From Eubacteriales bacterium (GTDB taxonomy: Bacteria > Bacillota > Clostridia > Lachnospirales > Lachnospiraceae): DNA of 46,655 nt. The notes beneath the pieces were generated by a model. The model saw nothing but the letters and a program-made list of their open reading frames with translations, was not told the origin of the DNA and did no database searches. The DNA is taken from contig JAUNAF010000007.1 of the NCBI GenBank assembly GCA_030527715.1, forward strand, positions 1-46,655. Direction: 5' to 3'. Below are positions 1 through 46,655 of this stretch, one piece after another. Each line of letters begins with the position of its first letter. Within the stretch, counting starts at the first letter, position 1. The translations under genes were made by a program, and so were the position numbers.

Positions 1-22
1 CCGTTTCCAACTACCCTATTCT

Positions 23-39
23 CCCCAGCATAGCTGGGG
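23..39. other. Short GC-rich hairpin downstream of ftsY
   Basis: A perfect 7-bp inverted repeat (CCCCAGC / GCTGGGG) with a 3-nt loop lies 12 nt beyond the ftsY stop codon. No T-run follows it on the minus strand, so it is not a canonical intrinsic terminator. It could be a weak terminator, an RNA 3'-end stabiliser or the edge of a repeat that runs outside the window. The rest of positions 1-50 shows nothing recognisable. Confidence 0.4.
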
Positions 40-50
40 GATTAGGACTT

Positions 51-977
51 TCATTCATTTAAAAACAGTGCATTTACAAACTGATCTGCATCAAACTTCT
101 GCAGGTCGTCGATACTTTCTCCGACTCCGATATATTTTACCGGAATGCCAAGTTCTGACTGGATCGCCACTGCGATACCGCCCTTTGCGGTACCGTCGAG
201 CTTTGTCAGAATGATACCGGTCAGATCCGCAACCTCCGCAAACTCCTTTGCCTGGGAGAGCGCATTCTGTCCGGTCGTTCCGTCAAGCACTACCAGGGTC
301 TCACGGTAGGCTTCCGGATATTCTCTCTCAAGGATACGGTTGATCTTGCCAAGCTCATTCATCAGATTCTTCTTATTGTGCAGTCTGCCCGCAGTATCGC
401 AGAGCAGAACATCCGCATGTCTTGCCTTTGCCGCAGCTACCGCATCATAGATGACTGCTGCAGGATCAGAGCCTTCCTGTCCGGAAATAATCTCCACACC
501 CGCACGGTTTGCCCACTCTGTCAGCTGCTCCCCTGCTGCCGCACGGAAGGTATCTGCTGCCGCAAGAATGACCTTCTTGTTCTGATCCTTCAGCTTTCCT
601 GCCAGCTTGCCGACGCTGGTGGTCTTGCCGACACCGTTGACGCCGATCACGAGCACGACAGAGGTTCTGTTCTCAAACTCGTAAGCGGTCTCGCCGACAT
701 CCATCTGCTGCTTGATGCTCTCGATCAGATATTTCTTGCACTCCTCCGGCTCAGTGATATGGTTTTCCTTCACTGCTGCCTTCAGTTTTTCGATGATGGC
801 TGTGGTAGCATTGATACCCAGGTCTCCCATCACCAGTGTCTCCTCGATCTCCTCATAAAAATCATCGTCTATGCTGGAGAATCCACTGAAAATGTTGTCA
901 ATTCCTGCCACAATATTATTTCTTGTCTTTGAAAGACCTTCTGCCAGCCGTTTAAAAAAGCCCTTCTTTTCTTCCAT
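51..977 (-). CDS. ftsY: Signal recognition particle receptor FtsY
   Basis: This is the SRP-receptor GTPase, which docks ribosome-nascent chain-SRP complexes at the membrane for co-translational insertion. At 308 residues it has the usual short Firmicute form: a lysine-rich N-terminus, a helical N domain, and an SRP-type G domain with GVNGVGKTT (G1), the DTFRAAA insertion-box motif, DTAGR (G3) and TKLD (G4). The start is supported by GAGGAGG about 6 nt upstream. It begins 13 nt after the smc stop, the usual rnc-smc-ftsY order of Firmicutes, so it is the last gene of that operon. Identification is firm. Confidence 0.97.
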   Translation of the reverse strand: MEEKKGFFKRLAEGLSKTRNNIVAGIDNIFSGFSSIDDDFYEEIEETLVMGDLGINATTAIIEKLKAAVKENHITEPEECKKYLIESIKQQMDVGETAYEFENRTSVVLVIGVNGVGKTTSVGKLAGKLKDQNKKVILAAADTFRAAAGEQLTEWANRAGVEIISGQEGSDPAAVIYDAVAAAKARHADVLLCDTAGRLHNKKNLMNELGKINRILEREYPEAYRETLVVLDGTTGQNALSQAKEFAEVADLTGIILTKLDGTAKGGIAVAIQSELGIPVKYIGVGESIDDLQKFDADQFVNALFLNE

Positions 978-990
978 GCTGATCCTCCTC

Positions 991-3900
991 TTACTGGTCG
1001 AGATCTCCCTCGACCATATTTACCGAAACCTGTGTGGAAACACCCTTCTCCTGCATGGTAATTCCGTACAGGCGGTCCGCAGCTTCCATGGTTCCGCGTC
1101 TATGTGTAATAATAATAAACTGCGTGTTTTTTGTCAACTTGTGCAGATACTGCGCATATCTGGCGACGTTGCTCTCATCGAGCGCCGCCTCGATCTCATC
1201 CAGCAGACAGAACGGTGACGGCTGCATATTCTGGATCGCAAACAGCAGTGCGATCGCTGTCAGAGCCTTCTCTCCTCCGGACATCTGCATCATGTTCTGC
1301 AGCTTCTTTCCGGGCGGCTGGGCATTGATCAGGATACCTGCCTCAAGAATATCCTCATCCTCCACCAGGGACAGCTTTCCGCTTCCTCCGCCGAACAGTG
1401 CACGGAAGGATTTTGAGAATTCCTCCTGCATCTGCGCAAATTTTTCGTTGAACTGTCTGCGCATGCCGGTATCCAGCTCGGTGATGATCTTTTTGAGCGC
1501 ATCTCCCGCCTCGACCAGATCGTTGTACTGGTCTGTCAGGAAGGTCTGCCGCTCGTGCACCTCCCGGTATTCCTCCATCGCGTGCACATTGACCGGACCG
1601 AGTGCTTTGATCTCTGCCTTTCTCTGCGATACCTGTTTTTTCAGATCCTCCGCCGATGCCAGTGTGTCATCCTTCAGCTCTCTCGCCTCGCTTAAGGTCA
1701 GTTCGTACTCTTCCCAGAGATAGTTGACCTGACGTTCCTGATACTCTGAAAGACGCTCTTTCTGTGTCTCCAGACGGACCTTCTCCTTTTCCAGGAGACC
1801 GCTCTGCTTCATCAGCTCTTCCTGTTTTTCAAAGAACCCGCGGTTCTTCTCTGTCAGCTGTTTTCTCTCTGCATTCTGATCACTCAATTCCTGCTCCAGT
1901 TCCTGTTCATCCGCCTGCTCTGCAGCGATCAGACTGCGGATCTGTTCCATCTCCTGCGTCTTTCGGGCGATCTCATCTCCCTGACCGCGCAGGATCTCCT
2001 CGATCTCGCGCTGTTCCTGCTCAAGCTGGGTCAGTTCCTGCTTCAGACGTGCAATATTCTGAAGCACGAATTCTTCTTTCTGTTTCAGCTCTGCGGCTTC
2101 TGTTCCTGCCTTCAGCAGCTGTCCGTTCTCTGCCTCGAGCTGTTTTCTCTTCTCTTCGAGCGCGCTCTGACCCGCACGGATCCTGTTTTCCAGGTTTTCC
2201 TGCAGCTGACTGCCTTCCTGCAGCTTCTGCCGGATATTCTCCAGCTCCCGCTCAATGGACTGCAGCTGTTCTGCAATGTCCGCAGCCTCAGTGCTCAGCT
2301 GCTGACTTCCGCTTCGGTTCTTTTCCTTCTGACTGTCGATCTCGGCCAGTCTCAGCTTCGCCGTGTTTTCGCGGAGCATCTCACTCTGCAGCTCCTCCTG
2401 CAGTGTGCGCAGCTCTTCTCGGACATCCTGTCTCTGTGCACGTTCTTTTTCGATCTTCTCCTGCAGGGTGAGCATCTCCTGATACAGCCTGCCTGCCTTC
2501 TGTTTCAGATCGTCAATCTCTCTTCGTCTGCCGAGCAGATTGCTGGAATTCTTAAAGGCACCACCAGAGATCGCACCTCCTGCGTTGAACAGTTCTCCGT
2601 CCAGTGTGACGATTCGCAGGGTCTGCCGGTATTTTCTGGAAATAGCGATCGCATGGTCGATATGGCCTACGACCAGCGTCTTTCCGAGCAGAGATTCCAC
2701 CAGCTGCTCATATCTGTCCTCTGTGCGCACCAGTGTACTTGCAATGCCGATCACACCTGCCTCATAGAGGGCTCTCTCGTTCGAAATGCCTCCTCTGGAA
2801 CGGATCGCCGAGAGCGGAAGGAAGGTCGCACGTCCATACTTATTCTTTTTCAGGAAGTCGATCATCGATTTTGCCGTCTCTTCATCCTGCGTTACGATAT
2901 TCTGAATGCTTCCGCCCAGGGCTGTCTCGATCGCCAGCTCATATTTTCTGTCTGTCTGCATCAAGTCTGCCACTACGCCGTGCAGTCCCGGATAGACCGC
3001 CTTCTGCTCCATGACTCTGCGGATACTGTTTCCGTAGCCGTCATAGCGCTCGGTAATGTTGCGGAGCGATTCCAGTCTCGAAGCCTCTCTGTGGTAGTCC
3101 ATACGGACTTTCTCGTAGGCTCCGCCCTGCTCTGAGAGGGCTGCGGTCAGCTTCTGCTCCTGTGCAGTCAGGCTGTGAAAGCATTTATGCAGTCCTTCGA
3201 TATTTTTCTGAATAGCTCTGTGATCCTCTTTTAAGGTCTCCAGATTTTTCCGGAATTCCTCCTCCTCGTTTCTCGCCAGCAGGATTCGTCCGGCAAGCTC
3301 TGAGTTTCTGATCTGCAGCTGCTCCTTCATCGCGTCGTAACGCTGCTTTCCGGCCTTGATTCCGGCCTGATGATTGAGGTGATCGATGAGTTCCGCCTGA
3401 CCGGAAGATGTCTCTCTCTCGAGTCCGGAGATCTCCTCCGCCAGCTCTCTGCTGCGTTTGTCAAAGCCGGACTCCTCCTGCTTTGCCTGTCCGAGTTTTT
3501 CAGCCAGTTCTTTTCTGCTGACCGCAGCCAGCTCCAGCTCCTGACGGTGTGATTTTCGATCCTCTTCGATCGTATGCAGACGTGTCAGATAATGTTCATC
3601 GTTTGCCTGTGCCAGACGGATCTGCTCGCTCAGAAGCTCGATCTGATTCTCCCTCTGACTGCGCAGCAGTCTGCTCTCGGAGAGCTGTCCCTGCTTCTCC
3701 TCGATCTCTGCCTGAAGTTTTTCGGATGCCGCCTCGATCCTGTCATAGGACTTCCGGACATTCTCGATCTGAAGCCCTACATTTTTCAGATCTTCCTCGG
3801 AGATCTGCAGCTTCTCTTCCGCCTGCTTCAGCTGCAATGCCGTGCGTTCACGGTCGAGCAGCAGCTGGTTGATATCGAGCTTTTTCAGCTCATCCCTCTT

Positions 3901-4551
3901 TTTCAGATACAGACGTGCCTTCTCTGCCTGCCGTTCCAGCGGACCGATCTGACGGTTCAGCTCCGAAAGGATGTCCCTGACACGTGTCAGATTGGACTCC
4001 TCATCCTCCAGCTTCTTCATCGTAGTCTGTTTTCTGCGCTTGAATTTCACGATTCCGGCAGCCTCATCAAAGAGCTCTCTTCGCTCTTCCGGACGGCCGC
4101 TCAGGATCTTGTCGATCTGTCCCTGTCCGATGATGGAATAGCCTTCCTTGCCGATACCGGTATCGTAAAACATCTCCTGGATATCTCTGAGGCGGCAGCC
4201 GGTTCCATTGATCAGGTATTCACTCTCTCCGGAGCGATACAGTCTTCTGGTCACGGTCACCTCGGTGAAATCCACAGGAAGACGATGATCGGAATTGTCC
4301 AGGGTGATCGATACCATCGCAAAACCGAGCGGTTTTCGATGCTCGGTTCCGGCGAAGATGATATCCTGCATGTTGGCACCTCGCAGCTGCTTTGCACTCT
4401 GTTCACCGAGTACCCAGCGGACAGCATCTGCCACATTGCTCTTTCCGCTTCCGTTCGGTCCCACGATGCCGGTAATGCCGTTATGAAATTCAAACTTCAT
4501 GCGGTTGGCAAAGGATTTGAATCCCTGAACCTCTATGCTCTTTAAATACAT
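991..4551 (-). CDS. smc: Chromosome condensation/segregation protein SMC
   Basis: This is the ATPase of the SMC-ScpAB condensin, which loops and compacts the nucleoid. The 1186-residue product has the normal length and architecture: N-terminal Walker A GPNGSGKSN (about 32-40), a long coiled coil, a hinge near 515-680 containing GLHGVVADL, a second coiled coil, and a C-terminal head with the ABC signature MSGGEKALTAIALL and Walker B CLLDEIEAALDE. It starts 2 nt after the rnc stop, so the two are translationally close, and ftsY follows. No frameshift is apparent. Identification is firm. Confidence 0.97.
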   Translation of the reverse strand: MYLKSIEVQGFKSFANRMKFEFHNGITGIVGPNGSGKSNVADAVRWVLGEQSAKQLRGANMQDIIFAGTEHRKPLGFAMVSITLDNSDHRLPVDFTEVTVTRRLYRSGESEYLINGTGCRLRDIQEMFYDTGIGKEGYSIIGQGQIDKILSGRPEERRELFDEAAGIVKFKRRKQTTMKKLEDEESNLTRVRDILSELNRQIGPLERQAEKARLYLKKRDELKKLDINQLLLDRERTALQLKQAEEKLQISEEDLKNVGLQIENVRKSYDRIEAASEKLQAEIEEKQGQLSESRLLRSQRENQIELLSEQIRLAQANDEHYLTRLHTIEEDRKSHRQELELAAVSRKELAEKLGQAKQEESGFDKRSRELAEEISGLERETSSGQAELIDHLNHQAGIKAGKQRYDAMKEQLQIRNSELAGRILLARNEEEEFRKNLETLKEDHRAIQKNIEGLHKCFHSLTAQEQKLTAALSEQGGAYEKVRMDYHREASRLESLRNITERYDGYGNSIRRVMEQKAVYPGLHGVVADLMQTDRKYELAIETALGGSIQNIVTQDEETAKSMIDFLKKNKYGRATFLPLSAIRSRGGISNERALYEAGVIGIASTLVRTEDRYEQLVESLLGKTLVVGHIDHAIAISRKYRQTLRIVTLDGELFNAGGAISGGAFKNSSNLLGRRREIDDLKQKAGRLYQEMLTLQEKIEKERAQRQDVREELRTLQEELQSEMLRENTAKLRLAEIDSQKEKNRSGSQQLSTEAADIAEQLQSIERELENIRQKLQEGSQLQENLENRIRAGQSALEEKRKQLEAENGQLLKAGTEAAELKQKEEFVLQNIARLKQELTQLEQEQREIEEILRGQGDEIARKTQEMEQIRSLIAAEQADEQELEQELSDQNAERKQLTEKNRGFFEKQEELMKQSGLLEKEKVRLETQKERLSEYQERQVNYLWEEYELTLSEARELKDDTLASAEDLKKQVSQRKAEIKALGPVNVHAMEEYREVHERQTFLTDQYNDLVEAGDALKKIITELDTGMRRQFNEKFAQMQEEFSKSFRALFGGGSGKLSLVEDEDILEAGILINAQPPGKKLQNMMQMSGGEKALTAIALLFAIQNMQPSPFCLLDEIEAALDESNVARYAQYLHKLTKNTQFIIITHRRGTMEAADRLYGITMQEKGVSTQVSVNMVEGDLDQ

Positions 4552-4553
4552 GC

Positions 4554-5249
4554 CTATGCTTCCTTCTGTCCTTTCAGCTTCAGGATGGTGCGATATGCCG
4601 CCTGCTGCTCAGCTGCCTTCTTGGTTCTTCCGCTGCCGCTCTCAAAGGCCTTCTCGCCCACAAAGAGCTGCACGATAAAGGTTTTATCATGATCCGGTCC
4701 CTCTTCGCCGGTCAGCTGATAGCGGATCACCTCTCCTTTATAACGACTCTGCACCAGTTCCTGCAGGATAGTCTTGCTGTCATAAAAGAGTTTTTTATTC
4801 TCGATATCGTTCATAATAAAACGCAGCACAAATTCTTTTGCATCAGTAAAACCACCATCCAGATAAATCGCACCGATCAGTGCCTCCAGGGCATCTGAAA
4901 CGATAGAATCTCTGTTTCTTCCTCCGGTCAGTTCCTCTCCCTTGCCGAGTCTGAGAAAGCTGCTCAGTTCCACATCTGCCGCACACTGCGCCAGAGTAGG
5001 CTCGCATACAATGCTCGCTCTCAGTCTGGAAAGCTGTCCCTCCGGCAGATCCGGGTAATTCTGGTACAGGAATTCACTGCTGGTAAGTTCCAGAACAGCA
5101 TCTCCCAGAAACTCCAGACGTTCATTGTCCTTTACATTGTGAAGACGGCACTCATTTGCAAAGGAGCTGTGGCGCATCGCATTCTCCAGAAGCTCTTTGT
5201 CCTGAAATGTGTAACCGATGATTGTTTCCAATTCGCTGATATTTCTCAT
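4554..5249 (-). CDS. rnc: Ribonuclease III
   Basis: This is a double-strand-specific endoribonuclease for rRNA and mRNA processing. The 231-residue protein has the RNase III signature ERLEFLGDAVLEL (about 43-55), with the catalytic acidic residues in it and in the second helix (SDALEALIGAIY). A C-terminal dsRNA-binding domain ends in the typical GSGRTKKAAEQQAA. GGAGAAG supports the ATG. It is the first gene of rnc-smc-ftsY and is separated from acpP by a strong hairpin at 5302-5326, so transcription either reads through or starts in the short gap. Confidence 0.97.
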   Translation of the reverse strand: MRNISELETIIGYTFQDKELLENAMRHSSFANECRLHNVKDNERLEFLGDAVLELTSSEFLYQNYPDLPEGQLSRLRASIVCEPTLAQCAADVELSSFLRLGKGEELTGGRNRDSIVSDALEALIGAIYLDGGFTDAKEFVLRFIMNDIENKKLFYDSKTILQELVQSRYKGEVIRYQLTGEEGPDHDKTFIVQLFVGEKAFESGSGRTKKAAEQQAAYRTILKLKGQKEA

Positions 5250-5301
5250 ATTATCTTCTCCATTTCACGCAGACAGCCTGCCTTGCCTGCTTTGGTACGA
5301 A

Positions 5302-5326
5302 AAAAACGGTCCTGCGGACCGTTTTT
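5302..5326 (-). terminator. Intrinsic terminator between acpP and rnc
   Basis: An 11-bp perfect stem (AAAAACGGTCC / GGACCGTTTTT) with a TGC loop is followed by a T-run on either strand. It lies 8 nt past the acpP stop and upstream of rnc. It probably ends most plsX-acpP transcripts and lets only part of transcription continue into rnc-smc-ftsY. Confidence 0.88.
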
Positions 5327-5333
5327 CTCTGTC

Positions 5334-5564
5334 TTAGCCGACCACGTTCTTGATCGCTTCTGCAGCGTCGCCAACGGATACGATCTTCTCTGCCTGCTCA
5401 TTCGGAATTTCGATATCAAACTCTTCCTCAATTCCCATAATGATCTGGAATACATCCAGGGAATCTGCTCCGAGATCATCTACAAAGGTAGTATCCGGAG
5501 TGATCTCATTCTCATCTACGTTCAGAACCTCCGCGATAATTTTCTGCAGTTTTTCGAATTCCAT
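5334..5564 (-). CDS. acpP: Acyl carrier protein
   Basis: This acidic 76-residue carrier shuttles growing acyl chains as thioesters on 4'-phosphopantetheine during fatty acid synthesis. The attachment motif is GADSLD, with Ser35 as the predicted modification site, and the flanking helices match the ACP family. GGAGGAT lies just upstream of the ATG, and the gene follows plsX by 13 nt, so the two are co-transcribed. A terminator follows it. Identification is firm. Confidence 0.96.
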
Positions 5565-5577
5565 GATTATCCTCCTA

Positions 5578-6600
5578 TCAGTTGTTTTCTTTTTCTTTAA
5601 TGAGATGTTCCTTTATCTTCTCATTCATATGCTGTTTTTCAAACTGAATGCACTGTCCGATAGCATTGCTGATCTCAACGGATTTTGCACTGCCGTGGGT
5701 CTTTACGACCAGACCGTTCAGGCCAAGCATCGGCGCTCCGCCGTGCTCTGAAACATCGAAGGTCTTCAGTGTCTTCTTCAGCGCCGGCTTCACCATAAGT
5801 GCTCCGACTTTCGAGCGAAGGCTGCTCATCATACCGCCCTTGATCTTTTTCATCAGGGTGCCGGCAAGTCCTTCATAGAGCTTCAGGATGACATTTCCCG
5901 TGAAAGCCTCACAGACAATGACATCACAGACTCCTGCCGGGATATCCCGCGCCTCTACGTTTCCGATAAAGTTGATATCCGGACACTCTTTCAATAAGGG
6001 GTAAGTCTCTTTTACAAGCGCATTTCCCTTTTCCTCTTCCGCTCCGATATTCACCAGACCGACACGTGGATTTTTGATGCCGACGACATTTTCCATATAT
6101 ATGGAGCCCATGCGTGCAAACTGCACCAGATGGGATGATCTTGCATCCACATTCGCACCGCAGTCGATCAGCAGTGCCACCCCGTTCTCTGTCGGAATCA
6201 GAGGGGCAAGAGGCGGTCTCTCGATCCCGCGGATCCTGCCGACGATCAGCTGTCCGCCTACCAGAACCGCACCGGTACTTCCGGAAGAGACAAACGCATC
6301 TGCCTCACCCTTTTTCACCAGATTCATGCCTACTACGATCGAGGACTGTTTCTTTCTGCGGATCGCATTCACCGGAGGCTCTGCCATCTCAATGACGTCC
6401 TCTGCATGTACGATCTCCAGCCGGCTCGGAATGGTCTTCACGCGCCTGGCAAGCTCTGTGCGGATCACTTCCTCACGACCTACCAGAATGACCTCCAGGT
6501 TCTCATGCTTCTCGAGTGCATCGACAGCTGCCGCTATCGGTGCAGCAGGTGCATTGTCACCGCCCATAGCATCCACTACAACTCTGACTTTTTCCTGCAT
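5578..6600 (-). CDS. plsX: Phosphate acyltransferase PlsX
   Basis: PlsX converts acyl-ACP and phosphate to acyl-phosphate, the donor used by PlsY in phospholipid synthesis. The chosen start gives 340 residues beginning [18 protein letters not shown], the family's conserved N-terminus, with GGGAGG 7 nt upstream. An in-frame ATG 12 codons further upstream lacks a ribosome site and overlaps the promoter. The protein has the family's glycine-rich segments ([19 protein letters not shown]). It heads a plsX-acpP operon under the promoter at 6628-6656. Confidence 0.96.
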
Positions 6601-6627
6601 ATCTTTACCTCCCTTGCAGCTATTGCT

Positions 6628-6656
6628 ATCATACAAGACATCTTTCTAAAAATCAA
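6628..6656 (-). promoter_or_regulatory. Promoter of plsX-acpP
   Basis: On the minus strand TTGATT (6651-6656) is separated by exactly 17 nt from TATGAT (6628-6633), 27 nt upstream of the chosen plsX ATG. It fits a sigma-A promoter with two mismatches. I did not recognise a clear FapR-type operator. Confidence 0.65.
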
Positions 6657-6659
6657 GAA

Positions 6660-6757
6660 CAAAGAGAAGCAGGAACAAGGAATGTGCCTTGGCACATTCT
6701 TGTGCCGAGCGCGGTCGCAAAGCGACACCTTCAGAATCGCTACTCGCGCAAATAAAA
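6660..6757. repeat. Palindromic non-coding element between rpmF and plsX
   Basis: This stretch has no credible gene. It contains a perfect 9-bp inverted repeat, GAATGTGCC (6680-6688) and GGCACATTC (6691-6699), followed by a GC-rich segment with short self-complementary pieces such as GGTCGC and GCGACA around 6713-6727. It lies just upstream of the plsX promoter and beyond the rpmF terminator. The composition resembles dispersed extragenic palindromes, but only one copy is visible here. Confidence 0.4.
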
Positions 6758-6783
6758 AAGCTCTTCGGTTTCCCGAAGAGCTT
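6758..6783 (-). terminator. Intrinsic terminator of yceD-rpmF
   Basis: An 11-bp perfect stem (AAGCTCTTCGG / CCGAAGAGCTT) with a 4-nt loop is followed on the minus strand by TTTTTTATT. It starts 8 nt after the rpmF stop, so it is a strong intrinsic terminator. Confidence 0.93.
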
Positions 6784-6790
6784 ACAGGAC

Positions 6791-6973
6791 TTACGCTTCC
6801 TGAGCAACGATCTCTTTTTTGTTGTAAGTTCCGCAGTTCTTGCAGACTCTGTGTGACATCATCAGCTCGCCGCACTTGCTGCACTTTACAAGATTCGGAG
6901 CAGTCATTTTCCAGTTAGCTCTTCTCTTGTCTCTTCTTCCCTTGGAAGATTTATTCTTCGGACAGATTGACAT
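6791..6973 (-). CDS. rpmF: 50S ribosomal protein L32
   Basis: This small basic protein of the large ribosomal subunit has 60 residues. The N-terminus SICPKNKSSKGRRDKRR is typical of L32, and a zinc-ribbon with two CxxC pairs (CSKCG and CKNCG) shows it is the zinc-binding form. AAGGAGGTG precedes the ATG at ideal spacing and overlaps the stop of the upstream YceD gene, so the pair is translationally linked. A terminator follows. Confidence 0.97.
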   Translation of the reverse strand: MSICPKNKSSKGRRDKRRANWKMTAPNLVKCSKCGELMMSHRVCKNCGTYNKKEIVAQEA

Positions 6974-6975
6974 GG

Positions 6976-7503
6976 TTACACCTCCTTAAATTTTCTGAAG
7001 ATTTCCTGGATCTGTGCCATCCTCGGATCGGAACTGTCATCACTGCAGCTACAGGTATGTTTGTTCAGATCGGTTCCGCAGATCCTGCAGAGTCCTCTGC
7101 AGTCCTCACGGCACAGCACCTTAGATGGCCAACTCACCAGCATCTCCGAACAGATAAGCTGATCCACATCCAGATGATATCCTTCGATATAGCTTGTCTC
7201 ATCCAGCGCCTCTGTGCGCTCATCGTCTGTCTGCTTCATATCCACATCTCTCTCGATCTGCAGTGCAAACGGAACTCTGACCTCACTCAGACACCGATCA
7301 CAGGGAACGATCAGAGTCAGCTCTGTACTCCCCTGTATACGCAATTCCCTCTCTCCCCTGTTCTGTAGCTTCAGGGAAACAGGAGCCTTGCTGGCGATAG
7401 GAAACTCTCCGAAGTCCGATACATAGGTATCCATCTCCAGGGCTGCATCTTTCTGCACTACTTTACCGTCGTCCTGTAACACTTCGTGTAAATCAATCAG
7501 CAT
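6976..7503 (-). CDS. DUF177 / YceD family protein
   Basis: This is a conserved YceD-family protein, nearly always encoded directly before rpmF; members in other bacteria and plastids are linked to 23S rRNA accumulation. The start MLIDLHEVLQ (175 residues) is preferred because AGGAGGG lies 7 nt upstream; a longer reading has no ribosome site and would run into the promoter. The family's cysteine-rich segment is present near the C-terminus (CREDCRGLCRICGTDLN). Co-transcription with rpmF is clear; the exact biochemical role is not. Confidence 0.9.
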   Translation of the reverse strand: MLIDLHEVLQDDGKVVQKDAALEMDTYVSDFGEFPIASKAPVSLKLQNRGERELRIQGSTELTLIVPCDRCLSEVRVPFALQIERDVDMKQTDDERTEALDETSYIEGYHLDVDQLICSEMLVSWPSKVLCREDCRGLCRICGTDLNKHTCSCSDDSSDPRMAQIQEIFRKFKEV

Positions 7504-7530
7504 ACGATGCCCTCCTATCCATACTTTGTC

Positions 7531-7559
7531 ATTATAAGCATCCCTCAATCGTTTGTCAA
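7531..7559 (-). promoter_or_regulatory. Consensus promoter of yceD-rpmF
   Basis: TTGACA (7554-7559) and TATAAT (7531-7536) on the minus strand are separated by exactly 17 nt, a perfect sigma-A promoter. It lies 27 nt upstream of the YceD start, fitting strong constitutive expression. Confidence 0.93.
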
Positions 7560-7581
7560 TCAGCTTTTTTCAAAAAGAAAC

Positions 7582-7627
7582 AAAAAAATTCCGGGAGCAG
7601 GAAGTATGCTCTTCCCCCTCCCGGAAT
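7582..7627 (-). terminator. Intrinsic terminator of fucI
   Basis: A 10-bp stem, ATTCCGGGAG (7588-7597) and CTCCCGGAAT (7618-7627), has a second inner stem GGAAG/CTTCC in its loop. A run of seven T follows on the minus strand. It begins 11 nt after the fucI stop and separates fucI from the yceD promoter. Confidence 0.9.
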
Positions 7628-7638
7628 GCCGTTCTTTC

Positions 7639-9435
7639 TTATTTGTAAAGCGGACCGTAGGTCTTGCAGGCTCTGAAATCTGCACCCTCTTTGTCCATTC
7701 CGAATGCATTCCAGCATGCCGGACGGAAGATCTTCTCTTCCGGAACGTTGTGCATGCAAACCGGAATACGGAGCATAGAGCAGAGTGTGATGACATCTGC
7801 ACCGATATGACCATAGGAAATTGCACCATGGTTTGCTCCCCAGTTGTTCATTACATCGTAAGCACTCTTGAATGCGCCTTCCTCGCCGTCACATCTCGGT
7901 GTGAACCATGTACACGGCCAGGTGTAATCTGTACGCTTCCAGAGCTGATCTGAAACATCTGTCGGCAGTTTTACAGTCCATCCTTCTGCAATCTGTACGA
8001 CCGGTCCGAGACCCTTTACAAGGTTCAGACGGATCATGGTAGCCGGCATCTCAGCCTCGGTCAGGAAACGTGAAGAGAATCCGCCGCCGCGGAAGTATCC
8101 GTTATCAGCTGCATTCCAGGTAGTTGCCTTCATGATCGCATCCTGATCTGCCTCTGTTACGTTCCACCACTCCTTCATAACCGGGTTGCCGTTCTCATCC
8201 TTTGCCTCACCGCATGCATCCAGGCAAGCTGCACCGGAGTTGATCAGATGGATGAATCCGCCGTTCTCAGCTGCAACACCCTCGATATCATAGCCGGTCA
8301 CTCTCTTGACTGCTGACGGGCTCCAGTAGGTACGTACATCAGCAAAGATCTGTGCTCGGTTGGTCAGAAGTTTCATGAACATCATGCCAAGACCGTTGAG
8401 TACATCATTCTCGGTAGCCAGAACATACGGCTCACGTGCTCCTTCCCAGTCAAAGGAAGTATTTAATACTGCCTCAGCGAAGTCAGCATTCGGATAGAAG
8501 TCTGTCCACTGTCTCTGTCCCTGGAAACCTGCTGCGAGTGCATTGTGTCCGATCGCCTCCTCAGAGAACTTCTCGTCCAGGTTCTTGCATCCGCTCATGA
8601 GCTCTTTGATGATAACAGCCATCTTTACAACGAACTCAAACTGCTCTTCCTTCTTCTCCTCGCTCATCTTGAGGAAATCCGGGTTCTTGTCAAAGCCGAT
8701 CGTGCAGGTCTTCTTTGCCCATGCAAGTGCTCTCTCGAACTCAGCATGATCATAGATGCCCTCTGTCATACGACGGATGATCTCTACCTCATCTACAGAC
8801 TCAACACGCATGCCGAGGTAAGACTCGATAAAGTCGGAATCGATGATAGATCCGCCGATACCCATGCAGACAGAACCGATCTGCAGATAAGACTTTCCTC
8901 TCATGGTTGCTGCTGCAACTGCTGCACGTCCGAAACGAAGCAGCTTCTCCTCAACGTCTGCCGGAATGGTCATATCATCAGCTTCTACTACCTCATGTCC
9001 GTAGATACCGAATGCCGGAAGACCCTTCTGTGCATGTGTAGCCAGTACAGATGCAAGGTAAACTGCACCCGGTCTCTCTGTTGCGTTCATTCCCCATACA
9101 GCCTTGATGGTCTGCGGGTCCATATCCATAGTCTCAGCACCGTAGCACCAGCACGGAGTAACGGTCAGAGTAATATCAACGCCTTCTTTGCGGAACTGAT
9201 CTGCGCAGGCTGCGGACTCACCGACACGGCCGATCGTAGTATTGGAGATAACGACCTTTACCGGCTCACCGTTGGAATATCTCAGGTTGTCTGTGAACAG
9301 CTTTGCTGCTCCCTTTGCCATATTCATTGTCTGCTCTTCGAGAGATCCTCTGACGTCCAGTGCGCCGCGGCGTCCATCGATTACCGGACGAATACCGATC
9401 ACCGGATAGCTGCCGACATATCTGTTCTCTGCCAT
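7639..9435 (-). CDS. fucI: L-fucose isomerase
   Basis: It converts L-fucose to L-fuculose (and D-arabinose to D-ribulose in some members) in the cytoplasm, with Mn2+. The 598-residue length matches the family (about 590). Family-typical stretches run throughout: [17 protein letters not shown] at the N-terminus, [24 protein letters not shown] in the middle and the C-terminal [19 protein letters not shown] precedes the ATG by 9 nt. It is monocistronic, closed by its own terminator and divergent from an AraC regulator. It probably feeds the fuculose-phosphate aldolase and microcompartment 9 kb away; no kinase for the missing step is in the window. Confidence 0.95.
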
Positions 9436-9601
9436 AATACATATCCTCCTTAAGTCTTTTAACGATTCTTCTTATGGAAAATACCGATAATTCAGTACGG
9501 TCTTTTCCCGTAGATGTCTATAGTATACAATTGCAAAAGGAAAATTACTTGTGATATACTGGACAAAAATAGTACAATATTCACCAAAAGGAGGTTTTTC
9601 C
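9436..9601. promoter_or_regulatory. Divergent fucI/AraC control region
   Basis: This 166-bp AT-rich spacer holds both promoters. On the plus strand TTGCAA (9531-9536) and TATACT (9555-9560), 18 nt apart, fit the AraC-type gene. For fucI only a TATACT (9522-9527, minus) without a good -35 is visible, as expected for an activator-dependent promoter. The two -10 elements lie back to back within 40 bp, so one bound regulator could control both. No clear CcpA site was recognised. Confidence 0.55.
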
Positions 9602-10450
9602 TTGCATAATTTCGGAAATAACGAAAACCGGCTGCGCGGCACCTATGAGTTTCCGTTTGAATTTCATCACATCGATGCGGCCCATCCCCGCTACTTTATG
9701 TCCTATCACTGGCATGTGGAGTACGAGATCATCCGGATCCTGGAAGGCAGTCTCACTGTGACATTAGACGAAAAACAGTTCACCGCTTCCGCCGGAGATA
9801 TCATTTTTATCCATAGCGGCATCCTGCATTCCGGGATTCCCGAGGACTGTGTCTACGAATGCATCGTTTTTGATATCCATGCGTTTGTCAAAAACAATCC
9901 GGTCTGCTCCGATTACATGCAGAAAATCATCCGCCAGGAAGTGATGATCTATCACCATTTTACAGACAGATATCCTGAAATCCTCGCCTGTACTGCACCG
10001 CTTTTCGATGCGATCCGAGGACAGTATCCGGGTTATGAGCTGACCGTATTTGGATTATTTTATCACTTTTTCGGACTGATTTTTGAAAAGAGATATTTTC
10101 TGGAGAGTCTGTCACAGACGCGCAGAGACTACCGGCGCATCCTGCAGCTCAAGAAAGTACTGGAATTTATGGAAGAAAATTACAGAAATCAGATCACTCT
10201 GCAGCAGCTCTCGGACACTGTTTCGATGTCCCCGAAATATTTCTGCCGCTTTTTCAATGAAATGACCCATCAGAAGCCGATGGAATATCTCAACCGCCAG
10301 CGCATCGAACAGGCCTGCAGCGAGCTGTCTACCACAGACGATTCCATCACGGAGATCGCCTATCGCAGCGGATTCAATGACCTCAGCTATTTTATTCGGA
10401 TCTTCAAAAAATACAAGGGCGTGACTCCCGGACGCTATCAGCGCGGATAA
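9602..10450 (+). CDS. AraC-family transcriptional regulator, cupin sensor
   Basis: This is the only plus-strand gene. The N-terminal half is an AraC-type cupin sensor (HWHVEYEIIRILEGS, then GDIIFIHSGILHSG); the C-terminal 100 residues carry two helix-turn-helix motifs (ITLQQLSDTVSMSPKYFCRFF and SITEIAYRSGFNDLSYFIRIF) and end in the usual GVTPGRYQ. The start is put at TTG 9602 because AAAAGGAGG sits 7 nt before it; a GTG 17 codons upstream would place that ribosome site inside the gene. It is divergent from fucI and probably activates it on sensing fucose or a derivative. Its last 13 bp overlap the convergent DeoR gene. Confidence 0.9.
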   Translation: MHNFGNNENRLRGTYEFPFEFHHIDAAHPRYFMSYHWHVEYEIIRILEGSLTVTLDEKQFTASAGDIIFIHSGILHSGIPEDCVYECIVFDIHAFVKNNPVCSDYMQKIIRQEVMIYHHFTDRYPEILACTAPLFDAIRGQYPGYELTVFGLFYHFFGLIFEKRYFLESLSQTRRDYRRILQLKKVLEFMEENYRNQITLQQLSDTVSMSPKYFCRFFNEMTHQKPMEYLNRQRIEQACSELSTTDDSITEIAYRSGFNDLSYFIRIFKKYKGVTPGRYQRG

Positions 10451-11202
10451 ATGCAGTTCACACCCGCTTTTTCAAAGCGTGTCAACCACTGCTCCGACGG
10501 CTTTCTATCCGTCACGATCATGCTGACTTCGCGAAGTTCACAGATCTTTGAGAAGGATTCCTGTTCAAATTTTGAATGATCCACCGCAAGGATCACCTCT
10601 TTGGAAGCCCGGATCATCGCGCGCTTGACACAGGAGAACTCATCGGAAGAGTCAAAGCATCCCAGCTCCGGCTGCAGTGCCTTGCAGGAAATCAGCGCCT
10701 TATCTGCACGATAGTCGCGCAGTCCCTCCTCCGCCTTCGGTCCGACCATGGCCAAATAATCCCCTTTCAGGGTTCCGCCGACGGAAATGATATTCCAGGT
10801 ATTTTTATCGGAGAGCTCGATCAGATTCTCGATCGAGTTCGTGATCACTGTGAGCTGTTCCTTCTGCTTCAGCGCCTTGGCGATAAAGACGCTGGTCGTA
10901 CTCGCATCCAGCATAATGCGCTCTCCCTCACTGATCAGACCGGAGACCAGATCCGCTATGATCTGTTTGCCCGCAACATTTCTGTTTTTGCGGACATTAA
11001 ACGGAAGATCTATGCTGGTGCTCTCATTCAGAATCGCACCGCCGTAGCTCTTGATCAGAAGCCCGTCCTGCTCCATTTTATCCAGATCTCTCCGGATCGT
11101 CTCCTCAGAAACAGAAAAAAGACGGCTCAGGTCACTGACGACCACCCTCTTTTCCTGATGAAGTTTTTCAATGATCAGATTTCGACGTTCTACTGCAAGC
11201 AT
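10438..11202 (-). CDS. DeoR-family transcriptional regulator
   Basis: This is a DeoR/GlpR-type regulator of sugar catabolism. Its N-terminal winged helix-turn-helix (VVVSDLSRLFSVSEETIRRDL, residues about 20-40) is followed by the DeoRC sugar-phosphate sensor domain (GERIMLDASTTSVFIA, ITNSIENLIEL, VGGTLKGDYLAMVG). The start MLAVERRNLIIEKL (254 residues) is supported by GAGGT 7 nt upstream; a longer frame lacks a ribosome site. It lies 67 nt downstream of the pduT-like gene in the same direction, so it is probably the last gene of the microcompartment operon and may repress it, sensing a deoxysugar phosphate. Which sites it binds is inference. Confidence 0.88.
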   Translation of the reverse strand: MLAVERRNLIIEKLHQEKRVVVSDLSRLFSVSEETIRRDLDKMEQDGLLIKSYGGAILNESTSIDLPFNVRKNRNVAGKQIIADLVSGLISEGERIMLDASTTSVFIAKALKQKEQLTVITNSIENLIELSDKNTWNIISVGGTLKGDYLAMVGPKAEEGLRDYRADKALISCKALQPELGCFDSSDEFSCVKRAMIRASKEVILAVDHSKFEQESFSKICELREVSMIVTDRKPSEQWLTRFEKAGVNCIYPR

Positions 11203-11269
11203 CTGCGGTACCTCACTTCTGCGATTTTTTCTTTGATCATTCGATTTTATCACTTTTTCAGCTCATCAG

Positions 11270-11818
11270 CTACAGAATTTTTTCACACATTTTTCTGTCA
11301 GGATGTGCGATCACAGAAGAATCCAGATACATTCCTTTCTCAGCAAGGTAGGCTTTTGCCTTTTCCATTGCTGCCTCGACCGCCGATACCTCACCGGTCA
11401 GAAGCATGTAGGATTTTCCGCACATTCCCTTTGCGATACGCAGCTCGATCAGCTCGACAATGGCAGTCTTCGCCGCAATATCTGCCGCTTCGATCACAGA
11501 CGCTGCATCATAAGTCTCAAGGATTCCGAGTGCACTGATATTTTCCACGCTGGTCGTGCCGTAGATCGCAGGAAAAATAGACTCATGCGGATTTCCGAGC
11601 ACAAAGCTGTCGATCAGCTGTGTCTCATATTTCGCACACGCGGTCTCCACTGCAGCCTTCACCGCACTGAGGTCTCCTGTGATCACTGCAATATATTTTC
11701 CCGGGCAGACGGTCTGAGCCTCAATGATTTCCACCTCTGCGGTTTTTACCATAGCATCCGCGGCGGTAATTCCGCTGGCTACGGTCTTGAATTCGATCAT
11801 TCCGATTGCTTTTCCCAT
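11270..11818 (-). CDS. pduT: PduT-like trimeric shell protein with Fe-S pore
   Basis: This is a microcompartment shell protein with two BMC domains in tandem (about 1-90 and 95-182), which forms pseudohexameric trimers. It matches PduT along its length and in 182-residue size. Cys38, in TVCPGKYIAV, occupies the position that in PduT holds a [4Fe-4S] cluster at the trimer centre, an electron conduit through the shell. It lies immediately after the pduS-like gene, whose product would be its redox partner. The start at MGKAIGMIEF is supported by AAGGGCAG and an 18-nt gap. Confidence 0.93.
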   Translation of the reverse strand: MGKAIGMIEFKTVASGITAADAMVKTAEVEIIEAQTVCPGKYIAVITGDLSAVKAAVETACAKYETQLIDSFVLGNPHESIFPAIYGTTSVENISALGILETYDAASVIEAADIAAKTAIVELIELRIAKGMCGKSYMLLTGEVSAVEAAMEKAKAYLAEKGMYLDSSVIAHPDRKMCEKIL

Positions 11819-11835
11819 AACTGTATCTGCCCTTT

Positions 11836-13155
11836 CTATGCAACGATTACAATATATTTCTCTGTCACCGCAGTCACTCTTCCGGAGATGGACGCATGCA
11901 CTGCCGTGCTGAGTCCTTTGGACGGTCTGGCGATCATCTGTCCGGCGCTCACGGTATCAGACACCTTCACGATCGGCTCTGCCGGTGCTCCGATGTGCTG
12001 CGACAGGTTGATGATGACTTTTTTCACAGCCGCAGGCTCCTCTTTCAGAGGTGCCGGCTGATCATATCTGGTCAGTCCGAGGCGGGCTGTCAGACGTTCC
12101 TCAGGAACCCTGCGAAATTCTCTGGCTGCTTTTACCGGTGCTGCCGTCACAACCGGAGGCTTTAATCCTGCACTGCGCAGCCCTGCTTTGAACTCAGCCA
12201 TCTGTGTTCTCGGCGCAAGACTCTGCGGACAGGCATACATTTCACAGACACCGCAGGAACTGCAGAAAAAGGTATTGCTGTACGGTACGATATTTCTGTA
12301 ATCCTGATTGGCTGCCGCACGCATGAAAAGATGCGGCTCGATCGGATGTCCGAGACCGTTTCTCGGACAGAGATCCGTACACATCTGACACTGACAGCAG
12401 ATCGAGGCTGCGCGCTTCAGATCGATCGCCGCTGACCGCTGTTTCTTCAGCACGATCGGATGATCTGCCGGAAGTACCAGGATCGCATTCGTTGTCTTGG
12501 TGACCGGCTGCTCCGGAGTTCCAAGAGATCCCATCATCGGCCCTCCGACCAGATACACCGGATCTTTCACCTTCACTTCACCGGCCATCGAGACGACCTC
12601 TTGAAGAGGCGTACCGATCGGAACACGCACGGTGACAGGATCCGTGACCTCTGCAACAACAGACACCAGCTTATCCGTCACCGGCTTCTGCTGCAGGGCT
12701 CTTGAAATGTTATAGACCGTCTCAACATTAAACACTGCCACACCCTGCTCGATCGGAATTCCTCCCGGGCGGACGACACGCTTTGTCGCCTCGTAGATCA
12801 GTACCACCTCATCACCCATTGGATAGGCTTCCTCCAGCAGATGGATCCTCATTTCCGGATATTCATCGATATAGAGCTTCAGCGCTCGGACAGTATCAAT
12901 GTAAGATTTCTTGACGCCGATGACAGCTTCCTTTGCCCCGACAGTCTCCGCGATCAGATGAAAGGTACGAAGGATCTCTTCTGCATGTTTCTGAAGAAGC
13001 TGCCTATGAAGCTTCAGCAGCGGTTCACATTCTGCACAGTTCATCAGAATGATCTCAGCGTGCTCATCCAGCTTTGCATGCGTCGGAAAGCCCGCACCGC
13101 CGGCGCCGACCACACCGTTCTCCTGTATGATTTTCTTTAATTCATTGATCTCCAT
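11836..13155 (-). CDS. pduS: PduS-like RnfC-family ferredoxin/flavin reductase
   Basis: This is a flavin and iron-sulfur protein related to RnfC and PduS. The 439 residues show the N-terminal nucleotide/FMN motif GVVGAGGAGFPTH, a central SLBB-type region, two four-cysteine cluster motifs (Cys253-256-259-263 and Cys298-301-304-309), and a C-terminal segment with a lipoyl-like fold (AGQMIARPSKGLST). PduS in B12 microcompartments reduces cobalamin; this locus is B12-independent, so here it more probably moves electrons through PduT, for cofactor recycling or to activate the glycyl-radical enzyme (inference). It is followed 17 nt later by pduT. Confidence 0.92.
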   Translation of the reverse strand: MEINELKKIIQENGVVGAGGAGFPTHAKLDEHAEIILMNCAECEPLLKLHRQLLQKHAEEILRTFHLIAETVGAKEAVIGVKKSYIDTVRALKLYIDEYPEMRIHLLEEAYPMGDEVVLIYEATKRVVRPGGIPIEQGVAVFNVETVYNISRALQQKPVTDKLVSVVAEVTDPVTVRVPIGTPLQEVVSMAGEVKVKDPVYLVGGPMMGSLGTPEQPVTKTTNAILVLPADHPIVLKKQRSAAIDLKRAASICCQCQMCTDLCPRNGLGHPIEPHLFMRAAANQDYRNIVPYSNTFFCSSCGVCEMYACPQSLAPRTQMAEFKAGLRSAGLKPPVVTAAPVKAAREFRRVPEERLTARLGLTRYDQPAPLKEEPAAVKKVIINLSQHIGAPAEPIVKVSDTVSAGQMIARPSKGLSTAVHASISGRVTAVTEKYIVIVA

Positions 13156-13159
13156 GCCT

Positions 13160-13432
13160 CTACTCCAATCTCAGACCCGCTCCATCGTCCACGATCCCTA
13201 CGATTGCCGCATCTACCGGCGCTGCCTCTGTATCGCAGCCGATCCTGGCCGCACTGCCCAGTGCAACCAGCACATACTCTCCAATGCCGGCACCGACATT
13301 GTCGATGGCGACGATCTGATGGAAGCTGCCCTTCATCTGCGAAAGCGGTTCTACGATCATAAATTTATTGCCGATCAGTCTTTCATTTTTTCTGGTAGCA
13401 ACCACGCTTCCGACGACCTTGCCTACTATCAT
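13160..13432 (-). CDS. pduN: EutN/CcmL-type pentameric vertex protein
   Basis: This is a BMC-P shell protein that caps the icosahedral vertices. The 90-residue product starts MIVGKVVGSVVATRK and contains VAIDNVGAGIGEYVLV and GSAAR, the family's conserved blocks. It is the only pentamer gene in the locus, so it should form all vertices. It sits 4 nt before pduS and 39 nt after pduL. Confidence 0.95.
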   Translation of the reverse strand: MIVGKVVGSVVATRKNERLIGNKFMIVEPLSQMKGSFHQIVAIDNVGAGIGEYVLVALGSAARIGCDTEAAPVDAAIVGIVDDGAGLRLE

Positions 13433-13471
13433 TCTTCGTCAACCTCCCATCAGCTGCATCACTGAATTTCT

Positions 13472-14116
13472 TTATTTTACGATCCTCACCGTCGAACCCG
13501 GTCCGATCCCGGCGGCGTTTGCCTCATCCGTGTCCAGGTGCATTTCCAGCTGAAAGCTCTCATCCACACGGATGATCACATGCTGAAACACGGTTCCTCT
13601 GTCATTGTCTGCTCTGACCGCTACTTCCTGTCCGTTGGACACGCCTGCTGCCATGGCATCCGCCGGCGACATATGTATGTGCCGCTGTGCCACGATACAG
13701 CCTTCCTCCAGATACAGAACTCCCTTAGGTCCGACCACTGCGATCGGTGCAGAGCCCTTCAGATCTCCGGACTGCCGTATCGGAGCTCTCACCCCGAGTC
13801 TGACTGCATCTGTTGCAGAGATCTCCACCTGAGATGCACTGCGGCACGGTCCAAGGATCCGGACATTCTCAATCGCGCGGAGTTTCAGTCCCACGATCGT
13901 GACCTGCTCATTTGAAGCAAACTGGCCGCCCATCAGCTCCTTTTTTCTGGTCAGCTGATATCCCTTTCCAAAAAGGATCTCCAGATGCTCCTGTGTAAGA
14001 TGTACGTGTCTGGCAGAAACTCCGACCGGGACGAGATATCCGTCTCCGGCCGCAGTCTGTTTCTGCATCGCCTCGATCACCAGTCTGGTGATGAGCTCAA
14101 TGTTCTGATTATCCAT
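13472..14116 (-). CDS. pduL: PduL-type phosphate propanoyltransferase
   Basis: PduL converts propionyl-CoA and phosphate to propionyl-phosphate and CoA, recycling CoA inside the shell. The 214-residue protein has the two domains and zinc ligands of the family: SARHVHLT (about 34-41), QRHIHMSPADAM and LEMHLDTDEAN. The first 18 residues (NIELITRLVIEAMQ) form an amphipathic helix like an encapsulation peptide, followed by a short linker, so the enzyme is probably luminal. It follows the extended shell-protein gene by 35 nt. Confidence 0.94.
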   Translation of the reverse strand: MDNQNIELITRLVIEAMQKQTAAGDGYLVPVGVSARHVHLTQEHLEILFGKGYQLTRKKELMGGQFASNEQVTIVGLKLRAIENVRILGPCRSASQVEISATDAVRLGVRAPIRQSGDLKGSAPIAVVGPKGVLYLEEGCIVAQRHIHMSPADAMAAGVSNGQEVAVRADNDRGTVFQHVIIRVDESFQLEMHLDTDEANAAGIGPGSTVRIVK

Positions 14117-14151
14117 CTGTCACACCCGCTTTCTGCGATGTACAAAGCTGA

Positions 14152-14721
14152 TCACTGTACCTTAGGCAGGATCATCTCCACATCTGTATGCGGTCTCGGG
14201 ATCACATGTGTCGCAACCAGCTCACCCAGTCTGGATGCAGCTGCGCTTCCGCTCTCAACGGATGATTTTACTGCTCCGACATCTCCGCGCACCATCACGG
14301 TCACCAGTCCGGAACCGATCTTCTCCGTGCCAACCAGAGTTACATTTGCAGCCTTGCACATAGCATCTGCTGCCTCGATCGCTGCCACCAGTCCTCTTGT
14401 CTCGATCATTCCCAATGCTTCCTGAGCCATTCTTTTTTCCTCCTTTTTTTCTGTTGTCTTCCCGGTCCTGATTTCTGCCGGTTCTACTGATTCTGCCGGT
14501 TCTGACGTTTTAACCGCTTCTTCGGCCGGATCTTCGGTTATGTTTCCGACTGTCTTTTTTTCTTCGACCGCCGGTATTTTCTCTGTCTTATTCTTCTCGA
14601 CAGCTGTCAGTGCCTTTCGCACCTCACTGTCTGCCATCTCCCACGGACGGAGATTCTCCTCTTTTCCGGAGATGATTCTGGCGGTCACCTTCTTTGCAGG
14701 CACTTCTCTTTCGGATGACAT
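14152..14721 (-). CDS. BMC-H shell protein with 97-residue charged N-terminal extension
   Basis: This microcompartment hexamer protein is extended. The last 92 residues are a canonical PduA/PduJ-like BMC-H domain with the KIGSG pore loop, about 86% identical to the shell protein at 15047-15322. In front lie 97 extra residues: a segment with [13 protein letters not shown] that may be helical, then a low-complexity Glu/Lys/Thr/Pro/Ala stretch. The start at 14721 is well supported: AGGAGG lies upstream and its ATG overlaps the previous gene's TGA. A second strong ribosome site (AAAGGAGG) precedes an internal ATG at 14430 that would give the plain 92-residue shell protein, so two forms may be made. 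I do not recognise the extension. Confidence 0.85.
14428..14445 (-). promoter_or_regulatory. Internal ribosome binding site and start in the extended BMC-H gene
   Basis: On the minus strand AAAGGAGG is followed 7 nt later by an in-frame ATG (14428-14430), exactly where PduA-like proteins begin (MAQEALGM). This is one of the best ribosome sites in the operon, yet it lies inside the longer gene. It suggests dual initiation, giving an extended and a plain hexamer subunit. Confidence 0.65.
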
Positions 14722-15023
14722 CACGACTCCTCCTGCTTTTTCCTCCATCTGCTGGCACTCAGTTCCACCATGCGGACAGTCTCCTCATGCGGTCTTGCAA
14801 TGATTGCCGTCGCCGCCGGCTTCTTGATGGCCCGCGTCTTCGCAGCTTCCACCGCCTGCTCAACGGATGCAATATCTCCCTGTATGATCATGGTAACCAG
14901 ACGGCCGCCCAGTTTTCTCTCCCAGGAGGCCAGCTCCACATCCGCCGTCTTCAGCATGATGTCCAGAGCATCCATCGCCGCTACCACACCGGTGATCTCG
15001 ACAAAGCCATATGATTTCCCCAT
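14721..15023 (-). CDS. BMC-H shell protein, arginine pore variant
   Basis: This 100-residue hexameric shell protein starts [12 protein letters not shown]. The BMC fold is clear ([39 protein letters not shown]), but the pore loop reads KLGGRL in place of the usual KIGSGL, putting an arginine near the pore. A short basic tail ([11 protein letters not shown]) follows the domain. GGAGAA supports the start. Its stop codon overlaps the start of the next shell gene (TGATG), a sign of coupled translation. It is a PduK/CcmK-like paralogue; the exact counterpart is unsure. Confidence 0.9.
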
Positions 15024-15046
15024 GGTTTTCTCCTTAACAGTCTGCT

Positions 15047-15322
15047 TTAGATCTTCGGAAGGATCTTCTCCACATCTTCATGCGGTCTCGGGATCACATG
15101 TGCTGCCACCAGCTCGCCAAGTCTTGTAGCTGCCGCACTTCCGCTCTCAACTGCTGCCTTTACTGCTCCGACGTCTCCGCGCACCATCACGGTCACCAGT
15201 CCGGAACCGATCTTCTCTGTGCCGACCAGAGTTACCTCTGCAGATTTGGTCATTGCATCTGCTGCCTCGATCGCAACGGTAAGTCCTCTTGTCTCAATCA
15301 TACCCAGAGCTTCTTTTGCCAT
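15047..15322 (-). CDS. pduA: PduA/PduJ-like hexameric shell protein
   Basis: This canonical 91-residue BMC-H protein probably forms the bulk of the shell facets. [13 protein letters not shown], the pore motif KIGSG and [16 protein letters not shown] are diagnostic. The start is put at 15322 because GGAGG lies 8 nt upstream; a reading 10 codons longer would absorb that site. About 86% of residues are identical to the BMC domain at 14152-14430, showing a recent duplication. KIGSG pores in PduA conduct polar substrates such as 1,2-propanediol. Confidence 0.95.
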
Positions 15323-15357
15323 TTTTTCATCCTCCACTTTCTGATATTTCAATGATT

Positions 15358-15672
15358 TTAGTTTTTATCCAATGCACTGATCTTCAGCATCTTCTGACAG
15401 TCCTCTGTAGGATTTGCTATGACATGATGCTGTACTACGCCTGTGGCAGCCTCCGCCGCTCTCATGCCGGCTTCTACTGCTGCTGTCACATCCTCCACAC
15501 TGCCGCGGTACTTGATCGTCACGAGCAGCGGGACCGGAAGGGAATCGGCATTGGCAGGTTTATTTTTGTCAAAGACCTCCAGGCGCACATTCGCCGCCTT
15601 GCATCCGGCATCTGCGGCCAGAAACGCTGTGCTCAGTCCAAAAACTTCTAAGATTCCTACTGCTTCTGCCAT
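15358..15672 (-). CDS. BMC-H shell protein with enlarged pore-side loop
   Basis: This 104-residue BMC-domain protein ([29 protein letters not shown]) ends with a typical [15 protein letters not shown]. Between the second and third strands the usual KIGSG loop is replaced by a longer segment with [11 protein letters not shown], so the hexamer pore should differ in size and charge. The start is preceded by AGGAGAAG. It is the first shell gene after the alcohol dehydrogenase. Related loop-extended BMC-H proteins are known from glycyl-radical microcompartments, but I cannot assign a specific name. Confidence 0.88.
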
Positions 15673-15692
15673 CTTCTTCTCCTGTCAGTGTT

Positions 15693-16901
15693 CTAATTGT
15701 TTACGATTGCGATCTTTAATCCGGTCATTTCCAGATTCTTCCGGTGACCTTCATTGATCTGATCCAGCGGATAGCGGTCAGTGATCAGTTCCTTCATCGG
15801 CAGACCGATCGCATTTGCTCTCTTCAGAAAATCAAAGGTCGTCGCATAATCTCTGAGGGTGTATACCCAGGAACCGACCAGTGTGATCTCCTTGGAACAG
15901 AGATCGAAGTGCGGATTGATCGTTGCATCTCCACCATTGATAAAAAATCCAAGCTCACAGAGTCCGCCGCCGTTGCGGATAAATTTATAGATATTGGAAT
16001 GTGCCTTCGGGTTGCCGGTACACTGGAAGGCAAAGTCTGCGAAATGACCGTCAAACTGTGCTTTCACTGCTCCCGCAAGCTCCTCGATGCCTTTGTGCTC
16101 CATAAAGTTTACGCTCTTTGCAGCACCCATCTTTTTGGCAAATTCCAGTCGTTTTGCGTTTCCGTCCACTGCCACGATATTTTCCACTCCCATCGTGCGC
16201 AGCACTGCGATACAGATCAGTCCGATCGGTCCGCATCCCTGCACAACGACACGGCTGTTGAAGCGCAGGATACCGGTGGTCTTTGCTCTCTCCACCGCAT
16301 GTACCAGAACGGCACACGGCTCGATCAGGATCCTGGAATCCAGATCCAGATCGCTGACATTAAATACTGTGGATCCCTCGCGGATAAAGATATAATCCGA
16401 AAACCATCCATTCAGGTGGATATCATCATCCGGAAGCAGTCCGTAGACATCTGCACCGCCCACATTCTGCTTATTCAGATCATACATGGTGATCTCCGGA
16501 TCATCCTTGAAGATCATGCAGGTGACTACCTTGTCTCCGATGTGGAGATCTTTTCCCGCAGAATCTTTCTTCACATTTTTACCCATTGCGACGATCTCGC
16601 CGGTGCCCTCATGTCCGAGTGCCACAGGGATCAGTCCGAACGGGTCTCTCTTAAATTCATGGGCATCGGTTCCGCAGATTCCGCAGCCCTCTACCTTTAC
16701 CAGAATATCCCCGTCCCCGAGAGGCGGAATCGGGAATTCCTTAATATCATAATGTTCCAATGCAGTCAGCATTGCCACGCGGGCAGTCTTCGGAATGCCG
16801 CCGGAGGGCTTTGCAGCTGCGGAGGCATTTGCGGTCTGTCCTGCCATGCTGGCCAGCACCTGTTTTACGATTGCCTCAATATCTGCCTGATTTGCTTTCA
16901 T
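15693..16901 (-). CDS. Zinc-type alcohol dehydrogenase, microcompartment-targeted
   Basis: This 402-residue medium-chain dehydrogenase probably reduces propanal to 1-propanol and regenerates NAD+ inside the compartment; lactaldehyde reduction is also possible. Catalytic-zinc ligands are visible in CGICGTD (Cys76) and GHEGTG (His97, Glu98); the Rossmann motif is GCGPIGL. The structural-zinc cysteine quartet usual after this region is absent. The first 20 residues (DIEAIVKQVLASMAG) form an amphipathic helix followed by an Ala-rich linker, a likely encapsulation peptide. GGAGGAGAG precedes the ATG, and the gene follows the aldehyde dehydrogenase by 9 nt. Confidence 0.92.
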   Translation of the reverse strand: MKANQADIEAIVKQVLASMAGQTANASAAAKPSGGIPKTARVAMLTALEHYDIKEFPIPPLGDGDILVKVEGCGICGTDAHEFKRDPFGLIPVALGHEGTGEIVAMGKNVKKDSAGKDLHIGDKVVTCMIFKDDPEITMYDLNKQNVGGADVYGLLPDDDIHLNGWFSDYIFIREGSTVFNVSDLDLDSRILIEPCAVLVHAVERAKTTGILRFNSRVVVQGCGPIGLICIAVLRTMGVENIVAVDGNAKRLEFAKKMGAAKSVNFMEHKGIEELAGAVKAQFDGHFADFAFQCTGNPKAHSNIYKFIRNGGGLCELGFFINGGDATINPHFDLCSKEITLVGSWVYTLRDYATTFDFLKRANAIGLPMKELITDRYPLDQINEGHRKNLEMTGLKIAIVNN

Positions 16902-16910
16902 ACTCTCCTC

Positions 16911-18299
16911 CTATCTAATACACAGGCTGTCTGTCATGACACAGCGTCTCGCTTTTGTGAAGGTCTTTGCACTGGTCAGTCCCTCACCGGTACGGCTTGC
17001 GATCGTGAAGGTGCAGATGCTCTCCCCGCCAAAGCCGAGTGCTGCATAGGACGGACCGTTTTTTACAAGGATCGCGGTGTCCATTGCCTTCGCATACTCA
17101 GTAATGTGGTCTACATTCTTCGAATGAATATGCGCGGAATGACGGTTGCCGTGTTCCAGCCACAGTGCACACTCCAGACCCTCGCGGAAATCTCTGACTC
17201 TGACGATTCCCAGGATCGGCATCATCAGCTCTGTCGTGATCAGCGGATGCTCCTTCTCACCGAAGAAGGTGATACAGCGGATATTGTCCGGTACCTCAAT
17301 ACCGATCATGCCAAGCAGTACCTTTGCACTCCTGCCGACACATTTGCGGTTCAGCTTTCCGTTCTGAAGAACCACCTCCGTCAGTGCTGCCTGTTCTTTC
17401 TCATTGATCCGATAGCAGCCCTGCTCTGTCAGCATATAGTGCATCAGCTCATCGGCAATGCTCTCCACAGCGACAATCTCCTTCTCTGCGATACATGGGA
17501 GATTGTTGTCGAAGGTACATCCGTTTACGATATCCTCTGCCGCCTTGCGGACATCTGCGGTCTCATCTACCAGCGCCGGCGGATTGCCCGCGCCTGCTCC
17601 AATACCGCGCTTTCCGCTGGAAAGTACCGCGGTCACGACTCCGGGACCTCCGGTAGCTGCGATCAGCGGAATATCCTTATGCTTCATCATAATACTGCTG
17701 GTCTCCAGCGTCGGATGCTCTACCGTGCATGCAATGTTATCCGGACCGCCGCACTCCAGCGATGCCTCATTTGCCAGATTGATCGCATAGATCGAGGTCT
17801 TGACCGCTGCCGGATGAGGATTGAATACCACGGTATTGCCTGCGGCAAGCATTCCCATCACGTTGCAGAGCACGGTCTCACTCGGATTGGTACACGGGGT
17901 GATCGCTCCGATCACTCCAAACGGTCCCATCTCAACCAGAGTGAGTCCCCGGTCTCCGGAATATGCCTCGGTGCGGAGATCCTCTGTGCCCGGCACCTTC
18001 TGTGCTACCAGCTGATGCTTCAGGATCTTGTGTCCGACATTGCCCATGCCGGTCTCCTCCACGCCCATTCTTGCCATGATCTCCGCAGTCTCCATAGTCT
18101 TTCTGCGGATGGCTGTTATGATCTGTTCTCTTTGATCCAGCGACATCCTGCGAACGATCTGCTGAGCCTTCTTTGCTTCCTCGATTGCTTCATTCATATC
18201 CTGAAAGACGCCGTGCATTTCAGAGGATTTTTCCCTGATCTGCATCTTTGCCATCACTTCTTTTACGATGCCCTGTATCAGATTCTCGTCCAATGTCAC
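16911..18299 (-). CDS. pduP: CoA-acylating propionaldehyde dehydrogenase (PduP-like)
   Basis: It oxidises propanal with NAD+ and CoA to propionyl-CoA in the lumen. The 462 residues match the PduP/EutE family, with the catalytic cysteine Cys269 in FDNNLPCIAEKE, the coenzyme motif GPFGVIGAITPCTNP and GAGNPPALVD. The N-terminal helix (ENLIQGIVKEVMAKMQ), joined by a short linker, is a typical encapsulation peptide. AAAGGGAGGG precedes the ATG. It sits 15 nt after the aldolase and 9 nt before the alcohol dehydrogenase; the two enzymes together recycle NAD+/NADH. Confidence 0.95.
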   Translation of the reverse strand: MTLDENLIQGIVKEVMAKMQIREKSSEMHGVFQDMNEAIEEAKKAQQIVRRMSLDQREQIITAIRRKTMETAEIMARMGVEETGMGNVGHKILKHQLVAQKVPGTEDLRTEAYSGDRGLTLVEMGPFGVIGAITPCTNPSETVLCNVMGMLAAGNTVVFNPHPAAVKTSIYAINLANEASLECGGPDNIACTVEHPTLETSSIMMKHKDIPLIAATGGPGVVTAVLSSGKRGIGAGAGNPPALVDETADVRKAAEDIVNGCTFDNNLPCIAEKEIVAVESIADELMHYMLTEQGCYRINEKEQAALTEVVLQNGKLNRKCVGRSAKVLLGMIGIEVPDNIRCITFFGEKEHPLITTELMMPILGIVRVRDFREGLECALWLEHGNRHSAHIHSKNVDHITEYAKAMDTAILVKNGPSYAALGFGGESICTFTIASRTGEGLTSAKTFTKARRCVMTDSLCIR

Positions 18300-18314
18300 A
18301 GGAATCCCTCCCTT

Positions 18315-19133
18315 TTAATGCAGTAGTCCGAGCTGCTCCATGACTTTCTTTGTAATGTTGGTGATCAGTTCCGGATCTGAGCTTACGCTTCCGGTCGTCT
18401 GGCTGGTTCCGCAGGTGCAGCTGCCGCCGCAGTTGTGGCAGTTCTTTGCTCCCTTGTTCTGACAGAGATCTGCCGGATGTCTTCCTGCAAGTCCCATCTT
18501 TCTGCGGATCTCATAGAGCTTCTCTACTGTTGCAGCGTCAAACTCCTTCGGACCGCCGAGCATCTTGGACTGATACAGCAGCTGTGCGTAAAATTCTACA
18601 GATTCCATCTTCATATAAGCTGCCAGAAGATCTGTGGACCAAGTCAGCGCACCATGGCTTTCCAGAAGAACTGCATCAAAGTACGGAAGGTACTTTTCTA
18701 CGTTATCCGGGATCTCCATTGTGGACGGTGTACCGTACTCTGCGATCGGAACACAGCCAAGTGCGATGACTGCCTCCGGCATGATCGGCTGTGTCAGCGG
18801 AATGCCTGCGATCGCAAAGCTGGTTGCATATACCGGATGTGCATGCACTACCGCTCCTACGTCCGGTCTCTTCTGATATACTCTCATATGCATCTTGATC
18901 TCGGAGGAAGGACGGAAGTTTCCGTTTGCCTGAAGCACCTTACCCTCTCGGTCCACCTTACAGATGTATTCCGGGGTCATAAATCCCTTGGAAACACCGG
19001 TCGGTGTGCAGAGAAACTCGTTATCATTGAGTTTTACGGAGATATTACCGTCATTAGCCGCAACCATGTTGCGGTCATAGATACGTTTTCCAATCTCACA
19101 AATCTGTTTTTTGATTTCAAATTCGTTTACCAT
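18315..19133 (-). CDS. fucA: L-fuculose-1-phosphate-type class II aldolase with Cys-rich linker and encapsulation peptide
   Basis: It cleaves a deoxyketose 1-phosphate (fuculose- or rhamnulose-1-phosphate) to DHAP and lactaldehyde. Residues 1-215 are a class II zinc aldolase of the AraD/FucA family: NDGNISVKL, GVSKGFMTP, Glu78, HAHP (His97, His99) and His160. FucA enzymes usually end here; this one continues with a linker holding Cys224, 232, 235, 239 and 241, then a C-terminal helix (PELITNITKKVMEQLG) like an encapsulation peptide. It is the first gene behind its own promoter (19186-19214). The exact substrate, fuculose- or rhamnulose-phosphate, cannot be told from sequence. Confidence 0.92.
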   Translation of the reverse strand: MVNEFEIKKQICEIGKRIYDRNMVAANDGNISVKLNDNEFLCTPTGVSKGFMTPEYICKVDREGKVLQANGNFRPSSEIKMHMRVYQKRPDVGAVVHAHPVYATSFAIAGIPLTQPIMPEAVIALGCVPIAEYGTPSTMEIPDNVEKYLPYFDAVLLESHGALTWSTDLLAAYMKMESVEFYAQLLYQSKMLGGPKEFDAATVEKLYEIRRKMGLAGRHPADLCQNKGAKNCHNCGGSCTCGTSQTTGSVSSDPELITNITKKVMEQLGLLH

Positions 19134-19185
19134 GTGCGCTTCCTCCCAAGCTTTTACCGAGTCGATTTTTGACTATTTTTGTTTT

Positions 19186-19214
19186 ATTATATCCCGTTTC
19201 TGTAGGATGGTCAA
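19186..19214 (-). promoter_or_regulatory. Second microcompartment promoter, upstream of fucA
   Basis: TTGACC (19209-19214) and TATAAT (19186-19191) on the minus strand are 17 nt apart, 52 nt upstream of the aldolase start. The -10 is followed by AAAACAAAAA, nearly identical to the sequence after the -10 of the promoter at 23500-23528. The whole element lies beyond the end of the GTPase gene. Confidence 0.88.
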
Positions 19215-19218
19215 TCTT

Positions 19219-19710
19219 TTATTGTGGTTTTATGTTGTTTTGTTGTGTTGTTTTCTGTTGTTTCTCCCAGGGCATCACATCTCCTTCCTCTCGAAGATGC
19301 TCCAGGATCTGTGGGATCCCTTCTCCGGTTTTCGAATCCACATAAAAAACCGTCGTACATCCTGCCAGCCTCAGCCACGAGGCTGCCCTTTGGGGATCTC
19401 CCGCCGGATCCTTCACCTTGGTCACGATACCGATCACCTCTCGGTTACAGGTACAGGTGATACAGGGCGGATACAGCGAGTAGGGCTCTGTCGAGGACAG
19501 CAGCAGCCCGACCACATCCGCCTCGTAGGTGTACAGTGCAAGTGCATGCCCCAATGAATGCACCTGTGCATACTCTCCCGGAGTGTCGATCACAACATCA
19601 AAATGATTTACATACTGTGTCTTGTGATAGCGGATCTTCTCCCCCTTCAGCGCCTGCGTCAGGGTGGTCTTTCCGCATTCACTTCTTCCTATTAATATGA
19701 TCTTCTTCAT
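19219..19710 (-). CDS. pduV: EutP/PduV-like small GTPase
   Basis: This Ras-like GTPase of the EutP/PduV family is associated with microcompartments; PduV has been linked to compartment positioning. The 163 residues show GRSECGKT (G1), DTPGEY (G3) and TKVKD (G4). The start MKKIILIGR is the family's usual N-terminus and leaves a 20-nt gap to the previous gene; the ribosome site (AGAAAAG) is weak. The C-terminal tail (QQKTTQQNNIKPQ) is low complexity and is written by the AAAACAAC repeats that lie upstream of the next promoter, so the protein end doubles as control DNA. Confidence 0.9.
   Translation of the reverse strand: MKKIILIGRSECGKTTLTQALKGEKIRYHKTQYVNHFDVVIDTPGEYAQVHSLGHALALYTYEADVVGLLLSSTEPYSLYPPCITCTCNREVIGIVTKVKDPAGDPQRAASWLRLAGCTTVFYVDSKTGEGIPQILEHLREEGDVMPWEKQQKTTQQNNIKPQ
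19224..19264 (-). repeat. GTTGTTTT repeat cluster upstream of the fucA promoter
   Basis: Plus-strand copies GTGGTTTT (19224), GTTGTTTT (19234), GTTGTTTT (19247) and GTTGTTTC (19257) have starts 10, 13 and 10 bp apart. They begin 10 bp upstream of the -35 box and overlap the last codons of the GTPase gene. The same octamer is repeated at the other microcompartment promoter, so this is probably a regulator-binding array. Confidence 0.7.
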
Positions 19711-19730
19711 GATAATATGATCTTTTCTTC

Positions 19731-20108
19731 TCAGGTCTTTGTGACCGGACATACCGTAAATCCCAGGGTATTCCCGATATACTCCAGGATCGCATGCACA
19801 GAGGCTTCCACCTCAGACACGGTACCGGTAATGATCAGGCTGCCGCTGAAACGGTCCACAAATCCCAGCTCCACCGCCGCAGACTTTACCGCAATGTCTG
19901 CCATGATGATCGCTGTCTCTGCCGGACTGATTGTGAGGATTCCGATCGCCGATCTTGCATAGTCGACCGTCGGATTCAGTCCGAGCTTCTCATACATCAC
20001 ACGGTCCGGGTTTGCAATGATGTGTGCCAGCGAGATCTGTTTTCCAGGGACCAGCTCCTGCACGATCCGCTGTTTCATCTCTGCCGAGAATCCATCTGTA
20101 TATCCCAT
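19731..20108 (-). CDS. pduU: PduU/EutS-like circularly permuted shell protein
   Basis: This hexameric shell protein has a circularly permuted BMC domain and an N-terminal beta-barrel-forming extension. RIVQELVPGKQISLAHIIANP and SAIGILTISPAETAIIMADIA are close to PduU. The start is placed at 20108 (125 residues): the AGGAGG that overlaps the stop of the activase gene is 9 nt away, whereas an ATG three codons earlier touches the ribosome site. It lies 5 nt after the activase and before the GTPase, as in many pdu-type loci. Confidence 0.94.
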   Translation of the reverse strand: MGYTDGFSAEMKQRIVQELVPGKQISLAHIIANPDRVMYEKLGLNPTVDYARSAIGILTISPAETAIIMADIAVKSAAVELGFVDRFSGSLIITGTVSEVEASVHAILEYIGNTLGFTVCPVTKT

Positions 20109-20113
20109 CTGCG

Positions 20114-20908
20114 TCATCCTCCTATCCTGCATTCCAGTCCGCTGACTCTCTGCGCGGTCCCAAGCAGCACCTTCATCTTTTCCATTGTCGGAGGGAGCAC
20201 ATCTCCCATCAGATATGGTCGATTCAGCCCCTCGTACTTATCCTGCCCCAGTCTGTGGTACGGCAGCAGATGCAGCCTTCTCACATTTCGCAGTTCTTTT
20301 GCAAATCCTGCGATCGCCGCGATTTCCCGCTCTGTATCGTTAAACCCCGGAATCACCGGAATGCGGATGCTCAGCTCTGTCCTGCCGGATGCTGCCACTC
20401 TGCGTGCATTTGCCAGCATCAGCTCGTTTCCTCTGCCGGTAAATTCTTTATGCTTTGCAGAATCCATATGTTTAATATCCATCAGATACTGATCCAGATA
20501 CGGAAGAATCTCCTCTATTGCCGAATAATCTGCACAGGCCATACTCTCCATCGCCGTGCTGATACCATTCTCCTTCGCAGCACGCAGCAGATCCCTGGAG
20601 AACTGCGGCTGGCAAAGGCTCTCTCCGCCGGAGAGTGTCAGTCCTCCGCCGGAACGATAGTAATAGTTGCGGTCCTTCTCGACTGTCTCCATCACCTCGG
20701 CCACTGTGACATCCTCTCCGATCACTTTCGGTCTGCCTTTGACCATCATCGTCTGTATCTGGTATTCCTGTGACTCCGGATTGCAGCACCAGCGGCAGCG
20801 AAGCACACAGCCTTTCAGGAAGACGATCGTCCGGATACCGTTTCCGTCATGGATCGAGTATCGCTGGATATCAAAGATCCTTCCCTTTGTCTGTAAATAT
20901 TCTTTCAT
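20114..20908 (-). CDS. Glycyl-radical enzyme activase (radical SAM)
   Basis: It uses SAM and a [4Fe-4S] cluster to install the glycyl radical on the neighbouring dehydratase. With numbering from the ATG at 20908, the cluster motif is Cys34-x3-Cys38-x2-Cys41, preceded by IQRYSIHDGNGIRTIVFLKG; LTLSGGES is the SAM-contacting GGE region. At 264 residues it is short: the ferredoxin-like insert with two extra clusters, found in many dehydratase activases, is absent, so it resembles the PflA layout. Its ATG overlaps the dehydratase TGA by one base (TGATG), giving coupled expression. Confidence 0.94.
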   Translation of the reverse strand: MKEYLQTKGRIFDIQRYSIHDGNGIRTIVFLKGCVLRCRWCCNPESQEYQIQTMMVKGRPKVIGEDVTVAEVMETVEKDRNYYYRSGGGLTLSGGESLCQPQFSRDLLRAAKENGISTAMESMACADYSAIEEILPYLDQYLMDIKHMDSAKHKEFTGRGNELMLANARRVAASGRTELSIRIPVIPGFNDTEREIAAIAGFAKELRNVRRLHLLPYHRLGQDKYEGLNRPYLMGDVLPPTMEKMKVLLGTAQRVSGLECRIGG

Positions 20909-23427
20909 CAAAATCCCTGCTCCGTTCTGCGAATGATATCGTCCTGCAGCGATCTGGACAGCGTTGTGAACAGTGCACTGTAGCCCGCCACGCGCACTAC
21001 CAGGTGTGCATAATTTTCCGGATGCTTCTGTGCATCCAGCAGTGTCTCACGGTCCACTACGTTGAACTGCATATGGCTTCCTTTCTGATCAAAGTACGTG
21101 CGGATCAGATTTACAAAGTTATTGAGTCCCTCGTAACCGCTCAGTGCGGACGGATGAAACTTCTGATTAAACAGCGTGCCGTTGGAGGCGATGCTGTGAT
21201 CCAGTCTGGATACGGAATTTGCCGCAGCAGTCGGTCCGTGGGTATCTTTTCCCGCAGAAGGTGACACTCCGTCTGCCACCGGTGTGTGGGCAAGTCTTCC
21301 GTCCGGTGTTGCACCTGTCTGTGCACCGAGGGGTACATTCGCGGATACCGGATACAGACCAGCCTGAAACTGACCTCCGCGTGGATTGCGAAACTCCTGC
21401 ATCGGTCTGGTATAGGTGTAGGCGACATCTCTTGCAAATGCATCCACTTCCGGGATGTCGTTGCCGAACTTCGGCACTTCATCGATCCACGAAAGCAGCC
21501 GGTCACAGAACTGTTTCTCTTCCGCTGTCGGCTCTGCAGCCATAATCGCCGTGATCATCTGTCCGATCTGCTCCTCTGTCAGCGGTCTTCCCTCTGCCGC
21601 CATCTGTCTTGCCGCCGTGATCGTCATATCCGCCGCAGATGTCGCATCAAATCCTTTTCCGTAATTGAGCTCCAGCGCATGTTTGTACTGTGCCAGAGTC
21701 AGTTTTTTCTCCTCAAATACCAGCTTCTTGACTGCATACAGGGAGTCTGCCATATTTGCGATTCCGAATCCCTGCGGTCCGGTAAAGTTGTAGACCGCGC
21801 CGCCCTCCTGTACGCTCTTTCCTCTGTGGATGCAGTCCTCGATCATACAGGACTGGAACGGATTCGGACAAAGCTGCGCGTGCGCTGTATCAATGGCATT
21901 GTCTGCATTTACCAGAAGCGAGATCTGATACTTCATCTGGTCCTTATATGCCTGATAAAATTCCTCAAAGGTGGTCATCTCCTCCACCTGTCCGGTCTGA
22001 ATGCTGACCTTCTCTCCACGGTCATAGCCGTTGGAGAATACCAACTCAAGCGGGCGGCACATATTGAAGAATGCTGCGTCATGCCAGCCTTCGGTCTTTC
22101 CGGCCTTCTGCGGCTCCACACATCCGATAATGGCATAGTCTCTGGCATCCTCCAGTGTCAGACCACGGTTCATCAGCGATGGTATGATCACCTCATCATT
22201 GTAATATGCCGGAAGTCCTATCCCCGTCCTTGTCAGCCCTGCAGCCTTTAAGAGCAGTTCATGGGGACTTCCGTTCCATACTCGGATGGAAAGGGAGGGC
22301 TGAGGAAGAAATACATGGTGTGATGCCTGAATACACATGAAGGACAGATCATTTGTCACATCCACACCCTCTGTATTCTGTCCTCCGACGATCAGATTCT
22401 GGAAAAGACTGTAGCCCGCAAAGCCTTCCGCGCTGACCGCATCCCTGCATTTATTCAGATCATTGAGCTTGACCCAGATACAGTCGATCAGTTCCTGGGC
22501 AAATTCTCCGGTCAGACGTCCCTCATCAAGATCCTTCTTATAATAGGGATACATATACTGGTCGAACCGGCCTGGTGAGATCGAATGTCCGCTGGACTCG
22601 ATCTGCATCAGCTGCTGCACAAACCAGAAGCTCTGGCATGCCTCGTAGAAACTCTGAGCTCCTTTCTGCGGTACACGTCCGCAGTTTCTCGCAATCTGAA
22701 GCAGTTCTTCTTTTCTGACCGGATCACTGCATCTGTCTGCCTGCTCTTTAGCAAGTACCATATAGCGCTGTGCATAGCGGATCGCAGCCTCGCAGCTGAT
22801 GATCACTGCCTGCAGGAAGCGTGTTTTTCTGGCATAATCCGCATCTCCGAATCTGCATGTTTCCAGCTCTGTCCTTGCCTCATCTATAATGCCTTCGAAT
22901 CCGATGCGCAGTACCTTGTCATACTGAACCGTCACATGGCCGACTCCGTTATAAAAGTAATTGCCCGGGGTAAAGATATTATGTTCTATCGAGCGGATCG
23001 CCTCCGGCGCCATGTAGGATGTCGCCAGTTCGCTCGTAGTCTTTCCCTTCCAGTATCTGTTCACTTCCAGGAGTTCCTTCTTTACCTCCTCTGAGATCGA
23101 AAACGGATCCGCACTGCGGTGTTCCACGGTGTCAAACTCTGCCTCCAGCCACTCGTATGAGAACTCCGGGTAGGTCTGACAGCTGCGCGGCGCAAGCGTC
23201 GTACTGCCGACGATCAGCTCTTCCTCGCGGATCGTGATCGGCAGATGATCCAGAATATGAGAAAACGCCTTCGCTCTTCTTATCACGATCGGCTGTCCTT
23301 CCGTCTGTCGATAGGATTCCGTCAGAAGCACCGCTCTGGCCGACTCGATCCTCGGCATCTCACGATAAAGATTCTCCACCAGCCTCGTAATTCGTTCAGA
23401 TTTTGGTACATCAGTATTCTGAAACAT
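20908..23427 (-). CDS. B12-independent glycyl-radical 1,2-propanediol dehydratase
   Basis: This signature enzyme of the compartment removes water from 1,2-propanediol (or glycerol) to give propanal by radical chemistry. It has 839 residues from the ATG at 23427, chosen because AAGGGAG lies 8 nt upstream; the GTG seven codons earlier would include it. The thiyl-radical motif is GCVEPQKAGKTEGWHD (Cys436, Glu438) and the glycyl-radical motif is RVAGYSALF (Gly815); SSGHSISPGRFDQY is typical of the diol/glycerol dehydratase branch. No clear encapsulation peptide is seen at either end. It heads the operon under the promoter at 23500-23528. The substrate is assigned from context. Confidence 0.94.
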   Translation of the reverse strand: MFQNTDVPKSERITRLVENLYREMPRIESARAVLLTESYRQTEGQPIVIRRAKAFSHILDHLPITIREEELIVGSTTLAPRSCQTYPEFSYEWLEAEFDTVEHRSADPFSISEEVKKELLEVNRYWKGKTTSELATSYMAPEAIRSIEHNIFTPGNYFYNGVGHVTVQYDKVLRIGFEGIIDEARTELETCRFGDADYARKTRFLQAVIISCEAAIRYAQRYMVLAKEQADRCSDPVRKEELLQIARNCGRVPQKGAQSFYEACQSFWFVQQLMQIESSGHSISPGRFDQYMYPYYKKDLDEGRLTGEFAQELIDCIWVKLNDLNKCRDAVSAEGFAGYSLFQNLIVGGQNTEGVDVTNDLSFMCIQASHHVFLPQPSLSIRVWNGSPHELLLKAAGLTRTGIGLPAYYNDEVIIPSLMNRGLTLEDARDYAIIGCVEPQKAGKTEGWHDAAFFNMCRPLELVFSNGYDRGEKVSIQTGQVEEMTTFEEFYQAYKDQMKYQISLLVNADNAIDTAHAQLCPNPFQSCMIEDCIHRGKSVQEGGAVYNFTGPQGFGIANMADSLYAVKKLVFEEKKLTLAQYKHALELNYGKGFDATSAADMTITAARQMAAEGRPLTEEQIGQMITAIMAAEPTAEEKQFCDRLLSWIDEVPKFGNDIPEVDAFARDVAYTYTRPMQEFRNPRGGQFQAGLYPVSANVPLGAQTGATPDGRLAHTPVADGVSPSAGKDTHGPTAAANSVSRLDHSIASNGTLFNQKFHPSALSGYEGLNNFVNLIRTYFDQKGSHMQFNVVDRETLLDAQKHPENYAHLVVRVAGYSALFTTLSRSLQDDIIRRTEQGF

Positions 23428-23499
23428 CCTTACACTCCCTTCTTTCACTTACTTTCATCTCTATTTTATCCCCGTCGATCGATTGCATGTTTTTGTTTA

Positions 23500-23528
23500 A
23501 TTATACTCTGTACCTCACCCATAGTCAA
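23500..23528 (-). promoter_or_regulatory. Main microcompartment promoter, upstream of the dehydratase
   Basis: TTGACT (23523-23528) and TATAAT (23500-23505) on the minus strand are 17 nt apart; the predicted leader is about 65 nt. AAACAAAAA follows the -10, as at the fucA promoter. No riboswitch-like structure is evident in the leader. Confidence 0.9.
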
Positions 23529-23549
23529 CATAACCCAACACAATTATGA

Positions 23550-23588
23550 TTTGTTTTTGTTGTTTTTGTGTTGTTTTCGAGTTGTTTT
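23550..23588 (-). repeat. GTTGTTTT repeat cluster upstream of the dehydratase promoter
   Basis: Plus-strand GTTGTTTT occurs at 23559, 23570 and 23581, starts exactly 11 bp apart, with a degenerate copy (TTTGTTTT) at 23550. The array starts 22 bp upstream of the -35 box. The helical phasing points to a multimeric DNA-binding protein; the same octamer lies upstream of the fucA promoter. Confidence 0.75.
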
Positions 23589-23707
23589 TAATCTAACAGC
23601 ATTCTCATCGCTACCCGCGCAGACAATAGAATGCACGTTCCGCGAACATTTTTTGTTATGAACAAAAAAAAGCCACAGAACCCCCTCTTTCGAGGATCTC
23701 CCATGAC
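23589..23707 (-). terminator. Terminator of the RpiR gene and adjoining spacer
   Basis: On the minus strand an imperfect stem with a GAAA tetraloop (TCCTC-GAAA-GAGGG, outer part with G-U pairs, 23672-23707) is followed by eight T (23664-23671), an intrinsic terminator 28 nt past the RpiR stop. It continues into a perfect AT palindrome TTTTTTGTT-ATG-AACAAAAAA (23649-23669). Positions 23589-23648 hold nothing else I can name apart from GTTC-CGC-GAAC. Confidence 0.7.
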
Positions 23708-23734
23708 TTTCATCGTAAACAATATATACAGCGA

Positions 23735-24583
23735 TCAGATCTTTGATTCCGAAAGAATGATCTCCGGTTCATAAGCTCTTCTCTGCTGGATCACTTCTTC
23801 ATCTGTCACAAAGTTCAGCAGAGCATCGATCACCGCGGTTTCATTTAAATGTGAGTAATCCTTATAGTAGCTGAACTCTCCCTTGCTTCCTGAGGACAGC
23901 AGCACGTAGTCCGCGATCCTTGCCACCTCCGAATCTTCGTATGCGGTGATGGCGATGGATTTGAGCTTCTTGCTTTTTCCAAGTTCCAGTCCCTGAATGA
24001 TCTGTTTCGAAGAACCGGACTGTGAAATAGCGATCAGGATATCTCCCTCCTCTGCAAGATTGATATTATTGAAGAAATATTCCGTTGCAACATTGTAAGT
24101 ACTTCTGGTGCCAAGACGCCCTAGGCGAAAACCCATATACTGTGCAAGCGGACAGGTATTTCCCACAGCCATCAGATGTGCATAGTTGCACTCCTTGATC
24201 AGCTTCGCACACGCCACCATAGTATTGACATCCAGAGACTTGCCGATGTTGATCATTGTCTCTGCGTAGGAATAAAACTGCTTCTGTACGGCATCAGCGG
24301 CCTCCTCGTAAGACAGTTTTTCAAACTGCTTTGTTCCGATCGTGGTCGCCAGAGCAATACGGAACTGATAGTATCCGGTATATCCCAGGCGATGACACAT
24401 TCTGATAACAGTCGCATCACTGACACCGCTTCGCTTTGCCAGCGAAGATACATTCAGGGTGAGCGCATCGCTCGTATTTGCAAGGATATAATCCGCAACT
24501 TTTCTCTCTGCAGCAAACATATCCGGATAAGTTTCTCCGATTACTTCCAATGCAGATCTCATCATAAGCTTCTGATCTTCCAA
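23735..24583 (-). CDS. RpiR/MurR-family transcriptional regulator
   Basis: This is an RpiR-type regulator: an N-terminal helix-turn-helix (LTLNVSSLAKRSGVSDATVIRM, about 40-60) and a C-terminal SIS domain that binds phosphosugars (ILIAISQSGSSKQIIQGLELG, IAITAYEDSEVARIADYVL). The start is taken as TTG 24583 (282 residues) because AGGAGGGAGG lies 8 nt upstream; a longer frame has no ribosome site, and the ATG-ATG pair a few codons in is a weaker option. It follows the aldolase of the sugar ABC operon and probably controls it, sensing a sugar phosphate made by the kinase. It is closed by its own terminator. Confidence 0.9.
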   Translation of the reverse strand: MEDQKLMMRSALEVIGETYPDMFAAERKVADYILANTSDALTLNVSSLAKRSGVSDATVIRMCHRLGYTGYYQFRIALATTIGTKQFEKLSYEEAADAVQKQFYSYAETMINIGKSLDVNTMVACAKLIKECNYAHLMAVGNTCPLAQYMGFRLGRLGTRSTYNVATEYFFNNINLAEEGDILIAISQSGSSKQIIQGLELGKSKKLKSIAITAYEDSEVARIADYVLLSSGSKGEFSYYKDYSHLNETAVIDALLNFVTDEEVIQQRRAYEPEIILSESKI

Positions 24584-24615
24584 ATCAATGCCCTCCCTCC
24601 TGAATCTTACAGAAA

Positions 24616-24640
24616 TGACCCGCTGCAATGCGGCGGGTCA
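24616..24640 (-). terminator. Hairpin between aldolase and RpiR genes (attenuator?)
   Basis: An 8-bp perfect stem (TGACCCGC / GCGGGTCA) lies in the gap between the aldolase and the regulator. No T-run follows on the minus strand, so it may be an attenuator or processing site that lowers regulator expression rather than a full terminator. Confidence 0.5.
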
Positions 24641-24663
24641 TCCTATCATCCAATATTAATCAA

Positions 24664-25527
24664 TTAATACAGAGATGCCTTGCCGAGTGCCTGGAACAGC
24701 TCCAGTTTGTGCTTGGCAACTTCCTTCATAGCCTCGATGCAGGCCGGCTCGATATCGCCCGGCTCTCTCAGGCTGGTATCCTGAAGAACTTCTCTCATCT
24801 TGTTGAAGTAAGCAACCTTAATATCAGAAGAGATATTGATCTTGTTGATACCAAGAGTTACAGACTCACCGATCTCCTTATCCGGGTTATTAGAACCACC
24901 GTGCAGAACCAGCGGAATATCAACCTTAGCCTCGATTTCCTTAAGGATATCCAGCTTCAGCTCCGGCTTCATGCCTGCCGGATACAGACCATGGCAGGTA
25001 CCGATTGCAACTGCCAGTGTATCAACACCTGTAGCCTCAACGAACTTCTTAGCATCTTCCGGATCTGTGTAGATGATCTTTGCAGCGCCGCCCTCAAGCT
25101 GTGCCGGATCTGTGGATCCGATGGTTCCAAGCTCTGCCTCAACAGATACGCCTACCGGATGAGCGATTGCGATAACTTTCTTTGTTCCCTCGATATTCTC
25201 TTCGAACGGGAGATGTGCACCATCAAACATTACAGATGTGAAACCTGCGCGGATAGCTTTCATGAAAGTATCGAAATTGCTGCAGTGATCCAGATGGATG
25301 CATGCCGGGATAGAAGCCTTGTAGATTCTCTCCTTGATTGCAAGCAGAACTTCCGGGCCAAGGAAGCTGAACTCATCCGGGTGGATCTCGATGATCACCG
25401 GAGAATTGGTCTCTTCGCAAAGGTCCATGATACCATTGAACATGGAGTAATCTGCAATATTAAATGCAGGAATTGCAAATTTGTTCTCCTTGGCAACAGC
25501 TAATATTTCGTTCATGTTCATCAGCAT
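24664..25527 (-). CDS. Class II (zinc) ketose-bisphosphate-type aldolase
   Basis: This 287-residue class II aldolase of the FbaA/GatY/KbaY family splits a phosphorylated ketose into DHAP and an aldehyde. Metal-site motifs are visible: HLDHCSNFD (His/Asp), EAELGTIGS, GTCHGLYPAG and LHGGSNNPDK. It lies downstream of a sugar kinase and an ABC importer, so the substrate is probably made by that kinase. Fructose-, tagatose- and other ketose-phosphate aldolases cannot be separated by eye. AGGAGG lies 10 nt upstream of the start. Confidence 0.92.
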   Translation of the reverse strand: MLMNMNEILAVAKENKFAIPAFNIADYSMFNGIMDLCEETNSPVIIEIHPDEFSFLGPEVLLAIKERIYKASIPACIHLDHCSNFDTFMKAIRAGFTSVMFDGAHLPFEENIEGTKKVIAIAHPVGVSVEAELGTIGSTDPAQLEGGAAKIIYTDPEDAKKFVEATGVDTLAVAIGTCHGLYPAGMKPELKLDILKEIEAKVDIPLVLHGGSNNPDKEIGESVTLGINKINISSDIKVAYFNKMREVLQDTSLREPGDIEPACIEAMKEVAKHKLELFQALGKASLY

Positions 25528-25570
25528 AACAGTTTTTCCTCCTAAGAAATGATTAGTTAGTATATCAATA

Positions 25571-25597
25571 AGTTATAATACCTGTATGATTATAACT
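25571..25597. promoter_or_regulatory. Inverted repeat upstream of the aldolase, possible operator
   Basis: AGTTATAAT (25571-25579) and ATTATAACT (25589-25597) form a perfect 9-bp inverted repeat with a 9-nt centre, about 45 nt upstream of the aldolase start. It contains TATAAT-like elements on the minus strand but no well-spaced -35. It could be an operator over a secondary promoter, or an mRNA hairpin between the kinase and aldolase genes. Confidence 0.5.
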
Positions 25598-25632
25598 CAT
25601 TTTCATGATTTTGTCTTGCAAAAAACAATTTT

Positions 25633-26961
25633 TCAAAAACAAATTTGTACACCGCCAACAAAGGAATCTCCGAGACCGATCGTATACTTCGGCTTATCGA
25701 TGTATTTTGACGGAACCAGCGTGACATCTTCTGCACCAAGCTCCTTCAGACGGATGCAGTCTGCAACACCCTTCTCGCTGAGACTGTTTCCGAGGATCTC
25801 GCGGATCTGATCATAGGTACCGTACAGACCGTTTGCAGCCTTTGCAGTCGCAAGCATATTTCCGCACATCAGACCTTTTTCAATATCAGCCTCCAACGGA
25901 TCGCCTACATACATCGCATAATCCTTTGTATGGATGATGACTCCCTTATGAACGCCATAGTTGCGGCGGATATATCTGGCACCTTCCACGCATTCCAGAA
26001 TGTCATCTGTGTCCACCTCTCTCTGATAGAGATGCTGCAGATTATCCTTCAGCTCTTCCTCATTGAGACTGACAATGTCCACCTCTCCGTACAGCCAGTT
26101 CTGGCACAGTGCCTTGATATGGCTGTCATGGTAATGGGCATCCTCAAAGAACACGATTCCCTTCGGATTTGCCTTGCGGTACTTTGCGATATGCTCTTTC
26201 GTATAGGAAAGTCTTGCGCTGAGCACCTCTTCTTCATGCAGACAGTTAAAACTGGAAAGGACATTGCTGTTTACCTTTTCTGCATGCTCCTCGATCCAAC
26301 GGAAATAATTCTCATTGAACGGTACATATCTGTTTACTGTGATCTGAGTGAGTATCAGACGGTTCGAACACGGAATCGTCACCCGCTCCTCTCCCAGGCG
26401 GATCACATCGCCTTTCTTGAACTGAATGATGCAGTGTTTTTCCTGATCATTCGTCTGCTGAATCCTTCCGGTATGCTCCAACTGTCCGTCTGCGGAGACC
26501 GCAAAGATCTCCGGTGTGTCCAGAATCTCACATACCTCTTTGGAATCATCTGTCAGATGTACCACGGACGGAACACCGACCATATGCAGTGCAAGCGCAG
26601 CCTGTACCGCAGTACCTCCCATACCGTACTTCAGATCAAAGCAGGCATTCAGCAGATCAGTATCCTCCAGATCCACCTCACCGCCGATACCCATACGGCA
26701 GTAATAAACGATCGTCTGAAGCAGATCCTCCATGCTGCGGATCGGTGACACGATCTGCATATTCTGGAGGCTCGCACCTTTCAGATATTTATCCAGAAGT
26801 TCATTCAGTCTTTCTACGCTGAAATCACACAGAATATCCAGATTGCTGGTATATCCCATCGCCGTAAGCGTTCCCTTTCCGGCACGTTCGCGTGCGATCT
26901 CCGGAATCTGCGCAAATACAGCCTCATACTTCTTTTCGATTTCCTGAACCGGATTTTGCAT
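25633..26961 (-). CDS. ADP-dependent glucokinase/phosphofructokinase-family sugar kinase
   Basis: This 442-residue ribokinase-fold protein resembles the ADP-dependent glucokinase/phosphofructokinase family known mostly from archaea, rather than ordinary PfkB kinases, which are about 310 residues. Seen: the sugar-side motif YGMGGTAVQAALALHMVG (112-129), the NxxE-type magnesium motif SLNEEEL (Asn300, Glu303) and the catalytic GLGDSFVGG (Asp432) at the extreme C-terminus. The HxE motif of archaeal members is not obvious; FFEDAHYHD lies in that area. It follows two sugar permeases and precedes an aldolase, so it probably phosphorylates the imported sugar. Whether ADP or ATP is the donor is unknown. 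Confidence 0.82.
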   Translation of the reverse strand: MQNPVQEIEKKYEAVFAQIPEIARERAGKGTLTAMGYTSNLDILCDFSVERLNELLDKYLKGASLQNMQIVSPIRSMEDLLQTIVYYCRMGIGGEVDLEDTDLLNACFDLKYGMGGTAVQAALALHMVGVPSVVHLTDDSKEVCEILDTPEIFAVSADGQLEHTGRIQQTNDQEKHCIIQFKKGDVIRLGEERVTIPCSNRLILTQITVNRYVPFNENYFRWIEEHAEKVNSNVLSSFNCLHEEEVLSARLSYTKEHIAKYRKANPKGIVFFEDAHYHDSHIKALCQNWLYGEVDIVSLNEEELKDNLQHLYQREVDTDDILECVEGARYIRRNYGVHKGVIIHTKDYAMYVGDPLEADIEKGLMCGNMLATAKAANGLYGTYDQIREILGNSLSEKGVADCIRLKELGAEDVTLVPSKYIDKPKYTIGLGDSFVGGVQICF

Positions 26962-26991
26962 GTCTATCTTCTCCTCATTGCAATCATTTCA

Positions 26992-27828
26992 TCAGCTCTT
27001 TACTGATCCTGCGGTCATACCTGCGATAAAGTAACGCTGGAAGAACAGGAACAGGATAAGGATCGGCAGGGAACCAAGTACGCTCATCGCCATCATCTGA
27101 TTCCACTCATAGGAATGCTGACCCATAAGAAGGTTGATTCCTACCGGCACCGTTCTCATATCGTTCGTCTTTGTCAGTGCAAGGGCGAACAGATACTCAT
27201 TCCATGCCTGCATGAAGGTGTACATACCAACAGAAACCAGTCCCGGAATAGAAGTCGGAACCAGGATCTTCCATAATGCTCTCCATCTGGAACCGCCGTC
27301 GATCATAACCGCTTCGTCCAGATCTTTCGGGAGTGTATTCAGATAACCGGTAGTCATCAGAATACAATATGGAAGCGTAAATACCATGTACGTCAGCACA
27401 AGTGCTGCGAATGTGTTGTAGATTTTTAATGTAACGATCAGACTCAGATACGGGATCAGCAGTGTGATCGGCGGAACCGCCTGTACAGCTACGATCACAG
27501 TATTGATGACCTTCTTTCCTACGAAGTTAAAACGGCTGAAGGCATATGATGCCATGATTCCGATAAACAGTGTAAGAATAACCACAAGACCTGCGATAAC
27601 ATAACTGTTGATGAAGAATCTGACCTGTTCCGGGTTCGTGAAGATCGCCTTATATGCACCAAAGCTGAATCCTTTCGAAATCCATACCGGCGGCCATGCG
27701 AAGATCTCTGCATTCGGCTTGAAGGAATTCAGGAACATCCACAAGATCGGGAAGCCCGCCCAGAGTGCACCGAGGATCAGGACGATGATGACCAGAACTT
27801 TTACCCATACTTTCTTTTTTCCGACCAT
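26992..27828 (-). CDS. ABC sugar transporter permease (MalG type)
   Basis: This is an inner-membrane permease of a CUT1-type carbohydrate importer. The 278 residues contain about six hydrophobic helices (the first VLVIIVLILGALWAGFPILW) and the EAA loop LPKDLDEAVMIDGGSRWRAL that contacts the ATPase. It starts 3 nt after the partner permease stop and is followed 30 nt later by the kinase. No ATPase gene is in the operon, so a shared MsmK-like subunit encoded elsewhere is expected. Confidence 0.93.
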   Translation of the reverse strand: MVGKKKVWVKVLVIIVLILGALWAGFPILWMFLNSFKPNAEIFAWPPVWISKGFSFGAYKAIFTNPEQVRFFINSYVIAGLVVILTLFIGIMASYAFSRFNFVGKKVINTVIVAVQAVPPITLLIPYLSLIVTLKIYNTFAALVLTYMVFTLPYCILMTTGYLNTLPKDLDEAVMIDGGSRWRALWKILVPTSIPGLVSVGMYTFMQAWNEYLFALALTKTNDMRTVPVGINLLMGQHSYEWNQMMAMSVLGSLPILILFLFFQRYFIAGMTAGSVKS

Positions 27829-27831
27829 GAC

Positions 27832-28728
27832 TTATCCCTCCGATCTCTGCTGTCTGACATAGAAAATGCCGATGATGGTACATACAATCAGCAGGATTAC
27901 CGCACCGGTCGATGCCATAGAGTACTGATACTTTGTAAAGCCCTGCTTGTAGATATAGGTACTTACTGTTTCCGTTGCATTTACCGGACCGCCTCCTGTG
28001 GTCATCCAGATCAGCGCAAACTGCTGCAGTGTCCAGACGAAATCCAGCATCAGAAGACTGATCAGAATCGGTTTCAGCTGCGGAATCGTGATATGAAGGA
28101 ACGTCTTGATCGTTGTCGCTCCATCGATGGATGCTGCCTCATACAGATCTGTGGAAATACCCTGCAGACCTGCCAGGATACTGATCATATAGAACGGATA
28201 GCCGGACCAGATGTTGATCAGTGTTACTGCCTGAAGCGCAATATCTCGCTTTGCGAGAAAGGCGATATTCTTTTCAGAAATGCCCATCGTTACGATCAGA
28301 TAGTTGAGGATGCCGTTTGGATCAAGCATCATTCTCCAGAGGATCGCAATAACTGAAGCGGTAAACATCCACGGCAAAGCATAGAGCACACGGAAGATGC
28401 CCTTCGTCCTTGAATTCAGATATCTCGTATTCAGCACCAGTGCAAAAACCATGCCTATGATCAGATGTGCGATGATACTGACGATTACAAAATACAGTGT
28501 GTTCTTTACCGCAATCCAGAAGGTCTTATCTTTGAGAACCGCTGCATAGTTTGCGAATCCGACAAACTGCGGATTCTTATTGATGATCACGTTATCAAAC
28601 AGGGAATACCGGATAACCATAATGATCGGTATTACCAGAAGGATAAACATGAGGATGATCGTCGGAGAAAGATAAAGATAAGGCGTAGCTTTCTTTCTGA
28701 ATACATCTTTTCTTCTTTTCGTGTTCAT
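27832..28728 (-). CDS. ABC sugar transporter permease (MalF type)
   Basis: This is the second permease of the CUT1-type importer. The 298 residues have six predicted membrane helices (the first TIILMFILLVIPIIMVIRYS) and the EAA motif DLYEAASIDGATTIKTFLH. It lies 76 nt downstream of the binding-protein gene, with an attenuating hairpin between them, and is tightly coupled to the MalG-type partner. The transported sugar is not evident from sequence. Confidence 0.93.
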   Translation of the reverse strand: MNTKRRKDVFRKKATPYLYLSPTIILMFILLVIPIIMVIRYSLFDNVIINKNPQFVGFANYAAVLKDKTFWIAVKNTLYFVIVSIIAHLIIGMVFALVLNTRYLNSRTKGIFRVLYALPWMFTASVIAILWRMMLDPNGILNYLIVTMGISEKNIAFLAKRDIALQAVTLINIWSGYPFYMISILAGLQGISTDLYEAASIDGATTIKTFLHITIPQLKPILISLLMLDFVWTLQQFALIWMTTGGGPVNATETVSTYIYKQGFTKYQYSMASTGAVILLIVCTIIGIFYVRQQRSEG

Positions 28729-28756
28729 GTGTTTTCTATCCTTTACCTTTTTGCTT

Positions 28757-28793
28757 AAAAAATCCCGGAAGCCTCTTTTCAGGGGCTTCCGGG
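28757..28793 (-). terminator. Attenuating terminator between binding protein and permeases
   Basis: A 10-bp perfect stem, CCCGGAAGCC (28764-28773) and GGCTTCCGGG (28784-28793), is followed on the minus strand by ATTTTTTAA. Its position after the binding protein and before the permeases suits partial termination, giving an excess of binding protein. Confidence 0.88.
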
Positions 28794-28804
28794 AAAAATA
28801 TCAC

Positions 28805-30055
28805 TTAATTAAACGCTGCTTCCCACTGCTCCTGTGTTGCTGCAAGCATATCTGCTGCAGTCTCTGTATCTCCGTCGATGTAGAGAACCAGCTGCTCGTT
28901 GAAGCTTCTCATCAGATCCTCAGATGTCGGTGCTCCTGTGAACTCATTGATAGCATATCCTGTCTGGAAGATATCAAATGCTTTCAGGAACAGCGGATCA
29001 TTTGCAGAGTAATCCGGCTCTGCCTTGCTGTTGCCCGGGAATGCGTTTGCAAGCTGAGCAAGTTTAGCGTTAACTTCCGGACTCATCAGATACTCAACGA
29101 ACTGAATAGCAGCCTCTTTGTTCTCGCAGTTCTCAGCGATACCGATACCCCAGTTAGCAACGTCCATACCACGCTGTCCGTCATAGTCATCCATAACAGG
29201 CATCGGAGCATAGTCAAAGTTCAGATCCGGGCTCTCGTTCTTGATGGTGGTCAGATGAGAGATACCGTCAACCATGAATGCAAGACGGCCGTTCTCAAAC
29301 TCGTTAACCATATCCTGCTCTTTCATAGCTGCTGCGCCGTCGGAAATATATCCGTTGGTAGCCAGATCCTTGATGAAATCAACGACCTTCTCAGCCTTCT
29401 CGTTGCCAACCATGTTCGGTTTGCCATCCTCAAGCCATGCTCCGCCTGAAGCCCACAGCCATGTGCTGACCTGGTTCTGGATACCGTTCGGTGCCTCGGA
29501 GGACAGCGGAACTGCAAATCCCATAGCGTCTGTATTGGTCTTGATCTTCTCAAGTGCATCGAAGAACTCGGTCCATGTGGTCGGGATCTCCTCAACGCCT
29601 GCTTCTGCAAGAATATCTGTATTTACATACAGCGGATAAGCAAAGTTTACAACCGGGATCATGTAGGTGTTTCCGTCAACCTTGATCTGATCGGAAAGCT
29701 GGCTTGCATCGTAGCCGCTTGCATCCATCAGCTCGGTCAGGTTTGCGATAGAACCCTGCTTAGCAAAGTCATATACCCAGGAACCGTCCAGACCAACAAC
29801 GTCTGCCATAGTACCAGCTGCTGCGCCTGCTGCGATCTGTGTCTTTGTATCTGCATACGGGTTGCTCAGCAGATCGATCTTGATACCGGTATCAGCAGTA
29901 AATCCATCGCAGATCTCCTGCAGTGCTCCGTCCGGAAGCTCTACGCCCCACCACTGCTGGAACTCAAGTGTTACGTCTTCTGCCATTGCTGTTGATCCTA
30001 ACAGACACATAGCCAGTGCTGCTGCACCGATTGTTGCGACTTTTCTCATTTTCAT
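28805..30055 (-). CDS. Extracellular sugar-binding protein of an ABC transporter
   Basis: This is a family-1 solute-binding protein (416 residues). The N-terminus MKMRKVATIGAAALAMCLL is a secretion signal ending at AMA-ED. LAMC is not a good lipobox, so lipid anchoring is uncertain. The mature part has the typical VTLEFQQWWG start and GRLAFMVDGISHL and GQRGMDVANWGIG blocks. AAGGAGG lies 8 nt upstream. It is the first gene of the operon binding protein-permease-permease-kinase-aldolase-RpiR, under the promoter at 30131-30159. Confidence 0.92.
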   Translation of the reverse strand: MKMRKVATIGAAALAMCLLGSTAMAEDVTLEFQQWWGVELPDGALQEICDGFTADTGIKIDLLSNPYADTKTQIAAGAAAGTMADVVGLDGSWVYDFAKQGSIANLTELMDASGYDASQLSDQIKVDGNTYMIPVVNFAYPLYVNTDILAEAGVEEIPTTWTEFFDALEKIKTNTDAMGFAVPLSSEAPNGIQNQVSTWLWASGGAWLEDGKPNMVGNEKAEKVVDFIKDLATNGYISDGAAAMKEQDMVNEFENGRLAFMVDGISHLTTIKNESPDLNFDYAPMPVMDDYDGQRGMDVANWGIGIAENCENKEAAIQFVEYLMSPEVNAKLAQLANAFPGNSKAEPDYSANDPLFLKAFDIFQTGYAINEFTGAPTSEDLMRSFNEQLVLYIDGDTETAADMLAATQEQWEAAFN

Positions 30056-30130
30056 GATTTTGTCCTCCTTGAAATAGTTTGATGTAATTTTGTTTCGTCA
30101 CCGCTTTGAGATTTCTCTCTTATGGGTACT

Positions 30131-30159
30131 ATCATGAACTTTTTTTTCGCGATTGTCAA
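30131..30159 (-). promoter_or_regulatory. Promoter of the sugar ABC/kinase/aldolase operon
   Basis: TTGACA (30154-30159) and CATGAT (30131-30136) on the minus strand are 17 nt apart; the leader before the binding-protein gene is about 70 nt. A perfect -35 with an imperfect -10 suits a regulated promoter. Confidence 0.8.
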
Positions 30160-30215
30160 TATATTTTATGCATTTTAACGCATTTCATAAACTTTATACA
30201 ATTATTTATTGTCAT

Positions 30216-30251
30216 TTTCGTGCACATTTTCACGAAATAATATTTTTCGTG
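30216..30251. promoter_or_regulatory. TTTCGTG/CACGAAA half-site array, putative operator
   Basis: Three alternating half-sites lie upstream of the -35: TTTCGTG (30216-30222), CACGAAA (30231-30237) and TTTCGTG (30245-30251), making two overlapping dyads with 8- and 7-nt centres. The segment up to 30315 is AT-rich with repeated GAAAAATATT-like blocks. The operon's own RpiR regulator is the natural candidate ligand; CcpA-type sites do not match well. Confidence 0.6.
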
Positions 30252-30315
30252 TAAGAAATATTTTTTCTTCAAGTAAAATATTTTTCGCCAGACTTTCCAT
30301 TTATATAGTTGGTAT

Positions 30316-30377
30316 CGAAAAAGGGGGCTGATGCTCCATAGATGTGATCAGCACATTTATGGAGCATCAGCCCCCTT
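30316..30377 (-). terminator. Strong intrinsic terminator after the GNAT gene
   Basis: A 20-bp perfect stem (30321-30340 with 30358-30377; arms start AAGGGGGCTGATG) with a 17-nt loop, itself partly self-complementary (ATGTG/CACAT), is followed on the minus strand by TTTTTCG. It ends the long nucleoside-transport operon just before the sugar operon's promoter region. Confidence 0.92.
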
Positions 30378-30382
30378 GCTCT

Positions 30383-30964
30383 TTATTCTGTTTTCTCCGC
30401 TTCCGGATAAGGAAGCACCGGTTTTGCGGGTACGGTATGTTCTCCGATGAATTTCTCCATCCAGACCATATCATACCAGCGGTCAAACTTATATCCGCTG
30501 TTGTGAAAACAGCCGACCATGCGGTAGCCCATCCGCTCGTGGAAAAGAACGCTCGCCTTCGTGAGGTATTCATCTTCCTCACGGGGATATCCGATGCAGG
30601 CATTCAGATTCAGAATGTTCTGCTTTGCCGCCGCATCCTCCAGCGCCTTATAGAGTATTTTCCCGATTCCCTTTCTCTTCTGCCCTTCCGCGAGATAGAT
30701 TGTCGTCTCTGCACTCCAGTCATAGGCTGCTCTTCCTTTGAAGCAGCCAATGTAAGCGTATCCCAGGATCTTCTCTCCGTCTGTTGCAGCAAGGTAAGGA
30801 TATTTTTTCAGTGTATCGCAGATGCGTCCGCGAAATTCTTCCAGCGTCGGCACTTCATACTCGAAAGTGATCGCTGTGCGCTCCACATACGGCGCATAGA
30901 TCTTCAGCAGTTCTTCTGCATCGTCCGGTGTCACATTTCTGATGTAAATATCTTTTATGCTCAT
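30383..30964 (-). CDS. GNAT acetyltransferase, phosphinothricin-acetyltransferase-like
   Basis: This is a GNAT-fold N-acetyltransferase (193 residues). IRNVTPDDAEELLKIYAPYVERTAITFEYE at the N-terminus, AEGQKRKGIGKILY (acetyl-CoA loop, R/Q-x-x-G-x-G/A) and the C-terminal GYKFDRWYDMVWMEK are typical of the Pat/YncA branch, which acetylates small amines such as phosphinothricin or methionine sulfoximine. The start at 30964 overlaps the stop of the MGMT-like gene by four bases (ATGA). It is the last gene of the nucleoside-transport operon; the natural substrate is unknown. Confidence 0.88.
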   Translation of the reverse strand: MSIKDIYIRNVTPDDAEELLKIYAPYVERTAITFEYEVPTLEEFRGRICDTLKKYPYLAATDGEKILGYAYIGCFKGRAAYDWSAETTIYLAEGQKRKGIGKILYKALEDAAAKQNILNLNACIGYPREEDEYLTKASVLFHERMGYRMVGCFHNSGYKFDRWYDMVWMEKFIGEHTVPAKPVLPYPEAEKTE

Positions 30965-31305
30965 ACCAAATAGCCTCCGGCCTTCTTCCACTGATATTTT
31001 TTCAGGTCTACTCTGCCATCCGTGAAATGAACTCCCTCTGCCCTAAGCAGCGCGATCTGACGGTTTTCACCTCCGAAGGCAAACGCCCGTGAAACTTCAC
31101 CGAAGCGGTTTACGACCCGATAGCACGGAATATGCTCGGGGTCCGGGTTTGCATGCAGTGCATAGCCTACCACTCTCGCCCAGCGGCGGTTCCCGGCCAG
31201 GTCTGCCACCTGTCCGTAGGTTGCCACCTGTCCGTATGGAATCTGCTTGACCACCTCATAGATTCTTTCAAAACTGCTGCCCTTTGTCTTCTCGTCAGAA
31301 CTCAT
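30961..31305 (-). CDS. MGMT-family alkyltransferase-like protein (PCYR motif)
   Basis: This is the DNA-binding domain of the O6-alkylguanine alkyltransferase family alone (114 residues), like YbaZ/ATL proteins. FERIYEVVKQIPYGQVATYGQVADLAG and VGYALHANP are characteristic. The active-site motif reads PCYRVV: the reactive cysteine (Cys61) is present but the following histidine of PCHRV is tyrosine. ATL proteins instead lose the cysteine. Repair activity is thus uncertain. It begins 4 nt after the permease stop and overlaps the GNAT start, so it belongs to the nucleoside-transport operon. Confidence 0.88.
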   Translation of the reverse strand: MSSDEKTKGSSFERIYEVVKQIPYGQVATYGQVADLAGNRRWARVVGYALHANPDPEHIPCYRVVNRFGEVSRAFAFGGENRQIALLRAEGVHFTDGRVDLKKYQWKKAGGYLV

Positions 31306-31309
31306 GGCA

Positions 31310-32305
31310 TCAGCGGTCTTCTCTGAAGTAGTTCAGCCCCAGAGAAGCAGGCGGCTGATTGTCTCTCTGATTTCGCAGAGAGGTCAGGATCAGTACTACG
31401 ATCGTCACCACATACGGCGCCATCTGATACAGTTCCTTGATTGCAAGGTTGGTACCGGACGGAATGTACATATGCAGAATGTAAAGACCGCCGAACAGGA
31501 TAGATGCCCAGATCGCATGTACCGGGCGCCAGATCGTAAAGATTACCAGAGCGATCGCCAGCCATCCGCGGTCTCCGAATGCATCGTTGGACCATACACC
31601 GCTCGCATATACCATAACATAGTACAGACCTCCCAGGCCGGAAACCATGGCTCCGATACAGGTAGCTGCGTATTTATAACGGGTGACATTCAGACCTGCA
31701 GCGTCTGCTGCTGCCGGATTTTCACCAACGGCACGCAGATGCAGTCCTACTCTTGTATGGAAGAAGATATAGGATGCAAGCAGTGCAATGATCACTGCCA
31801 GATAAGCCAGAAAGCTGTAATTCAGAAACAGTGTGCCGAAGCCGCCGAGATTCTTTGCAAACGGAAGCTTTGCACTGAAGAACTCACTGGTTTTGGAAAG
31901 TGCTATGGACGGAACATCTGCCTTTGCCAGCTTGATCAGAGATCCTCCGAAGAAGTTTCCGAAACCGACACCAAAGGTCGTCATTGCAAGACCGGTAACG
32001 TTCTGATTTGCACGCAGGCTGACTGTCAGGAAACAGTAGATCAGTCCCATGACCAGGGAGCCGATAATACAGCAGAGCATCGGGATCAGGATCGCAAGAA
32101 AAGCGTTCATATTTTCCGGACCGGCACTGTTCTCATACAGGAACGCACCGATCACACCACTGATACCGCCGACATACATGATTCCTGCGGTTCCCAGATT
32201 CAGGTTTCCGGAACGCTCAGTGATCGTCTCACCGACAGCTCCGTACATCAGCGGGATTCCCTGTCCTACTGCACGCGGAATAAATGAAAGTAAAAAGCCA
32301 AGCAT
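31310..32305 (-). CDS. Nucleoside-type ABC transporter permease (NupQ/BmpD-like)
   Basis: This is one of two permeases of a BMP-type (nucleoside/purine) importer. The 331-residue hydrophobic protein starts LGFLLSFIPRAVGQGIPLMYGAVGETITERSGNLNLG, the conserved opening of this subfamily, and carries NPAAADAAGLNV in the cytoplasmic loop. Its start and the previous permease's stop overlap by one base (TAATG), so translation is coupled. Related Bacillus NupNOPQ systems import guanosine; the neighbouring xpt supports a purine role. Confidence 0.92.
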   Translation of the reverse strand: MLGFLLSFIPRAVGQGIPLMYGAVGETITERSGNLNLGTAGIMYVGGISGVIGAFLYENSAGPENMNAFLAILIPMLCCIIGSLVMGLIYCFLTVSLRANQNVTGLAMTTFGVGFGNFFGGSLIKLAKADVPSIALSKTSEFFSAKLPFAKNLGGFGTLFLNYSFLAYLAVIIALLASYIFFHTRVGLHLRAVGENPAAADAAGLNVTRYKYAATCIGAMVSGLGGLYYVMVYASGVWSNDAFGDRGWLAIALVIFTIWRPVHAIWASILFGGLYILHMYIPSGTNLAIKELYQMAPYVVTIVVLILTSLRNQRDNQPPASLGLNYFREDR

Positions 32306-33396
32306 TATGCCACCTCCTTATGGGATTTCCGGAAATGAATCTGATAGTTCAGGAAAAACTCACATCCGATGACAAAAAACAGAATGATTCCGGTAATGAT
32401 ATCTCCATAGGACTGATTCAGCGTGAACATCGTAGTGATCTCCGCTGATCCTCTCTGCAGAAAGACGATCAGGAAACCGGTCAGTGCCATATAGATCGGG
32501 TTGAACTTTGCCAGCCACGCAACCATAACTCCGGTAAATCCTCTTCCGTCGATCAGAGTCGTGGTCAGTGTATGGTCGGTACCGCCTACCAGCAGTAGTC
32601 CTGCAACACCGCAGAGCGCTCCGGAGAGCACCATCGTGCGGACCACAACATTCTTTACGTTGATACCGGCATAACGTGCGGTCGGCTCAGATTCTCCGAC
32701 AACTGCCACTTCGTAGCCGTGCTTTGTATACTTCATATATACATACATGATCACCGTGATCAACACAGCGATGATCACATTCAGCAGATACTTGGAACCG
32801 CCTACCTGCGGGAACCAGCCTGCATTGGTATTCTGATTGATGATACCGATCTTGCCGGCGCCCTTCGGCACCTCCCAGATAATGACAAAGAACGCCACCA
32901 GCTGAACTGCCACATAGTTCATCATCAGAGTAAAGAGTGTCTCGTTGGTGTTCCATTTTGCCTTGAAGAAAGCAGGGATAAATGCCCATACCGCACCGAA
33001 AAGCACCGCTGCCACCGTCATGATCAGGATCAGCAGCCAGTTCGGAACCTTATCTCCAAGCAGGATCATGGATGCAGCTGCACCGAGGGCTCCCATCAGT
33101 GCCTGACCGTCACCGCCCAGATTCCAGAAGCGCATGCGGAACGCCGGTGCCAGCGCTACGGAAATACACAGCAGAATTGCCATGTTCTGGAGAAGCATCC
33201 AGATACGGCGGCTGGTTCCAAAGCTTCCGTCGATCATTGCAGCATAGAAACTGATCGGGTTCAGTCCGGTAGCAAAAAAGGTAATGATACCGCAAAGGAT
33301 CAGCGCAAGTGCGATCGCTGCCAGTCTTACCAGCCATGCTCTCCACCAGCTGATCTCTTTTCTTCTTGAAATATGAATCAGAGATCCCTTATTCAT
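32305..33396 (-). CDS. Nucleoside-type ABC transporter permease (NupP/BmpC-like)
   Basis: This is the partner permease, 363 residues with about ten hydrophobic helices. RMRFWNLGGDGQALMGALGAA and ESEPTARYAGINVKNVVVRTM are family blocks, the second being the ATPase-contacting loop. A cytoplasmic N-terminal stretch precedes the first helix. It overlaps the ATPase gene by 8 bp and the second permease by 1 bp. Confidence 0.92.
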   Translation of the reverse strand: MNKGSLIHISRRKEISWWRAWLVRLAAIALALILCGIITFFATGLNPISFYAAMIDGSFGTSRRIWMLLQNMAILLCISVALAPAFRMRFWNLGGDGQALMGALGAAASMILLGDKVPNWLLILIMTVAAVLFGAVWAFIPAFFKAKWNTNETLFTLMMNYVAVQLVAFFVIIWEVPKGAGKIGIINQNTNAGWFPQVGGSKYLLNVIIAVLITVIMYVYMKYTKHGYEVAVVGESEPTARYAGINVKNVVVRTMVLSGALCGVAGLLLVGGTDHTLTTTLIDGRGFTGVMVAWLAKFNPIYMALTGFLIVFLQRGSAEITTMFTLNQSYGDIITGIILFFVIGCEFFLNYQIHFRKSHKEVA

Positions 33397-34927
33397 CTGC
33401 TTTTCCTCCTCCCAGACTTGTCATCATCAGTCCGACTTCCTGCTTGTCCGCAGTGCGTCCGTCCAGAATGCCGGATACCTGTCCGTCACAGAGAATCAGA
33501 ATACGGTCACAAAGTTCCAGAAGTACATCCAGATCCTCTCCTACATAGATGACCGCAACACCTTTCTTCTTCTGACGATTCATCAGATCGTAGATAATAT
33601 AAGAAGAATTGATATCCAATCCGCGCACTGCATAGGCAGTCAGAAGCACAGACGGTACATTGGAGATCTCTCGACCTACCAGAACCTTCTGGATGTTTCC
33701 ACCGGAAAGCTTACGCACGGAGGTGCTGATGGACGGGGTCTGAACCTCCAGCTCATCTACGACCTGCTCTGCAAGCTCATACGGATCCTTTCTGTCTGTA
33801 AACAGGGATCTTCCTGTGCGGAAGGAACGGAGCATCATGTTGTCAGCCAGGTCCATATTTGCCACCAGACCCATGCCGAGTCTGTCCTCCGGAACAAAGG
33901 ACAGCGTAACTCCCTTTGCCGTGATCTTTCTCGGATCCATGCCGACCAGATTATCCTCCGTACCGTCCTCATTGATAAATACGATGCTTCCGCTCTCGAT
34001 CTCCTGCAGACCTGCGATCGCCTCAAGCAGCTCCTTCTGTCCGTTTCCGGAAATACCGGCAATACCGAGAATCTCTCCGCTTCTCGCGGTAAAGCTGATA
34101 TCTTTCAGCTTCTGTACGCCTTCTTTATTGCGTACATTCAGTCCTTCGATACGGATTTTGTCCTTCGGATTCTTCGGCTGCGGACGGTCAATGTTTAATT
34201 TTACAGAATGACCTACCATTGCGTCGGTAAGCTGCTGTGCATCAGACTCTGAGGTCTTGATATCGCAGATATAGCGGCCTTTTCTCAGAATAGCCACACG
34301 GTCGGAGATCGCAAGCACCTCATTCAGCTTATGCGTGATGATGATGATGGATTTTCCGTCAGCTTTCATGTTGCGCAGCACCTGGAACAGACGGTCGGTC
34401 TCCTGCGGAGTCAGTACTGCCGTCGGCTCATCCAGGATCAGCAGATCTGCACCGCGGTACAGCTGCTTTACAATCTCCACTGTCTGCTTCTGAGAAACGG
34501 ACATGTCATAGATCTTCTGTGCCGGATCGATATCAAAGCCGTATTTGTCACAGATCTCGCGGATACCTGCATAGGCAGCCTTCAGATTGTAGCGCCCGTT
34601 GTCCTTCAGTCCGAGAACAATATTCTCGGCTGCGGAAAGCACATCGATCAGCTTAAAATGCTGATGAATCATACCTATTCCGAGGTGGTAGGCATCTTTC
34701 GGGGATCGGATCGCCACTTCCTTGCCTTTCACCAGTATCTCACCCTCATCCGGATAGTAAATTCCTGCGATGGCATTCATCAGAGTAGTTTTTCCGGAAC
34801 CGTTTTCACCGAGCAGCGCAAGGATTTCTCCCTGATAAACACTCAGGGAAACGTCCTCATTTGCTGTAATATTTCCAAAGCGTTTGGTTACATGCTTCAG
34901 TTCTAAAATAGGAATCTGATTATTCAA
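33389..34927 (-). CDS. Nucleoside-type ABC transporter ATPase (tandem NBD, NupO/BmpB-like)
   Basis: This 512-residue protein has two fused nucleotide-binding domains, as in sugar/nucleoside importers of the RbsA/YufO type. Domain 1 is complete: GENGSGKTT Walker A, VSQKQTVEI signature and ILDEPTAVLT Walker B. Domain 2 is degenerate at Walker A (GISGNGQKEL) but keeps the signature SGGNIQKVL and ends TAYAVRGLD. This asymmetry is usual for the family. It follows the binding-protein gene by 101 nt with an attenuating hairpin in between and overlaps the next permease. Confidence 0.94.
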   Translation of the reverse strand: MNNQIPILELKHVTKRFGNITANEDVSLSVYQGEILALLGENGSGKTTLMNAIAGIYYPDEGEILVKGKEVAIRSPKDAYHLGIGMIHQHFKLIDVLSAAENIVLGLKDNGRYNLKAAYAGIREICDKYGFDIDPAQKIYDMSVSQKQTVEIVKQLYRGADLLILDEPTAVLTPQETDRLFQVLRNMKADGKSIIIITHKLNEVLAISDRVAILRKGRYICDIKTSESDAQQLTDAMVGHSVKLNIDRPQPKNPKDKIRIEGLNVRNKEGVQKLKDISFTARSGEILGIAGISGNGQKELLEAIAGLQEIESGSIVFINEDGTEDNLVGMDPRKITAKGVTLSFVPEDRLGMGLVANMDLADNMMLRSFRTGRSLFTDRKDPYELAEQVVDELEVQTPSISTSVRKLSGGNIQKVLVGREISNVPSVLLTAYAVRGLDINSSYIIYDLMNRQKKKGVAVIYVGEDLDVLLELCDRILILCDGQVSGILDGRTADKQEVGLMMTSLGGGKADE

Positions 34928-34977
34928 ATCCTGTCTCCTTTATTTCTTAATTATCATACATCGGTTGGCAATAAAAC

Positions 34978-35008
34978 GGGGGAGGCTTTCACTGGGAAGG
35001 CCTCCCCC
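34978..35008 (-). terminator. Attenuating hairpin between bmp-like gene and ATPase
   Basis: A 9-bp perfect stem, GGGGGAGGC (34978-34986) and GCCTCCCCC (35000-35008), is followed on the minus strand by CGTTTTATTG, a weak T-run. It is likely to cause partial termination so that binding protein exceeds transporter. Confidence 0.75.
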
Positions 35009-35028
35009 TGGCTTCTTACATTGCGATT

Positions 35029-36246
35029 TTAGAATGCACTGTCAAGCAGAGTGATTCCGTCGATATTAACGTCGAAGTACGGAGCAGAACGGAAACTTGA
35101 CTCCTGGAAAGCACCGTCAGAGATGGCCTCGGTGTCTCCGGTGTAATCAGCATCTGTATCTACATCTGCAAGATAGGAAGACAGGGTCTCACCCTCAACA
35201 GTGAATGTGTCGATGTCAAATACCTTAACCTCGCCTGCGCTCAGTTTCTTCTGAACCTCAGCGATAGCATCTGCAGTACCCTCTGCTGCTACAGCCTCGT
35301 TCACCTCTGTCAGCTCAACGCTGCCAGTCTCAAGAGTACCGGTCCAGTCTGCATCAATTGCCTCACCAGCAGTGATTGCATCCATGCAGTAGGTGAAGTA
35401 CGGAGCCCAGTTGATTCTGGAAGATACCAGGAAGGTATTCGGAGCTGCTGCAATGGTAGAACCATTGTAAGATACGTTCGGAACGCCGGCTGCCTCACAT
35501 GCAGTCGGAGCACCCATAGAGTCTGCATGCTGGGAAATCAGAACACAGCCTGCATCGATGAGCATCTGTGCGCCCTCTTTCTCCTTGGTCTCGTCATACC
35601 AGGAACCTGTGAAGGTTACTTCCATGGTAACGCTCGGGCATACGCTCTTAGCACCAAGATAGAAAGAAGTGTAACCGGAGATAACCTCTGCGTAGGTGTA
35701 AGCTCCAACATAACCCATCTTTGCCTGATCCTCAGTGATATCGCCTGCAGCGATCATCTCATTGAGCTTCATTCCTGCAGCTACACCGGCCATGTAACGG
35801 CCTTCGTAGATGGATGCGAATGCATTATGATAGTTGTCAAGCTCCTCAGTGTGAGCCTTGGTACCGGTTGCGTGGCTGAACTGTACCTCCGGAACCTCTT
35901 TTGCAGCCTCGATCATGTAATCCTCATGACCGAAAGAATCAGCAAATACATAGTTACATCCTCTGTCAACCATGTTCATTGCCTCTTCATAGCACTCCTG
36001 ACCTTCCGGAATGTTTGTTGTAATAAAGTAGGTCTCACCCTCAACAAGGCCCTGTGCCTCGCAGGCCTCCTTGAACGCATTGATGAAGTTCAGATCATAG
36101 GTAGAGTTCTCATCATGCAGGCAGATCAGTCCTGCTTTGATCTGTGCATCCTCAGCCTTGACCTCAGCTGCATTCAGTGAAGCAGTCATGCCGAATGCCA
36201 TTGCTGATGCTGCAATCACAGCGGCAATTTTGTGAAGCTTTTTCAT
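35029..36246 (-). CDS. BMP-family nucleoside-binding protein
   Basis: This is the substrate-binding protein of the nucleoside-type importer (405 residues). It has a secretion signal (MKKLHKIAAVIAASAMAFGM, cleavage near LNAAEVKA) without a clear lipobox, unlike most lipid-anchored BMP proteins. The mature part has IKAGLICLHDENSTYDLNFINAFKEA, YVFADSFGHEDY and GRYMAGVAAG, typical of the BMP/PnrA family. GGAGGG lies 8 nt upstream. It follows xpt by 74 nt. Confidence 0.92.
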   Translation of the reverse strand: MKKLHKIAAVIAASAMAFGMTASLNAAEVKAEDAQIKAGLICLHDENSTYDLNFINAFKEACEAQGLVEGETYFITTNIPEGQECYEEAMNMVDRGCNYVFADSFGHEDYMIEAAKEVPEVQFSHATGTKAHTEELDNYHNAFASIYEGRYMAGVAAGMKLNEMIAAGDITEDQAKMGYVGAYTYAEVISGYTSFYLGAKSVCPSVTMEVTFTGSWYDETKEKEGAQMLIDAGCVLISQHADSMGAPTACEAAGVPNVSYNGSTIAAAPNTFLVSSRINWAPYFTYCMDAITAGEAIDADWTGTLETGSVELTEVNEAVAAEGTADAIAEVQKKLSAGEVKVFDIDTFTVEGETLSSYLADVDTDADYTGDTEAISDGAFQESSFRSAPYFDVNIDGITLLDSAF

Positions 36247-36320
36247 ACTTTTTCCCTCCGTTTGTATGATTAAAAAGTGTATAATTACCAGCCTTTTCAG
36301 ACTGCGTAATCCGATAAAGA

Positions 36321-36896
36321 TTATTCCGCAAAGGTGATCTGACCATCCTCGGTCATTTCACCGATCATGGCAAGGGATTCCACACGGATGCCCTGCTCGC
36401 GGATTCTGGCGCCGCCCTGCTGGAAGACCTTCTCAATGGCAATACCACAGCCGACACAATGTGCACCTGACTGTTTGATAATGTCAATAAGCCCGTCTAA
36501 AGCAGCACCGTTTGCCAGGAAGTCGTCGATGATCAGCACGCGATCTTCGGCGTTAAGAAACTGTTTTTCCACTCTCGCCTCATAGTCATTGCCATGAGTA
36601 TAGGAATGGATCGGTGTCACATAACAATCGTTTGTCAGATTCTTTGTCTGATGTTTTTTTGCGAAAACCACCGGTACACCGAACTCCGCTGCACACATGA
36701 CAGCGATTGCGATTCCGGAGGTCTCGATCGTCAGGATCTTGGTGATCTTTTCATCTTTGTAAAGTCTGTGAAATTCACGACCCATTTCCACCATAAAAGG
36801 TACATCGATCTGGTGATTCAAAAAAGACCCCACCTTCAGGACTCCGCCCGGGTAAACCTGTCCTTCTCTTAATATCTTCTCTTCTAACGCCTTCAT
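36321..36896 (-). CDS. xpt: Xanthine phosphoribosyltransferase
   Basis: It salvages xanthine to XMP with PRPP. From the chosen ATG (191 residues, the usual length) it begins MKALEEKILREGQV like Bacillus Xpt, with KVGSFLNHQIDVPFM, TIETSGIAIAV and the PRPP loop VLIIDDFLANGAA. GAGGAAG precedes this ATG; an in-frame ATG 18 codons upstream has no ribosome site and lies at the predicted transcription start. It leads the operon xpt-bmp-ATPase-permeases-MGMT-GNAT, linking purine uptake and salvage. Confidence 0.95.
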   Translation of the reverse strand: MKALEEKILREGQVYPGGVLKVGSFLNHQIDVPFMVEMGREFHRLYKDEKITKILTIETSGIAIAVMCAAEFGVPVVFAKKHQTKNLTNDCYVTPIHSYTHGNDYEARVEKQFLNAEDRVLIIDDFLANGAALDGLIDIIKQSGAHCVGCGIAIEKVFQQGGARIREQGIRVESLAMIGEMTEDGQITFAE

Positions 36897-36955
36897 AACT
36901 TCCTCTTCTTTACCTTGATAACTCCCATATTTACTGGTCAATTGCATCATTAAAT

Positions 36956-36984
36956 AACGTAGACCATAATCAGGGTCTTGTCAA
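36956..36984 (-). promoter_or_regulatory. Promoter of xpt and the nucleoside transporter
   Basis: TTGACA (36979-36984) and TACGTT (36956-36961) on the minus strand are 17 nt apart. The spacer and the edge of the -10 contain an inverted repeat, AGACC-N8-GGTCT (36961-36978), a possible operator. The roughly 50-nt leader is too short for a purine riboswitch, and none of its conserved blocks is seen. Confidence 0.75.
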
Positions 36985-37001
36985 GAAAAAATTCATATTA
37001 G

Positions 37002-37034
37002 TAAAAGGGATCCCACCTCTTTCGGTGGAATCCC
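37002..37034 (-). terminator. Intrinsic terminator after the HemN-like gene
   Basis: An 11-bp stem with one G-U pair, GGGATCCCACC (37007-37017) and GGTGGAATCCC (37024-37034), with a 6-nt loop, is followed on the minus strand by TTTTAC. It ends the flavin reductase/HemN-like operon just upstream of the xpt promoter. Confidence 0.88.
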
Positions 37035-37050
37035 CCAATCATAATATTCT

Positions 37051-38166
37051 TTAATTGTGCTTCTTTTTTCTCTGCAGACTGTCGCAGATTTCCCGGAAAT
37101 AATACTGGCCTCTGACTGTCAGCACGGTTTTCCCGTCCGATTCTTCCGCAAATCCATCTTCCATCAGCCTTTCCACGATTTCCCTCAGATGTACCGGGAA
37201 CTCCTCAGAAAATTTTTCTTTAAACTCTTCTGTTGAAAATCCTCCTGCAAGCTGCAGCCGTCCGAAAAGATATGTTTTCATAATCTCTTCGCTCTCTGCC
37301 TCTGCCACTTCTGCGGTTACCTTTTCCACCTGACCTGCGTTCTTCATATAGAGCTGCAGATTGTTGGTGTTTCTTATTATATATCCGTCAAAGAAAGACT
37401 TGTTTCCGACACCCAGTCCGATGCGTTCCGTTCCCATACTGCTGTAGAGTTCAAAACGATCCTCGTGATTCGGCAGACAGAAACAACCTGTTTTGTACTG
37501 ATGATAGCCGTTTTCCTGAAGGTATCTGACTGCATACTCATACAGTGCTAAGCTGCTCTCCCAATCCTTCATCTGATCGAGCGGCTCCACTCGAAGATGC
37601 CCCGGATGTATGATCACACATGCATGCAGGGTATTTTTCCAGCTCTGCATCGTCTGACCCGGGATGCCGTAATTTACTGTCAGGCCGATATTATTCATAT
37701 GAAAGCGATTCAGAAAAAGCAGTGCATTTCTGGTATCCTGCATCGTAAACGGACAGTTCAGTGTGCGAAGTTCCTCATCGCTTTCAGAGCGCATCATCAG
37801 CTCTACACGATTCGGATGTCCTGCGGCAATGCCGGTCAGGTGCGGCGTTCCCACCGTATTCGGCAGCGCCTCGTAACTTACCTGTGCCCCTTTTGCTACC
37901 GGAAGTTTTTCTCTCGCAAGTGTTAAGACCTTTCCAAGCAGATCCGGACTCATGACAGAGGCACTTCCGCCGCTCATCCTGATTGCACGGATCTCATAAT
38001 CTTCCAGATCTCCTTCATAAGACAGGATCTCCCGTCCAAGACAGGTCAGATACATATTTTTCTCTGCATTCGAGCCGATCGCATGAAAATAATCCAGATA
38101 ATTTTCCGGCTGAATGCAGTACGGAATATGCAGATCAAGAAGCAATGGTTTTCTTTTCTCTGTCAT
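37051..38166 (-). CDS. HemN/HemW-like protein lacking the radical-SAM cluster cysteines
   Basis: This 371-residue protein follows the HemN/HemW layout: LHIPYC opening, a GG-containing strand (RMSGGSASVM for GGGTPS), NYGIPGQTMQSW, then the C-terminal GLGVGNKSFFDGYIIRNTN segment and a winged-helix region. The radical-SAM motif CxxxCxxC is broken: only Cys17 remains, in PYCIQPENYL, with Glu and Leu at the other two positions. It therefore probably cannot hold the [4Fe-4S] cluster. It follows the Tat-exported flavin reductase by 30 nt and ends at a terminator, so it may assist that enzyme rather than act as an oxidase. No frameshift is seen. Confidence 0.8.
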   Translation of the reverse strand: MTEKRKPLLLDLHIPYCIQPENYLDYFHAIGSNAEKNMYLTCLGREILSYEGDLEDYEIRAIRMSGGSASVMSPDLLGKVLTLAREKLPVAKGAQVSYEALPNTVGTPHLTGIAAGHPNRVELMMRSESDEELRTLNCPFTMQDTRNALLFLNRFHMNNIGLTVNYGIPGQTMQSWKNTLHACVIIHPGHLRVEPLDQMKDWESSLALYEYAVRYLQENGYHQYKTGCFCLPNHEDRFELYSSMGTERIGLGVGNKSFFDGYIIRNTNNLQLYMKNAGQVEKVTAEVAEAESEEIMKTYLFGRLQLAGGFSTEEFKEKFSEEFPVHLREIVERLMEDGFAEESDGKTVLTVRGQYYFREICDSLQRKKKHN

Positions 38167-38196
38167 GATGTTTCTCCTCCAGTCTAAATTCTAAGA

Positions 38197-40527
38197 TCAG
38201 TCATGTCCGCCCGGTCCAGGACCACCCGGGCCGCCCGGACCTCCCTGTCCCTGAGGAGCCTCCATCGGCTCGATCGGTCTGCCGAGGAATGCCTGGTCAG
38301 ATGCTGCCTGATGTCCTGCGATCCATCCGTGAGTGATTGCCATTCCCACAGAGTTGCCTGCAAACGGTGTACTGTAACCAAAGCCATAGCGTCCACCCAG
38401 ACAGTTTCCTGCTGCGTACAATCCCTCGATCGGCTCCCAGTTTTTGTTCAGGACATTCTGTGTTTCATCGGTGACCATTCCTGACATGGTAACCATCATC
38501 GGATTGGAGCTGTGTGAAAGTGAGCTGGTGCCGCCGTAGAACGGTGCTGTATCGATCGGAACCATATATTCACTCTCTTTACCATAGTCTGTATCGGAAC
38601 CTGCTGCACAGAGCTCATTATAATGTGCGATCGAAGCCAGGAAGTTCTCCTTTGCGGCTCCCTTATAACCCATCAGATCTGCCAGTTCTTCCAGCGTATC
38701 CGCGCAGAAAATACTTCCGCTCATCATGGTACGCTCTGCAAGATTGGCGATTGTGATCGGATTAGCCTGTCCCGGAACAGCTGCCTCCATATCCTTCTCT
38801 ACCTTATCCCAGTAATCCTGCATTCCGAAGTTCGGTGCACCGTGATCCAGAGGAGCTGCCATCAAAGTCTTTCTCCAGTTTGCATCTGTTACATAACAGC
38901 AGAGTCCTGCCGGCTGACGAAGTCCGACTGCGCTCATCTGTGCGATCGCACCCTCGTTCATAAAACGCTTTCCTCTGCCATTGAGCATCAGCATCGGAGC
39001 AGTTCCCCACGGGCCGGAAGCGCCGCCGCCAAGTCCCATCCAGCCTCTCGGTGTCGGCTCGATCATTCCGCCTGCCCAGCATGCCATTTTATGACCTGCA
39101 CCGTTTCTGGAACCTACTGCTGTCCAGCTGTCTGCTGCAGCTCCGTTACGCTCTGCCCATTCCATGCCTTCATTCAGCAGTGCCCAGCACATTTCCGGAT
39201 TTCCAATGAAATCTCCGGAGCAAAGGATAACGCCCTTATTGCAGTTGTAACGGTAATATGTGCCATCTGCGTCTTTTGCGAAAAGTCCTGTTACTTTTCC
39301 GGTCTCATCCTGGATCAGTTTCACGCCTTCACGCTCAAAATCCCAGGTACATCCCTCTGTTTCCTGCACATATTTTACTACGTATTTGTGAATAAACTCA
39401 ATATTATTTCCCTGATAGCCATAGAACTGTGCATTACACGGCCAGGTGAGATAGTCACCGCAGCGGATCGGATAGGATGCATTCTGCTGTCCGTAAGCTG
39501 CCTGTGTATTACAAAGCGGATATGCAAACATATTGCTCATATCATAGTTGCCTGCTCCGCCTGCAGGCTCACCGTCTACCCACTGATCTCCGGTGGTTCC
39601 ATCTCCGGTAGCCTTCGGTACAATAACTGCAGTATCAGCGAGATAGACATTGCTGTCATTTTCCTTACGCTCTGCCTCATAGGAATCATATATTTCTTTA
39701 TAACGGTCAAACATAGTTCCGGAATACTGCACAAAATTCTTTAAGATCTCCGGATTAACACGTCCCGCTGCTCTCTTGCAGAACTCTGCTGTGATCTGTC
39801 CGGTATTGTACGGACCGTATCCACGATCGATCAGGAACTGTGAATTTACATGTCCGATATCCTCACCGTACCATCCGCCCATGTTTGAGCCGGTACCTTC
39901 CAGATCCACAAAATTACCCCACGGCTGTTTCTCTATTACGGCAACCGTAGAACCTTCATCGACTGCACCGAATGCTGCACCGATACCGGAATGTCCTCCG
40001 CCAAGTACAAGCACGTCAAAAGTTCCTGCATCCACAAAATCCTCCGGATCTGCCGGGGCTTCACCCAGCCAGTCTCCCGGTCCGCAGTAACCTTCCACGC
40101 GTCCGGTCACCTGTGGTTTTTCCTTTGTCTCCACCTCAGTTCCGGAAGCCTGTGCGATACACTGCGCTACGCAGGACTCGATCGCTGCGACTGATGCTGC
40201 CAGACTGCAGCTGCTGACTGCATCCACATCCGCTGACTGTCCTTCCACGATTGCCTCAGCCATAGCCTTCTTCTTTTCCTCTGTCAGCAGATCCTGCTCA
40301 CCAGCGGAATCAATTGTGCAGGCTGTAATTGCCTCAGCAGAAAACTCCATGGTAACTGTAACTGTCGAATACCCTGTTTCCTCCGATGCTGTATAACTGC
40401 CTGGTGTGTACAGGTCTCCATCCTCTGCCTTTACCGACGGAATTCGGAACAGCCCCATCGCAAGTGTGCCGGCGCCGACTGCTGCCGCACTCTTCAGAAA
40501 ATCACGACGTGAAAGTTTCTTACCCAT
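38197..40527 (-). CDS. Tat-exported FMN-binding/FAD fumarate-reductase-type flavoprotein
   Basis: This 776-residue extracytoplasmic reductase, probably passing electrons to an organic acceptor, has a Tat signal (KKLSRRDFLKSAAA), an FMN-binding domain (about 40-125), an FAD/fumarate-reductase flavoprotein domain with GGGHSGIG (176-183) and family blocks such as GYSTPFAGNSVGMAI, and a Gly/Pro-rich tail. The flavinylation site, normally S/T-G-A-T/S, reads SSCS (105-108), so covalent FMN attachment is doubtful. AAGGAGGA precedes the start. It lies downstream of a GHKL/LytTR pair and upstream of the HemN-like gene. The acceptor is unknown. Confidence 0.9.
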   Translation of the reverse strand: MGKKLSRRDFLKSAAAVGAGTLAMGLFRIPSVKAEDGDLYTPGSYTASEETGYSTVTVTMEFSAEAITACTIDSAGEQDLLTEEKKKAMAEAIVEGQSADVDAVSSCSLAASVAAIESCVAQCIAQASGTEVETKEKPQVTGRVEGYCGPGDWLGEAPADPEDFVDAGTFDVLVLGGGHSGIGAAFGAVDEGSTVAVIEKQPWGNFVDLEGTGSNMGGWYGEDIGHVNSQFLIDRGYGPYNTGQITAEFCKRAAGRVNPEILKNFVQYSGTMFDRYKEIYDSYEAERKENDSNVYLADTAVIVPKATGDGTTGDQWVDGEPAGGAGNYDMSNMFAYPLCNTQAAYGQQNASYPIRCGDYLTWPCNAQFYGYQGNNIEFIHKYVVKYVQETEGCTWDFEREGVKLIQDETGKVTGLFAKDADGTYYRYNCNKGVILCSGDFIGNPEMCWALLNEGMEWAERNGAAADSWTAVGSRNGAGHKMACWAGGMIEPTPRGWMGLGGGASGPWGTAPMLMLNGRGKRFMNEGAIAQMSAVGLRQPAGLCCYVTDANWRKTLMAAPLDHGAPNFGMQDYWDKVEKDMEAAVPGQANPITIANLAERTMMSGSIFCADTLEELADLMGYKGAAKENFLASIAHYNELCAAGSDTDYGKESEYMVPIDTAPFYGGTSSLSHSSNPMMVTMSGMVTDETQNVLNKNWEPIEGLYAAGNCLGGRYGFGYSTPFAGNSVGMAITHGWIAGHQAASDQAFLGRPIEPMEAPQGQGGPGGPGGPGPGGHD

Positions 40528-40585
40528 AAATGATCCTCCTTCTTACTTATACTTTTCACTTTTCTTCCTCTGTTTCCATCGGAAT

Positions 40586-40610
40586 CTGTGAATGTTTTCT
40601 GTATGTTTTT
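40586..40610. promoter_or_regulatory. CTGTnnATGTTTT-like direct repeat upstream of the flavin reductase
   Basis: CTGTGAATGTTTT (40586-40598) is followed directly by CTGTATGTTTTT (40599-40610), about 60-80 nt upstream of the reductase start. The repeat could be a response-regulator site, since a LytTR regulator is encoded nearby, but it does not match the known LytTR consensus closely. No convincing -35/-10 pair was found in this spacer. Confidence 0.35.
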
Positions 40611-40635
40611 CAGGAATTCTATCATATTATGGGCA

Positions 40636-40693
40636 GAAAAAACTGCAGCCTGCACAAACTGCAGAAAATCTGCATAAACTGCAGGCTGCAGTT
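40636..40693 (-). terminator. Terminator of the rsmH/two-component operon
   Basis: A 14-bp perfect stem (40641-40654 with 40680-40693, arms AACTGCAGCCTGCA) has a loop that contains further CTGCAG units. A run of six T follows on the minus strand. It starts 14 nt past the histidine kinase stop and isolates it from the reductase operon. Confidence 0.9.
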
Positions 40694-40706
40694 CTCTGTC
40701 TCTGTT

Positions 40707-42008
40707 TTATTTTCTCAGCGGAATCAGAATCTTCAGCTCAGCCCAGTGATCCTTCCACTGAAGATTCATCGCACCATCATATTTTTCCACGGTATGACGG
40801 ATACTTTTTAATCTGTATCCTTGAAATCCCGTTTCTGTATTCTTCTCCGATGACTTCAGACCATCCTGCTGCACTACCTCTTCCTCTGCATAGTTTTCAA
40901 ATCTCAGAATCAGAAATTCTTTCTGCTGAAAGATCGCCGCATGGATCAGGCGCTTCTGCGTATCTTCTACTCTAAGCTCAGACTCTATTGCATTGTCCAG
41001 TGCATTTCCCACAATGCTGCAGATATCCATCACATCCATAAAACTCAGCAGCGTTCCGTCCGCAACACAGTTAAAGGTGATATTCTTTTTTTCACAGACG
41101 GTGCTTTTTCCGGTCAGCAAGGTGTCCAGAACACTGTTTCCCGTCTTATTCTGCGCCACATACTGCCGTATCTCCTGCTCCATCTGATCCAGATAATCTG
41201 CACGTTTCTTCGGATTCTTCTCTTCTCTGAGCACAGCGATCTGCTGCTTCAGATCATGATAACGATAGTTGATCAGCTCTATGGCAGCTTTCGACTGCTC
41301 ATACTGGCGGTACTGATTTTCCAGAATCTGCTGCACGGCGTCCAGCTCTCTCTGCGTGCGTATCTGCGTTCTCTGGATCAGATGTGCATACAGCATAGCA
41401 GCGCCTCCCATAGATACCATCGTTCTGAGTGTTGATGCTTCCGCTTCATAATTGGAGCTGAATGGTGTGGATTCGTTGATCAGACTGAGATTGCTCAGGA
41501 TAAATACTCCGGCAACGATCAGTGTCGTTGAGACGAGTTCCGCACTGCTGATATCCAGCATGGTCTCCGGTCTCATCTGACGCCGCATCAGCATGAAAAA
41601 CACCGTACAGAGAATCAGATAGACCAGCAGCATAAAGGCTATCCGCAAGCCGATCTGATCGCTGCTTCCGCTAAAGTAAAATGTATAACACTGCCACTCC
41701 AGCGTACTGATAAATTCCCCGAACAGATAGGCGTGCAGTCCAAGATAGCAGATGTCTCTCCAGGGCAGGATACAGCAGCAAAACAGTGTCAGATCGATCA
41801 GCAGAATCGATGTCAGTACTGCAATGATCCAGACCAGTCGATTGACATGCGGGAAAGAAGCTATCGTCAGACACTGTGCTGCCAGACAGACTGCACAGAT
41901 GACTGCTTCCCTCCAGCCATGAAATCTTCTTTTTCTGTTCATGACGATCGCCATACAGGAACACCACTGTGCGACTGCTATTAACGTACTCGGAATACTC
42001 AAAACCAT
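40707..42008 (-). CDS. AgrC-like GHKL sensor histidine kinase
   Basis: This 433-residue membrane kinase has about six hydrophobic helices in residues 1-210, a coiled-coil linker (TQIRTQRELDAVQQILENQY), the phospho-acceptor motif YRYHDLKQQ (His251) and a GHKL ATPase domain with N-box GNALDNAIES. Helical N-terminal sensors of this type often respond to peptides or small molecules. It follows its LytTR regulator by 2 nt and closes the operon. The signal is unknown. Confidence 0.92.
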   Translation of the reverse strand: MVLSIPSTLIAVAQWCSCMAIVMNRKRRFHGWREAVICAVCLAAQCLTIASFPHVNRLVWIIAVLTSILLIDLTLFCCCILPWRDICYLGLHAYLFGEFISTLEWQCYTFYFSGSSDQIGLRIAFMLLVYLILCTVFFMLMRRQMRPETMLDISSAELVSTTLIVAGVFILSNLSLINESTPFSSNYEAEASTLRTMVSMGGAAMLYAHLIQRTQIRTQRELDAVQQILENQYRQYEQSKAAIELINYRYHDLKQQIAVLREEKNPKKRADYLDQMEQEIRQYVAQNKTGNSVLDTLLTGKSTVCEKKNITFNCVADGTLLSFMDVMDICSIVGNALDNAIESELRVEDTQKRLIHAAIFQQKEFLILRFENYAEEEVVQQDGLKSSEKNTETGFQGYRLKSIRHTVEKYDGAMNLQWKDHWAELKILIPLRK

Positions 42009-42010
42009 AG

Positions 42011-42718
42011 CTATCTCACCTCACTCCAGTAGTTGGTCAGTTCCTCCATAAATCGTGCTTTTCTTGCTCTGCTCAGCAGCAGCTGATCTCCGTGAACCAC
42101 AGCGCAGCCGTCACGAATACTGTCTACATGTCCGAGATTGATCAGATATCCCTTGTTTCCTCTGCAAAAATGAAAGCTGCCAAGTCTCTCCTCTGCCGCC
42201 TTCATTGTATCTGATACCTCATAATCACCTCCTGCAGTATGATAGATCAGCTGGTGTCCCTGACTCTCTATATAATAGAGATCTTTCAGATCCAGTCGAA
42301 CGATCCCTCCGCGAATCTGAATGGTGATCATCTGCTGTGTTCTCCGGTTCATTCTGCCGATGGCTCTGTTCAGTCTTTCGGAAAATGCAAAATAGGTGAT
42401 CGGCTTTACAATATAATCCAGTGCCTCCACAGCATAACCGCGAATCGCATACTGTCTCATATTTGTGATAAAGATGATCACAACTTCCGCATCTGTTTTT
42501 CGTATCTTTTCGGCAGCTGTCATTCCATCCATAAAGCGCATCTGGATATCCATAAGTATGATATCGAACTGTGCTCGATAATTTTCTACGATTTCCTCCC
42601 CGTCTGAAAACCATGTGATCTCAAAGTTTTCTTTTCTCTCACTTTCGAAACGCAGCAGATATTCCTTAAGCTGCTCCATGTAGATCTGTTCATCTTCTAC
42701 GATTGCAATTCTGACCAT
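42011..42718 (-). CDS. LytTR-family response regulator
   Basis: This 235-residue regulator has a receiver domain (VRIAIVEDE, phospho-acceptor Asp57 in IILMDIQM, Lys in YIVKPI) and a C-terminal LytTR DNA-binding domain (GGIVRLDLKDLYYIESQGHQLIYH to FHFCRGNKGYLINL). The start at 42718 is supported by GGAGGAAG; a longer reading would overlap rsmH. It lies 14 nt after rsmH and before its kinase. Its targets may include the flavin reductase immediately downstream. Confidence 0.93.
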   Translation of the reverse strand: MVRIAIVEDEQIYMEQLKEYLLRFESERKENFEITWFSDGEEIVENYRAQFDIILMDIQMRFMDGMTAAEKIRKTDAEVVIIFITNMRQYAIRGYAVEALDYIVKPITYFAFSERLNRAIGRMNRRTQQMITIQIRGGIVRLDLKDLYYIESQGHQLIYHTAGGDYEVSDTMKAAEERLGSFHFCRGNKGYLINLGHVDSIRDGCAVVHGDQLLLSRARKARFMEELTNYWSEVR

Positions 42719-42732
42719 ACTTCCTCCGAGTT

Positions 42733-43779
42733 TTAAGCCCTGACCGCCCAGCGAAGTTTTGTCGATCTGGCTCTTCCGTTCTGTCTGCACTCCTCCGCAG
42801 ACGGACGGATCACCTCTTTCGAGATCTCCGAAAAAATACCTTCCTTATAATACTGTCGAAAAGCCTTTTTTACGAGGCGGTCTTCTCCGGAATGGAAGGT
42901 AAGTATTGCCGCACGTCCTCCAGGTGCGAGCACTCCGGGAAGCTTTGTCAGAAACGCATCGAGCACCTCAAATTCGCTGTTTACATCGATACGCAGTGCC
43001 TGGAATGTTCTCTGACAGGTTTTCTTTACGATATCCTTCTTTTCCTTATTATCCGGCAGGAATTTCAATGCTCTCTCAATTGCCTCAGCCAGCTGCGTGG
43101 TCGTCTCGATCTTCTGACCGCGTCGAAATCCCTTAAAGACCTCCTCTGCGATCTCTGCAGCATACGGCTCATCGGAATTTTCGATCAGCATTCCCTCAAA
43201 TTCCTCTTTGGTGATCTCTCTGAGGCGTTCTGCAGCGGAGACCCCGCTTTCCGGATTCAGTCTCAGATCCAGCGGTCCCTCCAGCTTATAGGAAAATCCT
43301 CTTGCCGGATTGTCGATCTGCATGGAAGACACACCCAGATCCGCCATCAGAAAATCAAACGGACCGTATTTTTCTGCGACCTGGTCAATATTTGCGAAAT
43401 TTTCCTGAATGACTGTGAGGATATCCTCTCCATAACCTGCTTTTCTGAGTCTCTCCGTTGTCTTCACGATCTCGATCGGATCAATGTCCAACGCATACAG
43501 ATGGCCGTTTCCCTGTAACTGTTCCAGCATTTTTGAGGAATGACCGCCATAGCCGAAGGTACAGTCAAGTCCCTTCTCTCCCGGCTGTATCCTCAGATTC
43601 TCAAGGATTTCTGAAACCATGATCGAAATATGCATTCCTGCAGGTGTGCTTCCCTTACTGATGACCTTTGCGATCGTATCTGCATATTTTTCCGGCTGAT
43701 GCTCCTTATATTTTTCTTCGAAGGTTCTCGGGTGTGTTCCCTTGTAGCGGACTCTTCGTTTGTGTTCTGTCTCTGCCAT
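42733..43779 (-). CDS. rsmH: 16S rRNA (cytosine-N4)-methyltransferase RsmH or close paralogue
   Basis: This SAM-dependent methyltransferase of the MraW/RsmH family modifies C1402 of 16S rRNA in the canonical member. The 348 residues include the SAM loop DCTFGYGGHSSKML, DLGVSSMQIDNPARGFSY, LDLRLNPE and the terminal ARSTKLRWAVRA. Unlike typical RsmH it has about 45 extra N-terminal residues (RVRYKGTHPRTFEEKYKEHQP), and the opening HIPVLL is HISIMV. It is not in a cell-division (mra) cluster but between a hydrolase and a two-component system, so it may be the second, divergent copy. Confidence 0.85.
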   Translation of the reverse strand: MAETEHKRRVRYKGTHPRTFEEKYKEHQPEKYADTIAKVISKGSTPAGMHISIMVSEILENLRIQPGEKGLDCTFGYGGHSSKMLEQLQGNGHLYALDIDPIEIVKTTERLRKAGYGEDILTVIQENFANIDQVAEKYGPFDFLMADLGVSSMQIDNPARGFSYKLEGPLDLRLNPESGVSAAERLREITKEEFEGMLIENSDEPYAAEIAEEVFKGFRRGQKIETTTQLAEAIERALKFLPDNKEKKDIVKKTCQRTFQALRIDVNSEFEVLDAFLTKLPGVLAPGGRAAILTFHSGEDRLVKKAFRQYYKEGIFSEISKEVIRPSAEECRQNGRARSTKLRWAVRA

Positions 43780-43826
43780 AGTTATCCCTCATTTCTGATT
43801 GACTCTGAATAGTTGCGATAATTTCT

Positions 43827-44606
43827 CTATTCTGCAAGTAATTCTCTTACTGCCTGATTGATCATTGCCTTATGTCTTACCGGATCCTCGTCCTTGTTTG
43901 GGATCTCTGTAAATACAGACCCAGGCAGTCTGCGGTGCAGATACTCTCCGTATGCAAACGGATGTACAAAATCTCCTCTGCAGGCGAGAATGCGGACGGC
44001 AAGCTCCCTCGGAAGTGAAGGAATCTCATCTACCGGTGCCTGTGCCGGAAGCCTGAGATATTTCTGCCAGCAGCGCAGCGCTGCCTCCTCGTGAAATGGA
44101 CCGGTAAAGGCATTTCGTGTATAGGTGGAGGGCCCTTCTACCAGTTTCCATCCCTGACTTTTCTGAAACTCTGCAAAGTTCTGATCTCGCAGGCTGACTG
44201 CCATATCATGATATGCCAGCTGCACTTTTTCAGACATCGGATGCTCTGTCCATGCATTTCGTATCAGCAGCATCCCGCAGATCTGCTCCGGAACGATCTC
44301 CGCCATCCTCAGACAGATAGCTGCTCCCATGGAGATCCCTGCCAGATAATATTTTTTCAGTCCCAGCTGTCTGACAAGCTCCAGCAGATCTTCTGTCAAT
44401 GACGCAAAGCTGTAGGTTTCCTCACAAAATTCACTGTTTCCGTGTCCCTGAAAATTCGGAACGATCATCTGCACTCCGCTTAACGGTTCGCAGGTGCTGC
44501 GGATCTGCTCTACGGATCCTCCCATTCCATGCAGGAAGATCAGCGGCGTGCCCTCTCCCCAGGTCTCATACTCCAGTTTTAATCCTCTGTTCGTATATTC
44601 TTTCAT
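43827..44606 (-). CDS. Alpha/beta-fold hydrolase
   Basis: This is a serine hydrolase of the alpha/beta superfamily (259 residues from 44606). TPLIFLHGMGGS is the oxyanion region, AGISMGAA carries the nucleophile (Ser92), CRGDFVHP the likely acid and EDPVRHKAMI the histidine. The ATG overlaps the stop of the isomerase gene (ATGA), and GGGAG lies 5 nt upstream. The substrate could be an ester, lactone or glycoside-derived product handled with the upstream oxidoreductase and isomerase. Confidence 0.9.
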   Translation of the reverse strand: MKEYTNRGLKLEYETWGEGTPLIFLHGMGGSVEQIRSTCEPLSGVQMIVPNFQGHGNSEFCEETYSFASLTEDLLELVRQLGLKKYYLAGISMGAAICLRMAEIVPEQICGMLLIRNAWTEHPMSEKVQLAYHDMAVSLRDQNFAEFQKSQGWKLVEGPSTYTRNAFTGPFHEEAALRCWQKYLRLPAQAPVDEIPSLPRELAVRILACRGDFVHPFAYGEYLHRRLPGSVFTEIPNKDEDPVRHKAMINQAVRELLAE

Positions 44607-45427
44607 AAACACTCCCTGAGATACTCAGCACGGGCCGCGATCTCTTCCTCTTCCAGACCATGCATGATCAGTGAACCGCGATACCCTGCATTGATCAGTT
44701 TTTTCATATAATAAGGCCAGTCTATTTCTCCTCTGCCTGCACCGCAGAAACTCAGTTTTCCGTCATAACGGTAATCCTTGGCATGAGCCGTCACGATTTC
44801 CTCTGACAGCAATGCAAATGCTTTGTCGATTTCTTCATGGATATCACGCATTTCTCCCGGTCGGAACAGGTTCGCAGCATCCATGATCACTTTCAGCTGC
44901 GGACACTGAAATTCATCCAGATATTTTCTCGCTCTCTCCGGTGTGTTGATAATGTTGGATGGCTCTGTCTCAAACGCAAGCACAACCCCTTCTTTTTCTG
45001 CGATTCTCAGGATCGCCTCTGTCGTGCGCAGCAAATCACTCCAGGCTGCATCTGTGAGATTCTGATCATCCCAGGTCCACTTGTCTTTTGGGTGTCTGGA
45101 ACCTGTGCAGAGTGAGACCACCGGAATCTCAAGCTGTGCCGCAGCATAGCACTGAAGCCGAAACTGCTCGATCGACTTCTTTCTTCTGTCATTCTCCGGA
45201 TCGATCATATTGAAGGTGCCCGTCAGCACATCCAGCGCGATTCCGGATTCTCTTGCGGAGTGACGTATCTGCAGAAGCAGCTTTTCCGGAATCTTCTCCG
45301 GGAGAGGTGTCAGACCTGCATTCTGAAAATTATACTGTGTATGAAAAATACCATCCTCCTGCATCCGCTGAAATGTCTTTTCCACCTCCGTACAGTGGTA
45401 GGTTCTCGAAAAAACACCGATCTCCAT
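44603..45427 (-). CDS. Sugar phosphate isomerase/epimerase (xylose isomerase-like TIM barrel)
   Basis: This AP-endonuclease-2/xylose-isomerase-like TIM barrel has 274 residues from 45427. Metal-binding acidic and histidine positions are suggested by VVLAFETEPSN, VIMDAANLF, IVTAHAKDY and GEIDWPYYMKKL. The start is 2 nt after the oxidoreductase stop, with GGGGGA upstream. In gut bacteria such barrels act as inosose or sugar isomerases, and some cleave 3-keto-C-glycosides together with a Gfo/Idh enzyme; the exact reaction here is unknown. Confidence 0.88.
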   Translation of the reverse strand: MEIGVFSRTYHCTEVEKTFQRMQEDGIFHTQYNFQNAGLTPLPEKIPEKLLLQIRHSARESGIALDVLTGTFNMIDPENDRRKKSIEQFRLQCYAAAQLEIPVVSLCTGSRHPKDKWTWDDQNLTDAAWSDLLRTTEAILRIAEKEGVVLAFETEPSNIINTPERARKYLDEFQCPQLKVIMDAANLFRPGEMRDIHEEIDKAFALLSEEIVTAHAKDYRYDGKLSFCGAGRGEIDWPYYMKKLINAGYRGSLIMHGLEEEEIAARAEYLRECL

Positions 45428-45429
45428 CT

Positions 45430-46518
45430 TTATAATCCCCCTTTGACATCCTTCAGTAAGATCCACGCCCCATGCTGCTGAACTGACTGATAAGTCGCGA
45501 TCAGTGCTTTCATTACCATGATACCATCTTCCGCCGTTGCGCCGGTATAAGGTGCATCATACAGCACAGTATCTGCAAATCCTTCCAGCTCTCTTCGATA
45601 AAACTGACCGTCGAAAGCTGCCGGTCGTACTCTGGTCTGCGTCTCTGCGTCAAAACAGTCTACTTCACTGCTTCTGAATTCCCAGGGATTGAATGTATTT
45701 GCAAATACGGTTCCCTTTGTTCCGTAATATTCGAATCCCTCATGCCAGAGTTCTGCGATGGACACGATCAGATTCAGGTTTCCGATCACTCCGTTTTCGA
45801 ACTCACAGTCGATCAGCCAGGAATGCTGCTTTTCACTGTGTACATAACGTGCGGAAACTGCACGGATCGGACCAGCCATATAGAGGGCGGTATCAAACAG
45901 ATGCGAACCGTGTCCCAGCAGATAATAATGATCCAGAATTTCCTTTGGATTTCCTGCAGGCTTGATCGCACCTGCGCCAGAGCAGATGACCGGCTGCACA
46001 TTGTCTGTCAGTGTATAACGTCCGATACTGTCACAGTACCATCCTTTATAAGTTGTAGGTGTACCGAGTTTTTCATCTGCGAATTTTTTTCCAAAACTGA
46101 TGCCTTCATCGTAGCGCTTCATATGACCGACCTGAAGCTTCCGTCCGTTTTCTTTCGCAAGCTGATCCAGCTCCTCACATTCTTCTATCGAAACTCCCAT
46201 CGGCTTTTCGACAAAGACATGCTTTCCTGCGAGAATTGCCTTTTTTGCGCAGGGAACATGAAACTGATCTCCGATGCCGATAATTACAGCTTCGACTTCA
46301 GGGTCCGCGAGCATCTCCTCATAATCTGTATACGCCCTGTCCGGGGAGTAGATCGCTGCCATCTTGCTGCAGAGTTCTTCAGATGCATCGCAGATCGCCT
46401 GCAAATGCAGATTTCTTGATTTTGTTACACCGATCAGATGTGCTGCCTGTGAAATCTGGCCGCAGCCTAAGATTCCAACCTTCAGCAGTCTCTCCTCTTT
46501 CTTGAAATTAATATTCAT
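45430..46518 (-). CDS. Gfo/Idh/MocA-family oxidoreductase
   Basis: This NAD(P)-dependent dehydrogenase oxidises or reduces sugars, inositols or glycosides. The 362 residues begin with MNINFKKEERLLKVGILGCG (Rossmann GxGxxS/A) and contain the diagnostic EKPMGVSIEE and a C-terminal substrate domain (YYLLGHGSHLFD, GHMKRYDEG). The start at 46518 is backed by GAGGT; the longer frame lacks one. First gene of the operon that runs into the isomerase, hydrolase, rsmH and the two-component genes. Confidence 0.9.
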   Translation of the reverse strand: MNINFKKEERLLKVGILGCGQISQAAHLIGVTKSRNLHLQAICDASEELCSKMAAIYSPDRAYTDYEEMLADPEVEAVIIGIGDQFHVPCAKKAILAGKHVFVEKPMGVSIEECEELDQLAKENGRKLQVGHMKRYDEGISFGKKFADEKLGTPTTYKGWYCDSIGRYTLTDNVQPVICSGAGAIKPAGNPKEILDHYYLLGHGSHLFDTALYMAGPIRAVSARYVHSEKQHSWLIDCEFENGVIGNLNLIVSIAELWHEGFEYYGTKGTVFANTFNPWEFRSSEVDCFDAETQTRVRPAAFDGQFYRRELEGFADTVLYDAPYTGATAEDGIMVMKALIATYQSVQQHGAWILLKDVKGGL

Positions 46519-46563
46519 ATCTGTGACCTCACTGGGATAAAAGATTCTTCTGCTTACCTTTCC

Positions 46564-46591
46564 AGTATAGCACAAAAAGAAAAAGCTCCAA
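46564..46591 (-). promoter_or_regulatory. Promoter of the Gfo/Idh operon, overlapping a tRNA terminator
   Basis: TATACT (46564-46569) with TTGGAG (46586-46591) 16 nt upstream on the minus strand, about 45 nt before the Gfo/Idh start. The -35 lies inside the descending arm of the tRNA terminator, so tRNA termination and operon initiation share DNA. Confidence 0.6.
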
Positions 46592-46615
46592 ACCAGAATT
46601 TCTGATTTGAAGCTT
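46571..46615 (-). terminator. Intrinsic terminator of the tRNA gene
   Basis: A 14-bp stem (46602-46615 with 46583-46596; two G-U pairs) has a 5-nt loop and is followed on the minus strand by TTTTTCTTTTT. It starts 5 nt past the tRNA 3' end. Confidence 0.88.
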
Positions 46616-46619
46616 TGTC

Positions 46620-46655
46620 TGCCGCAGACCGGAATCGAACCGGTACGGGAGATTA
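46620..46655 (-). tRNA. Partial tRNA, probably tRNA-Leu (3' end only)
   Basis: On the minus strand the last 36 nt show the T-arm ACCGG-TTCGATT-CCGGT (46628-46644), a 7-nt acceptor strand CTGCGGC (46621-46627) and discriminator A (46620). The preceding TAATCTCCCGT looks like the 3' side of a long variable arm, so this is a class II tRNA. The implied 5' acceptor strand GCCGCAG and discriminator A fit tRNA-Leu better than Ser or Tyr. The anticodon is outside the window. CCA is not encoded. Confidence 0.7.

Follow-up and report, generated by a model that had tools for sequence, protein, structure and literature searches.

Sequence comparison suggests that the Hext gene of the fucose/rhamnose organelle (microcompartment type GRM5) encodes both a shorter and a longer shell tile in Lachnospiraceae and some of their relatives. 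The gene was analysed in a 46,655-nucleotide stretch of DNA from a Lachnospiraceae genome (hereafter the window), where a 97-residue N-terminal extension precedes a plain, PduA-like BMC-H domain of 92 residues. Comparison of orthologues shows that the extension and an internal ribosome site are both maintained by selection, and the best reading, in which we have high confidence, is that two products arise from the one gene in the style of PduB/PduB' but on a hexamer. Products of two lengths are known for PduB, and Hext would extend them to the canonical BMC-H hexamer.

The GRM5 locus and its extended shell gene

The minus strand of the window carries a microcompartment locus with genes for a glycyl radical enzyme, a class II aldolase, an aldehyde dehydrogenase, PduL and BMC shell proteins (Table 1). 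Matches to PF02901, PF01228 and PF00596 account for the glycyl radical enzyme and class II aldolase by which GRM5 was recognised, and by gene content and order, both of which agree with the available descriptions of the fucose/rhamnose type (PMC6325248, PMC3557285), the locus is of this type. Seven PF00936 domains are distributed over six genes of the locus, and none was found elsewhere in the genome. The names H104, H91, H100 and Hext were coined in this analysis; the genes lie in the order H104-H91-H100-Hext-PduL, and across the loci compared below H104 is among the three genes preceding Hext in 129 of 133 usable rows. The labels ADH, activase and PduV were assigned from sequence and gene order. 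Homologues of PduS and PduT are reported for 57 of 57 GRM5 loci in the accessible text of a review (PMC6325248). In the window locus the RnfC-type model, which served as the PduS test, reached 248 bits, just above its cut-off of 245.95; the PduT-family model TIGR02526 matched over almost its full length, at 126 bits and below its cut-off of 250, and the match to the EutP/PduV model fell just under its cut-off. No structured RNA was matched in Rfam within positions 10000-24000. Judged by reading and by a hydrophobic count, four enzymes of the locus have termini resembling encapsulation peptides (16911-18299, 13472-14116, 15693-16901 and 18315-19133), N-terminal on the aldehyde dehydrogenase, PduL and ADH and C-terminal on the aldolase.

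Within the 198-aa open reading frame of Hext, PF00936 is matched as a single stretch at residues 111-186 (104.9 bits, cut-off 24.5). The best single-domain match of the domain among solved structures is PduA (3ngk), which ranks below the tandem fusion construct 6ner. As originally predicted, the extension is joined to a domain about 86% identical to the adjacent plain shell protein (78 of 91 residues shared with H91), and the gene start is marked by both a TGATG overlap and an AGGAGG. The first codon of the long form is likely the ATG at 14721, likely rather than proven because further in-frame starts, a GTG at 14724 and an ATG at 14748, lie upstream inside H100. In a same-genus orthologue (L103) the long-form start is also found directly behind the H100 stop.

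Table 1. Features of the Hext gene and of neighbouring genes in the window.
Feature	Positions	Strand	Remarks
Hext, extended BMC-H gene, long form of 189 aa + stop	14152..14721	-	open reading frame; PF00936 over C-terminal part, E 2.2e-30
N-terminal extension, 97 residues	14431..14721	-	charged, disordered (predicted), without Cys
Likely long-form start ATG	14719..14721	-	overlaps H100 TGA as TGATG
AGGAGG, ribosome site of the long form	14729..14734	-	within the 3' end of H100
Lineage-specific 28-residue addition (putative)	14638..14721	-	includes PWE; absent from L103
Internal ATG (Met29)	14635..14637	-	aligns with the start codon of same-genus orthologue L103 (nucleotide alignment)
AAGGAGG, internal ribosome site	14439..14445	-	in frame as Lys-Glu-Glu; eight bases before the ATG at 14430
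Internal ATG, predicted start of the 92-aa plain form	14428..14430	-	whole-protein start in unextended orthologues
Plain BMC-H domain, 92 aa + stop	14152..14430	-	
PduL phosphate propanoyltransferase	13472..14116	-	directly downstream of Hext; positional marker for Hext
H100, BMC-H	14721..15023	-	position of PduK-like Cphy_1181; C-terminal tail 7 aa by alignment
H91, plain BMC-H paralogue	15047..15322	-	control gene without extension
H104, BMC-H	15358..15672	-	
Glycyl radical enzyme of the GRM5 locus	20908..23448	-	

Distribution, coding character and history of the extension

Loci for comparison came from two sources. A scan of species genomes, with the window protein as query and its best 80 matches retained, gave 79 loci and 57 GRM5 rows; 22 of the 57 are extended, in a sample biased by that query. 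An even draw of 397 Lachnospiraceae genomes contained 84 with a match, of which 78 were sampled and yielded 72 GRM5 rows (no usable row came from L120, L165, L172, L173, L179 and L180). Eight loci without a start motif were left out, and removal of ten copies reduced 129 rows to 119 non-redundant GRM5 loci. In 59 of these the gene between H100 and PduL is extended by 28 residues or more, with a median extension length of 57 and a range of 28-102. The family draw by itself, copies included, has it in 41 of 72 GRM5 loci, which makes it a common case, and three extended rows are from outlying Clostridia or Firmicutes (L062, L063, L066). When the sister gene H91 was put through the same procedure, the single candidate among 110 proved to be an N-run. 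Extensions of this kind are widespread and belong specifically to one gene of the locus. In these counts L142 and L022 were scored as unextended, with probable GTG and TTG starts respectively, and L174 and L175 as extended on weak start sites.

A search with the extension alone against 299 genomes of the family gave, besides the genome's own, 12 weak matches in 11 genomes, the best with E 3.3e-4 and the rest at about 0.005 or weaker; the orthology of Hext therefore rests on gene position and on the two conserved ends of the extension. Against solved structures (phmmer) the best match of the extension, to an IMP dehydrogenase over 34 residues (E 0.0013), was taken as chance.

With about half of the GRM5 loci unextended, and an upstream frame that in the window by itself would be open by chance some 5% of the time, the gene could be thought to begin at 14430 behind a mis-called start. 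This is hardly credible in view of the constraint on the extension, its own ribosome sites and its recurring first residues. Eight independent pairs of close orthologues, none of which includes the window's own extension, show about 102 synonymous and 63 non-synonymous differences in the extension, which gives a pooled pN/pS of 0.18; the value in the domain is 0.035. Over 3535 codons the extension frame is free of stops, while the two alternative frames hold 149 and 198; the selection of open frames contributed in part to this zero. The extension thus holds up as real coding sequence, and a mis-called start or chance open frame was rejected on pN/pS together with the codon and control tests given below. 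Homologues lacking the extension, which had been named as evidence against it, do exist (60 of 119 loci), but the tree and the selection data point to a trait gained and lost, not to an artefact.

The extensions usually begin with MAEEKK or a near variant and end with KEEKR. Their middle part, rich in Lys, Ala, Glu and Thr, is of low complexity and highly variable, and evolves fast through in-frame insertion and duplication. The charge-hydropathy rule classes all 59 as disordered, and in an AlphaFold2 model of the window protein as a monomer residues 1-100 are without structure or helix (pLDDT about 50), against about 90 for most of the domain. Net charge is positive in 51 of 59; the window tail, at -2, belongs to the eight that are not basic, so that a simple nucleic-acid tether does not fit the window species. 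None of the 59 contains Cys.

On a tree of seven neighbouring proteins, built with the Hext domain but without extensions or tails, 18 changes of state are seen for the extension, of which at least 14 fall on supported branches, and this marks it as dispensable. A search of eight same-genus genomes matched three, namely the window's own, G121 (the source of L103) and G299, the last over the domain only, so that the comparison is with one orthologue, L103. Its extension has 46 residues, and its start, ATG GCA GAT, is aligned to Met29 of the window protein. The first 28 residues of the window protein thus seem to have been added later, upstream of an older start, and the Met29 ATG is probably that older long-form start. 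A 10-residue segment of the window extension is a short duplication. The G299 match (L095) is BMC-H-like with one TAG inside.

The original prediction had also proposed a short binding helix in a 13-residue segment of the extension. By a crude hydrophobic-moment scan this segment does stand out as amphipathic, but it spans the junction between the 28-residue addition and the older start, its MAD aligning with the start codon region of L103, and it occurs in no other of the 59 extensions; PWEM and Trp are present in the window's alone. With a sequence confined to the window and no helix in AlphaFold2 residues 1-100, a conserved binding helix was rejected, which leaves room for a helix that the segment might form upon binding.

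Two repeats were seen in the gap between H100 and Hext. In L125 (positions 1854-2045) a 23-bp tandem repeat of 8.3 copies appears to occupy much of this gap; its period is not divisible by three and it could feed frame-shifting growth of extensions. The 194-nt gap of L029 contains a pair of similar units, both with ATTCATAAGGAGG at their end, a pattern that suggests duplication of an element.

The internal start and its two probable products

An internal start that would yield the unextended subunit was part of the original prediction, and a conserved extension together with a conserved internal ribosome site was indeed found in other Lachnospiraceae. The domain Met is preceded by AAGGAGG in 55 of 59 extended genes. 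As a control, the same motif precedes none of 3766 internal in-frame ATGs in 376 neighbouring genes of the fetched GRM5 loci, and AGGAGG precedes three; before the 15 other ATGs within extensions and the 186 ATGs within domains AGGAGG does not occur. The codons of the site are fixed. The Glu at residue -4 (58 of 59 rows) is written GAG in 58 of 58 cases, compared with 111 of 340 Glu codons elsewhere in the extensions, and the Lys at residue -5 (54 of 59 rows) is AAG in 54 of 54, compared with 217 of 561; these Fisher comparisons are uncorrected for phylogeny, and thinning to 42 dissimilar extensions leaves GAG at 41/41 and AAG at 38/38.

The codons bear on the notion that only the long form is made and that Lys-Glu-Glu is a fossil of an ancestral ribosome site. 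Unextended orthologues do start from the same site (AGGAGG in 55 of 60), and a Lys/Glu-rich linker could mimic AAGGAGG. A fossil would nevertheless be expected to decay to AAA and GAA, which is not seen at either codon, and Lys-Glu elsewhere in the extensions is encoded by AAG GAG in just 2 of 40 instances. We regard this notion as very unlikely, and the short form is very likely also made.

Pairing with the 16S tail is stronger at the internal than at the upstream site in 58 of 59 extended genes (-11.6 against -10.3 in the window). The upstream site of the long form reaches a score of 5 of 7 or more in 51 of 59, and the long-form start lies no more than 30 nt from the H100 stop in 49 of 59. 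From the two sites we infer relative amounts in which the short form is probably in excess of the long form. In the centroid of the folded, isolated 341-nt stretch the internal site is free of pairing, in the minimum-energy structure part of it is paired, and its ATG is paired in both; the RNA fold of the region is mildly stable (z -2.3).

The closeness of the long-form start to H100, the stronger internal site and the fast-evolving middle with its in-frame insertions and duplications would also suit a scheme in which translation of the extension carries ribosomes over a long gap between H100 and Hext, the tail being tolerated ballast. Such coupling seems improbable to us, as the pN/pS of the extension and its recurring Lys/Ala/Glu/Thr composition indicate constraint on the amino acids, and in 20 of the 60 loci scored as unextended the gap reaches 84 nt or more, room for 28 codons, without any extension, although two of these (L142 and L125) may hide an unrecognised or frame-shifted one.

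Orientation of the tail and its possible role

The original prediction placed the N-terminus on the concave, probably cytosolic, face of the hexamer, which fits the structural literature on PduA and GRM2 in its accessible parts. The PduA N-terminus is on the concave face, and tagged PduA is handled as outward-facing, with doubt stated for native compartments; cryo-EM of a GRM2 particle has the convex face inside, and one docking study, to the opposite effect, took the concave face as luminal. By analogy with PduA and GRM2, the tail of Hext probably projects into the cytosol. Mixed hexamers are plausible given the 86% identity of the domain to H91, and hetero-hexamers of BMC-H paralogues are reported in the literature as far as it was available.

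Under the explanation that we favour, one gene with nested starts would give two BMC-H subunits, the strong internal site a short plain tile, probably in excess, and the upstream site a long tile whose N-terminal tail is disordered and in most cases basic. Facets would be mixtures of both forms, perhaps with H91 as well, so that only some tiles are tailed, and if the published structures apply the tails would surround the compartment with a sparse polyelectrolyte fringe. The fringe might keep compartments apart or tie them loosely to cytoplasmic structures, a PduK-like job for which the evidence is the tail trade-off described below, and the internal start would set the dose of tailed tiles. 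Taken as a whole, with two products, mixed facets, an outside fringe and a role in spacing or positioning, the explanation is a tentative one, to which we give slightly less than an even chance. It is tempting to go further and to speculate that GRM5 compartments require an outside disordered tail, carried on the same face either by the C-terminus of H100 or by the N-terminus of Hext, with the dose of the latter set by a ribosome site embedded in coding sequence, but this extended version is doubtful. If it is true, these organelles would be spaced or positioned by a surface fringe that is swappable and controlled in dose. The predicted two-form gene makes testable the role and face of disordered shell tails and the cell's control of the tailed-tile fraction, and it suggests a natural low-density surface-display site for engineering.

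The likeness to PduB has suggested a different function, in which, in a genome without PduB, the long form would bind the enzyme core by its N-terminus and the short form would only tile. The genetic logic is the same as that of PduB/PduB', where, in the accessible accounts, a shell protein is made from overlapping genes in two versions, one of them with a 37-aa N-terminal extension that links shell and core; this nested start is seen again in Hext by sequence conservation. In the window genome (91.5% complete) nothing scored over the cut-off of the PduB model TIGR04501, the sole weak match, 28 bits against 310, being on the PduT-like gene, and an 18-residue segment of the window's extension is amphipathic in pattern (moment 0.50). 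However, an 18-mer with at least six large hydrophobic residues and no proline after the third residue is present in 4 of 59 extensions, window included, while all four encapsulation-peptide-like enzyme termini of the locus pass the same test; the tail is predicted to be disordered, and canonical BMC-H N-termini are probably outward-facing. PduB is moreover a two-domain BMC-T in which the first 22 residues of the extension are described, in the same accounts, as a predicted amphipathic core-binding helix, whereas Hext has a single BMC domain and a disordered tail of 28-102 residues. It also differs from an encapsulation peptide, a short amphipathic helix on a cargo enzyme, since its extension sits on a shell protein and is without predicted helix. 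We consider a core tether unlikely.

The cytosol-facing tail with a part in spacing or positioning compartments, as we infer it for Hext, draws on PduK, a PduA-like BMC-H with a long tail that is needed for cellular distribution, its loss sending Pdu compartments to the poles according to the accessible literature. The tail of PduK is C-terminal with a four-Cys motif and a possible Fe-S cluster in the available text of PMC6325248; that of Hext is N-terminal and free of Cys in all 59 extensions, and a tail-free form would come from the same gene. Cphy_1182 of Clostridium phytofermentans belongs to the same locus type and occupies the same position before PduL. A footnote in Petit et al. 2013 (PMC3557285) aligns just its residues 73-161 with PduA, so that an extension of some 72 aa is implied; the likeness is drawn from this footnote, and the accessible text is without the word "extension" and without discussion of an extension or internal start. 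The original statement that such an extension is known in no described shell family is therefore nearly right, the exception being this implied one. The available text of a catalogue of BMC loci (PMC8217296) mentions extensions of up to 200 residues, mostly C-terminal, and that of BMC Caller (PMC9052549) one N-terminally extended BMC-H, H_fuchsia; no internal start, two-form product or GRM5 case was found in those parts of either. Nor was a description of a two-form canonical BMC-H hexamer found in the literature searched, which covered few subscription papers.

A link to PduK is also suggested by the neighbouring H100, at the position of Cphy_1181, which the available text of PMC3557285 calls PduK-like. 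H100 has a C-terminal tail of at least 15 residues in 43 of the 60 loci without the extension, compared with 5 of the 59 that have it (Fisher 5e-13, uncorrected for phylogeny). Phylogenetic regression keeps the association in four versions (P 1.7e-5 to 4.7e-4); a strict paired test on 14 supported pairs fell short of significance, with median P 0.06-0.22 depending on cut-off. The H100 tail and the Hext extension share one stretch of DNA, and competition for DNA space is an alternative reading of the trade-off, although the 20 unextended loci with gaps of at least 84 nt do have the room.

Among candidate partners, PduV was rejected, its presence showing no association with the extension (10/15 versus 10/24, P 0.19). 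For the permuted BMC-H (BMCp) the corresponding figures are 12/15 and 11/24 (P 0.049, uncorrected).

Many H100 tails are not basic. Unextended loci with a long C-terminal tail include L065, L060, L072, L109 and L118, some of these tails being rich in Lys, Arg and Ala; Lys/Ala-rich, extension-like tails were noted in L060, L065, L086 and L118. A motif LG[QED]DPPDF, with variants including LGQDPPDF, is conserved in the H100 tails of L039, L040, L043, L045, L050 and L121, and related tails occur in L037, L052, L057, L110, L116 and L126. A second type, rich in Glu and Asp and ending in YLQEV or similar (L021, L024, L108, L129, L055, L130), resembles at its end a C-terminal docking motif.
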